NCBI GenBank assembly: GCA_964030785.1
Contig: OZ034969.1
Coordinates: 37,968,001 to 38,032,000, forward strand
Reading direction: 5' to 3'
Source: Siderastrea siderea
Lineage: Eukaryota; Cnidaria; Anthozoa; Scleractinia; Rhizangiidae
DNA: 64,000 bases
Shown here: piece by piece, positions 1 to 64,000 of the stretch
How the letters are laid out: each line of letters begins with the position of its first letter
Position numbering within the stretch: position 1 is the first letter of the stretch
Notes under the pieces: model-generated
What the model was told of the DNA's origin: nothing
The model's input: the letters and a program-made list of their open reading frames with translations, nothing else
The model's database searches: none
Made by a program: the position numbers and the translations under genes

Positions 1-94
1 TGTACCGGGATAAACGCTGGTTCCCACCTAGCAAATTCAACATTGTTTGGGGGGGATGGGGGGTATATTCTAGTGGGTAAGGGGGATTTTAAAG

Positions 95-433
95 CTAGGT
101 ATGCCAAAAAAAGGGGAATGTCTCAACACTTTTGACGCTCATTGAAGGCAGCAAATTCGGGCCACGCGCGACCTGCTCAACCAAGCTGCTCTGAAACCCC
201 TTTTGTTGAAAAAACAAATCAATATCACACATGCTGTTTTGGAATTCTGTACGGGTCAATTTGTCACATCTGCCCCTTGATGATGAATATCTTGGCAAGC
301 CTAAACCAAGGAGGTTGTCTAAACTCACGGTTGTTGTTGTTGTCAGCTCCATGCGCTTCAGTGTTGCAATTGAGGAATTATCCAACCTTCTCTTCTTTGA
401 TATTCGGTTACTGTTATGCTCTTCTCTTGGCAT
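95..433 (-). CDS. Unrecognised 112-codon open frame with ATG start
   Basis: The frame starts with a true ATG and runs 112 codons. It has a basic N-terminal patch (KKRR), a run of five threonines and a tail ending FPFFWHT. I do not recognise a domain. Its style fits a fragment of a dispersed cnidarian repeat rather than a host exon, and it is antisense to the large gene. No splice signals tie it to anything else. It may be chance coding. Confidence 0.25.
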   Translation of the reverse strand: MPREEHNSNRISKKRRLDNSSIATLKRMELTTTTTVSLDNLLGLGLPRYSSSRGRCDKLTRTEFQNSMCDIDLFFQQKGFQSSLVEQVARGPNLLPSMSVKSVETFPFFWHT

Positions 434-636
434 TGTCGGTCCTTAGCCAGTGCGTGGAAGAACAGACCACGTTACGTTATTATAGTTATTCCGCAAGGTG
501 GACTCCCAAGGGGCAGACTTAGAACTCTCGAAGAAACAAGTCAGAGTTAATCATTTGCAGTACTCTTGTCACGAAATTTGCCTAATTCAATTTCAACTGT
601 TCTGATTATTAAAATAGTTCCATCTTCTTTTTTTAG

Positions 637-1011
637 CTGGCGATCTGATTCTTGACAGCAGTGACGTACTTGAGATCAACACGACTGTTCCGTCCATTGT
701 TAAGGTGGGTTGTACCACGGCCAGTTGCAGTTACAATGCATCACATCAAAACAGAAGATCCTCGCATGGTGACAATCTTTTTGCCAGTGTAATGTTCAGT
801 GGCGACATTGAGTTCAGGATCGGGTCAACAGTGAAAGTATCTGGGAAGTATGCTCTGAGTATAACAAGTCAGAATGGACACATTCTAATACAAACGGATA
901 TTCACATGACTTGTGGGGAGAAAGTTCTCGATACGACCTGTCTCGGTGGGTTCACACAGTCGTCAACACAAACTAGAACAACTGTCCCTCCAGAAACAGA
1001 CATATACAAAG
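637..1011 (+). CDS. Polycystin-1-like gene, exon 1 in window (ectodomain)
   Basis: The exon is bounded by a pyrimidine-rich acceptor ending TTTTTTAG and the donor AAAG|GTAACC. It starts with two bases of a split codon and ends in phase 1. It encodes about 124 residues beginning GDLILDSSDVLEINTT, with four cysteines in CTTASC and MTCGEK/TTCLGG contexts and beta-rich repeats such as GSTVKVSGKYALSI. There is no signal peptide, so earlier exons must lie left of the window. The phase joins exactly to the glycine-rich exon at 2038, which supports both. The specific ectodomain family is unknown to me. Confidence 0.6.
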
Positions 1012-1756
1012 GTAACCTTATTCTTGGATACCTCTTTATGTGCTTTCCCTTCCTTTTCTTCTTGCTCTTGCGAACTGTGGTTTTCACTAGTAGCAAATAG
1101 TACCCAATTATTACAATGGTAGTCATACAGACAACGCTGCTGATATTAAACAAATCCACCGGTTAACCATTCCTGATATCCAACTTAGCACCTGTAGCAT
1201 TTAACGATAACAAGTCGATGTAATATCGAAAGCCTTGCCGGAACACAAGGAGGTGTTTATACAAAAATCACTTTTCGATTGAATCGGTGAAATTGCTTCC
1301 GTAGGGGTAAAAATATTTCAGAAGCTGTTTACAGTTTTAGTTTCAGGTTGAAAGACGCAAAGTTCTCACCTGACAGAAGGGTTACCCTGGTTACCTTACA
1401 TCGCATGTACAACCTTTCAAGCAAGGTCAACTAAAAATGAACAAATCTTGTTTAAATCAGAAGCAATGTTTATGACTCTCTAACCCGTGCAAAAGACCGG
1501 CGTCTTGTCTACAAGAATTTATCTGTATGTCTTTATGCCTGTTTCACATAATTAGATTTGCCATAGCCTCTAGAGCGTTTGCGCCATGCGGCAACGTGTG
1601 CTTTCACGTCTGTTACCTGTACCTTGTGGGTGGTCTAAGGGCTTACCTCGATCGGTTTTCCCATAAATCCGTGGTAGAGCGTTCTAGCCGGTATTGGGAT
1701 GGCCATGGGTGCAATTCTCATTGGGGATTCTTAATTTTCTTTTACTGAGTAACTCA

Positions 1757-1834
<78 letters not shown>

Positions 1835-2037
1835 GCTTGATTGATTGATTGATTAATTTTATTTTTATACCTGTTTCACAATAAACTGTAGAATGTAAAA
1901 AATGGCGAAGTTTTTCACTTGTCAAATTTTAATGCCATAAACTGTTTTCCGAGTCTGAGTTGTGTTTTGATAAAGGAAACATTAGTCTTCATAGTCTTCA
2001 AGTAAGGCATTTTAAGTGCTTGTCACCATTACATAAG
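1012..2037 (+). repeat. Intron carrying a (TTGA)n microsatellite at 1755-1855
   Basis: The intron lies between the first two exons of the window. At 1755-1855 is a nearly pure TTGA/ATTG tetranucleotide array, interrupted once by TTGCTTGA. Apart from the array I see no gene or recognisable mobile element here. Confidence 0.85.
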
Positions 2038-2208
2038 GTCTTGGTCCTGGAGGTCTGACGATAAAGACAACCCAGTTTCCTGTGGATGCTGAATGTATAC
2101 CTGGTTCAAGCCATGGAGGAAAAGCGAAGTCTCAAGAGCCCATTCCTTTAGATACAGGTCCAGCGTACGATCAACAAGACACAACATCACTACTAGGAGG
2201 AAGCGGAG
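2038..2208 (+). CDS. Polycystin-1-like gene, glycine-rich ectodomain exon
   Basis: The exon follows CATAAG and ends at GGAG|GTAAGC, phase 1 to phase 1. It encodes about 56 residues with GLGPGGL, PGSSHGGK and LLGGSGG. The HGG ... GSGG spacing is a repeating theme in large cnidarian extracellular glycine-rich proteins. It continues in frame from 637-1011 and into 2486-2545. Confidence 0.65.
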
Positions 2209-2485
2209 GTAAGCTTACGTTCTTTTGTCACTTCCATGTATTACATCACATTTCATTTTTAACTCAGTCTCAGTCAATCATAAGCTCACATTACATTAAT
2301 AGTGAAAGAAATGATATCAACTGATCTCTCGAAGGAATCTTGCAATCAAGAAAGCAACCATACCACCGCATCGAAAATCATTTGAAACTGACTAACACTG
2401 TCAAATTCAGGAAATAAAATGGTTGTATTAACCTTGATACTCTATCACTCTATCACTTCAGGTTCGTGTCTCAATACTTATCCAG

Positions 2486-2545
2486 GTGCTGCTGCTGGTG
2501 GAGGAGCATTAGAACTTGTTGCAGAGAAAAGATGGATCACCATAA
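2486..2545 (+). CDS. Polycystin-1-like gene, short glycine-rich exon
   Basis: This 60-base exon lies between CCAG|GT and the donor ATAA|GTAATG. It encodes GAAAGGGALELVAEKRWITI and ends in phase 1. Longer open reading continues past the donor, but only this donor gives the phase needed by the exon at 4066. The joined reading, ...RWITI-N-ASIRASA..., matches the G-A-x-x-L-x-A...I-T-I pattern of the neighbouring exons. Confidence 0.6.
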
Positions 2546-4065
2546 GTAATGAGCTTGCTCAAACTGTTATGGTTGTAGTATATACACAAAAACTAATAAT
2601 AACGTCAAAACATTTCTGGCTGTCCGTGGATGTTGCTCAGCAGTGTACTGCACATTGAAAACACGAAAATCTGGCGAAATGTAAATTTCTTCCAACAAGT
2701 GAAAGACAAAGTTCAAACCCTTTCTTTGCAATCTCTCGCAAAAAATTATCCACGCCTTCCTGGGAGCCAAATGCGCCCAAAAAGTTTTAACTTACACTTG
2801 ATCACTATGCGGTGTGCAGTTCCTGGTTTTTCAAGTTTGATTAGCCGGCTATGCTACGCCCGTCATGATTGACTCATGATCGCCAAACGGCGCGGGAAAT
2901 TTTAAGATCTTTCAGTACTTGATGATTGTTTATATCTCGGAACAGAGCACAGACTAGAAAAACTGTTCTAAACAATTATTGGATAAGGCTTTTCTGATAT
3001 CCGGAATAATCAAGGTCGGGATCAGTGTTATTCTGGATATCACAAAAACCAAACCTAATAGTTGTTTTATCATACATCGTTTTAACAAAAATAACAACAA
3101 ACACACCGTTTGTAAGACAAGCCATCTTTTTGTCGTGCTTCCACATGGAAAGATTTCAACACTTCTGCTAACTCTTTCTTGTCAGTCCGGTTCCTGATTT
3201 TTCCCCTAAGGTACTCGTGAAAGAATTCCTTTGCCACTTTGGTGGATCTCTTTTGTATTTTCCGTGTCTTTATCTATCAGTAATCTTTCAATTTCTTCCT
3301 CAGTTGAAGTAGCAAATCGGCTTGCCGTGTTTTCCTTGGCTATGTGCAAAGTTGCCACTCGCCACCCGTGAACTACACATTATTCACTTATCTGATTAAT
3401 CATTATTCACTAATCTAATTACTAAAAAATCTGTAGGGTGCGATAGTGATCACAATGTATAATAATCTACGTAATCTAAACCTCTTATAAAAATGTCTGG
3501 AGGTCCATGAGTAAAAGAAGAAGACCTGCAAATTTCCTTCAACGCTCTATAATTGTTGGCGAATCAAAAACTGGGAATTATGGGAAAAAACTGGAAAAAC
3601 TTGCGGCTGTATACAGCAGTGATCGGCTGTTAAGGAGGCTAGGCAATGGTCTGAGACTGTGCAGTGAGTTATTCAGTGTGTAGTTATACATATGTAATTA
3701 CATTCTTTGTTAGATTTGTTATGCGTAATTCCCTGTATTTGATTATACCTTTTTACTACGAACAACTACCTGAAAGCTCGTGTAAATAAAGCATGGGAAA
3801 GAATAATAACTCAAAAACTGGTCGTTTAACATGTGTGTAATACGTTTGACTGATCAACGTCAACATTTTTAACACCTCATCTCTAGCACAAGCGAATTGA
3901 AGACGCTATAGTAATTGTGTGATTAGGTGAACAGAGGAAGGGTACTTAGATAGATTTTGTCAACAAATTCTTCTTATTTTTTTGTTTCGTTTTTCTTTTA
4001 ACGTGGATATTTATTTTTTCAGTATGATATCTTCTAAGTCCGTTTATCGTTCAATTACTCTTCAG
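2546..4065. other. Intron, nothing recognised
   Basis: AT-rich sequence between two small exons. I find no coding segment, terminal repeats or tandem array that I can support. Confidence 0.5.
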
Positions 4066-4160
4066 ATGCATCAATCAGAGCCTCAGCTCAGAGTGACACG
4101 GACGCCTCAAAAATATGTTCCGGTGGATCAGGCGGACTCATTCGCCTTAAAGCCCAAAAG
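4066..4160 (+). CDS. Polycystin-1-like gene, glycine-rich exon (GGSGGLIRLKAQ)
   Basis: Acceptor TTACTCTTCAG, donor CAAAAG|GTAAGT (a perfect consensus). With two bases completing the split codon it reads N-ASIRASAQSDTDASKI then CSGGSGGLIRLKAQK and ends in phase 0, matching the exon at 15217. The CSGGSGG-x-I-x-L-x-A motif is the same theme as in the flanking exons. Another frame is also open here but lacks this pattern. Confidence 0.65.
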
Positions 4161-6111
4161 GTAAGTCACTTTTGAGTTCCGGTAATAGCGAAGCCCGCGC
4201 GCTAGCGCGCCAGTGGAGCACCATTGCTAAGAAAATTTGGTAACCTATCAAGCCAAGAAATTTTGGTAGTGACGTAATAGTCACCTGGCAGTCTGTCCGT
4301 ACGTCCGTCCGCACCATAGGGTCACCAATATGAAGTGGCATACACTGGATATAACCCTGTGCTGAATCCCATGTTTTGGCACGAAATCGCATGGTGACCC
4401 GCGTTGTAGCGAAACAAGCAAAGACAACAAAAGTCAAAAACAAATTTAATAATGGAAAAAAGTTCAAAAGAATACTCAGTTGTCTTTTTGGTGGAAGGCG
4501 AAAAGTTCAATTTAGGCGAAAAAAATTTCGCGGTAAAGTTCAGGCGAAAAGTTCAAATTTGCCTTGTCCGTTCTGTTGCGAACTCGGTTGGCACACCGCT
4601 TCAGTTCGCAGCATTTCGCAGCGGTTTCGACGGCAAATATAGCAGAGCTAGTGCCTTTTGGGTTTTTCCGTCCACAACGATGGTTTTTGCGGCGGTCCAC
4701 ATTTTGCCAGGAAAAACACCAGCATTTTCATGTTGATAGGCAGCTTGTCACGAAGAAAGAAATAATAATAAGTAGTAAAATTAACACCTGACATAACAAC
4801 ATAATTTTCTTTTTTTTTTTTAATTTAACGACTTGAATGAGAGTATTTTCACAAATTAATAAGTCCAGCAAAAAAAAAACACACGCACACACACACACTC
4901 ACACAAAAACAAAAACAAAAGGGGGGCTCCGCAATTAGGCTTGGCTAAATCTATATATTATATTAAAACCATTGATAATAGCCACTAACAAATCACTAAC
5001 AAATTATTCATGCAAAGTTCATCAGAAACATTGCCCATTAAAACGTCCGTGTATCGAGATGAACCGGCTTTTCCACGTTTTCAAATTGTTACCCGAAATA
5101 TGTTATAATGTGGTCCTTTTAAAACACAAGTTACTAAATCGTATACTATTCACTATAACGTAACCACGACTACTTGTTCTTAATTAGCAGATCAAAGTTC
5201 ACTCATAGTTGGTTCCGCACGTTCTGCAAAAAGAGTTGTAAACGCGACATAGTACATTGTTCGGTTTCAAAAGCACGCGGGAATTAAAAAGAACACCAGA
5301 AGCGTTTAGAGGAATAGCAAAAAAATTAACACAAAGGTTTTCGGGGGGGAGCGTGGAGCGTGGCTCAGTAAAAAAAGCACTTCTTCAGAGAACGATAAAA
5401 TCTTGAAACTCGGAGTTGTTGTCCATCTCTCAGCGAATGATAATCACTTTTAGGCGAACTTGTCACGTGACCACTTCGAATCACGTCAACCAAATCTCTC
5501 TTTCAGTGTTGTCTCTAAAACAGAAGATGGAATCAGGCAAAACCATATAAGGCCTTAAGTACGCCAATGCAATTTTTGAGAGAAACTGACACTAGACAGC
5601 AAACAACATTAACCTAGCACAACTTTTAAAACCATTTTAGGCAGGTTTACCCAGTTCTTTTCCCGAGGAAGATGTTTCTTTTCTTCAAAAAAAAAACATT
5701 AATTTGTGTATGATCTAATTAGTGGGAATCGTTAATTGTGGTTTTCTGCGGTTATAGGGCGTGGTCAATCACGTGAAGCCCATATATTAGCCTGTCCTTG
5801 CTATGCATGTAATTATCACCACATTGCAGCAAAATACAAGGTATAGCAATGCATCAATTGATGGGTTTCTAGGGTAGAATTCGCCAAAGAAAACCACCAG
5901 TGTGATTTGTTGCATTCCCGTACAAACTGCTATATTTTGCTGAAGTGTGATAATCTATTCGCAGGATGGACAGGCTATCATCGCCCAAAATGCGTAGCCT
6001 AGAAGCAGATAATACGTCAGTTACCCTCATAGCAAAGCATAGCATTTTCGCCAACTCGAGGTTGTATTGTACACTTGTACACTACAAGTAAATCTAAAGC
6101 TTTAATCACTA
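4161..6111. other. Intron, low-complexity patches only
   Basis: A purine-rich stretch with repeated GGCGAAAAGTTCAA-like words lies near 4490-4560, and a short CA-rich tract near 4880-4905. I see no supported gene or element with clear ends. Confidence 0.5.
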
Positions 6112-6119
6112 GCAAGGTC

Positions 6120-6590
6120 ACAGGCAGCCCAAGCTAACGTTGAGAGCTGCGCATAAATTAGACTGTTTTTTCCACGCTATGCATAATAATGGCATCGACT
6201 AAATTTCACGGGCGTGCTAATAGTTCTCTATTTCCGTCAAACCGACCTCTCTGGACTTCGCAGTGCCGCCTTTTGCTTGTGGACAATCTCACTCTGCCTC
6301 TTACCGGCTGAGGGCAGTTTTGCCGTCGAAACGCGGCTCGCAAAGATTCATGTGTGCACTTCAAATGAAAACGCATACCAGGAAAGGCGAGTTTCGTATT
6401 TAGGAAGCCCTCAAATAATGACCAATACAACAATGAAATAAGGCCAATTTATACTTTTATTTCGAGTTTTTTCTGATTTGTGGCAATTCCATACAAACTC
6501 GTAAATGTTGCCAATGTCATTATTATGCATGGCGTGGAAAAAACAGTATAATTTGTGCGCAGCTCTCAACGTTAGCTTGGGCTGCCTGTG
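6120..6590. mobile_element. MITE with ~75-bp inverted ends and 8-bp target duplication
   Basis: The ends are inverted copies of a sequence starting ACAGGCAGCCCAAGCTAACG (6120-6197 and 6516-6590). The direct repeat GCAAGGTC flanks the element at 6112-6119 and 6591-6598. An 8-bp duplication suggests the hAT superfamily, by family knowledge only. No transposase is inside. Confidence 0.75.
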
Positions 6591-6598
6591 GCAAGGTC

Positions 6599-7069
6599 TG
6601 TATTTTCTTGAAATGGAAATGACACCACTGATCGAAGAAAAGAGTACCTTGCTTCCCTCGCCGAAACTATAAATTGGAAACAACACGATGTAAAAGACCG
6701 CCATTCGAACTACCAACTTTCTTGAAAGTTAACATTTCGGTGAAAAGCTCGAAGTGCTGACATTTCTATTTTGGTCTCACGGGTCTGATTGACCATAAAA
6801 GCGAGTTACCATTTTATAATACAACGTTTTATTTCTCTGGATAAAAATATTTGATACTGCTGTGGCTAAGCTCCTCTCAACCGTAAACAATATATGTTAT
6901 TCCCCTTTTAAACAATGGTTCACTAATGGTGAGATTCTGAACATTCCGAAAACGCGTCACGTTTCAAACCATATACATGTCCGAGTAATTTTCGACGCAC
7001 TCGATTTTGATCAAACTTTCAATTTCCTTCAAACTTTTTGTACGAGAAAAGGTTGATATAGGATTAATG
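6599..7069. other. Intron, nothing recognised
   Basis: No supported gene, repeat end or array was found in this AT-rich stretch. Confidence 0.45.
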
Positions 7070-7700
7070 AAAACACATTTCGTTTGTTAGTAATCTTCAG
7101 TATACCCGAGATTTTGAGGCAATTGTTGTTAACAGCCGGAGCCCTCAAAATTGCGCTTTCGTCGAGTCGAAAGTAGCCAATTTTGGGATGTCTGCAGCCG
7201 ACCGTACATTTGTCCACAAATCTAACTTTTATACCAATAACACATACATCATTTTAATTTACAAATATGGTGGCAACAACTGTAGTGTGACTGAGCGTGA
7301 CTGCACAGCAAGCGTACAAATTTTGAGGGGTACAAATTAAAATCATACTATAAACGTTGCCCAGTTTTACTTCTAGGGCTGTATATCAACAGTCAACAGG
7401 GTGCAAATTTGATGGTTCTGTAACAGATTCTATCTGTAACGTCTTCTTTCGTTCGCTTCCAGCCGGCGATCCCGTGAGCTAAAAGCCTGAAGAGCCCCAC
7501 TATGTTGCGTGAAGAGAGTGAACACTTGTATCATGATCCCCTGCCTCGGGAGATTGGGTAACCACTCCCTGTGTTCCTGACATTTAATAAATTATCCTTA
7601 CCCTTATATTCATTGTAACAGTCTGTTGACTAAGAAAACGCCAGTGACAGATAAAAGAACAAAGATAAATCCAGGAATGGCACCTGAAAAATACTACCAC
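7070..7700 (+). repeat. Dispersed repeat, copy 1 of an inverted pair
   Basis: Segments here are the reverse complement of 13975-14720. Shared words include CTCGGGTATACTGA-like, GCAGACATCC and GTCACTGGCATTTTCTTAG in opposite orientation. The copy contains about 86 extra bases at 7522-7608 that the other copy lacks. Confidence 0.65.
7522..7608 (+). mobile_element. 5'-truncated non-LTR (SINE/LINE) 3' end inserted in the repeat
   Basis: The segment ends in TAATAAATTATCCTTACCC and a short CCTTAT-type tail. It is absent from the sister repeat at about 14050, where the flanking sequences join. A minus-strand relative with a (GGATAA)n tail lies at 10815-10905. Superfamily not determined. Confidence 0.6.
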
Positions 7701-8640
7701 CTATATCTTGTTTCAATTGCATTACCGCTGACCGCAACAACACATTTCCTGGCTGATCGTACCGGAAATGACACTGGAAATTTAAACGGGAAATCACTAA
7801 CTTGTAAGTGACCAGTAATTCGATTGCCTTCCAAACCATTCTAAAGAAATGAGTTACAATCAGAGTAAAGTTTTGATTGTGTTGCGTTCACAAAAATAAC
7901 TATAACAAGTAATTTCTAGTAAACAAAATATATGGAACGACTGATTCTTACGACGGTTAAAGAAAGTCACAGAAGACGAAATACGTAAAGTAAAAATATG
8001 CAACAAAAATTTGCCCTATATTTGGGTTTGGTAGCTGAACAAGAAGTGTCCTCAATGTAGCTCATCACGTCTGTTTAATCCTTGCGGCTCCAGTGTCTTA
8101 GCCTTGACAATTAAGTGTGCCTCACGCGCTTTTCTTACCAACCTATCATATTCATTTATTTTTAATTTTTAAACTTTTATGTTAACGGTCCTGTTACGTA
8201 TTTACTCATTTTACTCTTGTAGCCCCTGAAGAAGGTTTGTCTTGCAAACCGAAATATCGAGCAAATTTTTGTTACATATTTTTACTTTACGTATGTCGTC
8301 TTCTGTGCCTTTCTTTAACTGCCGTAAGGATCAGTCGTTCCTTATATTTTTTTACTTCAAATGTTTTACTGACCCAGGTCTACTTAAGATCCGGCAACTC
8401 TCAACCCCTTGTCGCTGTGGTCCTGTCAGTTTATAACTTTGTATCATAAGTAATTTCTACGCTACTAAAAGACAACTTAATAACACTGGCATATTTTAAA
8501 CTGTCTTAGGGAAACGAGAGAGTAGGCTACGATTGCAGCCACCTCTCATCGTTCCCGGCTGCTAGGGATGTTTGCACTGATTGACTGACTCACTGACTGA
8601 ACTGACTGACAGATTGACTCACTAAATGAATGGACTGATT
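7701..8640. other. Intron, nothing recognised
   Basis: AT-rich, with no supported coding exon or element ends. The last 80 bases are degenerate TGACTGAC/TTGC tetranucleotides leading into the array that follows. Confidence 0.45.
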
Positions 8641-8662
8641 CATTGCTTGCTTGCTCGCTTAC

Positions 8663-8903
<241 letters not shown>

Positions 8904-8951
8904 GCGATCGATCGATCTATGAAAGTCCATTATGAAAGACCACGAAAGCAC

Positions 8952-9434
8952 GTGAGTAAATTAAAACCGCGGGAAGTCAGGGTAGGGGTACTTAGAGTCA
9001 TGATTGTGCCAACAGCACTGCCAAAGACGGAGCGCGTGTTTAACGGTTTGGGAGAATATAAAAGGTGGCCCTAGAGAGCATGGAGTTTGAATGATAATAA
9101 GAATGAGAATGATAGCAATGTATAAGGACAGGAAAGGTATACGTTTTTTTAAAGGAATTGACTCGCATACACAGCAGCACTGTGGGAAGATCTCGACAAG
9201 CAAATAACGCATATGAGATTTTTACTTCGTTCCAGTTTATTATTATCACCACTGAACTCATCCTTGTCTAGCAGGCATGTTTGACCACCAGCTAGACGAC
9301 ACAAAATTTGAACACCTTATGCAAGACGCGAAGGTGATCGTAAAAAGGCATCGCGCATGGTCTTTTTTTTTTGTTTTTTTTTGCTGCTTATTTAAGACGG
9401 GGCATGCGTATATTTTCCCGCCTTTCTTGCTGAC
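8952..9434. other. Intron, nothing recognised
   Basis: No supported features. A poly-T/TTTTG tract lies at about 9361-9381 just before the TTAA element. Confidence 0.45.
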
Positions 9435-9438
9435 TTAA

Positions 9439-10452
9439 GGCCGCGGGTGACAAGCTGCTCATGAATAAATTTATAAGGCAAAATTTTGGTGGAGGTCTTA
9501 CGCTAAAAAACTTTATATCTTGAACGTTTGGAAGCCGATTCCGTTGAAACTTAACAAAGAGCTTGGGCAATGGTGAAAGTGCTACAAGTTTGTTTTTGGT
9601 TTGATCGATTGCGTCTTTTGCAATGCTATGAGCTCCCAAAGCTAAGATTTTGTAAAAAGCGACTCCGTGTCCAAGTTTTCTCCTCGTGGAGAAGACAACA
9701 CTTCTTGATTTTACCACTCATTGATCAGTTAAAACCTCTATTGTGTCACAACAGAAGCCGATTATAGGATTTCGAGTTCCATTGAAAGTTGCAAGCTTTT
9801 AAATGAGTAAAATCGTCCTTGTTTGAATTTGAAGCCTTCAATATTTCGTTAAAAAGCCTGTTTGAAAAAATTGCTTCTGTTGTGACAGTCTACAATACAC
9901 CTAGTTTGTCTGCCTGTTGTGTCTTTTCAGGAAATTCTATATCCGTGCTGTATTCTTGGACACAAAATTGGTGGTTTTAGGCCTTCCGAAGGCTTACTGA
10001 ATAAACACGAATGTTTAAAGTAAGATTATGCTAATTATGGAAATTAAATTCTCGCAGCTATTGTTCACTATCTAGAAAAGAACAATACTTTGCAATTTAG
10101 AGATCGCAAATATTTGGATTGAAGATTATAAGCGTTTTCCAAGCTCTATGTTAGCTATGAGGAGAACTATTGTAGTTTTTGTTTTGGTGTGTTGGAAAAC
10201 TTCTAAAAAGTTTCTATTAACGTTTGAACGTAAAAAAGGCGGGACTTCGACAGTTCTTTATTTAAAAATACTTAAAAGTCACAACTCCGCAGCACACGAT
10301 TTCACGCACGTGCAATTATTGATTCAGAAACTGAAAGTTTCACTGAAGAGCCTATTCATGAATATTTCGCGCAGTGTCGCTACCATTCGTCGCACTTCGT
10401 GCATACGCTTTAAATAAATAAATACTGATGACTTAGTTTCTCACCCGCGGCC
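9439..10452. mobile_element. TTAA-flanked non-autonomous DNA element
   Basis: Perfect inverted ends GGCCGCGGGTGA ... TCACCCGCGGCC are flanked on both sides by TTAA (9435-9438 and 10453-10456). A TTAA duplication is typical of the piggyBac and Kolobok superfamilies; the GG-starting termini favour Kolobok, as inference. The 1,014-base interior has only short uninformative frames and no recognisable transposase. Confidence 0.8.
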
Positions 10453-10458
10453 TTAAAG

Positions 10459-10548
10459 GAAAACAACCAGAACGAGAATCGAGCAGGACAACCAGGACCC
10501 GGTCAAGATTTCATCTCGCAGCTGCTGTCTTTTACTAGTTCGGAAGGT
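10459..10548 (+). other. Exon-like open segment beside the TTAA element
   Basis: After TTAAAG an open frame reads ENNQNENRAGQPGPGQDF and ends ...FTSSE before a good donor G|GTAGGA. The pyrimidine tract that would serve its acceptor (TTTTCCCGCCTTTCTTG) lies on the far side of the TTAA element. Its phase (0 in, 1 out) does not fit between the exons at 4160 and 15217. It is either a skipped or dead exon or chance. Confidence 0.3.
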
Positions 10549-10814
10549 AGGAGAATTTCTTTTTGTACATGATTTTCACATATGGGAATTTTTTTAAACT
10601 TTGACAAAGAGAGCTGCTTTGCGGTTGAATTTTGTCTAAGAAAGGAGAAAGAAAAACCTCTGGGACAAGGGTAAACAGTGGGTAGGCAAATTACATATTT
10701 TGGTCTGAAAATGGTAAGCGTTTGTTATACCCAGATGCGCCGTTAACCCTACCCTATAAATTGTGTACGTGACATAAGCCCCATTATTGATACATAATGA
10801 GAATCAAAATGTTG

Positions 10815-10910
10815 CAAGGATAAGGATAAGGATAAGGATAGTTTATTTAACGTCAGGAACACAGGGAGTGGTTGCCCAATCTCCCGAGCCAGGGGCTCAT
10901 GATACACGTG
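10815..10910 (-). mobile_element. Non-LTR retroelement 3' end with (GGATAA)n tail
   Basis: On the minus strand this is the same 3' end as at 7522-7608 (CCTGACGTTAAATAAACT context, then a TTATCC tail). The plus strand begins with four GGATAA-like units. The body leftward of the tail, towards about 11050 on the plus strand, is not recognisable. Confidence 0.55.
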
Positions 10911-13900
10911 TTTGACAAAAAAATATATCTATATGAAAAAAGCTAGCTAAAAACCAAGAGCAAATTAACACAACTAGTTAGTTAATTACATCTAAAAATG
11001 CTTATGGGGTTGTGTGCTAAATACAAAGATATTTGACAAAAGGTGACGTCAAAGTAGCAAAAGCTCAAAGGAACAATAATGAAATGAAAATTGCAAAAAC
11101 TTTTATTATGAACATGACCACGTAAGCAGTGTAATTTATTAAGTTCTTGGCAATCTTGTGCACTTTTTTAGCCCCCTTGAATGGTTTAACAAGTGTTGGG
11201 TTTACGATCACTTGTACTACCAATGCAACATATAATGGTAAAGAGACCCTAATATTACAGGTAAAACAAACCAAGTTTTCCTTCCATGAGAAAAATACAA
11301 AGTTAATTGTTGTGATTTCATTATCTCTTGAGACCGTGAAGTCGAGTTAATGTAGTTTTTTCTGTTGTTATTACTGGTTACATAACCTGTTTATTTATTT
11401 GTGTATATTTATTTTTGCAGTTGATATATTTATTTAATCCCTTTATTGATGATTTACCTTTTACTCATGTGTCTATCTCTTTTAGTCTTTGAGTCTGTTG
11501 TTTCCTCTTTTTCTCTCAGTAGATGTATACAGATATGTTGCTCATAGGCAAACACTTACTGGATGCGTGTGAAGCTGGGACGAAAAATCCCAATTGCCAT
11601 TCCTTCTTGTGTGGTATCAAAAATTAGGGAGAGCTTCCCAAGTGAAAGGGGAAACTGCATAGTAAAGGGCTTTGAATATGGCCATTAACAGCCTGGCAGT
11701 CGCGCTAAACAATATTGACATCATTAATGGTTTATAGTTATACTGCTCTTTGAAAAATTTCTAAACGTTTCCTTTTTGTTCAATTACTACAGAGTAGTAC
11801 TTAGACTAGGAGGTAAGAGGGGAGGGCTCCCATAGTGAAGTTAAGGGGACACCGTCATCCTTTAGGGGTTAAAATTCATCCCTTGGTACCACTTAGGGTG
11901 TTTGAATTAAAATGACCATTGAAAGCGTTATTTTGATACCTTCGAGGGTTTTATGGTGTTACAATGCCAGAAATACATGCTGAAAGAAACAACTTTTCAG
12001 GAAGTATTAGTACCTCTTGGAGAAAAAATGAACATATACGCGACACCCACAAAGGGAGTTTTGGGTCCCTTAATGTTTTTTGTTTTTTTGTTTTTCGGTT
12101 TTAAAAATTTCAACAATCATTCCTTCCATTGTATGGATCAAACATTTCCCCCCTCAGGGGGTACGAAGGAAGCAGTTGTACAAAGGGTGAATCACGTTCT
12201 TTTTATAAAGGAATTATATAAAGTGATACACACATGTCATAAACTTAGGGGCATGCTCGTCTTGATATAATGTCATTTCTGCCTCACCTAAAAAGCATGA
12301 ACATGGAACAGCCTGGAGCACCTGCTTGCCGGTGAAAAGCCAAAGCACTTAGCGATTGGCCTTGTTTATTAAATCTGGGTTTATGTTGTGTTACAACTGC
12401 CTCTTTTTCTTGTTTTGGATGTTGGCTTGTGAGAGGCTTAGTAAGGACCTGCGCCATTGGAGTTCTCTTTGTGCAGGAACATGATGGAAACTGTCTTGTT
12501 AGATGCAGAAGCTCATCAGAAAGTGTCCTGATATCATCTTTAAAATGAAAAGGGTTAAATATGTTTGATAGTGGCATATAATTCCACAAACTGGAGCTAT
12601 TACTTTTTTTTTAAATTTTATTAGTTATGCATGCAATACGAGGCGAAGGTGAAACGTCGAATGTTACATGTGCCCAACTTATATAAATTAGCAAAAACAA
12701 TAGCTTTTGCTCATTTGCATTAGGTTTGGCACATGTAAAGTTCGGCGCTTAGCCTTGGCCTAAGAAGGCCTATAAAGCCTTTATTAGGCATCAGTGAAAT
12801 TCATGCAGCTACAATAAGTAGCTTTGTAGGGGCAATGAGACGTTTTATTACAGTATGCCAGTCTTCATGGGTAAATGTGCGCTACTGAATTGTACTTAAA
12901 ATGATCAAAAAGAAACTTGTTGTCATTTCTTCATAGTATTAGAGGACATCCCACTGCATGATTGTGAACTACATTTTGTTTTTGATGTGTAGGCCTCTTT
13001 GATTTCCTTTGCCACTGCTCCTCCCTTTTTGTTCCTGCATTCTTGTTTGAGTTTTCTTTGTGGTTACTGGAGTTTTCATTAAAATGGAGAGCTGCAGTTT
13101 GGAGTTTGAAAATTGATCAACAGCTAAACTCAATCATTATCCATTCCTCATGCTTGTTCCACACACCCTCTTCTATAATACATTAAGTAATTGATAGTAT
13201 CTTATTTTGATGACCACTGTTAGAAGTTGAAGTTGGGTCTGTGTCTACCGCCGAGTCTCCAGTGACTCCGTGAGGGTGATGATTCAATTCTTCAAGGGTC
13301 TAAATTTTTGATCAGACAGTAATAATTATGTTTTCAGTACATCAGGGTCCTGTTAAATACCGTTTTTGGTCCAGTTTTGGGCCACAGAAGACATCAGTTT
13401 TCATTTAGCTTGTAGGTATTACCCAATAAGATAGGTAAGGAATTTTTTTTCTAAGCGAGACAAAACTCTGAGAAAATCTTGCTCAAGCTTACAATGTTTC
13501 TCTTTTAAAGGTGAGTTCCAGAAAGCACTTTTACTCGGATAATAGTTTAAATCCCAAAAAAGGTATGCTGGGGAGGGCCTAATTCCCGCCGCTAAATGAA
13601 AGCGATAAAAATGAGATCTTTTAGTTTGTCAAAAATATTTTTCAGTGCTCGAAATTTACGTTCGTAAACTCGACTCACAACAACTGTAAAAACAATCTTT
13701 CCGTAGTTTTATGCGCCAAAACTCGAGGTTATTGTTTGGCAGCTACTATAACTTCTCAATTCAACTAACTGAAAGAGCGAACAACCTTCTGAAAAAAATC
13801 AAGCTAGTCATAGTTATATTAAACAAAATGGAAATTCTTAGATATGACCTTTCAAACACTCCTGAAGCGGTTTGCAAGGCACCCTTGGTTACTCATTTCC

Positions 13901-13974
13901 GGTTTGAAATTTCCAGTAAGATCAGGTAGAAAATGATTTCTTGCAGTCAACGGTAATAAACTTAGAGCATGATT
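10911..13974. other. Long intron stretch, nothing recognised
   Basis: Several short frames occur on both strands but none has family features or splice context I can support. No terminal repeats were recognised. Confidence 0.4.
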
Positions 13975-14720
13975 TTCTGGTGTAATTTCCTGGATTTATC
14001 TTTGTTCTTTTATCCGTCACTGGCATTTTCTTAGTCAGCAGATTGTTACAATGAATATAATCACTCTCTTCACGCAACATACTGTAATGGAGCTCTTCAG
14101 GCTTTTTGCTCACGAGATCGCCGCCTGGAAGCAAGCGAAAAAAACGTCGAAATTGATAGAATCCGTTGCGGAGCCATCAAATTTGCAACCGGTTAGCTGT
14201 TGAAATGCAGCCGTAGAAGTAAACGTGGGCAACTTTTAAAGTACGATTTTAATTTTTACTCCTCAAACAGTTGTTGTCGAATAACGGACTTCTTCAAGAC
14301 TGTTGCAACTGTATCTCTTCGCATGTTAGAGACCCACCAAAAATTACTCAGTGGTTTAAGGACACTATCCTAGTACTCTCTAGAGAAATAGCAAGGATTG
14401 TCAGAGTTAATCATAATATTGTGAAACTTTTTATTTTGTCTTACCTCTTGACCTGCTTCTTGCTAATACCGTTAACATTAGCCAGTTTGAGATTGTCGTT
14501 TCAACAAGTCTCGACAATTTGAATTTTCTCCAAAATATTTGTAAAGTAGCATGGTGTATGCATTACTATAGTATAAAAGTTAGATTTTTGAATAATAATA
14601 CGGTCCGCAGCAGACATCCTGAAATTGGCTAATTCCGACTCGAAGAAAGGACGATTTTGAGGGCTTCGGGTGTCGACAACATTTGATTCAAAATCTCGGG
14701 TCTACTGAATAACACTAACA
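13975..14720 (-). repeat. Dispersed repeat, copy 2 of an inverted pair
   Basis: Reverse-complement partner of 7070-7700 (see there). It lacks the small retroelement insertion, so it shows the ancestral state at that site. The two copies are about 6.3 kb apart in opposite orientation. Confidence 0.65.
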
Positions 14721-15216
14721 GACAACATGTATTTCTTCAATCTCGTATCAACCTTGTCTCGTTAAAGAACTTCAAAGGAAATCGACATATTGATCAAAAA
14801 TGAGTTGTCGAAAACTACGCGGACAGCCACTTAACACCCAGTTTTCTTTAACATAGCCCGAACGTTTCAGCGACATACCTCTCTTGGAAATACCAAAGAT
14901 TCGTCGAACATCTACAAAACCCTCATAAAAGCTTACAAAAAGAATCACAAAAATGACATGACGTGACGCTAGGTGCCCGCAAAACCTCGTGGTTTCTTCG
15001 ACAACTACGAGATAAAACTGCCAAGCCTAATGAAATTCATTTAAGTAGAGGTAATTAATTTATACTTTGTAATCTTCACGCCCCTCATGGAAAACAGCAC
15101 TTTTGTTGTTGGAGGTGGCGCGATACTAAATAAAACTTTACGTACATTTTTACACACACATTAAGCAAAGTTCTGAGTACTTTTTTTGAAGTTTATCTCA
15201 TTACTTTTACGAAAAG
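14721..15216. other. Intron, nothing recognised
   Basis: No supported feature before the acceptor TTACGAAAAG that opens the next exon. Confidence 0.45.
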
Positions 15217-15427
15217 GTGGAAATCAAGGAAAAAGGAAGGCTTACCGTTAATGGAGGAAATGCACAGCAACCCGCTTCAGAGTACCATTTAGGTGGTGGA
15301 GCAGGTGGTGTCATTCAGATAATATCTCCTGAAGGTAGTCTTGCCGCTGGAACTTTATCCTTGAAACATGGACATAAGTCTGGATATTGCATTGCACCTG
15401 TAGAAAATGGCTATTTTCATTTGCCAG
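15217..15427 (+). CDS. Polycystin-1-like gene, glycine-rich exon (NGGN ... GGGAGG)
   Basis: The exon begins in phase 0 after GAAAAG and ends at CCAG|GTAACA in phase 1. It reads VEIKEKGRLTVNGGNAQQ, then a HLGGGAGGVIQIISPEG block and a Cys-containing end (GYCIAPVENG). Joined to the exon at 4066 it gives GGSGGLIRLKAQK-VEIKEKG, which keeps the I-x-A-x-x-x-x-I-x-G-x-L-T-x-N-G-G repeat unbroken. This is strong support across an 11-kb intron. Confidence 0.75.
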
Positions 15428-15929
15428 GTAACACAGTATACACTAATCCCGGCATGAAGCTATTCATGTAGATCAGAATTGTTACTCACTCACCTTCAAC
15501 ATAACAGCGCTTTCAAACAGTTTACGTAGTATCCCACGGTGAGCACGTCCTTTACGTTAAAAGTGCTATTGCTCTTCTACAACATTTCATGATTCTTGAA
15601 CTCTTGGTAGATCCCGGTCTAGTATCTCAGAATTATGAATCTTCAACTTGTAACATTATGAAAATTATGAAAATAAAATACTACATCTGTATTGGACTTT
15701 AACCCTAGAAGGTACCCAGTGAGTTTTTCTGTTTCCTTTATGCTATTACATTTTCCCCGAGTGCTGACAATGACAGAGACAGATTTCCCTAAGGCGTTTA
15801 AACTATCATTTGTTTAAACGAATGCAGTTAATAAATTAGATACTTGAATAACATTATACTGTTATACAGTCAACATAATAAATATTCAATATCGTGAAGG
15901 TCAGAATCAATCAGTTTTCTTATCCACAG

Positions 15930-16040
15930 GTGTAAATTCTTCACAGTACCCCGCATTTCCTGCCGCTGTGTTTTCTTGGGTTCAAAGCTATTCTTGGACA
16001 ACGATATCACCTTCCTCCACCACTGCAACCATGGTACAAA
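15930..16040 (+). CDS. Polycystin-1-like gene, Ser/Thr-rich stalk exon 1
   Basis: Acceptor TTATCCACAG, donor ACAAA|GTAAGT, phase 1 to phase 1. It encodes 37 residues: VNSSQYPAFPAAVFSWVQ followed by a Ser/Thr run that includes ISPSSTTATM. The Ser/Thr richness suggests an O-glycosylated stalk. Its end resembles the exon at 34247-34342 (ISPSSATITT), so the two may be duplicates. Confidence 0.6.
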
Positions 16041-16152
16041 GTAAGTGCGATTGCTCTAAAAGCTTGCGTATAAGAAGCTGGACCAGCATCCTTCCAAGCT
16101 TGCCTAAAAGGTTGTTATATAATTGGTATCTATTGATAAATTAGGCTATTTA

Positions 16153-16903
16153 ATCAAAAATAAAACACAAACAGCGGTAATAAACATTATAAACTTACGC
16201 ATTTTTATATAAACTTGACGTTTCGTATGCTAGTCTGTTACCTTGCTTAGGTCTGCAGAGCAATCAAATCTCTCAACGCCTGAAATCATGTGTATACAAT
16301 TTCTACTCTTTTATCAACCTCAAGATAATTTTTCAAAATAATTGCCGCATCAAATCTTTCTTTCCATACAAGGACCTGTTGAATCGTTCTCAAAAATCTA
16401 AAGTAATTTACAAAGCCAGTTGATGCGACTGCAATGATTTCTACATCGGTAAAACAAAACGACGATTTCATGATAGAAAAACTGAACACTTCAGGGCCCT
16501 AGTTAAAAATGACCACACGTCTGCCATTGCAGACAATGTCAAAACCACCGGACACAACATCAAGTGGGATCATTTTGACATTTAAGCATCGGGCAAAACT
16601 GATTACCACTCCAAAATCAAAGAAACATTGTTAATCCAAGAACTGAAGCCAGCTTTTAATGTCAACGTCAGCAGTGAGAAGCTGATACTTTATTAATTAG
16701 CTGTAGCTTTTTTATAGACTCACTGTTAAGATTGTTTTCTTAATCTTGGTTCCAGACCCCTTATCACTATTGTATAAAAGGTTTGTCAAAATTGTAACGG
16801 TCACTTTTGAAATGTATGTTGACTAGCATACGAAGCGTCAAGTTTATATAAAAGTGCGTAAGTTTATAATGTTTATTACCGCTGTTTGTGTTTTATTTTT
16901 GAT
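16153..16903. mobile_element. Element with 82-bp inverted repeats enclosing a GIY-YIG fragment
   Basis: The arms 16153-16234 and 16822-16903 are inverted copies with about two mismatches. They contain words such as AAACTTGACGTTTCGTATGC. The interior carries a decayed GIY-YIG endonuclease reading frame on the plus strand. Penelope-like elements carry GIY-YIG and may end in inverted terminal units, so this is probably a truncated member. Confidence 0.75.
16435..16697 (+). pseudogene. GIY-YIG endonuclease domain remnant (Penelope-like)
   Basis: The plus strand reads FYIGKTKRRFHDRKTEHF, then ALVKNDHTSAIADNVKTTGH and IKWDHFDI, a stop (TAA at about 16583), then an ASGKTDYHSKIKETLLIQEL part and an ending NVNVSSEKLILY. 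YIGKT, the RxxDR...EH segment and the H-N-I-K-W-D pattern are those of GIY-YIG domains in retroelement C-termini. Such domains nick target DNA for insertion. One stop and the missing upstream reverse transcriptase make it dead. Confidence 0.75.
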
Positions 16904-17999
16904 AAAGCTACGATGGCCCGGGAACAAAAGTCTTTAGTCTATTTAAGTTATTGAACAGATTCTATTTTTTGAAGGGGAACGTTTTCTGCTGGTGGTCAGA
17001 AAACTGATTTAATATGAGTGTTGTCCCTTGCTTCTGTGTCATAAGCACTGGTCAAAACTACCACCGGAAATTATTGTACATTAGCTCCTATGACAGTGGG
17101 TCTACTACCGAACGATATAGTTATGTGAATAAAACGATAGAAGGTATTACAGAGACTCCACATACAGCAAGCTATAGAGAGTACCAGCCCCCCCCCCCCC
17201 CCCTCAAAAAAACTTGGTTTCATCCTGAGTCTACTTCTGAAATTGTGCTGTTGTATATCTGAGCGATTTTGAAAAAATATGTGATGCTAACTTTTCACTT
17301 TAAGCCTTCTGCAGACCATTTAAAGTGAGAGGGGTGGCGTCACAGAGCACGGCACCATGCTCCCCGTGGACCACGCTTTGCGACCACTGATGAAGGGTGG
17401 GTCAGGGACCCCATTCAGGGAGCTTGAGTGAGGCTTACAAAAAGCTGTGGTGTACGAAAGATATGAAATTGAAAGTCAGGCTGCTTGTGAACTGGCACTT
17501 TAGGGCAACTTGATCATTTGACTCTGTGAACAGAGCTTTAACTAACCTGACACACTCGGCTGAAGGACTGGATAACCCAGGGATTATAGGAGCTGCCCTG
17601 GGGTCCCTGGAGGTCTGCAAGGAAGGGGTGAGGAGGGAGTTCCAAAGTCAGTCATTTCTAGTGTTCTGTGAAATATGTTGCCGGTTCTGAAACCACTCAA
17701 CGTAGAGGCAATGGAAGACAGTATCAAATTTATATTGAAATTATAAGACCCTCAAGCACGTTTTTGTTGTCAGATTAACCGGTTTTGCTTTTCCTTTCTT
17801 AAGGATTTTAGCTAATTTTTTCGAACTGAACCCGTTTCAATTTTTAAAGCTACAACAGGTTTTTATATATTGGGGGGTCTAAATGACAACTTTTAGCCTG
17901 CAGGTTCTTAATTCACGCGTTTTTCAGTGTATCAGATAAAGCATGTTAATAGAATAAGTGGCTCACAACAGTGGCTCACGAGACTAGATATGGAAAATT
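16904..17999. other. Intron, nothing recognised
   Basis: A C14 homopolymer run lies at about 17190-17203. No supported gene or element was found. Confidence 0.45.
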
Positions 18000-18415
18000 A
18001 TGGCAGTGTCTAGATATCGGGCAGCCTGGCACGGATGTTTTAAGGCTAAATACCCGGCAGTCCGAAATTATCATAGGATCAATAGGATTTCGACGTTGAT
18101 TTTGAATCCCTTGTTAAGTGTACAGAAACAGAATACTCTGACCAAATTCTGTGCGTTTCTGACCGGCGGTTTAGCCACAAATAATGCAAAATGTCGCAAA
18201 CATTGCCATTTTCAAGTACACATAAGCTCGGAAAACTCGTCAACTACAAAACCAAAATACTTTTCAAAATCACTTGGCAATTTTGAACAAATATCGAATC
18301 CTTCTATACTGTTAGTAAGCTTTTCCGTCGGAATCCTTCGAAAATTTCGGACTGCCGGGTATTTAGTCTTGAAACATCCGTACCCGGGCTGCCGGGTATC
18401 TAGACACTATCGGAA
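18000..18415. mobile_element. Palindromic MITE
   Basis: The left arm at 18003-18070 (GTGTCTAGATATCGGGCAGC) and right arm at 18340-18412 (GCTGCCGGGTATCTAGACAC) are inverted copies around a unique core of about 265 bases. The whole happens to be open for 147 codons on the plus strand, but that frame follows the arms and is not credible as a gene. Confidence 0.7.
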
Positions 18416-18499
18416 ATATTTAACTTTTCATGGCCCACCGTAACAAAATAAAAGTACCGGATCCTGTAGTAAAAGATCTAACCAGCAAAACATAAAGAC

Positions 18500-18640
18500 C
18501 AAATACGATAAAAAAAGACAATGCTGATTCAACGGTAACGAAACTGATTGTATATTTTAACCAATATTTTAAAAGGCACAGCCTTTCTTCTTCAGGGACT
18601 TACAGAGAACGACTCTAAGGGCAAAAACGTTACAATTTAA
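18500..18640 (-). repeat. Penelope-like flank repeat
   Basis: The segment (AACCAATATTTTAAAAGGCA, CTTCTTCAGGG) is the inverted counterpart of 31150-31280, which lies just beyond the 5' end of the minus-strand Penelope-like element. It is probably a solo terminal fragment of that family. Confidence 0.5.
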
Positions 18641-21282
18641 ACTAAGGGTATACAATATGATACTAGAAAAACAACATATAACAGCTTATGTTACAACGTT
18701 TAAAAACTGGCGTGAAAACTAAAAACGTTACGATTTGAAATTTATATTTAAAGAAGCTAATATTACAACGTAAAAAACTGGCGTAAAAACTAAACACGTT
18801 ACGATTTAAAATTTGAAAAATATATAACATAAGCAGGTACGTGATACTATAATAACACGAGCGGATCCGTTCGGATAGTTCGCAGTTGTTAATCGAATTA
18901 TGAAAATCAAATTTAAGAGCCGATGTCTGAAATTATCGAGAATCGGGCGTCAGTCGTGAAATTTCGAATTTCTTTATATTTTGCCCAAGTAACCTCTATA
19001 GTGAAGTATTTTCAAAAATAACATTAAAAGTTTCAACAGCTTTTTATTTTTTTCGAAATCGGGCAAAGTTTGAAAATACAGCATATCGGCCTCCTTCGAA
19101 TAGTGAAACTGGCGGAAAATAACACAGAAACCCAATTGGTACGTGGATTTTGGACATGGAATAACAACAGGTTTGAAGAAAAACATTTGAAAATTACTGT
19201 GTTAAAATATTTCTGGCGGCAATGAAAATTTACACCGTCGAGAGACCAAAATGTGAAGGGTAGTTAGACACGAATCGCCGACTGAATTTATGACACAAAC
19301 CGCCGACTGGCTACGCAAAGCAAACTGTAGCCCTTTTCATTGAGAGAAATGCCGGAGAAAACCTTCGCAAAATTACTTAGGGGGCTTGCAGAATAATTTT
19401 ACATAGTGTTTGCAGAAGTTAAGTGTTGTTTTTGGACTACGATCAACACACGCACGTCTTGTTTTAGTACACGGATCGGTCGATCAAAACCGCAACATAT
19501 GCATAACTAATCTTACCGTGTTTTTAAAATTATCCATTATCTGTCTGACAAAAATAATCCTCCACTCCATCGTTGTGATTGGTACTGTAATAGCTGTAGC
19601 TTGCTGGACATGTGAGAACGTTGTTTTCCTGAAATTTGTCATGACTTAGCCGCAAACAAACTGACAAAAGTAACATTGTGGAACTGTACCAGAATATATG
19701 TTGCAAGAACAAGATTGCGTGACCCATGACATGGGCAAAGGTCAATCGATGCTTTTTGAGGTATAAGCGTACGTATAAGTGCTAGAAATACTAGGTTTTT
19801 TATCCACCTTTTGATGCAACAAAGCTTTCATGCATTGATATCGTGTCGCTAGTTTTTTTTTTTTTTTTTTGGACATTTCATTGCCTGGCATCTTGTGGCT
19901 ATATATTTAAAGCATTGTGATGATAGTCCTCGTCAGAATGTCCTCGTTGGTGTACCCTGTGGCCCCAGTTCATTTAACCTGGGGAATGTTAAATGTGTGG
20001 CAATCAGCGAGTGTAGCAAAAATGTCTACAATCACCTCGTGTATTGTAAATCGGCAACGAGTCGACATTACACTCAATAGTGAATCTACGCTTTTACTTT
20101 CTCGAGCAGGTAGGGAGTTTCCTGTTAGACATTACAAATCCTAGAGAGCGGACATTTAAAAAAAAAACTATAATAATGTAAATCAGCATTTATATTTCAG
20201 GCATTTTTGAGACAGAAGGAGTCTCACTTTAAAATAACAGTGTGCCCACGACATCGGTATTTGTTTGGGACTAGGTGGCGGTGCGGTAACTCGCGGTGTT
20301 CGATCCCCGCAGAAGTGGCCATGGTGGCTCTACACTGGGGAACATCTTCAGCCCCAAAGGCTCAATGTCGATTAAAAGCCCATGTTATTAGGCCAGAAAT
20401 ACACTTGCACAAGTAAGCTCGCGTAAGTATTTGCATAAATGATTTTCGTTGATAATAAATTATCCGCAATTTGTCTGGCTGGGGGAGAGGCTATTCAAAT
20501 TGACATACTTACACAGAAAACCGCTGCTCAAACATACTTTCCTAATAGAAAACTGTTACTGCCGTGATTTAAAAAAACACAAACAAAAACAGAAAACCAT
20601 GTCCCATCGTTCCCAAATCTTACATGGTTTATTAGCTCGTGCCCCAAAAACTAGTGCGGCATTTAATATACGTAAGTAAAACATGTTTTTTGGGGTCAGT
20701 TCACAACTGTATATTTATTAAGTGTTTTAGATACACGAGTGCACGAGCGCAAACTGCACAAAAAAAATCGAAAATGTTCTCATTCCCCCAGCCAACCTCT
20801 CACCCGTTGTGTGCGCTCGTGAAAATCTATCTTACTCGAAAAAAAAAAAAACGTCTGTGACGTAAGTCTTTTTGAGAAAAAAATGTGAATTAAAGGAGGG
20901 TGCTGGGGGTTTCGTTAAAATAGTTTTACCCTTGTGAAATTCCACCAGCTAACCCTCCGGAGACATTGTGAATAGGGTCAGTTATTATGTTCTTGCGATT
21001 TTCTCATTTCCATGAATTATTTCCTGGATAAAAACCATTTCAGAAAGAAAAAGATTCTTTATTTGCACGATCAGTATCCGTTAAATTTCAACACCTTAAA
21101 CTAAAAGCAGTCTCTCTTCCCGCTCAGGGATAGTCTAGTCAGTCGAGAAAAACGAACAAGCGAGCTGACGAGCGCTAAATCGCCTTCGGCGTTGTAATGT
21201 GACGCGCATGTGGACAATGGTGGAGCCGCTGTTGAAACAATGGAGTTCTTCTGTCGAAGGCACTACCGTGTGATAGGTTGCC

Positions 21283-21367
21283 CGAGGAAATTTGATGTTC
21301 ACAACAAATATTAGCCCGAGGATGCAGTTCAAAGGCTTATGTGAAGTTTGAACATCAAATTTCCGAG
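21283..21367. repeat. Hairpin in the foldback centre
   Basis: CCGAGGAAATTTGATGTTC at about 21283 is repeated in inverted form as GAACATCAAATTTCCGAGG at about 21347, with about 40 bases between. Confidence 0.7.
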
Positions 21368-21416
21368 GGAACCTACCACACATGGGTCCTGAGACGGAAG
21401 GACTCTATTGTTTTTA

Positions 21417-21545
21417 TTATACAACGCTAAATTTTGAGCGATAATTGCCCAAAACGGTCACTATGCGCTGATAGGCGCCCGCTATCGCGTCACGTGTTCG
21501 ATTTCGACCAACGGCAGCAAGCCAAAATTTAGCGTCGTGCTATAA
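21417..21545. mobile_element. Small MITE with ACAACGCTAAATTTTG ends
   Basis: TATACAACGCTAAATTTTG at 21417 and CAAAATTTAGCGTCGTGCTA at about 21525 are imperfect inverted ends bounding about 130 bases in the centre of the foldback. Confidence 0.55.
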
Positions 21546-22810
21546 ATATATATATGCTATGCGCTAGTGTACTAGAGCCGGCTCAATACTAGGCGGCTTG
21601 ACACGTGCGTCACGTTTCAACGCCATGTTTGTGGAGGTGATTTTTGCGCTTGCTTCTTTCCCTTATTCGTTTCTCTCGACTATTCCTGAGAGGAAAGAGA
21701 GACTGCTCGGTCTACTCTTCCCGCTAAGGACTAGTCCAGCCAAAACAACCCGCGAGTGCACGTAAAAATTGCTTGCGGCGTTCGGCGATTTTCGCGCGGG
21801 CTCCACACGCGCGTCACGTTTCAACGCCATAGGCGATTTCGCGCTCGCCGGCTCCCTTGTTCATTTTCCTCGACTATCCCTGAGCGGAAAAAGAGAGTGC
21901 CCGCAGCCTAAGGTGTTGAAATTTGGCGGACACTGATCACGCAGATAAAGAATCTTTTTTCCAAAATGGTTTTTATCCAGAGAATAATTCATGAAAATGA
22001 GGAAATCGGAAGAACATAATAACAGACCGTTCATTTCTTATTCACAATGTCCACCAAAACTATTTTAATGAAACCCCTAGCCAACTCGTTAATTAACAGT
22101 TTTTTTTTTTTCAAAAAGACGTCGCCTTTTCACAGAAGTTTTATTTCGTGCAAGATGGTTTTTCACAAGCGCGCACAAGAGGCCGGGGGAATGAGAACAT
22201 TCCTCTTTTTTTTTTTTTCGCGGTTTGCGATTGCACACTCGCGTACCTAAAACACTTGATAAATAAACCGCTGTGAACAGATTTCAGAAACCATGTTTTA
22301 CTGAATGCAGCGCGAGTTTTTGGGGCACAAGCTTTTACAAACCATGTAAGATTTGGGAACAGTGGGACTCCGTTTTTTGTTTTTGTTTTGTTTTTTTGTT
22401 TTTATCACGGCGGTAACGGTTTTATGTTACGAAAGTATGTTTGAGCAGCGGTTTTCTGTGCCACCTCTCCCCCACACCAGATTAATCGCGTAAACAAATT
22501 GCGGCTAATTTATTCTGAACAAAAACTATTCCTACAAATGTTTACGCGAGCCTACTTGTACAAGGCGCTCATAACATGGGCTGAATGCGCCTTTTTAAAT
22601 CCATCTCTGGGGCTGAGGATTTTCCCTTGTGGGCAGCCACCTCTGTGAGGATCGAACACCGCGAGTTATATTGCAACGCCACCTAGTCCCAAACAGATTT
22701 CAAAGTCGTGGGCACAATGTTAATTTTAAGTGAGACTCTTCTGTCGCAAAAATGCATGAAATAAATACGCCGATTTAATTTACAAAAATGGCCAAATAAA
22801 AAATCGCTCT

Positions 22811-23089
22811 CTAGGATTTGCAATGTCTAACAGTAAACCCCCTACCTGCTCGAGTAAGTAATAGCTGGGATTCACTGTCCACTGTAATGTCGTCGCTGAT
22901 TTTACAATACACGAGGTGACTGTAGACATTTTTGTTACACTCGCCGATCGCCAGACATTCAGCATTCGCCGGGTTAAATAAACTAGGGCCACAGGGTCCA
23001 CCAACAAGGACTATCACCATGGGTGATACTTGTATAGCCATAAGAGGGGGGAGGGACAGGGGGTTTAAACCACCCGCTTCCCGTACCAT
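22811..23089 (-). CDS. Cysteine-rich open frame in the foldback right arm
   Basis: The minus strand reads GGPCGPSLFNPANAEC then LAIGECNKNVYSHLVYC, with four cysteines, and stays open to a donor-like AGCAG|GTAGGG. The left-arm copy (about 19950-20075, plus strand) keeps all four cysteines and NVY-HLVYC despite many other differences. This could be a captured exon of a secreted protein or chance. I cannot name a family. Confidence 0.3.
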   Translation of the reverse strand: MVREAGGLNPLSLPPLMAIQVSPMVIVLVGGPCGPSLFNPANAECLAIGECNKNVYSHLVYCKISDDITVDSESQLLLTRAGRGFTVRHCKS

Positions 23090-24475
23090 TTAATCCCGGT
23101 TCCCGCTCTGTATTTGTTGGCTCCCGCCTCTTTGCATTTTTTTAGATTGCGAAGTATTACGTAATGTTGGGTAATTTTCCCCTTTTTCTCCCGCTTCCCG
23201 CCCCCTCTTCTCCTGCCTCCCGTACATCTCCCGCCCCCTTTTCTCCCTGTCTCCCGCTCCCCCTGCCCCCCTCCACATAAGATGCCACGCAATGAAATGT
23301 CAAAGAAAAAAAAAAACTAGCGACGCGATATCAATACATGAAAGCTTTTTTCCATCAAAAGGTGATTTAAAAAAAGTATATCTGTAGAACTTTACGCTTG
23401 CACCTCAAAAAACTAACACCTATAAAATGCGATTGCATCAATAAACCTTGCCCATGTCATGCGTCACGCAATCTTGTTCTTGCAACATATATTCTGGTAC
23501 TGTTCCGCAATGTTACTTTTGTCAGTTTGTTTGCGGCTAAATGATGACAAATTTCGGGAAAACAACGCTATCATATGTCCAGCAAGCTACAGCTATTACA
23601 GTACCAATCACAACGATGGAGAGGAGGATTATTATCATCAGACAGGTAATGGATAATTTTAAAAACACGTTACGATTAATGTTATGCATATGTTGCGGTT
23701 TCGATCGACCGATCCGTGTACTAAAACAAGACGTGCATGTGTTGATCGTAGTTCAAAAACAGCATTTAACTTCAGCAAACACTATGTAAAATTATTCTGC
23801 AAGCCCCCTAAGTAATTTTGCGAAGGTTTTCTCCGGCATTTCTCTCAATGAAAAGGGCTACCGTTTGCTTTGCGTAGCCAGTCGGCGGTTTGTGTCATAA
23901 ATTCAGTCGGCGATTCGTGTCTAACTACCCTTCACATTTTGGTCTCTCGACGGTGTAAATTTTCATTGCCGCCAGAAGTATTTTAACACAGTAATTTTCA
24001 AATGTTTTTCTTCAAACCTGTTGTTATTCCATGTCCAAAATCCACGTACCAATTGGGTTTCTGTAGTGTGGAAGTTGGGTGAAATTTTGTATTTTTTTAA
24101 ATACCTGAAACTGGTTTTCTTCTAACGGCCGATACCTTCTCACTTGAACAGCTTATCCAAAGAAAATTACTGTATTATAAAGAGCTAAAGTGTGTTTATA
24201 TTGTGTTTGTGTTTCATTAACAGACGACGCCGCGTTTTAACGTACGAGCGAGATAAAAATGTGCTATTTTCCGCCAGTTTCACTATTCGAAGGAGGCCGA
24301 TATGCCGTATTTTCAAACTTTGCCCGATTTCGAAAAAAATAAAAAGCTGTTGAAACTTTTAATGTTATTTTTGAAAATACTTCACTATAGAGGTTACTTG
24401 GGCAAAATATAAAGAAATTCGAAATTTCACGACTGACGCCCAATTCTCGATAATTTCAGACATCGGCTCTTAAAT

Positions 24476-25518
24476 AGCTTCGTGTCAGGAAAACCTCACG
24501 AATAAGATCGTTCTAAAAGGCTAAGCGAGAGAAAACACAAAACATTTTTGCAGCTAAATAACAAGGTTTTCAATAATCTATCTGGTGATCATCACAGAAC
24601 AAACATCATTTGGGAAGTTCAGCCGGAATAACGAGTAAATCGTCAGATCAACGTCATAACCACGAATACATTCAACTGTGGGAACTACGAAACTAAACTG
24701 ACATGAACTACAGAAACCAAGAACTCTTCAATAACTGTCGATTCTGGAGAGTTCTATGACGGGGAAGAGTCAGGACTCTTCTGGAAATGATGCATGGAAT
24801 ATTTAATTTATTAAATACGCGCGTACGGGGAAATCCTGACTGGCCGATAATTCCAAGCAACATACAGTATATAACAGCTCAAAGTAAACCACATAAAACT
24901 CAAACTGAAAGCTGTAAATAAATTCCTTGAACTCTGTAAGATGTGAATGATTTTTTGATAGTTTTTAACTTAAACCCGTACCAAATGCAAACGTACACAA
25001 TCGCCTTTCGTGGACTTCATCAATTATGACCAATTATCTCCCCCAGTCAACTTATGCATAAAAAGAGAATTCGCACTTGTAGATCAGACAAAGACTTCTT
25101 TGCAATCTTTTCGACAACAACTAAACTTGACAACCAATTTTTTTCCTCGTCCAGCTGTTCCTAACCCGCTGGCGAAGGCCAACCTAAACTGAGGACCAGC
25201 GAGTCCTAACACGCACCTGAGAAAACTTTTCCTTCCGATTCCTTCCTGCGCTGTCTTTGCAAGTCAAAATCTACGATATTTTCAAGGATCCAAACACTCC
25301 AATTCTTCATCCATAGAGACTGCACAAAACTTGGTTAAGAGCCCCTCAAAACTTAGCTATTACACTTCGAAGGATTCTACTGTGAATGGCTTTGTGGGCT
25401 TGTTACCAAAAAGTTAACACACTAACACAACACGACTGTTTACGCCAGGACAGCCCCAATAGTTCTCAGTTGCTATGACAACTGCGAACTAATAAGCTTA
25501 AGTGACAGGGATAACGTA
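24476..25518. other. Intron, nothing recognised
   Basis: No supported gene or repeat ends between the foldback and the next inverted-repeat element. Confidence 0.45.
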
Positions 25519-27267
25519 CAGGGTTAAACCATGAGCTACAGGAAACATGGAGTTCGAATCGAAAGTTGTTTAAAGGAAACAGCGCTGGAAAGATGTCGAA
25601 GCTTCAATAAAATTATCACGTTACCGTTAGTTCAGTTGTTCTGTGTCTTTGATTTCTACATCATCTTCTGCAAATATCCCTGTTTCTCCCCGATTCTCTG
25701 CTGAGTTCGATGGTAGATGCTTAAACCGCCCGCCATTTTGAAATTCCCTCAGTCCCAGTTCTACCCAGCTAACTGGAAATAAACCTCTCCTGTGAAGCCA
25801 CTGGGTAAGAAGCACTTGGGCCGTTGCTAGGAGATTTGTGCCATTAGCCAATCGTAGGGCCGAAAAGACAATTGCTATTGTTTTTCAAATTCGTCTTTAG
25901 CTGGTAAGAGCAAAAATAACTTTCCAGTCCCCTGCTAACAAACATATGTGAGAAAAAGACGACTCTCCCCACAGGGCAAGAGTCGGAAACGGAAATAAAA
26001 TTTTCTTGTTGGGTCTTTTCTGGGAAACTTTTAGGGAACAGTATTATATTGCATTTACCAAAATTCGGAGCAGCTGTTGTCTCCCCGAAGAAGCTAGCAA
26101 TCACAAAAACAACATACAACATACATGTATTTGTTTGGCCGAAAACAAAAAGCATTAATTTTACCATAGAACACAAGTTCAAGGTTACATTCCGGGGACG
26201 AAAACTCTACTTTGTGATCACGATTAAAATTCTTAAATCCAAATTTTTAGCAACAGAAGCATTATTTTATAGCCGAGCGCTGGAAGCGAATTTTTTGTTT
26301 CGTCTCGCTCTCCGCGCTTGGCTAAATAAACGCTTGTAAGATCTTGTAATGCAGGCTATCCGAACGGACAGTTTCACTGAAACCATCTGTTCTTGCAACT
26401 GCTGATATTAGGTGGGTGAATTGTCTTACCAACCCGTCTTTTCTTCGCTACAATCGTTCCCGGGAAAGCGGGAAGACTTTCAAAATTGTTTTTGTTTATG
26501 TCTCTGGCAATGTTCCTCGACCTTAACATGAAAATAAAGTGTTTGTAGGCTTCGTCCACACTAATTCCATGATTTCCCGGCTGATCGGAACAGTTTTCCT
26601 TCTCGACAACGCAAAATAATTCTCGCAATATAAAATGGACGTTGAGGTTTTGATCCGGCAGCGAGTACACAGGCTCGATTCGTTTCGAAAACGGGAAATA
26701 AATCCGAAAGTAAATATCTCCTTCAAACTGTAAGCGTAAACTAAAGTTAATAATCAAATACGAAAGAACTGGCCACTGATGCGATCTGGTTTTCAACTAA
26801 AAATGAATTTAAATTTCGCAATTTGATTCTACTTTTTGAATCTCCGAGAAAATCCCTGAAAGAAGAACCAAGATAGAACCTAATTTGAATTGCAAATTTT
26901 AATCCGTTGCACGACGACCTTCCATATATGGAAGTCCGTCGTGCAATGTTCTTACGAGCTCGTGACGATAGCCTGGCAAAGATAGCCTACCCACTCGCTT
27001 TAGGGGTTTTTGGTAAGCTGAGTAGAACTGGGACTGAGTGAATTTCAAAATAGCGGGCGGTTTAAGCATCTACCATCGAACTCAGCCGCTGAGAGAATCG
27101 GGGAGAAACAGGGATATTTGCAGAAGATGATGTAGAAATCAAAGACACAGAACAACAGAACTAACGGTAAGGTGATAATTTTATTGAAGCTTCGACATCT
27201 TTCAGCGCTGTTTCCTTGAAACAACTTTCGATTCGAACTCCATGTTTCCTATAGCTCAGGGTTAAAC
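25519..27267. mobile_element. Element with ~250-bp terminal inverted repeats
   Basis: The left arm (25519-25790) and right arm (27000-27267) are inverted copies. Shared words include GGAAACATGGAGTTCGAATC at the outer side and GGCGGTTTAAGCATCTACCA further in. The interior carries minus-strand open frames, the longest at 26374-26796. The right arm abuts or slightly overlaps the Penelope-like 3' end. Superfamily unknown. Confidence 0.7.
26374..26796 (-). CDS. Unrecognised 140-codon open frame inside the inverted-repeat element
   Basis: The ATG-started frame reads MKTRSHQWPVLSYLIINFSL, then FEGDIYFRIYFPF and EPVYSLPDQNLNVHFILREL. It mixes beta-strand-like and charged segments without a transposase motif I know. 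It lies wholly between the inverted repeats, so it is more likely element cargo than host. A shorter unrecognised minus frame (25844-26182) lies next to it. Confidence 0.4.
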   Translation of the reverse strand: MKTRSHQWPVLSYLIINFSLRLQFEGDIYFRIYFPFSKRIEPVYSLPDQNLNVHFILRELFCVVEKENCSDQPGNHGISVDEAYKHFIFMLRSRNIARDINKNNFESLPAFPGTIVAKKRRVGKTIHPPNISSCKNRWFQ

Positions 27268-27898
27268 TCTAAATACGTTACAATTCGAAAATAGAAAGTG
27301 GAAAAAAAAACAAAAAAAATACCAAAAAAAAAACACGCTGAGGATGAAAAACTGGAAAAAGTGTATGTATCATCTCTCCTATTTAAGCCTAGAGGTTCCA
27401 AGGTTTGATCTTTATCGATGAGGTATGCCTCTCTAGCTTTTCGTACACTGTCACGGTTAGATTTCATTAGTTCAAGAGGAATGAGTTGCATGTCATTAGC
27501 ATTATGGTCGTTTGAAAGAAAATGTTCTGAGAGTGCAGTACGTTTACAACTGTTAGTTTGTTTGTCAATTGGTCTACGATGTTCGCTGAAGTGGTCCTTA
27601 AGTCGTTGTTTGGTTTTTCCTATGTACAGGACTGTTTGTGACAGCGATTGCATTGCACCATGTAAATAACGTTTTTCGACTTACAGTCAATGTGATGATT
27701 AATAGGTCTTGTTTCGCCCGTAGAATGAAATGTATAGCTATTGAGCCCGTCTGTTATATAGTTGCATGTCAAGCAGTTGTGTCCGCATCGAAACGAGCCA
27801 CGGGATTGGTTACTTTGGTTAGGGTTACGAAGTTTGGCGCTAACTAATAAATTACTAAGATTGTTACAAAGGGCGGAAAGCAACGAGAGGAGTAGCAT
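27249..27898 (-). pseudogene. Penelope-like linker and GIY-YIG endonuclease, frameshifted
   Basis: The upstream part reads CGHNCLTCNYITDG, then STGETRPINHHIDCKSKNVI and VQCNRCHKQ, a CxxC-rich linker typical before the endonuclease. The downstream frame reads VLYIGKTKQRLKDHFSEHRR and later LSEHFLSNDHNANDMQLIPL. YIGKT and R...H...EHRR are GIY-YIG features. The two parts overlap in different frames, so a frameshift lies near 27640. Confidence 0.88.
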
Positions 27899-27987
27899 TG
27901 AAAACGTTGGCGCAGCGGGGAGATGAGGACAGGATGTTGAGGTGTTTGTGAATAATGCATGACACAGAATGAAGGGCTGGATTATAT

Positions 27988-28346
27988 TAAGAGAAAATAA
28001 GGGGACAGAGAGGGACTCTGAGGGTTTGGCTGGGATATGTCAATTCCACAAAAGTTATTTATAGATTGGCTTTTGAACGGAAGTCTGTGTCCCGAAACGT
28101 CCGCATAAATACCATTTCCCTTGTTTTTCGAAGTCGTTTTCATCGACAAAACGTAACACCACTTGGTCCGCCATTACAAACAAAATTTTGAATGGTTCTT
28201 GATACACCAGATCGAGGTTGCCTTTATGCAGACGTCCGGAAAACAGACTTCCGTTCCAAATGGCCGTCTAAAAATAACTTTACCGAACTTGACATATCCC
28301 AAAGCCTGGACTGGCAGTGTCCCTCTCTGTCCCCTTATTTTCTCTT
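27988..28346. mobile_element. MITE nested in the Penelope-like element
   Basis: About 100-bp inverted arms start AAGAGAAAATAAGGGGACAG at both ends. The direct repeat GATTATAT flanks the element at 27980-27987 and 28347-28354. An 8-bp duplication suggests hAT. It splits the reverse transcriptase from the linker and endonuclease, so it is younger than the host element. Confidence 0.85.
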
Positions 28347-28723
28347 GATTATATGTGATAACCAGGGTCACCCGTTTGGGCTGGTTTGTTTGAGTAGTGT
28401 CTTTGGAATCGAGTGCTTCGGTACGCGTGATGTTGTGAACACGTCGTATTTCTCCGTCAAGGAAAGACAGGTTGTATCCCCGTTTGTTAAGATACGCTTT
28501 TAGTTCAGTAGTGCGTTTTGTGAAAGTGTCGTCAGAAGAACAAATACGGCGGAGTCTAAGAGCTAAGCTGAATGGAATAGCTCTCTTAATGTGTTTAGGA
28601 TGACATGAAGATTGTATTAAGTATTAATGTTTGTCGGTAGGTTTAGGGTAAAGGTCAGTCGTGATTTTACCGTTAATGAGAAACTCGTTGACGTCAAGAA
28701 ATGGTATGGATGTGAAAGAATAG

Positions 28724-28996
28724 TTAGATGTAAATTCTGATGGTGGGGTGAATGTTGTTGAGGTAAGTAGTAAAGGTCTGGAGATCGTCTACTGAGTGTG
28801 TCAATATCATGAAGATGTCATCTATGTAACGCCACCACGTGTGATGCTGGTAAGGGGTACGTGAAAGAGCGTCTGTTTCAAACTTTGCGAGAAACAGATT
28901 AGTATAAGAAGGTGCCATTCTGGTTCCCATGGCAGTTCCGTCTATTTGTAAATAATTCTTGTCGTTGAATGTAAAGTTGTTCATAGTAAGTATCAT
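28724..28996 (-). pseudogene. Penelope-like reverse transcriptase core
   Basis: The reading includes FNDKNYLQIDGTAMGTRMAP, then YTNLFLAKFE and WWRYIDDIFMI. GTxMG, APxYAN-like and the YIDD active-site box are conserved RT motifs, and QxxGTAMG is typical of Penelope-like RTs. The frame is limited by shifts on both sides. Confidence 0.9.
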
Positions 28997-29196
28997 GCGT
29001 ATGAGGTCACATAGAGTTTCAGTACTGATAGTAGAACGGTTGCGAATGCGTGTACCAAGGAAGCGTCGACATGCACCAATGCCTTCGTTATGGGGTATGT
29101 TGGCGTAGAGAGAAGAGACATCAAGAGTGACAAGAAAAGCATTGTAGGGCAGTTGTCCAGGTTATTCGAGATTGTTACGGAAGTGTGTAGTGTCTT

Positions 29197-29524
29197 TTAT
29201 GGGACTGTGTAGCCTGTACAAGAGGTTTGAGGTGAAAGTCTACAAACTGTGAGATGCGTTCCGTAGGATGAGTTACTAGAGACAATAGGTCGTCCAGGGT
29301 TACCCTGTTTATGTACTTTAAGGAAAAATCTAAAACCGCCCAGGTTCAGGATCAGTCTGTATAAGGAAACCTTTAGTGTCATCGGCAATAATTTTCTCAC
29401 GGTGCAGGCGTTCTGCGTACATACGTATGCGTTTTTGGATGTCGTTGTCTAATGTTTTGTAGAATTTGGTATCGTTGAGTTGTCGCAAACATTCGTTAAT
29501 ATGCCATTCACGGTCCATGACCAC
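29197..29524 (-). pseudogene. Penelope-like RT N-terminal part, frameshifted
   Basis: One frame reads VMDREWHINECLRQLNDTKF and DTKGFLIQTDPEPGRF; a second continues FRFFLKVHKQGNPGRPIVSS. The K-x-H-K ... PGRPIVSS motif precedes the RT palm in Penelope-like elements. A frameshift at about 29335 joins them. Confidence 0.85.
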
Positions 29525-29779
29525 TGTTCCAGAGCCCTTGTCCGCGGATTTAAGGACAATGTCACTTCATCTGCTAAGTAGCTTACAACCATGTCGCTCA
29601 CGTGCCGTTAAGTTGTCACGTACATGGGTTGATGTGACGTTGAAGAGGTCGTGTTCGACAGCATCAAGAAAAAGTGTCACAATCAGGGTCCCTGTAGGGT
29701 GGAGGGGTCAAGCTGCTTTTGGGACGGAGTGTGTTGGGATTGGTTTGAGGAGGATGGTCATGAAAGTATTCGAGGAGTC

Positions 29780-30547
29780 TCATACGTCGGCTAAATTCAT
29801 TGAAATCAGCTCTAACTTCAGTCCAGTCAATGTTACGTGGAGTACGACAAAAGGAGAGACCGCTGCAAGCAACTGCGTCTCGACATGAGTAAGAGTGACA
29901 GTGCTCAAGTTGATAACAGCATTGTTGTCTAGTTGAATCTTATGGTTATCGCGTCTCCAGTATCTGTTAGTCGTGGACTTCCGTTTTCGGCGACGTCTGT
30001 GTTTGCGTGTGGGAGAAGAATGGTTGATAGCGGTCATGACTTGAAAGTGATTAGCGGATGTTGTGACTGGTGAAGGTGGGCGGTTGACAGTATATTGCTC
30101 TAGGTTACGAGAACGGTTAAGTTGGTTAGAATTATTATATTATTATTATGACGTGTACGAGCAGAAGTAAGAGAGGCATACTCACCAGCTGAGTATAGTT
30201 TCCTGCGTTGTCTAGTCTGAAGTTCACGAAATAGTTTAGCTGCAGAATCACGAAGAAAGTGTTTGATTTGTTTAAATGTAGAAGCAAAGCATGTAGATTG
30301 GAGTTTATCAAAGGTGTCTCTGAATTCTGATCTTAATAGTCTCAAATTCTTCTGGCATTCTGTTCTAAGGAGTTTAACCAGTTTATGAGATGTACGTGTC
30401 AGTAATCTTGTCCGCTGATAGTGGAACTGTTCATGACAGGCTGAGTCAATACTAGATTTTGGATTAATCAACTGACTTGATGAGGTAGATTGGCCACCGT
30501 AAAGAGTTTGAACTGACGTTTCGAGTGTTAGCCCTTCGAATTCGCTC

Positions 30548-30581
<34 letters not shown>

Positions 30582-30650
30582 AGTCTCTTTACGGTGGTCG
30601 ACCTACCTTATCAACTCAGTCGATAAATCCAAAATTTTGTGTTTCACGTC

Positions 30651-30686
<36 letters not shown>

Positions 30687-31080
30687 ACCCCCTTGTTTGT
30701 GAGTCAATACTAGGTCTGCATTTGATAAGAAGTCCTTTCGGAATAATCTTGTGGTCGTAACAGTAGATATAATTAGATTCATGGTGTTTATAACGGGTAC
30801 GTTTTAGTTGCAAGCGTTTAGCGTTCTTGAAGAGCTTCCGCTGTTCGGAGTTGGTGAAGACCCTTACCATATGTATTGCTGTAGGGCCATGCTTTGGGCA
30901 ATGAGAAGCAATGGAGACTTGTGTAGGCATTTCAACACACAGCATTTTGATCATAGGGACAACTGTCAGAAGAAACTCTTCTCTCCGTTTTAAGTGGCAA
31001 GCTGAAAGGAGGGGAGCTACTATCTGTAATCTGTGACAGAGGAATATGTATTTGTAGCAAGAGAGCAAAGAAAGATGCAC
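29780..31080 (-). pseudogene. Penelope-like N-terminal region, interrupted
   Basis: The minus-strand frames at 31080-30616, 30471-30100 and 30037-29780 look like one N-terminal region. The first has a C-x-H cluster and ends IIPKGLLIKCRPSIDS; the second resumes SIDSACHEQFHYQRT and is basic and helical; the third contains NNAVINLSTVTLTHVE. The gap between the first two is exactly the 244-base insertion at 30456-30699 with its target duplication. Confidence 0.7.
30456..30699 (+). mobile_element. 244-bp palindromic element with hammerhead-like core and 14-bp target duplication
   Basis: TGAGTCAATACTAG occurs on both sides (30442-30455, 30700-30713). The insert has two arms of about 84 bases in inverted orientation, around AATTCGCTCT. 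On the plus strand CTGACGA (30547-30553), a short hairpin-like spacer, GAAAC (30567-30571) and GTC (30572-30574) follow the hammerhead ribozyme order CUGANGA ... GAAA ... UH. The right tail is GTTTCTTTAGAAACTAACCC. Hammerhead motifs are known in Penelope-like terminal repeats and in small non-autonomous retrozymes. This is the candidate class, by inference. Confidence 0.75.
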
Positions 31081-31290
31081 ATAACTCCAAGAAGCAGCAA
31101 ACTCGTCGTCATTTTAAATGTTCCTGAACCGCTCCTGTGAGGATTTGAAAGCGTGAAGGCCTTAGAGTCATTCTCTGTACGACCCTAAAGAAGAAAAGCT
31201 GTGCCTTTTGAAATATTGGTTAAAATATACACTTAGTTTCCCTACCGTTGAATCAGCATGGCTTTTTTATCGTATCTAGACGCTGCCGAA

Positions 31291-32334
31291 AATTATAGCT
31301 TTTTCCCTTGGATGTCTGTACGACTTTTACTCAAGGTTCTTACAACTTCAGCTAATTTACGCAACTGGGTTTAGCAACCCCATACGTACGCACCAGGAAC
31401 ACAGACTAAGAAACTAATAAAACATCGATCGCAAAAGTAACAACAAAAAAAACGGCAATCGTAGTAGAACGACGATGCAAAACAACAGAAACATGTTCAA
31501 GCCCGGAACGAGAGCAAAACGACAGGAAACGTAAACAGAGCTAAATCTAGATCGCGGATATAAATATTTCAACTAGAACAGGCTAAACTTTAAAAAACGA
31601 GGGAAATACAATAACAAACGGATCTTACCGGCTGTTCTTCGACTACACTTGTGATCTCACAGAAAATACAGGCGAGGCTGTCGTAAGTGGACATTGTTAG
31701 GGCCAAGGGAGATGACTACAAATTGCTTTCATATTGGAGATGGAAAAAAAAGCATCTATATTTTACTTGTGATCTAGAAAATAGCCATTTCAAATGAACA
31801 AGAACGTTATTTTATGTTCAGTCAAAGTACAGTGAAGTTGTTCCTATGAATCTCACTCGGAAGGTGAGGAGAAAATACATTCCGGCTGTATTCTAGGTTT
31901 TTCTAGTCACGTATTTTGACTCTAAAAATCGTTGACACGACTGTTATCTATCTTCGTCGACTACTGACAAAACGTAGTTGAACGTTGAACAAAGCATTGA
32001 CTTTGGACAAAGACGTTAAGTTGAACGTTGGCCAAAGTATTACAAATTAGGAAGCTCTTTAACACGGAGCGAACCTTTGCAGTGAAGCTGAGGTGTTCAG
32101 CTTGCAAATCACAAATCCTTACGAGCGCTGATGGGCACATTTGATTCGTTCACTTGCCAGGAAAGACGCGAGCTTTTTGACGATTCGAACATTCTCGCAT
32201 TAATCACAAGACTGGTGATCGATAAATCAGATTAATAATAAGTTTCATGTGACAGCCCCCTGATTATTTGTGAATTTCTGGTAGAAGTTCTTACACGTTT
32301 CGTTATTGTCTTATTCTCTTATCTTTTCCACAAG
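31291..32334. other. Intron, nothing recognised
   Basis: No supported gene or element ends. A local near-duplication of GTTGAACGTTG words lies at about 31975-32035. Confidence 0.45.
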
Positions 32335-32424
32335 GTGGCCTACAAGACCTTTTCACCACAACCCTGTCTCAGGCAAGTTCAACTGCAAGTTATCTTCCAT
32401 CTCCAGTTGCACTTTCAATATCAG
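32335..32424 (+). CDS. Polycystin-1-like gene, Ser/Thr-rich stalk exon 2
   Basis: Acceptor TTTTCCACAAG, donor ATCAG|GTACGT, phase 1 to phase 1. It encodes 30 residues: SGLQDLFTTTLSQASSTASY followed by LPSPVALSIS. Composition and phase match the neighbouring stalk exons. Being short, it rests on splice signals and composition only. Confidence 0.5.
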
Positions 32425-32654
32425 GTACGTCTGTATCTTGCTAGCATTGCAAATTAAGAATGAACACATTGTACATTGAACGTCTCACAAAATGGGCAAG
32501 TGAGAGGAAAGTAATCCTTGAAGACGGCCAGGTGACTCTTGGGACGAGGATGGTTCATGGCCTCTTTTGAATACGTTTGGACTATTTTGCATGGGTTAGT
32601 TATTTCAAGTCTTTTAGTCTAGTTGAGAAATTTTTTTAAGTGTAGCATATTTAT

Positions 32655-33170
32655 AATTACACCCATTTTGAAATCACTGGTGCTCCTTGCAATCTGTTTG
32701 GCTCTCAGTAGTGCGATTTATTAACGAATTGCACTATTTTTTTGCTCTGAATCGCATCCTTTTTTAGGCAAACAAAATGAAATAATACTAACCAATCAAA
32801 TTTCATGGCTTACCTGCACTAGCCAATCAGATTGCAGAACAATATAGGGCCAAAATGAAAAAAAAAAACAGTCCTTTTCGTTTACGCACGAGTTTTGACA
32901 CATGACGTTGTCATCAGCATAATTTATTTAACAGCGTTGCCGGTTCCGCTTTTTTAAAAACTGGGTTTCCCGAAGTGACAAAAAAAAACTGTGTGATTTC
33001 AAAATGGGTGTAATAAAGTGGTAATTGAACTTCGTGTCGAGCAATTTTGGTCTGAAATCATACTTGTCATTTCAAATCGAACTCGCGCTGCGCACTCGTT
33101 CGATTTTGAAATCACGCGTATGATTTCAGACCAAATTGCACTCCACTCAGTTTAATTACCATTATTACTC
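32655..33170 (-). mobile_element. Internally deleted, inverted copy of the 35.3-36.5 kb element
   Basis: Its left part (CCCATTTTGAAATCACTGGT) is the reverse complement of 36515-36534, and its right part matches the left end of that element, with the GGTCTGAAATCAT ... ATGATTTCAGACC palindrome. It lacks the coding interior and looks like a non-autonomous derivative. Confidence 0.7.
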
Positions 33171-33340
33171 TCATTAATGACCGATGATTATAGTTAATGG
33201 CACTGAAAATAAATCCGTTGTTTTCGTAATGATTTAAACAAAACAAATTTTAGAAACCTACCGTAGTAAAAACTTGGAATAATTCAAAACGTCTCAACCC
33301 CTACTGGATTCTATAAAATTGGATTTCTGCGTTGTGGGAC

Positions 33341-33980
33341 TCAGTTCAGATGCCGTACTTCACATGAGCCGAATCGAATTCAATGAATTAAGTTCATGTG
33401 AAGTACAGCGTCTGGATCACTTCGAAACGGCTGATTGAATTCAGATCGGCTCATTCGTTCTTCACGCCTGGCTCAGCCGGGAATAACGCGTACGGCCATG
33501 GACCGGCTTTGATTCAGATGCCGAACAAAGCGTGAGCCGAATCAAATACACAATTTATGATAATGTATTTTTCTGGATACAACAGCGCCAGTGATTGGTT
33601 CAAACCTTATAGTGTGACCAGTCACGCATTAGCCTGCGAATTCCAACGGCGCAGCCAAATTCAAGACAGGAAATGTCTACTTTTTAGATCGCCACAAAGC
33701 ACTTATTAAATCCTCAACTAAATAATGCAGGTCCGGGAAAATACAATTAAGTTTATAGAAAGAGTTTGTTAGACATTTGGGAATGAATTCGCAAACACTG
33801 AATATTGCTATTATAATGCCAAATAAAGTGTTGTGTAATTACAACAGTATTTTACTAAGGCGAATTCAGTTTTGATCATGTAAAGTTTGGCATCAATTCA
33901 GCCGGGATTAATTAATTTGTTTCGGCCTGAATTCGAATTCGATTCGGCTCATGTGAAGTAGGGCATCTGAACCGACCTAA
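33341..33980. mobile_element. Inverted-repeat element with TTCAGATGCC ends
   Basis: The left end CAGATGCCGTACTTCACATG and the right end CATGTGAAGTAGGGCATCTG are inverted copies of about 30 bases, followed by GAGCCGAATCGAATTC-type sequence. The interior repeats GATGCCG...GTGAGCCGAAT, suggesting nested units. No coding sequence. Confidence 0.75.
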
Positions 33981-34246
33981 GACTACGCTATTTATGTGAA
34001 ACAAGCATCTGACTGTGGTAGAATTAAAACATTTCTTTAGTTCAATCTACTGAAAAAAGCATTCATTTCAAAACGATTCGCATTTCTCTCTCTTTTCTTT
34101 TTGCCCTCTCCTTTTTACGTACATAATCGTCATTTAATTAATCAAATGAACTTAGTACTGTGGCACCTAAAGACACAGAGAAAACTGGCTGCAATGTAAA
34201 ATTTCCATTAGCAGGTAGTGAAAAAATGGCCTGTTTCATAACATAG

Positions 34247-34342
34247 GTGTCATATCCGGACAGCTCACAACATTAGCTATTACACCGTCCTTGTGGAGCC
34301 AAAGGATATCACCTTCCTCCGCCACGATAACTACACATCAAA
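34247..34342 (+). CDS. Polycystin-1-like gene, Ser/Thr-rich stalk exon 3
   Basis: Acceptor CATAACATAG, donor ATCAAA|GTAAGT, phase 1 to phase 1. It encodes 32 residues, starting GVISGQLTTLAITPSLWSQ and ending ISPSSATITTHQ. The DNA word ATATCACCTTCCTCC is shared with the exon at 15930-16040, so the pair probably arose by exon duplication. Confidence 0.6.
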
Positions 34343-34963
34343 GTAAGTGTTAAAAAAAAGAAGAGGCTACAAATCAAATTAGAGTAGGCAAAGCCCTTTG
34401 GCCAAAAATAATAAGTTACTGTAGAATCGTTACATCTCGTGTACAAAGCATGCTAATATTTCATTTCTGAAGTTCATTTTTGAGAATTTTAGCTGTGAAG
34501 TCAAGGGAAAAAATTAACCAAACAGTTCTCTGTTGCCATTTTCTATCCTTTAAACCATTTCACTGAAGCAACTTCGAGAAAACGTTTAAATACACATTTT
34601 AAAAACCCAATGTTGGAAGCAAGGCACAAGATTTTGTATAAGTTACCTTCTTCTACAGAACTGTAAAGATAGTGTACCAAATATGTGACCACTTAAAACT
34701 GGTTACCACAGCTTTCTTAAACCATGTCGAAAATGCTTCTAAATAATCAATGATAGTAATAAATGTTGACTAATCTGAAAAAAATACAGCGATTGGTTGC
34801 CCATTTTTCATTTACATTCCAGACTACGAGACGAATTTTTGCGAAAGTTTGTAGCTAGAAAATTTAAGCGCGAATTAACCGTAGAAACATTACATTCCAA
34901 TTCAACTATGGATTAGCTTGAGTGCCATAAAATTGATTGTCTTTTCATGTATTCATTTATTAG

Positions 34964-35223
34964 GCTCAGAATGCAAAATTGAACCGTCAGAAGGACAGAG
35001 CCTCATCACAATCTTCAACATCAACTGCTCTAGTTGGAACTCCTGTTAGTCGTCTCCTATAAGTTACGAGTTTTGGTGTACACTTCAGAGTGGCTTACAT
35101 GGCATACTTTACAGCGGGAATATGAGCAACTTCCGTACACTACTGATTCGTGGCGTTTCTACCATACGAATTTCAATCAAAGGAGTCGATGGAACAGCAA
35201 CAGAAAGAAAACTGAACGTGTCG
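34964..35223 (+). pseudogene. Polycystin-1-like gene, REJ-type exon with in-frame TAG
   Basis: The exon begins SECKIEPSEGQSLITIFNIN-CSSW and ends ISIKGVDGTATERKLNVS, phase 1 in, phase 0 out. The C-x-I-x-P-x-x-G ... C-x-x-W ... P-I-S-Y-E-F ... ILYSGN ... IRISIKGVDG layout is that of REJ/PKD-like modules in polycystin-1 proteins. TAG at 35047-35049 lies between SSWNSC and SSPISYEF, with the same frame conserved on both sides. It is a nonsense change, not a frameshift. Confidence 0.8.
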
Positions 35224-35267
35224 GTAAGAATCCGAAACTAAATATTTTCATGTCTGTGCTAGACAAT

Positions 35268-36545
35268 TAATGATGGTAATTGAACTAAGTGGCGCGCTCG
35301 TTCGATTTTGAAATCATGCGTATGATTTCAGACCAAACTTGCACGACACGAAGTTCAATTACCACTTTATTATACTCATATATTGATTTACCCGGTTTTT
35401 AAAAAAAAGGAAGGGAAACGCTATTACATAATTTATGCAAATGATAGTGTCATGTGACAAAACTCACTCGTGCGTAAACGAAAACAGTTTTTTGATCAGT
35501 CATTCAAAGTTGTCACGCGGCTGACCGGATTTCTTCAGTTTGGCGGCGAGCGTTTTTCTCATGCTGTGGTTCGTAATGTTCTTGTTAGTCATAAGGCAGG
35601 AAGCCATGGACTTCATAATGGTGCCGGTTGTATTTTGGCCCATTCGGATTTGTTTGGTCGTTTACCTCTCCCTTGTTGGCGCAGGGAAATCGCCTTCACG
35701 TTGAGTATTTCCTGTCAGAGAGTTGTGAAACTCCCTCGACTATACGATGCTCACTGGATAAACGTTTTCCTTTAAATATCTCTCAGTGGAACTCTGCATG
35801 ATTTTCAGGGATTCTGGCTCGTAATCATCTCCATCCGTTTTCTTAACTTCTGCATAAAACTTGCTCAGGACCTTGTCGAGTTCTTCGGACGCCATCGTTT
35901 CAAATTGAAATGTTGATTTCAAGATGGCAGGAGGAGCACCACAATTTAAAAACATTCATCTACTGTTTTGTCGAGCGGGAAGTATTTTTGTTTACTGCAA
36001 CAGACTTGAGCTTTTCGAGATCTTCGTTTAAAACTACAGGAAATCTTGAAACGTCTGCTGCTTCGTCTTGTTGGTTTGTTCTTGTTGTTGTTTTGGTTTT
36101 GATTCCGGTGAACTCGAGACAGTTCGGACTTGCAGCAATATTTAGGGAAAAGTCGGCGACCATTTTACTAAAACTGACATCAACAGTTGGAAAACCATCT
36201 GCCAGTAATTGTTCAGCCGCAAGGAGATCATTGTCGTCGTTTAAAAACTGTAAGTAGTTGAATTTATCCCTTTTTATCTGGAAAAGGGGGAATTTGGGCA
36301 ACAGATATTGCAAAATTTCCCTGCAAAATGACTTTTTTTGCCCTATATTTTTCTGCAATCTGATTGGCTAGTGCAGGCAAGCCATGAAATTTGATTGGTT
36401 AGTATTATTTCATTTTCATTTTGATTGGCTAAAAAAGAGGATGCAATTTAGAGCAAAAATAGTGCGATTCGTGATTAAATCGCACTGTTGAAAGCCAATC
36501 AGATCGCAAGGATCACCAGTGATTTCAAAATGGGTGTAATAAATG
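35268..36545 (-). mobile_element. Tyrosine-recombinase (Crypton-like) element remnant
   Basis: Minus-strand frames read PVVLNEDLEKLKSVAVNKNT (about 36040) and, in another frame, ELDKVLSKFYAEVKKTDGDD then YEPESLKIMQSSTERYLKEN (about 35770-35890). This ELDKxLxxFxxEVxKxDGxxYEPxSL pattern belongs to the N-terminal region of Crypton-derived tyrosine recombinases (DUF3504-related). A frameshift and a stop break it, and the catalytic half is missing. The ends match the small inverted copy at 32655-33170. Confidence 0.65.
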
Positions 36546-38441
36546 TGGAGAGCGTTTCCTCCCACTGGCATTTTGTTGGCCTTTTAAGTCTAATATTTCT
36601 GTAGCAGTTTGCGTATTGGCCTCTGAACCCAAAGGTTAGCAGTTCAAGTAGCAGGGGTAAGTGACATACATGCGCACTGCCGTTGAACATTTTATACTTT
36701 AAATAATTCTCGTGATGGTTCCAACTAGTGAAGTAAAGCAGAAACCCAAGACAAGGAAGATTCCTCTGTTTGTTCGTTTGTTTTGCTTTCTTTTTCACAC
36801 CAGTTTCGACGCTTTTATCATGTTTACACTCTGTTTCCACTTTTACTACACGAGTGTAACCCAGGCTTATAGACGCAGCTGATATAACATTAGAGCGAGT
36901 AATTATTTACCTAACTATCTGTGTTTATAATACATCACATATTTTCCGTCTGATTGGTAAAAAAAAAATGCATCACGTGACACAAATTATACGTCCCTAT
37001 TTAAAGGGAGAGGTTCACGGTTGGGCGCATGTGTAAGTTATTATACTAATTGAATTCTATTGTTTTTAAATCAATTGGAAGCAAGAAGACAACTCGTGCA
37101 TTTGTCCAGAATAAATCCTTCGGGTTGACGAATAAATTCGATAGTGAAAGCTAATTTCCGAATTTTCGGTGTTAATCAGTTGAAATCTTACACAAAAGTT
37201 ATCAGCTGCCTTTCTGCTTGTGTAAATTTGAATTTGTTTACAAGTGAAGTTTTTTTTAACCGAAAACTGAAAAAAGTGAAAAAGGTACTTTAGTGCATCG
37301 ACTCGGAACACACAAACGGAATTCTGCTGAAGAATCTCACCTCTATCTAACATAACGTTTTCGCGACTGACTGTGAAATTTTCAAAGGTAAATTCTCCGC
37401 AAGAGTAATATATTCGCTTCTGATTGTTTCATAAACAATGGAACTGACTGCGATAACGTCATAGCTTGCACATGTGCCGAACCGTGAAACCGTGAAACTG
37501 TGAAACCATCTCTGTGAATATCAAATGATATCCCCCAGTTTTCAAAACTTAAGTTTACAAAAAGGTTTGTTTGTGTAATATTTTAAAAGGCGCACGGCGT
37601 TCAGCGAAAATGTTTGAAGGACAAATACCCTTATTTGCCTTTAAACATATGTAGGAATACTTGTCATTGGACATAATCTGTTCATCAAAGCTCAAGTTTT
37701 CCTCGAGCTTCGTTCCCGGAAAATCTGTTCCCTTCTCCGAATAAACACTATCTTCAGTTTGTATACGTATATGCAATTGAAGGGCTCCGTGGAGAAACGG
37801 CGTGAATGACAACTTGGTCTTGAAATTTCTCCAAATTAGCTTTTTGGCTCACAGACTTTTTATCGTGTTAATACTTAGTTCTACATTTAGTTTGTATCCA
37901 AAGATTAATTTGAAGAATAAGCTCGTTACTTTTCCCTGAAAACCTAAGCAACTGAAACGAAGCATGAGTTAATTGATTTTAGCTGAAACCAAAAATATCA
38001 ACTAAGAACTGGCCAGGCCCTTTTGTTTTAGTTAATGATTTTTTGGGATAAATAGTAAGAATCCTTGAATTCTGAGTTGATGTACCGAGAAGTTTGCAGC
38101 TTATTATTGATAAATCTTTATCTTATTATAAGTACATGTTGGACCATACAACTGAATTGGTCCAGAGGCGCCCAACTTAAAATTGGCTACCTCAGCATGT
38201 GATCCCCGTCATGAGATTTAACCAAATTAACAAGCCCATGAAGCACCTTTTCCACTATCGAGGTTACCCGATTTATAAAACACATAACAATGCCTGCCTG
38301 AATTGTCAACTAAGGACATTTACACTAAACGTTGTGACGGTTGTCCCTTACTGGGAAAAGATTGTTTACTGGTACCCAGATTCGATACAAGATACATGAA
38401 GAACTCGCTCACATATTGAGGTTCTATCCTATGGATAGCCT
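36546..38441 (-). other. Intron with a small inverted-repeat unit and unrecognised minus frames
   Basis: GGTTCACGGTTGGGCGCATG (about 37013) and its diverged inverse near 37470-37490 bound about 480 bases that hold a 95-codon minus frame (37353-37066). An 85-codon minus frame lies at 37812-37555. Neither shows a domain I recognise. Confidence 0.35.
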
Positions 38442-38720
38442 GAGAAAACAGCCGACTCTTGCGAGGTCGCCACTTGAGCCCTCGCAAAACGAGGTCTGAG
38501 TAACGAGCGCAGAAATTCCATACTGATGACGCGTCACTACCCAGATCTAGGTAGTGCTTCTGGTTTGTTTAAACGAAATTCCATCGCTTTTCAACCAATC
38601 AGAAGCACTACCTAGATCTGGGTAGTGACGCGTCATCAGTATGGAATTTCTGCGCTCGTTACTCAGACCTCGTTTTGCGAGGGTTCAAGTAGCGACCTCG
38701 CGAAATATCGGCTGTTAGTT
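38442..38720. mobile_element. Palindromic MITE (AACAGCCGA ends)
   Basis: The arms 38442-38565 and 38593-38720 are near-perfect inverses, with CTACCCAGATCTAGGTAGTG and GAAATTCCATACTGATGACG in each. The core is under 30 bases. Sequence of this style is abundant in stony-coral genomes as I recall; no search was run. Confidence 0.88.
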
Positions 38721-39014
38721 TCAATGAATATGGAGTTCCACATTTGCTCCACAGTTTCTTAATATGTAGATATTTATACATATACCAGTTTTATTATCAG
38801 GCAAGTAAGTTGCAATATTAGACTAGTAGCATTTTTAACTTTACGTTCACTTATTATTATATTATTACAATTTATTTTGTAGACAACCCACAGGCTTTTT
38901 AGCTTTAACATTCATCTAGTAAAAAAGGCTATCTATCTATTCATAGCTGTCACATATATTGAACTTTTCTTTTCCTTAAGATAAATTCATTGCACATTTA
39001 TTTGCATTATTTAG

Positions 39015-39158
39015 GTTCATCGCTCTTCACTACAAACGTGTAAGGAATGGCTTGATGAATTAAAGAAGTACAATAGGAGTGGAAAAGTGAGGACAGCAGT
39101 CCTAGTTGCACTAGACATTTTGTCCTCTAACGGGGAAAACCTGAAGAGATGCCATGAG
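39015..39158 (+). CDS. Polycystin-1-like gene, post-REJ linker exon
   Basis: Acceptor TTGCATTATTTAG, donor CATGAG|GTAGGT, phase 0 to 0, 48 codons. It begins VHRSSLQTCKEWLDELKKYN and continues to LDILSSNGENLKRCHE. An amphipathic helix followed by an LDxLSSNG turn is usual in the helical GAIN subdomain region ahead of the GPS. Confidence 0.7.
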
Positions 39159-39339
39159 GTAGGTATTACTAAGCGGTTATAAACTGAATTCAAGATGATA
39201 ACTGTATAACTAAGGGAATTGCCCATAAAAATGGCCATTAGAATGGTTCTACTTATTTGTAAGGTTGAATAGTACGTAATGTCAAACTGAGTTTTTCATG
39301 AAACATTCAAGGTGCAGGTGTTTTTTACTTATGCTGCAG

Positions 39340-39456
39340 ATAGTAGACTATCTTGTTAATTCAACGTCCAGCCTGCGGATGGGAACCACCAGCGATATTC
39401 TTTCAACTTCACTGGTCATTGGGTCCTTAGTGGATTGGTCGGATGGTGATGTTAGA
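39340..39456 (+). CDS. Polycystin-1-like gene, GAIN helical exon 1
   Basis: Acceptor TTATGCTGCAG, donor GTTAGA|GTAAGT, phase 0 to 0, 39 codons: IVDYLVNSTSSLRMGTTSDI then LSTSLVIGSLVDWSDGDVR. One N-glycosylation sequon (NST) is present. Confidence 0.7.
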
Positions 39457-39972
39457 GTAAGTGTTTCTAAAATTTGTCACCAAGGTTGTGGCATAACCTC
39501 AGCGACTATTCTCCATTTTTTCAAAGCATCTTTCGGGTTGTAATGACAAAGAAGAAAGCAGGTGACAGAGCTCACTTTTACTTTAGATGTATTTCCTTGC
39601 ATTGCTCCTTTATTTAGGCCACTTGTGCCTATATGGGTAAAGTGCATGTGCGCATAAGGGTACCCAGCAAAGAAAACATTATTTGAGTAAAATAATAAGT
39701 ATGCCAATTCATTGTTATGAAGTTCATCCAAACGTCTTGGTACCATTGTAGTTCGGTGTTTTTCGAGATAAAACATTTATTTATGACCTCTATTCACTTT
39801 TGTAAATGTTGCCATCATTATCCACCTTTCTTAATGACCACTATCCCACCACACATTTTACACTACAGCATCGAATAGTAGTAACAGAAGCTCTTTCGTT
39901 TCCTTTCTTGTTTTTGTTTTCTTTTGTTTTGTTTTGTTTTTTTGTAAAATAATTCGTTCATCTCTCTTTCAG

Positions 39973-40155
39973 TTGGATAAAGCCCTGAAGAAAATAGTGG
40001 TAAATGCCAGAGAAAAATTGAGAATTTTGGGAGCAGTCCATGATTTGAGCCTGTCCCTGTTAATGGAAAACCTCGTGTTAACCATCGGTAAAGCCATGAA
40101 GACAAGTTCACATAAAGCAAATTTTACAAATCAAGAAACTGCTTTTCAGGAAAAG
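39973..40155 (+). CDS. Polycystin-1-like gene, GAIN helical exon 2
   Basis: Acceptor TCTCTCTTTCAG, donor GAAAAG|GTATTT, phase 0 to 0, 61 codons. It begins LDKALKKIVVNAREKLRILG and ends NFTNQETAFQEK. Helical composition and phase match its neighbours. Confidence 0.7.
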
Positions 40156-41210
40156 GTATTTGACGTATTGAGTATAACATATTGTTTAATTCTTTTTTCA
40201 ATTTGTCTGTAATATCTCACCCACACCAAGCCTTAGCAGGCTGAAAACCTATTGCGTTACCGGACTTCAACATCGGTTTAGGCACGCACGTTGCTCCCTG
40301 GAATGTACTGACTTCAACGTGGTTTTTTAACCCAAGGATTTTACGACCTTCTAACTTGAGCCAATGTTGTATTTCCCTAAAGAACTCAATAGGTTTAAGA
40401 GGCATTCTTTTTGTCAGGTAAAGCTGAAAATGGCTGTCAAGGTATTGACGAAACTCGCACCGTGTGACTAGTAGGTTTATTGAAGAACGGTCCTTTCTAA
40501 TTCTCTCAAAAAATGCATAATAACTGTGTAAGATATAATATTCAAATTTATAATGTGCTCATCACCCTTATGTTTAAAGTAATAAAAAAACCTGTGCCCT
40601 CAGTACATCAGCGATTTATTTGTAACTGATAAGAAAACGCACAAATAAAATTGAAGTTAAAGAAAAATGTAAATATTCCAAACACTGACTTATGGCAAGC
40701 ATTCTATGAGGTACCTGGATCAGATACACTTGAGGCAAAATGGGATAAACTTGGAGGAATTTATTATCACTTGAAGCGTTCAGACGAGGCTTTGGGAAGT
40801 TTTAGGTTAATAATTTAGCTAGCAATATGATACAAAAACGATTTTTTTCATGTAGTCCTGACGCAGACGTTTACATTACTGTGCTATGGGTGGGGAGGAG
40901 AAACTCTTGTAAAATTCATTCTTATTTATAGTTTTTGTTTGTTTACGATTCAGTATCCCAGTGTAACAGACATAGACTTTTACACTTGAATTAAGTTATT
41001 ATTGCTGCAAATCAACAATTACGATCACATACAATTCTATTGAAATACTATTAACTGGGATAAACTCATACCCGTTACATTTTCATGTGGTTGTAGTTTT
41101 ATTGTAGTATGGTGAAAAAGAGCTTGAAACAGAGCAGTGAGCCAGACCAATGAACAACAATTTCGGAAACCGCTCATTCTTTTTTCTAACGCAGTGTTTT
41201 TCTCACTCAG
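40156..41210. other. Intron, nothing recognised
   Basis: No supported coding or mobile feature. Confidence 0.45.
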
Positions 41211-41459
41211 AACATCAACCGCACGGAGACTCTCCTATTCCTGAAGGATCTACTGATGCAGGGAATTCGCCAGTCACTGAAAACATCCGCAGGGAACAAA
41301 ACAGTCACTTCAAAATATCTCAGCGTGACAGTGCTGTCTATACACATAAACGACGTTTACAACTTGAAACTGAATGTACACCGAAGCAACTTAATGATCC
41401 CAGATCTCAGGATGGTTTTGAAGGAAATTACGAGTGACAGCAACCCACTGTTTTTAGAG
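41211..41459 (+). CDS. Polycystin-1-like gene, GAIN exon 3
   Basis: Acceptor TTTTTCTCACTCAG, donor TTAGAG|GTAAAA, phase 0 to 0, 83 codons. It begins NINRTETLLFLKDLLMQGIR and includes TVTSKYLSVTVLSIHINDVY and a VLKEITSDSNPLFLE end. Two other frames are also long and open here; phase and the alternating beta pattern select this one. Confidence 0.72.
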
Positions 41460-41814
41460 GTAAAATGACTGATATTTTTTAAATATGCATTCTGTTCGTT
41501 ACACTTTCAGACTGTTTCATTTTTTTCAGCCACATCTTTTTTAACTCACTGGTGGCAACAACACGTCAACTCAAAATGGTAAAGGCTTTGACATCTTTCG
41601 ACGTAAATAAACCGTGATTTTAATTATTTAAATTTTGCCGTATTTAAAATCGTGCACAAAATCCTTGGGGTAAACACAAAACAAAGGACCAGAAATTAAT
41701 ACATTTAAGTGAGGTCTTCGAAATAAAAGTAGAACAATACTTTTAAAACCATACTCGCTAAAAAGGTATGTTCGGATCAAGTCCTCCGACATTTTTTTGA
41801 AATGTCAACTATTA

Positions 41815-42765
41815 AACAAGCGCCTAATAGAGTTGTTTCGCATAAAGTCACTCCATGTGATAATGATCCACTATTTCAGTGGATTTAGTAGAAATACCGA
41901 GGAGGGTAGCTTGTCTTTTTTCAAAGGACGTGAACAAATCTTTGTTCGGCAGAATATTTAATTGATGTTTTATTGACTTTCCTTTGGCTAAGAAAATACC
42001 CATGCATTGATACTTTAGCTTTGTTCTTTCACGTTAGCCGATCAATTATTCGTAGTGCCGTTCCCTTTTTGTGGCGCTTTTTCTCGGGGCAGGTTGCGTG
42101 CCCGTTCATAGCGGAGTGAGATTTGATGAGGGGGATATTGTTCGTCTTTTGACTCCTTTTCCGCGCTGCACAGATTCAGCGAATGCCCAGATATGACGGG
42201 CTCGTGCACGCAATTTCAACCGCAAGCTTTCAAAATGCAACGTAATCGCGGAGCACACAATTAAATATGTAAAAACCTATGAAGAAGGTGGTCTCAGCTA
42301 GTCGTTGTCGGACTAAGTACTTTTCTTGCGCAGAAGCACGTTGTGCTATTTAACACTATTACAACAGAGTTTCCGCGAAAGTGGAGTAGAGTAAACCTTA
42401 AGAAAGCATAAGATGTTTTGAAAGTATTTTTTTGTGGAAAGTCAACCATGATTCAAGGGGTAACATGACTAAGAATACGGAATAAAGATGATTTGGCATG
42501 AGATAATGCAAAACGGTTTATAAATAAAAATTGAAGGACAATAAGACAATAAGAATAGTGCCTACATAATCGCTGTTCTCAAAAACTTTTTATCAACGTC
42601 CGCGAGTCGCGGCCTAGCAGTTAGTTTTTCTTTTTGGCCGATGCATGTTGCACGTTCCTTTCTGACCAAAACTGGTCTCCTGGGTATTTCTACTAAATCC
42701 ACTAATAGTGGATCCTTAGCATATGGACTGGCTGTATGCGAAACATCTCTAATTCACTAGTTCGC
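41815..42765. mobile_element. Element with ~75-bp inverted ends (GTTTCGCAT...)
   Basis: The left end at about 41830 (GAGTTGTTTCGCATAAAGTC) and the right end at about 42755, read inversely, share GTTTCGCATA...GTGGATTTAGTAGAAATACC. No transposase frame is visible inside. The exact target duplication is unclear (CTAAT on both sides is possible). Confidence 0.65.
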
Positions 42766-42792
42766 AACACATTTGGTGGACAACGTAGTTAA

Positions 42793-43171
42793 GGTGGCTT
42801 ATTACAGTTTTTAAAAGAGATAGATAACCTTTTCAAATCTTTATTTTAAAGCCAACAGGAGTTGGGTCATTTGTTGCTACAACGGTTGAAAGAAATGATA
42901 TTATCCTGGAAAAGAAATACGAGAAGCGTAGAAAATGTCAAATATGACAAACCGAGCGCTAGGAGGGGACTGAAAACTAGACTTTTTCCGCCACAGGGCC
43001 CTACCTCTGTTATATTTGATATTTTCTAAGCTTATCGTAGTTCTTTTCCAGGATAATTTCATTTCTTTCAACTGTTGTAGCAACAAATCACCCAAAAGAA
43101 AACTACTGTTGGCTTTAAACTGAAGATTTAAAAAGATTATCTTTCTCTTCTGAAAACTGTAGTAAGCCACC
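42793..43171. mobile_element. TTAA-flanked palindromic MITE next to an exon acceptor
   Basis: The ends are GGTGGCTTATTACAG and its inverse CTGTAGTAAGCCACC, with TTAA on each side (42789-42792, 43172-43175). The arms are long and imperfect. It belongs to a TTAA-inserting class (Kolobok or piggyBac type). It ends 38 bases before the next coding exon. Confidence 0.85.
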
Positions 43172-43209
43172 TTAAAATGTTCGCCTCTAAAATGGTTGTC
43201 ATTTTACAG

Positions 43210-43839
43210 ATGTGGAGTACTCCTTTTAACCCTTTTTCCTGGGACAAAAGCAGTCAAAGAGTGACAACACATGTGGCAAGCTTAGAAGTCAGAGACGGTA
43301 ACGGCAACCTAATACCTATCTCTGGACTGTCACTCTTAGTACCTCTTGGCCAACCAGCTCCTTACCATACAATTAAGTCACTTGGCAAACTTGGAGTGCT
43401 AAGGCATCACAACATCAGCGTTAAGCATGAACATTCCATGGTTGAGATCTTGATAGTACCTCAAGACAGTCAGATCACTATCTCATATCTCAAAGTAACG
43501 CAACCCAATAAAGTATCACCGCGAAAAACGCCTTTGGAATGCAAACGTGCACAGGGAGAGTGGTTCCATAAAGGAAGCATCACTTGCAAAGGAAAAACTA
43601 ATGTGACAATCTCCTTTATTGCATTCCATCCTGGTAACTACCTTCTTGAATCAGAGTTTCGTGTTCAGCAAAACAGGAAAGAGGATGTCAAAGAAAACGA
43701 AGACCAGGAGCAATGCATCAGGATCAAGGAACCTCCTAGGCCACAAATAGAAAACGTAAACTACACGTTTACAGTTAGTGAAGCTGCTTGTCTTTTCTGG
43801 GACTTAAATGAAAGTAACTGGAGCACTAAAGGATGTAAG
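43210..43839 (+). CDS. Polycystin-1-like gene, main GAIN exon and first half of GPS
   Basis: Acceptor GTTGTCATTTTACAG, donor TGTAAG|GTACAA, phase 0 to 0, 210 codons. It begins MWSTPFNPFSWDKSSQRVTT, contains beta-rich segments such as NGNLIPISGLSLLVPLG, and ends EAACLFWDLNESNWSTKGCK. The C-x-F/W-W ... W-S-x-x-G-C block is the first half of a GPS motif, whose second half is the next exon. The GAIN fold drives self-cleavage in this family. Fully open and the second-longest intact exon of the gene. Confidence 0.9.
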
Positions 43840-44475
43840 GTACAAAATATGCATCGCCGTTTGTGTCTCTGTGCTTGTATCTTCTTTCCCGTGACTTAAG
43901 CTGGACACACCTAGCGTCTTTATACGCTCTTTGTGGTGAAATTGATCGCCAGGAATATCAGTTTTCCAATCACGGAACCGGGCACACTATCTAGGCAGTA
44001 GTCAGTGATATTTGCAAACAGCTGGCAAATGTAATTAGTCGAAACCTGAAATGTCAGATATCGGCAATTTAGATAGCTCATCACAGCAATCAGGCAAAAA
44101 CTGCCGACATGTAGATGGAAGCAAACCTGGTGATATGTGCTGATTGCCGTCAAGAGCGGTGGAAATCGCTTATTGTGACCCTGCTTGGGAAAATGTACCC
44201 ATCTATCGACTTTTGTATCAAATATGCTAGTAAAATATCTGCCCACTAATAATCATCCCAAACGACCACTCTTGGTTCCTTAAACCAGTTGTAAATCAGT
44301 CGTAGACAAATGCTGATTATATAATACTCCTGAACTGCAATGTGTGTTGTTGTTTGTGCATGATTATCACATCTCCAAGAACACAACATCTGGTTAAAAC
44401 AAAGGTCATCACCTACACTGTACCTCTACAATAACAGTAGCGATAATGTTAATGACTCCTTGCTGTCATTCAAAG
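43840..44475. other. Intron, nothing recognised
   Basis: A minus-strand open frame of 108 codons lies here without domain features, and I do not call it a gene. Confidence 0.5.
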
Positions 44476-44717
44476 GTAGAAGAAATAATCAGCAACTCCG
44501 CCCTGAAGTGTTCTTGTACTCACCTGACCTCATTTGCTGGGGGACTTCTGGTACCGCCAAATTAAATGAAATCAACTTAAAAGAGGTGTATAGTGAGCTC
44601 CGATCTCCCGAAGACACCGGTAAATTTCTAGCCCTTGCAACGGTCGTAATCTGTTTGTTCATTTACGTGATTGCAGTTCTTTGGGCCAGGAGGTTTGACA
44701 ACAAGGATAAGGCTGAG
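44476..44717 (+). pseudogene. Polycystin-1-like gene, GPS second half and helix 1, one-base frameshift
   Basis: The exon begins VEEIISNSALKCSCTHLTSF with C-x-C-x-H-L-T (HLT at 44521-44529, the cleavage site) and GGLLVPPN. At about 44562 that frame meets TAA, while the next frame continues NEINLKEVYSELRSPEDTGK and the hydrophobic helix LATVVICLFIYVIAVLWARR. The length is 242, one short of a multiple of three, and both outer borders need phase 0. A single missing base near AATTAAAT explains everything. Confidence 0.85.
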
Positions 44718-45248
44718 GTAAGACATACTGTACAGTAGACTTACAGTAGTAGCAAAATTGTCTAGTAATGGATAACAGACACCTTTATTACAAGTACTAA
44801 TTAATGCTAAGGTCAAAGACGGAACTACCGAGATTGGCAGAAATATATCAACAAATGGCTGACTAAACAGAAGCAACTAGGAGGTGTTGTACATAAAGCC
44901 ACTGTTGGGTAAGGACTGATACCAAACTGGTCAACTCACTCAGAGCCAACACAATTACCTGCACCATGCCATATCACTAACAACACAAGGATAATAATAG
45001 ATAAATAATAGAGAACGGGCAGAAAAATCCCGGTAAGTTAACCAATTAGATCAATAACCAGAGACAGACCTGATGAAAAACCATATACTTGACTTTTCAC
45101 ATTTAATCAAAAGGTCAACGAACGTCACAAACTACAGTGATTTTCCAGACTTCTCGCACACGAATACATTAGACACACACTGAGTCTCTTGGGTTTCAAA
45201 CATTTACTAAGTTAGTTAAATTTGTAATCTCAAATTTGTAATCCTCAG
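44718..45248. other. Intron, nothing recognised
   Basis: No supported features before the acceptor AATCCTCAG. Confidence 0.5.
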
Positions 45249-45497
45249 GTCCAAGATACAGAACCTTTAGTTATCTGTGCTGCGTCAGAAACAGAAAGTC
45301 ACAGATACGAGTTGCAGTAAATACGGGTGTCTGGCCAGGTGCAGGAACAACAGCTAACGTGTCTTTCATCATCTACGGCGTTGAAGGCAACAGCGGTACT
45401 CTAAACATGAATGAAAACGGTAGTACTGCCTCCAAACTAATCTTCACCCGAGGGACTGAACGAAAGATTGCAATCATTTCACAGGAAAATCGAGTGT
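45249..45497 (+). pseudogene. Polycystin-1-like gene, PLAT exon 1, one-base frameshift
   Basis: It begins VQDTEPLVICAASETESHRY-ELQ and meets TAA at 45318. One base over, the PLAT pattern continues: VNTGVWPGAGTTANVSFIIY and later LIFTRGTERKIAIIS. T-G-x-x-x-G-A-G-T-T-A-x-V is the PLAT hallmark. A missing G after CAG restores the frame. The donor is unclear: CGA|GTGTGT at 45493 (phase 0) or T|GTTAAA at 45497 (phase 1); only the latter suits the next exon. PLAT domains bind lipids or partner proteins on the cytosolic side. Confidence 0.8.
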
Positions 45498-45780
45498 GTT
45501 AAATAACACCGAGAGTGGTATAAATTTACACGATATTCGCGTTACCACGACACTGACAGAGTGTAATTACAACATTACACCAATTTTGCGTTAGATAACA
45601 CCAAAATGGTGTAATCGAATCAGGATGCAGCACCTTCTTGGTGTTTTTTTACACTAAAGCTGTGTAGCAAAAACCTTGCAAGGTTTTTTCAGGATTTAAC
45701 ACCGCTGGTATGTAATTTAACACTGCATCGTGTAAGTCAAGCACGAACAAGGTGTAAAGTAACACCAAATGTCAATTACG
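45494..45780 (+). repeat. GTGTAA/TTACAC word array at the intron start
   Basis: From the first intron bases onward, short inverted words GGTGTAA, TTACACC, GTGTTA and TAACACC recur at irregular spacing. The same words fill the last 480 bases of this intron (51000-51480). Confidence 0.75.
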
Positions 45781-47009
45781 TTTTCTTGTCGGGCATCGAT
45801 CAGGCAACTTTCTAAAACGACTAGATCACCTCCACATATGACGTCTGGGCTGCAAAATCAGCTTATAATCAAATAGAAGATATTGTACAATGTAGCTGAC
45901 AAGATAGGTTTGCTATTTAGACTGGTGGATAGCTCCATATAGTTACCTTTTTATAAGATCTGAAAACAAATCCGCCATTTAATACAATATAATACTGGGG
46001 ACATTCTGATTATTTGTTTTCGTGAGCAGCTAATGCGCAAAAGGTTTACCATAAGCCTGGAAGATAATAAGGGTTGCAGCGAATATAGCAAATTTCCCTG
46101 GTGAACCCCGGTGAGACAAGCAGAATGCAAGTTGCACTAGCAGTGGCGGACATTGGATTACGCCACATTTTAGGGGAGTGTCATATGTATAATTTCTCTT
46201 TTCAGCAGCGATTGAAATAAATATTAATGGTCAGTGCAGATGAGAGTGTTTTTTTTTTTTTAACTTTTTTCACGAGCGGATTGTCTACTACTGCCCGACA
46301 GTTATTGCGGTCAGCGGTGCCTCGCTGCTCTTGATGTGCTGTGCGCACGCTAACACAGATCTGACGAGAGGAGCACATGCTTCAAGCGATTTTCGATGCT
46401 TTTCGTGTGCCTGTCGTTTATTCCTAGTACATTCTGGTTTCTGGCATTGCCTGATGTCCTGCTACTGCAATACCGTCAATAAGACACGCGGTAAGTGACT
46501 TTATTTGGTAATTTTAAGTCAAAACGAGTGAATACATACTTTATAGAACTAGCTCTGACAGCAGACAACAATCATGAATGTCATTAAGACATGCTTTGTT
46601 CAAATTGTAGCTCAACTCTTAACCCCATAATTATCACGCCAAAATCTCCAAATGCCCATTTTCAAAATGCTTTTCTTGTGAGTAAAATGAAACAGTTCGA
46701 TGAATGGTTTTTCGGGTGTTCGAAACGAGCGCCATTTGCAGTCGGTTGTAAGACTTAAATTTGATTGTTTATGAACGGCAGTTTTGCTGTATTTGAATAA
46801 TGTGGTCCAAAATATCGCCAAACACAGTTAATGACCTTTACTAATGTGTGAAAAGTAGCCTAGTACGAAATAAAGAATACAGATGGCCCAAACGTGTCAG
46901 GTTTAAGATAACAATTTGAATAATTTTATGGAAATTTGGCGGTACGAAAATTTATGCAGTTTTACCATTTTGGCGCCAAAAGTCGTTGAAGACAATGTCG
47001 CTTCTACCC
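45781..47009 (+). other. Intron interior; possible 5' exon of a nested transcript
   Basis: ATGTCCTGCTACTGCAATAC at about 46454 opens a short frame (MSCYCNTVNKTR) that runs into a perfect donor CACGCG|GTAAGT at 46491. With the terminal-exon-like site at 50450 this might mark a small gene nested in the intron. No middle exons were identified, so it is only a hint. Confidence 0.25.
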
Positions 47010-47475
47010 GCTCATTACTTGGACTGTGCTCCTTCAAAGATGGTGATTATTCATCAGAGTTTGCCAGAGCAGAACAGAAAAAATGAGAATAGGAAAATCA
47101 ACTGACAAATCTTTTACTTTCTCTTTTCATTTTGAATTCAATGTCACCCTCTCTCTGAAGGATACAGTGTGCCTTGCATAGTTGTGTAAAGTGGTTTTCC
47201 GCTTTTAACCAGCTCCAATGTTGAGTGGCTGTTGCCCGCTCATTACTTGGACTGTGCTCCTTCAAAGATGGTGATTTTTTGTTATGAGAATTTGTTAAAG
47301 CAACACAGAGATATTCAGAATAGAAAGGTTAACTGACACATCTTTTACTTTCACTTTTAAATTTTGAATTCAATGTCGCCCTCTCGTTGAAGGACACAGT
47401 GTGCCTTGTGTAGTTGTTGAAGTGGTTTTCCGCTTTTAACCAGCTCCAATGTTGAGTGGCTTCTGTCCGCTCATT

Positions 47476-48508
47476 CAGGGATCATGCTACTCCTTGAAGT
47501 CCTTGAAAAGCCCTGGAATTTAATTTTAGATTTCAAGGGTGCTTGAAAAGCACAGATTATATAAACATTGAACACAGATTTTAAAATCGGAGACAGAATT
47601 TTCGAAAATATGCGTCTCAGCCTGTGCTGTTACATGCTGGGTGGAATTCTGTGTTGTGTGCATTGCATTCTGGGATCAGTTTCTTAACTATGTGATCAGG
47701 TGGAAGCCATCTTGTACATCTTGTATGCATAGTTAGGGTGAACGGACGAAAACTCATCTAAACATGAATCAAAATGCCTGGCGGAGGTGAATGTGTTTTC
47801 AATTCTGATTTAGCTTGTAGACGTTGTGTAACAAGATTGGTTACAAGGTGTCAAAGATGATAAACGTGCTGCCTATTGTAGGCTGTGCTGCCGAAAGTTT
47901 AGATAAGCGAGTATAGGCCAAGCAGCTTTAAGGTTTCATATGGAAGGAGCAAAACACCAAACATGCGTTATGGATTCTGCAAATCCAGTTCCTATTGCAG
48001 ATGATTTTCGTGATCAGATAGGGACACTAAAATCATGTTTTACTGCCATTCTGTGTGTTCAGGAGTTTTAAAGTTTTCGGGCCAGAATTATGACAATTTT
48101 ATCCTTTCCAAAAGCCTGTTGTACCTCAGTGTTGTTGTCAGCATGTGTCTGCCATCAACTTCAGTCAAAAAAACAAACATTGCTTTCAGACTATATTGTT
48201 GTTAAGATTATTGTTGAGATTATTGTTTGGTATAGTGTTGCTTTATTGGATTATGTGTTTGGTTTTTCTTCACCACATACAAGGCTTTTGGTCCCGTAAG
48301 AACTATGAACTTGTTATGCATCCCTGTTTATGAATTATTACAGACTTGATATTGATGTTGCATTTGTTTTAAAGTTGCTGTTGACCAATGAAAACATATC
48401 AAAAGATTATGCAAGACGAAGTAAACTTGCCATGAACACTCCTTGAAAACTCAGTTTTTGGTGCTTGAATACCCCTTGAATTTTATACCCACAAACCAGC
48501 ACGAACTC
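47476..48508 (+). mobile_element. hAT-like insertion with a zinc-finger fragment
   Basis: The insertion begins CAGGGATCATGCT and ends with a diverged inverse of it. Shared flanking sequence CTCATT to NGCTCATT (6-8 bp, ambiguous because the site lies in a repeat) suggests a target duplication. The interior encodes a zinc-finger piece on the plus strand. hAT is favoured by the CAGRG start and the finger, but is not proven. Confidence 0.6.
47829..48070 (+). pseudogene. C2H2/BED-like zinc-finger remnant
   Basis: The frame reads QDWLQGVKDDKRAAYCRLCC-RKFR, then a TAA, then ASIGQAALRFHMEGAKHQTC. C-x-x-C, the G-x-x-A-L-x-x-H core and H-x-x-x-A-K-H define a zinc finger of the kind found at the N-terminus of hAT-type transposases and related genes. 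The stop and lack of the rest make it dead. Confidence 0.65.
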
Positions 48509-48949
48509 TGCTCATTACTTGGACTGTGCTCCTTCAAAGATGGTGATTATTTATCAGAATTTGTCAGAGCGGAACAAAAATAATGAAAATAGAAAAATCA
48601 GTCGACAAATATTTTACTTTCTCTTTTCATTTTGAATTTAATGTCTGAAGGACACAGTGTGTCTTGCACAGTTGTGTAAAGTGGTTTTCCACTTTTAACT
48701 ACCTCCAATGTTGAGTGACTACTACCTGCTCATTACTTGGACTGTGCTTCTTCAAAGATAGTGATTATTTATCAGAATTTGCTAAAACAGGACAGGCAAA
48801 ATTAGCTCACAAATCTTGCAAGGAGGGAAAAGACAGTACAATAGCATTGCCATTTTTTTTTTCATCAAAGTAGCAGAGGGGCAGATTGTACTGTAGTAGA
48901 GTCCTGGCCCTCATTGCCTACATGTACAGTTGTAAACAGGAACAGACTG

Positions 48950-50230
48950 AGTGATACATCCAACTTACTGAATAATATACACAAGTGACCAAACACATCT
49001 AACAAAGCATTGGTCCCTCTGTTGATTTCGTTCTTTTGTTTCATGAAACAAAGGATTTAATTGGTTTCTTTTGTTTAGGTTTTTAACAAAAGAAAATAGA
49101 AGATGGGGCCTCATTTTTTGGCCTTTTCTGGAAAACTAAGTGTAAACTGGCAGGAAAAAAACAGGGTATGTTCTCTGAATTCATTGAAGCCCACATGCAA
49201 AAATTCAGGCACTTTCAAGCTAAAAAAATTGACCAAAAAAATCTCTTGGGGACTTTCCACTAGCCTCTTCAAAAAATCTCTTGGGGACTTTCCACTAGCC
49301 TCTTCAAATGTTGTTTACATAAAGAGTGGTCCAAAACTGACTGAGTGATACACACAACTGTCCAGCATACTACTCAGTAAGCCATGTTGTCAGTCACTGA
49401 ATTGAATATACGTTTCACTCAGCTGTTTATACCAACTGGTCAATTGTATAGACTTCTCGGTCGGTTTTGTGTACCCCTGTGCCAGTTGTCTTTTTCACTA
49501 CAGCTGTCAAGTCAGTTGTATCACTAGGCGAGTTGTGTGGAGTTATCCACACATTTCAACTGACAACTGACCTGAATGATACAACTGCCCCAGTGGTGTA
49601 CACAACTGACTGAGTGGTAGCCGCAACTGATCAAGTAACTGGGTGGTACTCACAAGTTAGCAAGTGGTGCACACAACTCACAGGGTGATAAATGACTGAG
49701 TGAAACACAGTTGTAAAAGTTATGTGTTCTTAGTGGTGCACATAACTGACTTAGTAGACAAGACAGGTACATGTAGTCACAACTGACTGAGTGTCAAACT
49801 GGTGGTCCACCCTGCTCTTCCAAGTGGTGTAAAGACTGTATGTAATATTACCCAACTTACTGAGTGATCCACATAACTGATCTAGTGGTATAAACAACTG
49901 AGTGAACTGATCGAGTGGTTTGCTCAATTGACCGAGTGGTATACAATACTGACCAAGTATTAAACACTTAACCCTTTAAGCCCTGATATAGAAATGCATA
50001 TTCTCCGTACTGTTCACCATACATTTCTTATGGAACTAGTAAGGAGAATTTGTCATAATATCAATACATCTCATCCTTGGTGATTGTTTTCTTCATTCTC
50101 ACAACTTGGATGTTTGAACAAGCAGTGATCATGTAAGGAGAAATTTCATTTCTGTCACTGTTAGGGCTTAAAGGGTTAACAGACTGAGCAATACAGTACA
50201 TGTATGTACAACTGTCTGACAGAGTATTCC
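48950..50230 (+). repeat. Degenerate ACTGAGTGGT minisatellite
   Basis: Imperfect units of about 20-30 bases built on CAACTGACTGAGTGGTACAC recur across the stretch, with a non-repeat island at about 49980-50180. Near 49205-49310 a separate 45-base unit (CTCTTGGGGACTTTCCACTA) is duplicated side by side. Confidence 0.7.
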
Positions 50231-50449
50231 ATCTAACTGAACAATAAGTGTTACTGAGGGCTGTTTTCTTTTAGAGCTGTAGTGGTATTTTTTTAAATTT
50301 TGTATATAGCTGACCAAAATAAGTTTGTTTCCAGATCTTGGTGCAAAAAGAAATAAACTTGAATAAGTGACATTCAGTATTGCCTAATCATGGTGTGTAC
50401 AAGTGGGTAATTAATATAGCATTACTAATTTTTATCTTTTTTTTTTCAG

Positions 50450-50919
50450 TGGATTGATGAATCAGATGGAGGTGGTTTCTGAACTGGGTGTGGTTTATCA
50501 TCAAAATCCCTCACTCAATCTGCATTTATTGACTTCATTTTTCTATAACAACTATAAAAGTACTCTAAATCAAAATGCCTTTTGAAAGGCCTTTTATTTT
50601 TGTATGAGTTTGGTTTTCATTATTTTGGCACATCAACTTAGGTGTTAACAAAAATGAAGTATACAGAAGTTAATGCACTGTTTGGACTGGAATCTTTGTA
50701 GCTTTCTTATATTTTTATAACTATCTTACTCAGTGTCACCACTTTATTGAATTCTAAGGCATTAGTAGCATCTTTGTAATTTATAGTGAGTTTCCACGGT
50801 TGCACTGAAAGGTTTATTTTTCTACATGTAGACTTATTGTTTTTGGCAAAAAATCGTATTTTTGGACGCATTTTATTTTAAGGTATAGTATACCAAATAA
50901 ATATTCACTGTGAAATAAA
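50450..50919 (+). other. Terminal-exon-like site with two polyadenylation signals
   Basis: A strong T-rich acceptor ends TTTTTTCAG at 50449. It is followed by a short frame WIDESDGGGF and a stop (50480-50482), then about 430 bases of AT-rich sequence with AATAAA at 50896 and 50914. This looks like the last exon and 3' UTR of an unidentified transcript within the intron, or a captured copy of one. Confidence 0.35.
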
Positions 50920-50989
50920 TTTGGAAACTAGTGATGTCTGTCTCCTTCAGCAGCAATGATTACAATGTTTAAGTAGCCCACATCCATCT

Positions 50990-51490
50990 TTTATTTTAGT
51001 GTTGAAGTACACTAGAACAGTGTTAAGATAACACGTGGAGGGTGTTATCAACATAGTTGGAAGTGTTATTTTACACAGTTTTAGTGTAAAATTATCTCTG
51101 GTGTAAATTAACCTTGTTTCGGTGTGCACACAGCTGCAAGTTGTTTTACACCATTTGGGTGTCACAAGTACACAAGATTAGTGTAAAATTACCTCTGGTG
51201 TAAATTAACCTTGTTTTGGTGTGCACACAGCTGCAAGTTGTTTTACACCATTTGGGTGTCACAAGTACACTTTTTTGGTGTAAACTTACCCGAATTCCGC
51301 GTCTACATAACACTGTGTTGGTGTTTTTTTACCCAATCCAAATCAGAATTGTTAGTGGTTTACACTATTGTGGTGTAAATGTACACCATGTTGGCGTTAC
51401 TTTTACACTTAATTGGTGTTCACACAGCTGCAAAAATTTACACTTTTTTGGTGTTACCATAACACTCTCACTTTTTCTGTGTTTGAAAAA
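50990..51490 (+). repeat. GTGTAA/TTACAC word array at the intron end
   Basis: The array mirrors 45494-45780. Two near-identical ~65-base units (GTGTAAAATTACCTCTGGTG ... TTTGGGTGTCACAAGTACAC) stand in tandem at about 51080-51270. It runs up to the TTTGAAAAAAG acceptor of the next exon. It is in part open in the exon's frame, but that is not gene-like. Confidence 0.75.
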
Positions 51491-51492
51491 AG

Positions 51493-52490
51493 ACATAGGG
51501 GAGATTTATTCACTACGTGTTTGGCATGACAACTCAGGCGATGCCCCTTCATGGTATTTGGAGGACGTAACCATTACAAATCCTAACTCTGGTAGCTGTT
51601 GGAAATTCGTGTTCGAGACATGGCTTAGTCTAGAGGATGAATCATACTCCAGTGAGGTGCTTCAAAACCCTGTCTGCTCCGGTCCAAAGATAACAACGAC
51701 AGCTTTAAGGGAAGTGTTTTCCAATGGCCATCTCTGGTTGTCAATCATTACCAAAACCCCAGAAGACCCTTTTACCAGAGTACAAAGGATTTCATCATGC
51801 ATTTGTCTGTTGTTCTGTACAATGGCTGCTAATGCTGCATTCTATTACTTGGGAACGCAATCACACTAAACCGTCAACCTAGGACCACTTAAGTTTTCTG
51901 CCAGACAAGCGATCGTCAGCATACAGAGCAGCATTCTTATCTTGCCCCTGCACCTCGTCATTCTGTTGTTGAAGAAAAGCTCGGCACGTTTAGAAAGCGA
52001 CCACTCTCGCCCATATCTTTGTTTGTTCTACATGACAAGTATTCTGTGTGCGTTGATGGCTGTTGCTTCAGCTGCCGTGACCATTGCCTACAGTCTTGTG
52101 TGGGGAAGCGAGAAAAGCCAAGAGTGGATTTCTTCAGTCACCACCTCTTTTCTTCAAGACGTTCTAATCGTGCAACCATGCAAATGTCTTCTTCTTGCCT
52201 CTCTTGCGGTGATGTTTTCAAAATCCAAAGTAAAGGAGGCTTTTGCTTATCAACAAAGGGAAGGTGGGATGCCACAGAAGAAAACTCCGGCTATTTCAAT
52301 GACGTCCAAGAAGTTATCAAAGCTAAGAATGGAAAGTGTCGCCAAAGCCAAACGACGTTTGTCCATTCGTCAAGCATGCTTCTATTCAGCATTTCTTGTG
52401 GTTCTTGGAGTGCTTTCGTATGGAAATAGAGACTCGGGACGATACTTTTTATTCAAATCACTCGACGATCATATTGGGAATTTTGAGAAG
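51493..52490 (+). pseudogene. Polycystin-1-like gene, PLAT end and membrane region, in-frame TAA
   Basis: Reads IGEIYSLRVWHDNSGDAPSW (PLAT end), then GHLWLSIITKTPEDPFTRVQ and FCTMAANAAFYYLGTQSH, a typical polycystin-1 cytosolic and helix segment. TAA at 51867-51869 interrupts it. The same frame continues TVNLGPLKFSARQAIVSIQS, two more helices, a basic loop (AKAKRRLSIRQACFYSAFLV) and HIGNFEK to the donor GAGAAG|GTAATT. Family members carry GTQS-x-x-(x)-I/L-GPLxFS here, so the stop replaces one residue. Phase 1 in, phase 0 out. Confidence 0.88.
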
Positions 52491-55141
52491 GTAATTGAAC
52501 TTTGTGCATTTAAGAATTTCACCATTGCCTGTGAAAATTTAATTCACAAAAACACTGTACAATCAGAACAATGACTCCAACATTGTTTACCTGAGCCAGT
52601 AGGCAACATAATTTTAAATTTCTCAAATCTGGACATAATGATAGAGACGATCGGTTGGGATTCATCATTCGAACACACCTAGGTCATTGTATCTGTTAAA
52701 ATCTATTCTCTGTAAGTTAAGGGACCAATTTGGAACATTGGTAACCTGACAATGTCCGTTTTAAACATTTTAGTTCTCTCCAAAATCAGGAAGATTTAAG
52801 ACAGGATGAATTGCTTGGTTGTGTGCGATTCAGACTAGGCAGAAAAATACAGTTATTGTTAAGGTCGGCAGGCACGGAGTGTGCATTTCAGGAAAAGGGC
52901 CCGTGTAACAGCCATGTTCTTGGGACCAAATTGTTTGAAGGAACGTTTGAACCGGCAAAAGTCTTGGAGAGCTAGTCGTTCATAGCTTCACGTTCTCGTA
53001 GTGATTTTTTTTAGAAGTGAATTATTTCATCCACACAGGACTCCATTTCGTGGAGTTTAGGTGGAAATAAGATGCAGAATTATGTTGTTGCCATAATGAT
53101 TCTACATCCGAAAAACTCAATTTACTGAGGTTGGAGTTCTTTGTGATTGACAGCTTATTTCCCGTTCTGCATTTACATCACTCAGCTAGGCAAAAGCGTT
53201 TATAGCTAGACATTTTGAAACTGGAACCAAATCTTCCAGAGATTGATTTAAAGTGTCTCCTCAAGACCCTCAAAGTGCATTTTTACCTCGTGATTCCAGT
53301 AGCAACCAAGAGATTATGCGACAACATAAAGGGGTATTGGGCTCCAGGGCCCCAAGACGAAAAATTCGGGGCTCTAGAGCTCCATCTCTCCACTCCAGGG
53401 TTCTGTTTGACCAGAATGAGCATTTCAGTCCGGACTCTAAGTAGCGAAATCCATTAGGCTCCAGGCTTCGCGACAAAAACAGGCCCCCAAAGACCCCCTT
53501 TAGGACCTTGATTATGGGAGAGAAACTTATTGGTAAAATACAAAACTTTCCTCGCAGAAATTACAAAATCTAACAAACAAACGAGCAAAAAAGCATCAAC
53601 AACCACGAGATATCCCGGTCCGTGGGACGGTTATTTAGTCATAACTGGTTATCAAAGGACATGTCCAAACAACGTCCAGGGAAAACAGTACAGAGTACTA
53701 GTACTAAATGCAAAAGTACAAAGGGGCCTGGATGGTAGTGCAGTGCTAAAGGTACATGTTTAGACCGGTTTTTGTCAGATTCTTCCTCTTGGCTTGTGAA
53801 AGAGTTCTGATTTTCTTCACCTGTAGGAAATACAAACGCAAGCGCAAACTGAACTAATGGCCATCTTGGAAAGGTGCTCCAAATGTGCATGCACATCTGG
53901 AAACCTCTTTGCTTGCATTGGCAACGTAACGAAATTGGTTTCTTTCGTGCATGTACATCTGCATTATATATGGAAACTCTAAATTCGAAGAAATTCAAAA
54001 ATTCAAAATTCCAACTCTCTGAACCCAGCCTGCATAAAAAAGGTGACACATTACAGGGACATTTAATCGCAGACCCATAACCATCTGCAAAAACAAATTA
54101 TTTCATGCACTTGCAAAATATCGTGAGGAGTTTTCGCATTCAATTACTTCATGGAACACCATCGAACATTTACGTTAACATGTTTATGCAAAAACAAACG
54201 ACTCTCGATTACCCACAACTGAAAGACAAGAAAGTAGAGATATTTAATTACAAAAGAAAAAATATAAATAGAGATTGTCATCGCTTTGACAATATGAATA
54301 TATCTACTAGTTTGAACCTGTAAATGTACTTGACTGAAGGTATTCAAAAAGTCGGACGCAAGGATGACTACAAAACTGAGCATATTAGAGACATTTCATA
54401 TCCTAGTTAAAACCAGATTGTAACACTAGTACAAATAAACGCATAGGACATCTACCAAATAAAAATTAGCTGCTAAAAAATCAGACCGTTTACAAGGCTG
54501 TAGTAACTGTTTCATAAATCCCACATGGTCGTTCATGAGTGCTTATCAGGCTTGATCTTGATCAGCTAAATTAGGTAAATTACCTCTCGTATGAATTAAA
54601 TTTCCTATTCAAGGTTGTTTTCACTCTGTTAAGTGCTGCGACGTTCCAAAATTGACAATTTAACAGAAGAAATATTTTTCTATTTACATGTGATGAATAT
54701 GACGAGACTGTAGCCAAGTTGGTGATGTAAGTCGTGTTGGTTATTATACCCTTTTACTACATACCAAATGAGTGGATATTGTTTTCCATGCGCTCTGATT
54801 GGCTACTCAAACTGGAGATAGTATCTGCCATTCACCTCCCGGTATTTCTCTGGATTTAGTGCGCAAATTTTCCCTCATTTCTCAGAAACCAAGGAACAAT
54901 TTGCTGCCGGCCACCACTGGTTTGGCATGTACTAAAACAATTATTCACCTCAGTGTTGGATATTTACCTCATCTCTTCTGGGCTCGGCAAATATCCACCG
55001 CTATTCACCTCCGCTTCAGTGAATAATTGGTAATTATCCAATAGTCCATCATGGAATAGTTGTTAAATATCGATGATAGTGACGCATTTCACAAGACATA
55101 CACATGCTTCCATTACATAACAAATGTCAATTCTCTTCCAG
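52491..55141. other. Intron, nothing clearly recognised
   Basis: At 53220-53480 GGGCTCCAGGGCCCC/GGGCTCTAGAGCTCC words suggest a small repeat. Several short frames at 53530-54380 show no domain features and lie on both strands of the same DNA. Confidence 0.45.
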
Positions 55142-55307
55142 GTAACAGATACAAATATGTTCTGGAGTTGGACGAATGAGTCCCTAGTTCCCTATCTCTA
55201 TTCCAGTCACCACCAATCTACTTATCAGGAGACTTCACTGGTGAGCGGCGAGCTCACGTCGACTATGATTGGAATGTTACGATTACGCCAACTAAGAACA
55301 AGAGAGG
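55142..55307 (+). CDS. Polycystin-1-like gene, start of the polycystin (TOP) loop
   Basis: Acceptor TCTCTTCCAG, donor AGAGAGG|GTCAGT, phase 0 in, phase 1 out. It encodes 55 residues: VTDTNMFWSWTNESLVPYLY, then SSHHQSTYQETSLVSGELTS and IGMLRLRQLRTRE. F-W-x-W-T...L-V-P-x-L-Y and G-x-x-R-L-R-Q-L-R are signatures of the extracellular polycystin domain. Confidence 0.85.
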
Positions 55308-55818
55308 GTCAGTAAAATCAGGCTACTGAATTTCAAGATCTGAGCTATTGATAACTATATTTAAAGTGAAGGTTTCACGTTATATAGTTTTGCATAACAG
55401 GTTGAAGTTTAATTTATTATGACATATAATTATTAATATATTTTTACTTTGCATAACAATCTGTCGACAACGGTTCCAGTTTTGCAAGAAATCCAAGAAA
55501 AATCCTTGTCAAAAAGCTAAATTGCCCCTGGAACACCATCCTGTGACTGTGTCAAACAGGGTCACATAATGAGGCACTCTTTCTTAAACAGGGACAGCAT
55601 TTACGGGGTGCAGTGCCACTTCCTAACCCAAGCTTCCATGAACCACCCTCTGCTCTTCCGCCCTTTCTTTCCCTTCCCACCTATTTGTTTCCAAATTTAT
55701 TAATGTTCCAAAATTTGTACATTCTTTCCTTTTTGTTTGTTAGTCCAATGCCCAGTACTCAACAGCTGGTGACAACGTTCATGTTATGATATATATTCTA
55801 CTGAGAAGGAGTCCAGAG

Positions 55819-57152
55819 CGCCTTTTCAACATAAAGAAGCAAACTCCTTAGTGCAGTTCAAGCAATGCCCTCTTCCTTGGGTGTACCGAACAGAAGAAGA
55901 ACTCAGCTCCTCAGCAAAATGGGGTGATCATGCCTGGTATGGCGGTGGGGGATACTCCGCTGAGTTAGGTTATGAAGAAAAAACTGCCCATTCAATAGTA
56001 GACCTTTTAAAATTCGAAAACTGGGTAGATCGTCCAACAAGGGCTGTCATAGTTGAATTTACTCTTTACAACCCAACAATCAACACACTGTCAGTTTGTT
56101 CGTTCTTCTTTGAACTCCTCCAAACAGGGCAGGCCACTACACTTAAACATATCGACACCATCTCGTTGTACAACACAGAATCAGTCCTTCAAGTGTTTCA
56201 AGGCCTTTGCTTGGTCATCTTCATCGCCATGGTTTTCTATAAAATTGTTGAGGTTGTAACAACGCTGATTCGTCAAGGATGGCGTTGCTTGTGCTCTGTT
56301 TGGTACTGGTTGGACCTTGCACACTTAACTTCATCCGTCTTACTTCTTGTGTTCAGCTTTTTCAAGTCTTATCACACCACTAAGAGCGCACAAAACTTAC
56401 AGCGCAACATTTTTCCTGTAGTCAATTTTCAGACGGCGGTTTTATGGGCAGACCTCGAAAACTGTATGCTAGCCATTCTCACTTTTCTTACAACAGTAAA
56501 GTTACTACAGCTGACCTACTTTAACATGTACACACGCGTCTTTTCTCACGCATTGCGTATTTGGATGCGGGACTTGTTTTCTTTCATGGTTGTTCTTTCA
56601 GTTCTGTTCTTTGCATTCCTGCTGACAGGGATTTTGGTATTTGGATCGCGTGTTGGTCGTTATTCAAGTTTTTGGCCAGCATTTTCTTTTCAGCTGGAAA
56701 TTGTTCTCGGAAAAGTGAAAGCCCGACCCATTAAAGAACTTACAGAGGCAAACTCGATCATTGGCCATCCATTTGTCTCTCTACTCCTCATGGGTATCAC
56801 CATCATAATGATGAATTTCTTCATATCTACATTGAATGATGCCGTAAATGACGCTAAGACAATGGTGGTGAAGAAAGAACGTAAACTAGAAACAAGGGAG
56901 AACCAAGGTGATACCCAAATTTCGAATCGTGATCCAAAGGGAAAGCACTCAAAAAAAGAGAAACAGGACAGCTTCATGGTTGAAAGGTCCAAGCTGTTTT
57001 TCGACCAAATCAGCAACCAGTTAAAGACCATAGACGTGATTCAGCATATGCCCCAAATATACATATTGAACAAAAAGCTCACTGAGGTTCTCAAACGAAT
57101 CGATGACGCTTATAAGAATGATGGAAACCGTGACACATTCACAGGTCAGTGA
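55819..57152 (+). CDS. Polycystin-1-like gene, last exon: TOP domain and PKD channel
   Basis: This long exon is open for about 444 codons to TGA at 57150. It contains WGDHAWYGGGGYSAELGYEE and NWVDRPTRAVIVEFTLYNP (end of the polycystin loop), several hydrophobic helices, and a pore/S6-like stretch ending GITIIMMNFFISTLNDAVND. A basic, Lys-rich, probably helical tail follows (VKKERKLETRENQG onward). The start at 55819 is the only AG nearby giving the needed phase; its pyrimidine tract is poor, so the first about 10 codons are uncertain. Confidence 0.9.
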
Positions 57153-57203
57153 AGGATGCAGGAGTGTTGCAATGAGTTAACAAGACAACTTTAATTTATT
57201 TGT

Positions 57204-57209
57204 AATAAA
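57204..57209 (+). promoter_or_regulatory. Polyadenylation signal AATAAA
   Basis: A canonical AATAAA lies 52 bases after the polycystin stop codon, suiting a very short 3' UTR. Confidence 0.6.
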
Positions 57210-57629
57210 TGAAGGTTGGTTATTTAGCTAGTCAAAAAGACAAACAACCAGAAAGTAATGACAGGTGCAGAAGAACAACAATCAATAATGATGTGGTTGG
57301 GGGGAAAGAGGGAATCTCAAAGAGAGTGAACGAGAAGTTTCATTGACATCAGCAAAGTTTAAGACAAAGATGAAATCAATTTTGGTTGATTTATTCCAGT
57401 CTTATCCCAGTTGGTTTATTCTATCCTATATTATCTGCAGCATGGGGTTGGGTATCCTAGGTTTTGTGTAGCCGGAAAACTAGGAATTACGTCAATGCTT
57501 TTAGCACATATTTTTGATGGGAAACAGACTTGATCGCCATGGATTTTGCCAAGGCCTTTTCCAAGTTTTGCTTCAAGAAATTACTTCCTAGAGCGAACTT
57601 CTAACGAATACAAAATACAGCCATGTGGT

Positions 57630-58620
57630 GAACAAATAGCACTGTGTGGTGGTACACGAACAGTGCTCTAGCTCCCAATTGGTAATTAAATCTGGTATCC
57701 AACATCGGTTTGTTAATGGCCCATCACTATTTCTTTCTTACTTCAATGCCTTGTCCGAATTCCGCCAATCAGATGTTCCCTTGTTGGCAGATGGTATAAT
57801 TATGTTCACAGTCCGCTCCAACGATCATCGTTACACCTTATAACTCAAATGCGTTTTCTCATTGGACGAGAACGTGCCACTTGTCATGTGTCAAAACAGT
57901 CTAACTCCCTAGGGCGAGCAAAAGTCGTTAACTCCCTAGGGAAACAACAACTTGAACTTTCGACTCGCACGTGATCAGGTCATACACCTTGAAACCGCAG
58001 CAAATGTGGGTGTGTCAGTGGCACGTCAAGCAAATTATTTTTTCGCAGTCGTGGCCGCGATGAAGCGCTTTCAAATCAGAACCGAGGAAGAAATTGGACA
58101 ACATATATGCGACAAGTTTGTTTTTTCGATAATTTACTGAAGGCTTTCACATTTTAGATACTTGGATTTTTAATAATTTTGCATTGGTGATTTCTAATAT
58201 TTTGCAATAAAGTCCTATTAAAGGATAACGGATGTTTATTACAATTTGTTCTATTTTTGACTTGTGAGGTTTCACAAAACACTTAATGACTGGTCCCATT
58301 GGAAACGGTACGTTTTGTCACCTCGAGACCCTCATTCAATGAAGGTCAGTTTCCCTTGGGGTCACTCGTTAAGTGCTTAATGTCGATCCAAATTGACAGC
58401 ACTGTGTGATGGTGGACGATGAGTGCTCTCCCACTTGGCAGTTGTGCCAGGCACCCCACTTGGGTGTCACTTTTTTTTTCATTTTCCCCAAACTACTTCT
58501 TACGTACGTGAATGGATTGTCTGTATACGGCCAATCAAATGTTCCTCTCTTTACAGGTGGTACGATTACGTATCTCACAGTTCGCTCCAGTGATCAATTT
58601 ACAAGTCTGGGATCGCGTCT
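57630..58620. repeat. Diverged direct repeat
   Basis: The stretches 57640-57830 and 58400-58600 share GTGCTCTC/AGCTCC, CCAATCAGATGTTCC versus CCAATCAAATGTTCC and ACAGTCCGCTCC versus ACAGTTCGCTCC, in the same order. They look like two old copies of one dispersed repeat. Confidence 0.55.
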
Positions 58621-60170
58621 GCATGATATAATTATAATCCAAGTAAACGTGAAGGTCTTTGGATTTTCTGCGAGAAAGTACCCCTCTTGTATGCCAATAA
58701 GTTTTATGGGCCAACCCTAACTGGGCCAAAGTAAACCTACTATCTACCATATGACTATCTAGCAAGCAACGCTGAAATTATGTTCTTGGATGGCGGTCTT
58801 GGGAGCAAAGAATCAACTTCCTCCAACAAGATGGACATCTCTTCACACGCATGTTCACTGTTTGATACTCCTCTCTACCAGTACAACCTACCATTGCTGG
58901 TCCCTTTATCCTCCAGCTATACCTCAGTAGAGCAATCTACCTAATACTGTTTTCTCATTCACTTTCAATGGTCTCTTTAAAGCAATGAATCCGCCTTAAT
59001 TCTCCTCCTGCTCCTCCACTTACGCCATAATGCGGCAAGCTGCCAACACCGTGTGGCGTAAGGGGTTGTGTTCCCCGAATCCCGACAGCAGTGTCGTAAG
59101 AAGACTAAGTCAACAAGTAAGGCCTCCCGCGATCACTGAAATTTCCCACGTTGTTTGCATGTTTGCCTGCTTGTATGTGTGTTGATCGCCCCCCCCCCCC
59201 CCCAGCCCCGCGGGTAAAACTTATCACATGAGGGGTAACCTATACGGAAATAAAAATGAATAGTTAATTAGAGGTAGAATGTAAACATTAATTTTTTTGA
59301 TGTACAATTTAGTGCAAGACAAATTGTCATAATTATATTGTCACGGAAGAAAGCATTATTTAGGTAGTTTCAGAGGATGTGACTTCCACCAGCTGTGAAG
59401 TTCCTACAAAATTTTACAACTACTAAAGTGTTCGATCGTTTTTTTAAAAATGATCCCCAAAATTCACCAGGCTTTTTCAGGCCTGTTCTGAAAGATTAGC
59501 ACATGAGATCTAAAGGATTTAGATAAACGAAAACAAAAATAGCAGTCAGGGGTGGACATAATATAACCTTAGATGTATGTGCCTGACACTATGCAGCATA
59601 CGCTAACTCTAAACTGTCAGATAAGCCATTGCTCATTTGTTTTCTTAAAACGATGAAAGAAACGCCTTTAAGGTTTTTTCCATAAACGTTATACCAGCAT
59701 TTTACTCAAGTCAGTGTCTGACACGTCTAAGGTTATAATTTCCTTAAAAAGGGTGAATCCACTAACATGTGGGGATCACTTATGGGTTTGGGTTTGGGTT
59801 TGGGTCTGGGTTTTGAATAGTTACTTGAGGACCAAACCATGTGTAGTTGCACGGCTGTTATTGAAGACTAAATTTTAAAGAAGAAATAACGTTTATTGAT
59901 TATTTGTTAACAGTAGCTGTAGGAGATAATTAACGTATCTCTTTATGAATTATTTGATGCAACTGTAAAGCGTATTCCTGCATAGAAATCTTACGGTGCC
60001 GTAGCCGGTATCCACACTGGGCTTAACCAATGAGGTTGTCCCTAGTGTCTTCTGAGTCACACAAGAGGTGATTAACCCACGTCCAACACCTAGATCACAC
60101 TGAGGCTAAGGTATAACAAACACAGATAGAGCAAGATGCTAATGAAGAACCCGTGGGAGCCACGCTTTTA
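58621..60170. other. Intergenic, low-complexity patches
   Basis: A C-run lies at about 59190-59203 and a short (GGGTTT)n telomere-like run at 59784-59812. No gene is supported. Confidence 0.5.
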
Positions 60171-60179
60171 AGCTTGTAG

Positions 60180-60452
60180 TTCTTAGGGCAAAGAAAGATA
60201 TTTTTAAGTTTTCTTTCTTCCCGAGGATATTGTAAATACAACGTCCGTAGATAGTTTTAAATCTAAGTTAGTTAATAGTTTTTAATATTCCATTGTATTG
60301 GTTTTATTGTATATTCCATTGCATTAGTTTTATTGTATTAGTTTTATTTAGTTTTTAATACTCCATTGTAGTAGTTTTTTTCAGTTTTTTACAGTTGGTG
60401 TGATATCTCGCGATTTTTACCGACTTAATAAAGTGTAGATGTAGATGTAGAC
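60180..60452 (+). mobile_element. Non-LTR retroelement 3' tail with (GTAGAT)n end
   Basis: AT-rich 3'-UTR-like sequence with repeated TTCCATTG...TTTTATTGTAT units ends in AATAAAGTGTAGATGTAGAT. A short tandem hexamer tail of this sort is typical of CR1/L2-like LINEs and related SINEs. No coding part is attached. Confidence 0.6.
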
Positions 60453-62329
60453 CTTGTGTTGTTAAAACTCTTTCATTTGACAATGACGTTTGACAAATTT
60501 GACAAATTATGTGACATAAAACCACAAAACATGAACTCACCATCGCTGAACATTGGGAAGCAACAAACGACTTATTTGTCTTGCTTCCTTTGTTGTTTGC
60601 CAAGGAAGATTCAGAATATGTTTCCTCCTACATGGGATTTCTATGTAGACAGCTTTATAAGTACCACAAAGTGCGCTTCAACACAACCATGTAAAAAAGT
60701 CGCAGGACCTAGTTGTAATTTTAACTTTGCTTCATAAACTAGTTACCAATAAGCATTACGTCCTCTTTCATTTAACTATGTAAAATCGGCTAGTTTTACA
60801 ATGATTATAATAATAATGTGACTGTGCAACATCATTGAGTATTACACGGAAGAATGACAATTTCCTTATTTAGTTCAAGGGAAGGGACGTTCTTAACTTT
60901 TTTCATCCAAGCAAAAGCCATCAAGCTTTGTTTACTGATCTTATATTATTCCTCGCAAACCAATTACCTATGGCACCGATCGTGGAATATACTGTTTCCA
61001 AAGCAACCATATCTAACAGGCTTATTTATTGGAACGTTTTCTCACAAAGTTCATATTATTTCAGTTTTTATCGTTTTGGTCACTTCTGAGTCACTTTTGA
61101 CGGTTTTCTGATGTCCTGCAGAAATCGAGAAATGTATGATGGCAGTCGCTTGTAAAACATGAGTTAATTACCACGTCATGTGATACATGTGAACCTCAAG
61201 GGGAAACACTTTTCTAGCTACCATACTCCCTTCACTTTCCCTTGTCACAGCCTTTATCCCTTTGAGGTTACGAAGAGGGATGAAACACTCATTGACCCTC
61301 TTTCTCTAAAGAACCTCAACCAACAACATTCAGGAAACCTGGAAGCCCTTACGTGTAGTTATCTATGCAGCCCTACTTTGAATTGTCTTCAAATCGTTAC
61401 AGATTTACTTATAGATTTAGTCCTACGTTACCCTGACTTGTATTGGGACTAACTAGAATCATGAAACTACATATTGTTCGTTACTTAGATGAAGTCATTA
61501 TTGATATTAACATAATAAACTAAATGGGGAATACATTTAGCACTTTATTCTGTGTATGACACAAGAAACATTTTAAGGTTTCCGACGTCAGCTTAGTTGG
61601 GAACAAAAATATCTAAATTGACAGTGCTTGCTGGGGATTCTGGCCAACTTTAAAGCTGTTACCTCACTCCAAATTGATAAACTATCAAAATTTAAAATTC
61701 TTTCTGCAGCAATTAGTTACATTGCTCTCCTGATTGAGGTTAACACCAGTAAAAATGTTCTCACGTCAATTGTATTTTCGAATACATTTGCACATCGTGG
61801 TTAGTTTTACAATTTTGTTTATTGACGTGTTATCCTGTGTTTGTCCTCTATATCTCTAAAAACAATCGACAAGAATCACCTTTTAACGACATAATTGTAG
61901 AAAATCGAACACATTGTAGTAATGTTACAGAGTTACGGTGTAAAAATGAGTGAATGATTCTAAGATCGTCGCATGTATTGAAAATATTCTTTATGGCTCT
62001 ATCCCCAAATTTATGCAGTGAGAGGTTTCGAAAGTGGAAACAAATCAAGAGGTCGGATGCCAAACTGAAGCCGCCCATAGATGGTATTCCCGTTATTGCC
62101 GCCATGTTGGTGGACATAAACAAAAGGTTTGTCATCAGCTTCCTTTGTTCTGTCCACCAACATGACTGCCACACCATTGTCTTTTGCGTCTCCAGGGATT
62201 GGTTGCAAACCACCTATAGCAGCATATAGTAGCATCGACTAATGAAACATTGTCAAATGATAAGTATGAACCATAAAAGGTGAGAGCTAAGGGTGTTCTG
62301 GAAATTGAAACAAAGTTTTGGAATTATCA
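60453..62329. other. Intergenic, one hairpin, no gene supported
   Basis: Near 62105-62165 CATGTTGGTGGACA...TGTCCACCAACATG forms an inverted repeat with a 34-base loop. Open frames at 61848-62235 on both strands follow this repeat. Nothing else was recognised. Confidence 0.5.
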
Positions 62330-62438
62330 ACTTAGTTGATGAGGAAAATTGGCCATTGTAAAGAAATTGAAAGCTGATGTCTTGAGTGTAAGACCTTCGC
62401 CAGAGCGAATCAAGAAATTGTGCGATGTAATTGGTTTA

Positions 62439-62469
<31 letters not shown>

Positions 62470-62485
62470 GGTGGGAAAAGTTTGC
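62330..62485 (+). repeat. Fragment of the hammerhead-like element family
   Basis: The segment carries TTATCAACTTAGTTGATGAG, ATTGGCCATTGTAAAG, AAGCTGATGTCTTGAGTGTA and the tail CACAGTTTCTTTAGAAACTA, in the order seen at 30456-30699. It has only one arm and its hammerhead core is degraded. Confidence 0.7.
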
Positions 62486-63654
62486 ACAGTCATTTTGTAA
62501 CATAGGATATGTGTGTTTATCTTATGAAATAAAGACTTATTACATTATTATTTATTATTATTATTGCATTATCATTATTAAGAGCGGCTCTCTGTTAATA
62601 TGAACAATCCAGTGACATGAAAAAAATTTCGAATTTCTTTGATTTAACGTTGAAGGCCATTTTGGCGTGACAGTCACTTTGTGTTCGATAAAATGAATAA
62701 CTTACGATCGAAGTTCTTTGAAATTACGCTGCATTTTGAAAAGAAAAACTCAAGTAGAAGTGGAAGTAAACTTTGAAACACGGTATTTCAGGTTAGAAAA
62801 AACACTTGATGTCTCATTGCCATAGACTGTTTAGAAATGACTACTCCCCCCAACGTTTACACTGAACAATAAATAATCGCACCACGTGAAGGTACACACT
62901 GGTATTTTAACACGCCATGCGTCATGTTAAAAACTGTTCGATTCGTACAGTTAACCAAAATGAGCTTTAATTTGTTGAGGGGAAGACTTGTTACCTATCT
63001 ACCTATGTATAAAGGGGCGACCAGTTGAAAGGAAGGGACAGGGACATGGATGTCGACATTTGACCACAACCATGCTGATTTATTGCGACGGTTGAATACA
63101 AATGCCTCATCGTTTTCCCGTTTCAAAATATGCACTTATAACCACAGAATTGTCAAGAAACCTTGCAGAATGACCAAGGGTAATAATGCCTTAAAAATAT
63201 GGCTTGTTAAACTTCACTGTCCTCTGCCAAATGTTCTTACAGCTTCATTCCCGCACACATATGCTATATTTACTTACAGTGTATATTGCATTAGCCCAAA
63301 TGTCACGAGAACCAAACAACAAGGGGAATCCTTCAAACCTGACAGTTATGGCACTATATCCATAAAAGCAAACTCAATGAGAGAGAATTGCCTCAAATTC
63401 TTGCCAGGACTCTTCTCAAATTCAACTTGGCGTTAAACGAATTTTGTGACGTGACAACAGACACGAATATGTACCATGTACATCACTGAGGGGTCAGGTG
63501 GGGGGATATTGCTAAAAAAGGAAGAAGATCTGACTCTTTATGAAAGAAAATTCCTTGTCAAATCACTAGGATTTCTCAGCTGATATTAATACTCTGCCTT
63601 AATACTCTCTGTTCCAGAGTCAATCATTCAGCAAGTAAACTATTCGTGTTTTGT
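62486..63654. other. Intergenic, no gene supported
   Basis: A 128-codon plus frame (63050-63436) has no recognisable domain and no splice context. The rest is AT-rich with a TTA microsatellite at about 62540-62575. Confidence 0.4.
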
Positions 63655-64000
63655 AGAAAAACAAAAAGGATAAGATCAAAAGAGAGGTGCAGAACAGCGC
63701 TTTCGATGAACACTTATTCTGATTTCGATGAACCGTTATTCTGTGGAACACTAACCATTGAAGGAAAACTTGAATATCTTTATCAAACCAAGCTTTGGAA
63801 AGCTTGGTTTGATAAAGATATTCACTTTGTCCAAGATCTTCTAAACAAGAACGGCAATTTTCCCAGGCTATCTGAACTTAATGACAAGTACAAAATAAAA
63901 ACTTAATTTTTTGCAATACATCAGCAAGTCATCTCCGCAACACCAGCGTATCTACCCAATGAGGCTTTGCAATCTCTTATTACCCGACGACTTTCAGAAC
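63655..64000 (+). pseudogene. LINE C-terminal fragment, running off the window
   Basis: The frame reads LYQTKLWKAWFDKDIHFVQD then LLNKNGNFPRLSELNDKYKI. After a frameshift at about 63905 it continues FLQYIS-like and QSLITRRLSE. W-x-x-W-x-x-K-x-I-x-x-x-x-D-L-L-x-x-x-G-x-F...L-x-x-K-Y is the region after the reverse transcriptase in many animal LINEs, probably L2/CR1-like. The RT itself is not in the window. Confidence 0.6.
63772..63823. repeat. Perfect 24-bp-arm hairpin inside the LINE frame
   Basis: GAATATCTTTATCAAACCAA-GCTT (63772-63795) and its exact inverse (63800-63823) are separated by TGGA. The frame stays open through it. Confidence 0.95.

Follow-up and report, generated by a model that had tools for sequence, protein, structure and literature searches.

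The locus analysed here lies in a stretch of 64,000 nucleotides of the Siderastrea siderea genome (contig OZ034969.1; hereafter the window) and raises the question of what a 244-bp palindromic insert, flanked by a perfect 14-bp target-site duplication (TSD), represents within a decayed Penelope-like element (PLE), and how its two inverted arms came into being. The question touches on an unsettled matter, i.e. the mode of insertion of PLEs and the reason why many of their copies are inverted, with an optional tail. The insert is the end piece of a PLE, of which two copies seem to have entered the genome back to back during a single event. The repeat search of the window agrees with the initial annotation as to the palindrome and the direct repeat: the two copies of TGAGTCAATACTAG are identical at 14/14 positions, and the inverted arms comprise an outer pair (30448-30512 and 30579-30643, 82% identity) and an inner pair (30513-30538 and 30551-30576, 92% identity). 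Folded as RNA, the 244 nt reach -129.4 kcal/mol, against -53.3 kcal/mol (sd 4.0) for shuffled sequences (z -18.9). The left arm of this copy has ATTTTGG at its outer end and CCCTTCG at its inner end; it was left unplaced by the script, and the +4 inner end given in Table 1 is deduced from the pairing of 30538 with 30551. The right arm ends at a putative start site of reverse transcription (site 2), CCAAAATTTTG.

Table 1. Parts of the insert and of the host element, in coordinates of the window
Feature	Position	Strand	Remarks
Host PLE, broken frames, approximate limits	27252..31113	-	Insert flanked on either side by N-terminal pieces
Host PLE, GIY-YIG endonuclease piece	27300-27653	-	Weak match (E=1.8e-4), short of the curated cut-off by 0.4 bit
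Host PLE, RT piece	28727-29161	-	PF00078, E=4.5e-8
Left TSD, TGAGTCAATACTAG	30442..30455	.	Repeat search; identical TSD at L002-L004, same contig
Left (inverted) arm	30456..30538	-	Copy of the PLE end, from putative RT start site 2 to hammerhead +4
Apex junction	30538..30540	.	Site that varies among nearly all other copies
Right (direct) arm	30540..30639	+	Inner end ATTCGC at -7 of CTGACGA; ends at putative RT start site 2
PLE-type minimal hammerhead (predicted)	30544..30577	+	Read from the sequence; genome-wide pattern and stem II pairing
Tail, 60 nt, non-palindromic, with AC-rich stem-loop CCACAGTTTCTTTAGAAACTAACCCCC	30640..30699	+	Present on one arm only
Right TSD	30700..30713	.	Repeat search

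As had been stated from the letters of the locus, the insert breaks the minus-strand N-terminal frame of the host PLE, which is split at IKCRPSIDS / SIDSACHEQ. The insertion is present, with an identical TSD, at three other places of the same contig (L002-L004), and thus it probably predates the duplications of the window locus. The window contains also a second, more diverged copy at 62314-62474, in which the inverted arm is about 78-80% identical, the tail 97% over 32 nt, and the direct arm is mostly absent. Elsewhere in the window, a minus-strand ORF at 8640-8951 consists mostly of repeated NQSI residues, i.e. of a short tandem repeat that is open in one frame, and the ORFs at 43177-57152 resemble pieces of what we take to be a polycystin/PKD-type membrane protein gene.

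Copies of the insert were collected in two ways. The search of the genome with the 272-base query gave 2760 candidates, the best 40 places, which were scored, being 87-100% identical; eight of them (L002-L004, L010, L013, L028, L031 and L039) were dropped for flanks in common with a kept place, and the resulting set of 32 copies is thus one chosen by whole-unit similarity. These copies mostly start at (C)AAAATTTTGG and finish at CCCCCTTGTTTG, each with its own flanking repeats. The second sample was obtained with a 64-nt tail query, which is blind to the sequence upstream, avoids the bias of whole-unit selection and includes exact 64-nt tail matches only: the best 40 places of 1670 candidates gave 41 matches, all exact, and 30 places were fetched, with ten scored places and the 41st match left out. 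These 30 places comprise 17 palindromes (13 recognized by the script, and L047, L052, L065 and L069 by eye), 9 long 3' ends of a longer element and 4 short direct copies; the duplicates set aside are the palindromic L056, L063, L064 and L066, and L059, which duplicates L058. The palindromic form had been regarded as unusual, a view at odds with the 17/30 tail places and with the inverted pLTRs described in the available part of PMC3846280. The genome-wide search for the unit and its TSDs, which had been proposed as a check, did reveal other discrete copies: direct repeats of at least 8 nt flank 26 of the 38 resolved copies (two of the 26, L007 and L011, are of low complexity), compared to 13 of 1406 mismatched flank pairs, none of the 13 exceeding 8 nt; three of the 41 copies (L043, L049, L054) were unplaced in this test. 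Where clear, the TSDs vary between 8 and 16 nt. An exact 39-mer that starts at GATTCGC and extends over the hammerhead has 223 occurrences in the genome, versus 0 for its reversed control; viral contigs scanned for two element motifs gave 0 matches to each.

The identity of the parent element follows from the longer copies. A GIY-YIG ORF lies just upstream of the repeat in 4 of the 9 long ends (L048, L055, L057 and L070, recognized by eye in the translations); that of L070, YIGETGRRLGDRFREHL, ends 93 nt from the repeat and matches PF01541 (E=1.7e-4) at a score that misses the curated cut-off by 0.4 bit. Two further driver ORFs, found with the ORF piece of L068 (for which no Pfam family was matched), adjoin the repeat: in L074 one ORF combines RVT_1 (29.7 bits, cut-off 29.6) with GIY-YIG (21.7 bits, cut-off 22.6), and the ORF of L075 scores 22.7 bits for GIY-YIG (cut-off 22.6). 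Because GIY-YIG and RT ORFs adjoin it in the longer copies, the repeat is the 3' end of a PLE. We considered and rejected the host PLE as the driver, as the driver ORF piece is 52% identical to it over 50 aa, and the host endonuclease piece, used as a query, matched 0/30 tail loci at E<=1e-3. Thus, judged by these ORFs, the driver is a PLE of a family different from the host, and the insert did not, as had been supposed, land in a member of its driver family. None of the 30 tail copies visibly runs on into an ORF past the tail, so the full-length 5' end of the driver was not seen among them, and no 5' pLTR of the driver was found within the fetched stretches of L072-L076, five of at least 150 RT matches. 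In one driver copy, L072 (535-1432), tandem 248-bp repeats, 99% alike, lie between the PLE RT and its 3' end.

The hammerhead of the insert is composed of helix I (GCT 30544-30546 with AGC 30575-30577), CTGACGA (30547-30553) followed by an extra A (30554), stem II (GGGC 30555-30558 with GCTT 30563-30566, loop TAAC 30559-30562), GAAAC (30567-30571) and GTC (30572-30574), with the cut predicted after 30574; the second strand of stem II is GCTT in the window copy and GCTC in most copies. Since GTC directly adjoins GAAAC, there is no helix III in cis, and GAAACGTC is intact, with no insert, in 29/32 copies (point changes in L018, L021 and L037). The stretch at 30547-30571 is the sole match in the window to CTGANGA-N(6-30)-GAAAC, but 1.21 matches are expected by chance, so the motif alone is not significant there; it is significant genome-wide, CTGANGA-N(10-24)-GAAACGTC giving 5341 matches compared to 109 for the reversed control pattern. 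From the first genome matches listed, 34 distinct strings were typed (near-identical ones omitted) and grouped into 14 spacer clusters, the first string of each being scored. A stem II of 3-7 bp, flush with GAAAC after a one-nucleotide skip past CTGANGA, is found in 9/14 clusters, and 5/14 lack such a stem in this register; with no skip or a skip of two nucleotides the longest stem is 2 bp. That the letters differ while the pairing persists supports a real stem II, i.e. covariation between families. Across the whole genome, one additional nucleotide, A or T, regularly separates CTGANGA from stem II in several spacer clusters.

By its core and the genome-wide pattern, the hammerhead is of the PLE kind, in line with the initial annotation, and belongs to the known minimal type that lacks helix III; the earlier suggestion that activity may need dimers is plausible for a motif of this type. 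The primary reports of such hammerheads are said to be those of Cervera and De la Pena in 2014 and of Lunse et al. in 2017. The covariance-model check recommended earlier failed to return a hammerhead, the Rfam hammerhead models giving no match in three stretches even at E<=10, a miss that does not settle the matter, given the lack of helix III in PLE hammerheads. The full core is present on the plus strand in 25/32 copies and on the minus strand in 10/32; the window copy (L001) is not among the latter, in agreement with the previous reading of a complete core on the plus strand alone. Cis cleavage is predicted to be unlikely in the window copy, because the whole palindrome folds so stably and the hammerhead fold is weaker than its competitor (in a 49-nt piece, -5.3 kcal/mol for the forced monomer hammerhead versus -11.7 kcal/mol for the MFE).

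The many short palindromes offer countable junctions, likely to correspond to RNA 5' ends, RT start sites and cDNA joins, so that priming on two strands, self-priming and processing by the ribozyme can be told apart mostly from the sequence. At the outer side, the direct arm ends after the tail. Among the 9 independent palindromes placed by the script, seven have an inverted arm that stops about 60 nt earlier, near site 2 (unit position 98-107), and in the remaining two (L043, L054) it stops at 64 and 74; the tail is never included in this arm. The tail sample contains 13 independent palindromes, and in 10 of them the inner end of the direct arm lies at -8 to -3 relative to CTGACGA (9 by script, and L046 by its BLAST start): at -8 in L041, L046, L047, L049, L054 and L065, at -7 in L053 and L061, at -6 in L060 and at -3 in L044. 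The other three end further in, at +1 in L052 (BLAST: -4), at +6 in L043, and far inside in L069, where the arm starts at unit position 42. No direct arm among the 13 extends beyond -8, a wall at GATTCGC which is imperfect in the biased 32-copy set, where L015 matches the template to -9 and L009 to -10; the right arm of the window copy ends one base inside it. Of the three short direct copies that are independent, L067 and L045 begin there as well (-8/-7), and the long elements continue through the GATTCGC point. The inner ends of the left arms are spread between -12 and +14, with a peak at +4 (8/36 readings); in L043 this arm overshoots the wall and reaches -12, which would be possible on a longer template.

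A TATA-like box is found upstream of the wall in 7 of the 9 long copies: in five the CATATAAA-like sequence precedes the wall by 29 nt, in two others the distances are 33 and 38 nt, and the last two lack the box. A TATA box about 29 nt upstream together with a pyrimidine-purine step is what is expected of a polymerase II start site. The fit of the box distance and of the pyrimidine-purine step suggests that the GATTCGC wall corresponds to the 5' end of an RNA which the ribozyme had left uncut; in most copies the template was not processed by the ribozyme, since the arms run through its cut site. An extra G at the apex (GGATTCGC) in several copies might be thought to derive from a cap, which we do not claim, as it is confounded by the G that ends the left arm.

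The apex itself could be read in 31/32 copies, yielding 30 distinct strings of 15 lengths (12-32 nt), a count of strings that is inflated by point mutations; small loops and short matches occur at the apices. The two arms of one copy agree with each other: the G/A marker is concordant in 29/32 copies (Fisher p 2.8e-6), and the arm distance is 0.0527 within a copy versus 0.0593 between copies, a difference reached by 1/20000 permutations. The variable apices together with the agreement of the arms suggest that the palindrome was formed at insertion, which speaks against the former assertion that it moved as a discrete unit, if a self-propagating palindrome is meant by this.

The explanation that we consider probable is that the insert is a retrotransposed pLTR with the tail of a GIY-YIG PLE of another family, brought into palindromic form by priming on two strands and joining. 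A transcript would start at GATTCGC, just upstream of the hammerhead, from the TATA-like box in the 3' pLTR, and the PLE protein would initiate reverse transcription at an internal position, either of two sites separated by about 60 nt. Both target strands would be cut with a stagger of about 8-16 nt, each priming one cDNA; the cDNA from the outer site would carry the tail and that from the inner site would be without it. Both cDNAs would reach the RNA 5' end, or nearly so, and be joined head to head, and gap repair would leave the target duplication. The two-strand priming, the transcription start and the joining are what we infer from the junctions; two-strand priming with head-to-head joining would account for the outer ends, the apex, the wall and the agreement of the arms. 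The product, whose start lies downstream of the TATA-like box, is probably inactive from the outset. The concordance of the arms could also stem from gene conversion between them after insertion, the wall could be a stop of the RT at structured RNA instead of an RNA 5' end, and a read-out transcript from a 3' pLTR could just as well have been the short template. The window copy is itself the weakest example of like arms, because its arms are the most diverged of the 32 copies (15.9%); it can be reconciled with arms that were alike when formed only on the assumption that it is an old copy or that its arms came from different RNA sources.

Or perhaps the second strand was primed by the first? 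According to this explanation, proposed for the head-to-head inverted pLTRs of bdelloid Penelope (PMC3846280, available part), one cDNA or an antisense template snaps back and primes its own second strand, which would yield identical arms, matching the marker concordance, and would fit the small loops and short matches at the apices. However, a snap-back should copy the tail and the flank, and the inverted arms, which fall about 60 nt short in 7/9 palindromes and more in two, do not include them; the markers of the two arms are also discordant in 3/32 copies, although later mutation could explain this. We therefore regard self-priming as unlikely. Quite improbable, in our opinion, is a non-autonomous mobile family (retrozyme- or SINE-like) that is transcribed as a palindrome, perhaps circularized by the hammerhead, and moved in trans by a PLE. 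Discrete copies of about 245 bp, flanked by TSDs, are numerous, 10/32 have the full core on both strands or on the minus strand, and animal retrozymes, of 170-400 nt, are thought to be PLE-driven (PMC7229834, available part); yet a family propagating as such is difficult to reconcile with 30 different apices among the 31 copies read, even if point mutations contribute, or with arms that are not separate lineages (the left-right distance within a copy, 0.0527, compares with 0.0563 between left arms and 0.0627 between right arms). Moreover, there are no adjacent tandem units in L001-L040 (in L038 a second unit in the same orientation lies 1.25 kb away), the unit begins downstream of the TATA-like box, and its transcript would collapse into a rod-like fold (-129 kcal/mol) in which the ribozyme is buried. 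The inverted arms and the TSD might also bring to mind a DNA transposon of the foldback or MITE type, with hammerhead-like letters by chance, but this reading can practically be dismissed, as the termini are not mutual inverted repeats, the tail is on one side only, the TSDs vary in length, and the sequence runs into the GIY-YIG PLE ORF in longer copies.

The retrotransposed PLE end primed on two strands may have larger counterparts. The RT search covered the driver and more distant PLE families (best 150 of 3725 candidates), and among the 150 matches listed the neighbouring ones within 6 kb are arranged head to head in 14/15 cases, in tandem in 1 and tail to tail in 0; five of these pairs, on C6, are near-equally spaced and perhaps represent one duplicated locus, which leaves about 10 distinct pairs. 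In L073 and L074 the inverted arms include the endonuclease, and the tail is on one arm only. L076 contains at 483-3045 a palindrome of about 2.57 kb of PLE RT sequence with halves 94.6% identical, and pairs of like spacing occur on the same contig. It is tempting to generalize, with appreciable reservation, that reverse transcription of two RNAs, primed on two strands and followed by head-to-head joining, might be the ordinary insertion of GIY-YIG PLEs, that inverted pLTRs, one-sided tails and palindromes of 244 bp to a few kb could be its products, and that the template might be a capped RNA, uncleaved by the ribozyme, from a TATA-driven start before the hammerhead.

With respect to the known systems, the continuity with RT/GIY-YIG ORFs, the short and variable TSDs and the tail on one inverted pLTR place the insert among PLE derivatives; a survey of the literature, at the level of titles and the openings of abstracts, revealed no report of ORF-less palindromic PLE ends. 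The metazoan non-LTR retrozymes (PMC7229834) include small hammerhead repeats of similar size in corals, but the available part of that source presents them as tandem, with canonical type I hammerheads and circular RNA, whereas here we deal with a single palindrome and a minimal hammerhead, and the absence of adjacent units from L001-L040 speaks against this assignment. Minimal PLE hammerheads, which according to the available parts of reviews (PMC6155905, PMC7761336, PMC6466107) number thousands across many animal genomes and can work as dimers without helix III, share with our motif the same core and the missing helix, dimer cleavage being their feature; in the clusters studied here a single A or T before stem II is regular, and one or two nucleotides inserted between CUGANGA and stem II are within the known range (PMC10085705, available part).

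The closest genomic parallels are the Penelope elements of bdelloids, flies and fish (PMC3846280), which, in the part of the source available, likewise exhibit an inverted pLTR pair, one 3' tail, a short TSD and palindromes at junctions, and for which non-PLE sequences trapped between solo pLTRs are also known. They differ from the copies described here in that nothing lies between the two pLTRs in many of the latter, in that the sister copies exhibit a 5' wall and apices of their own, and in that two-strand priming is proposed here over self-priming. The closest biochemical parallel is the purified Anolis PLE (PAc) studied by Frangieh et al. (PMC11167929), which, as the available part of that report describes, cuts and extends both target strands and initiates reverse transcription at two internal sites, one at either end of the tail, and whose hammerhead mutants still insert, cleavage by the hammerhead being dispensable. 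PAc resembles the present element in the AC-rich stem-loop as the RT start, in the two sites bounding the tail and in the hammerhead at the start of the element; in the same part of the report inverted genomic copies are not derived from two-strand priming, whereas the junctions that would fit it come from the copies analysed here.
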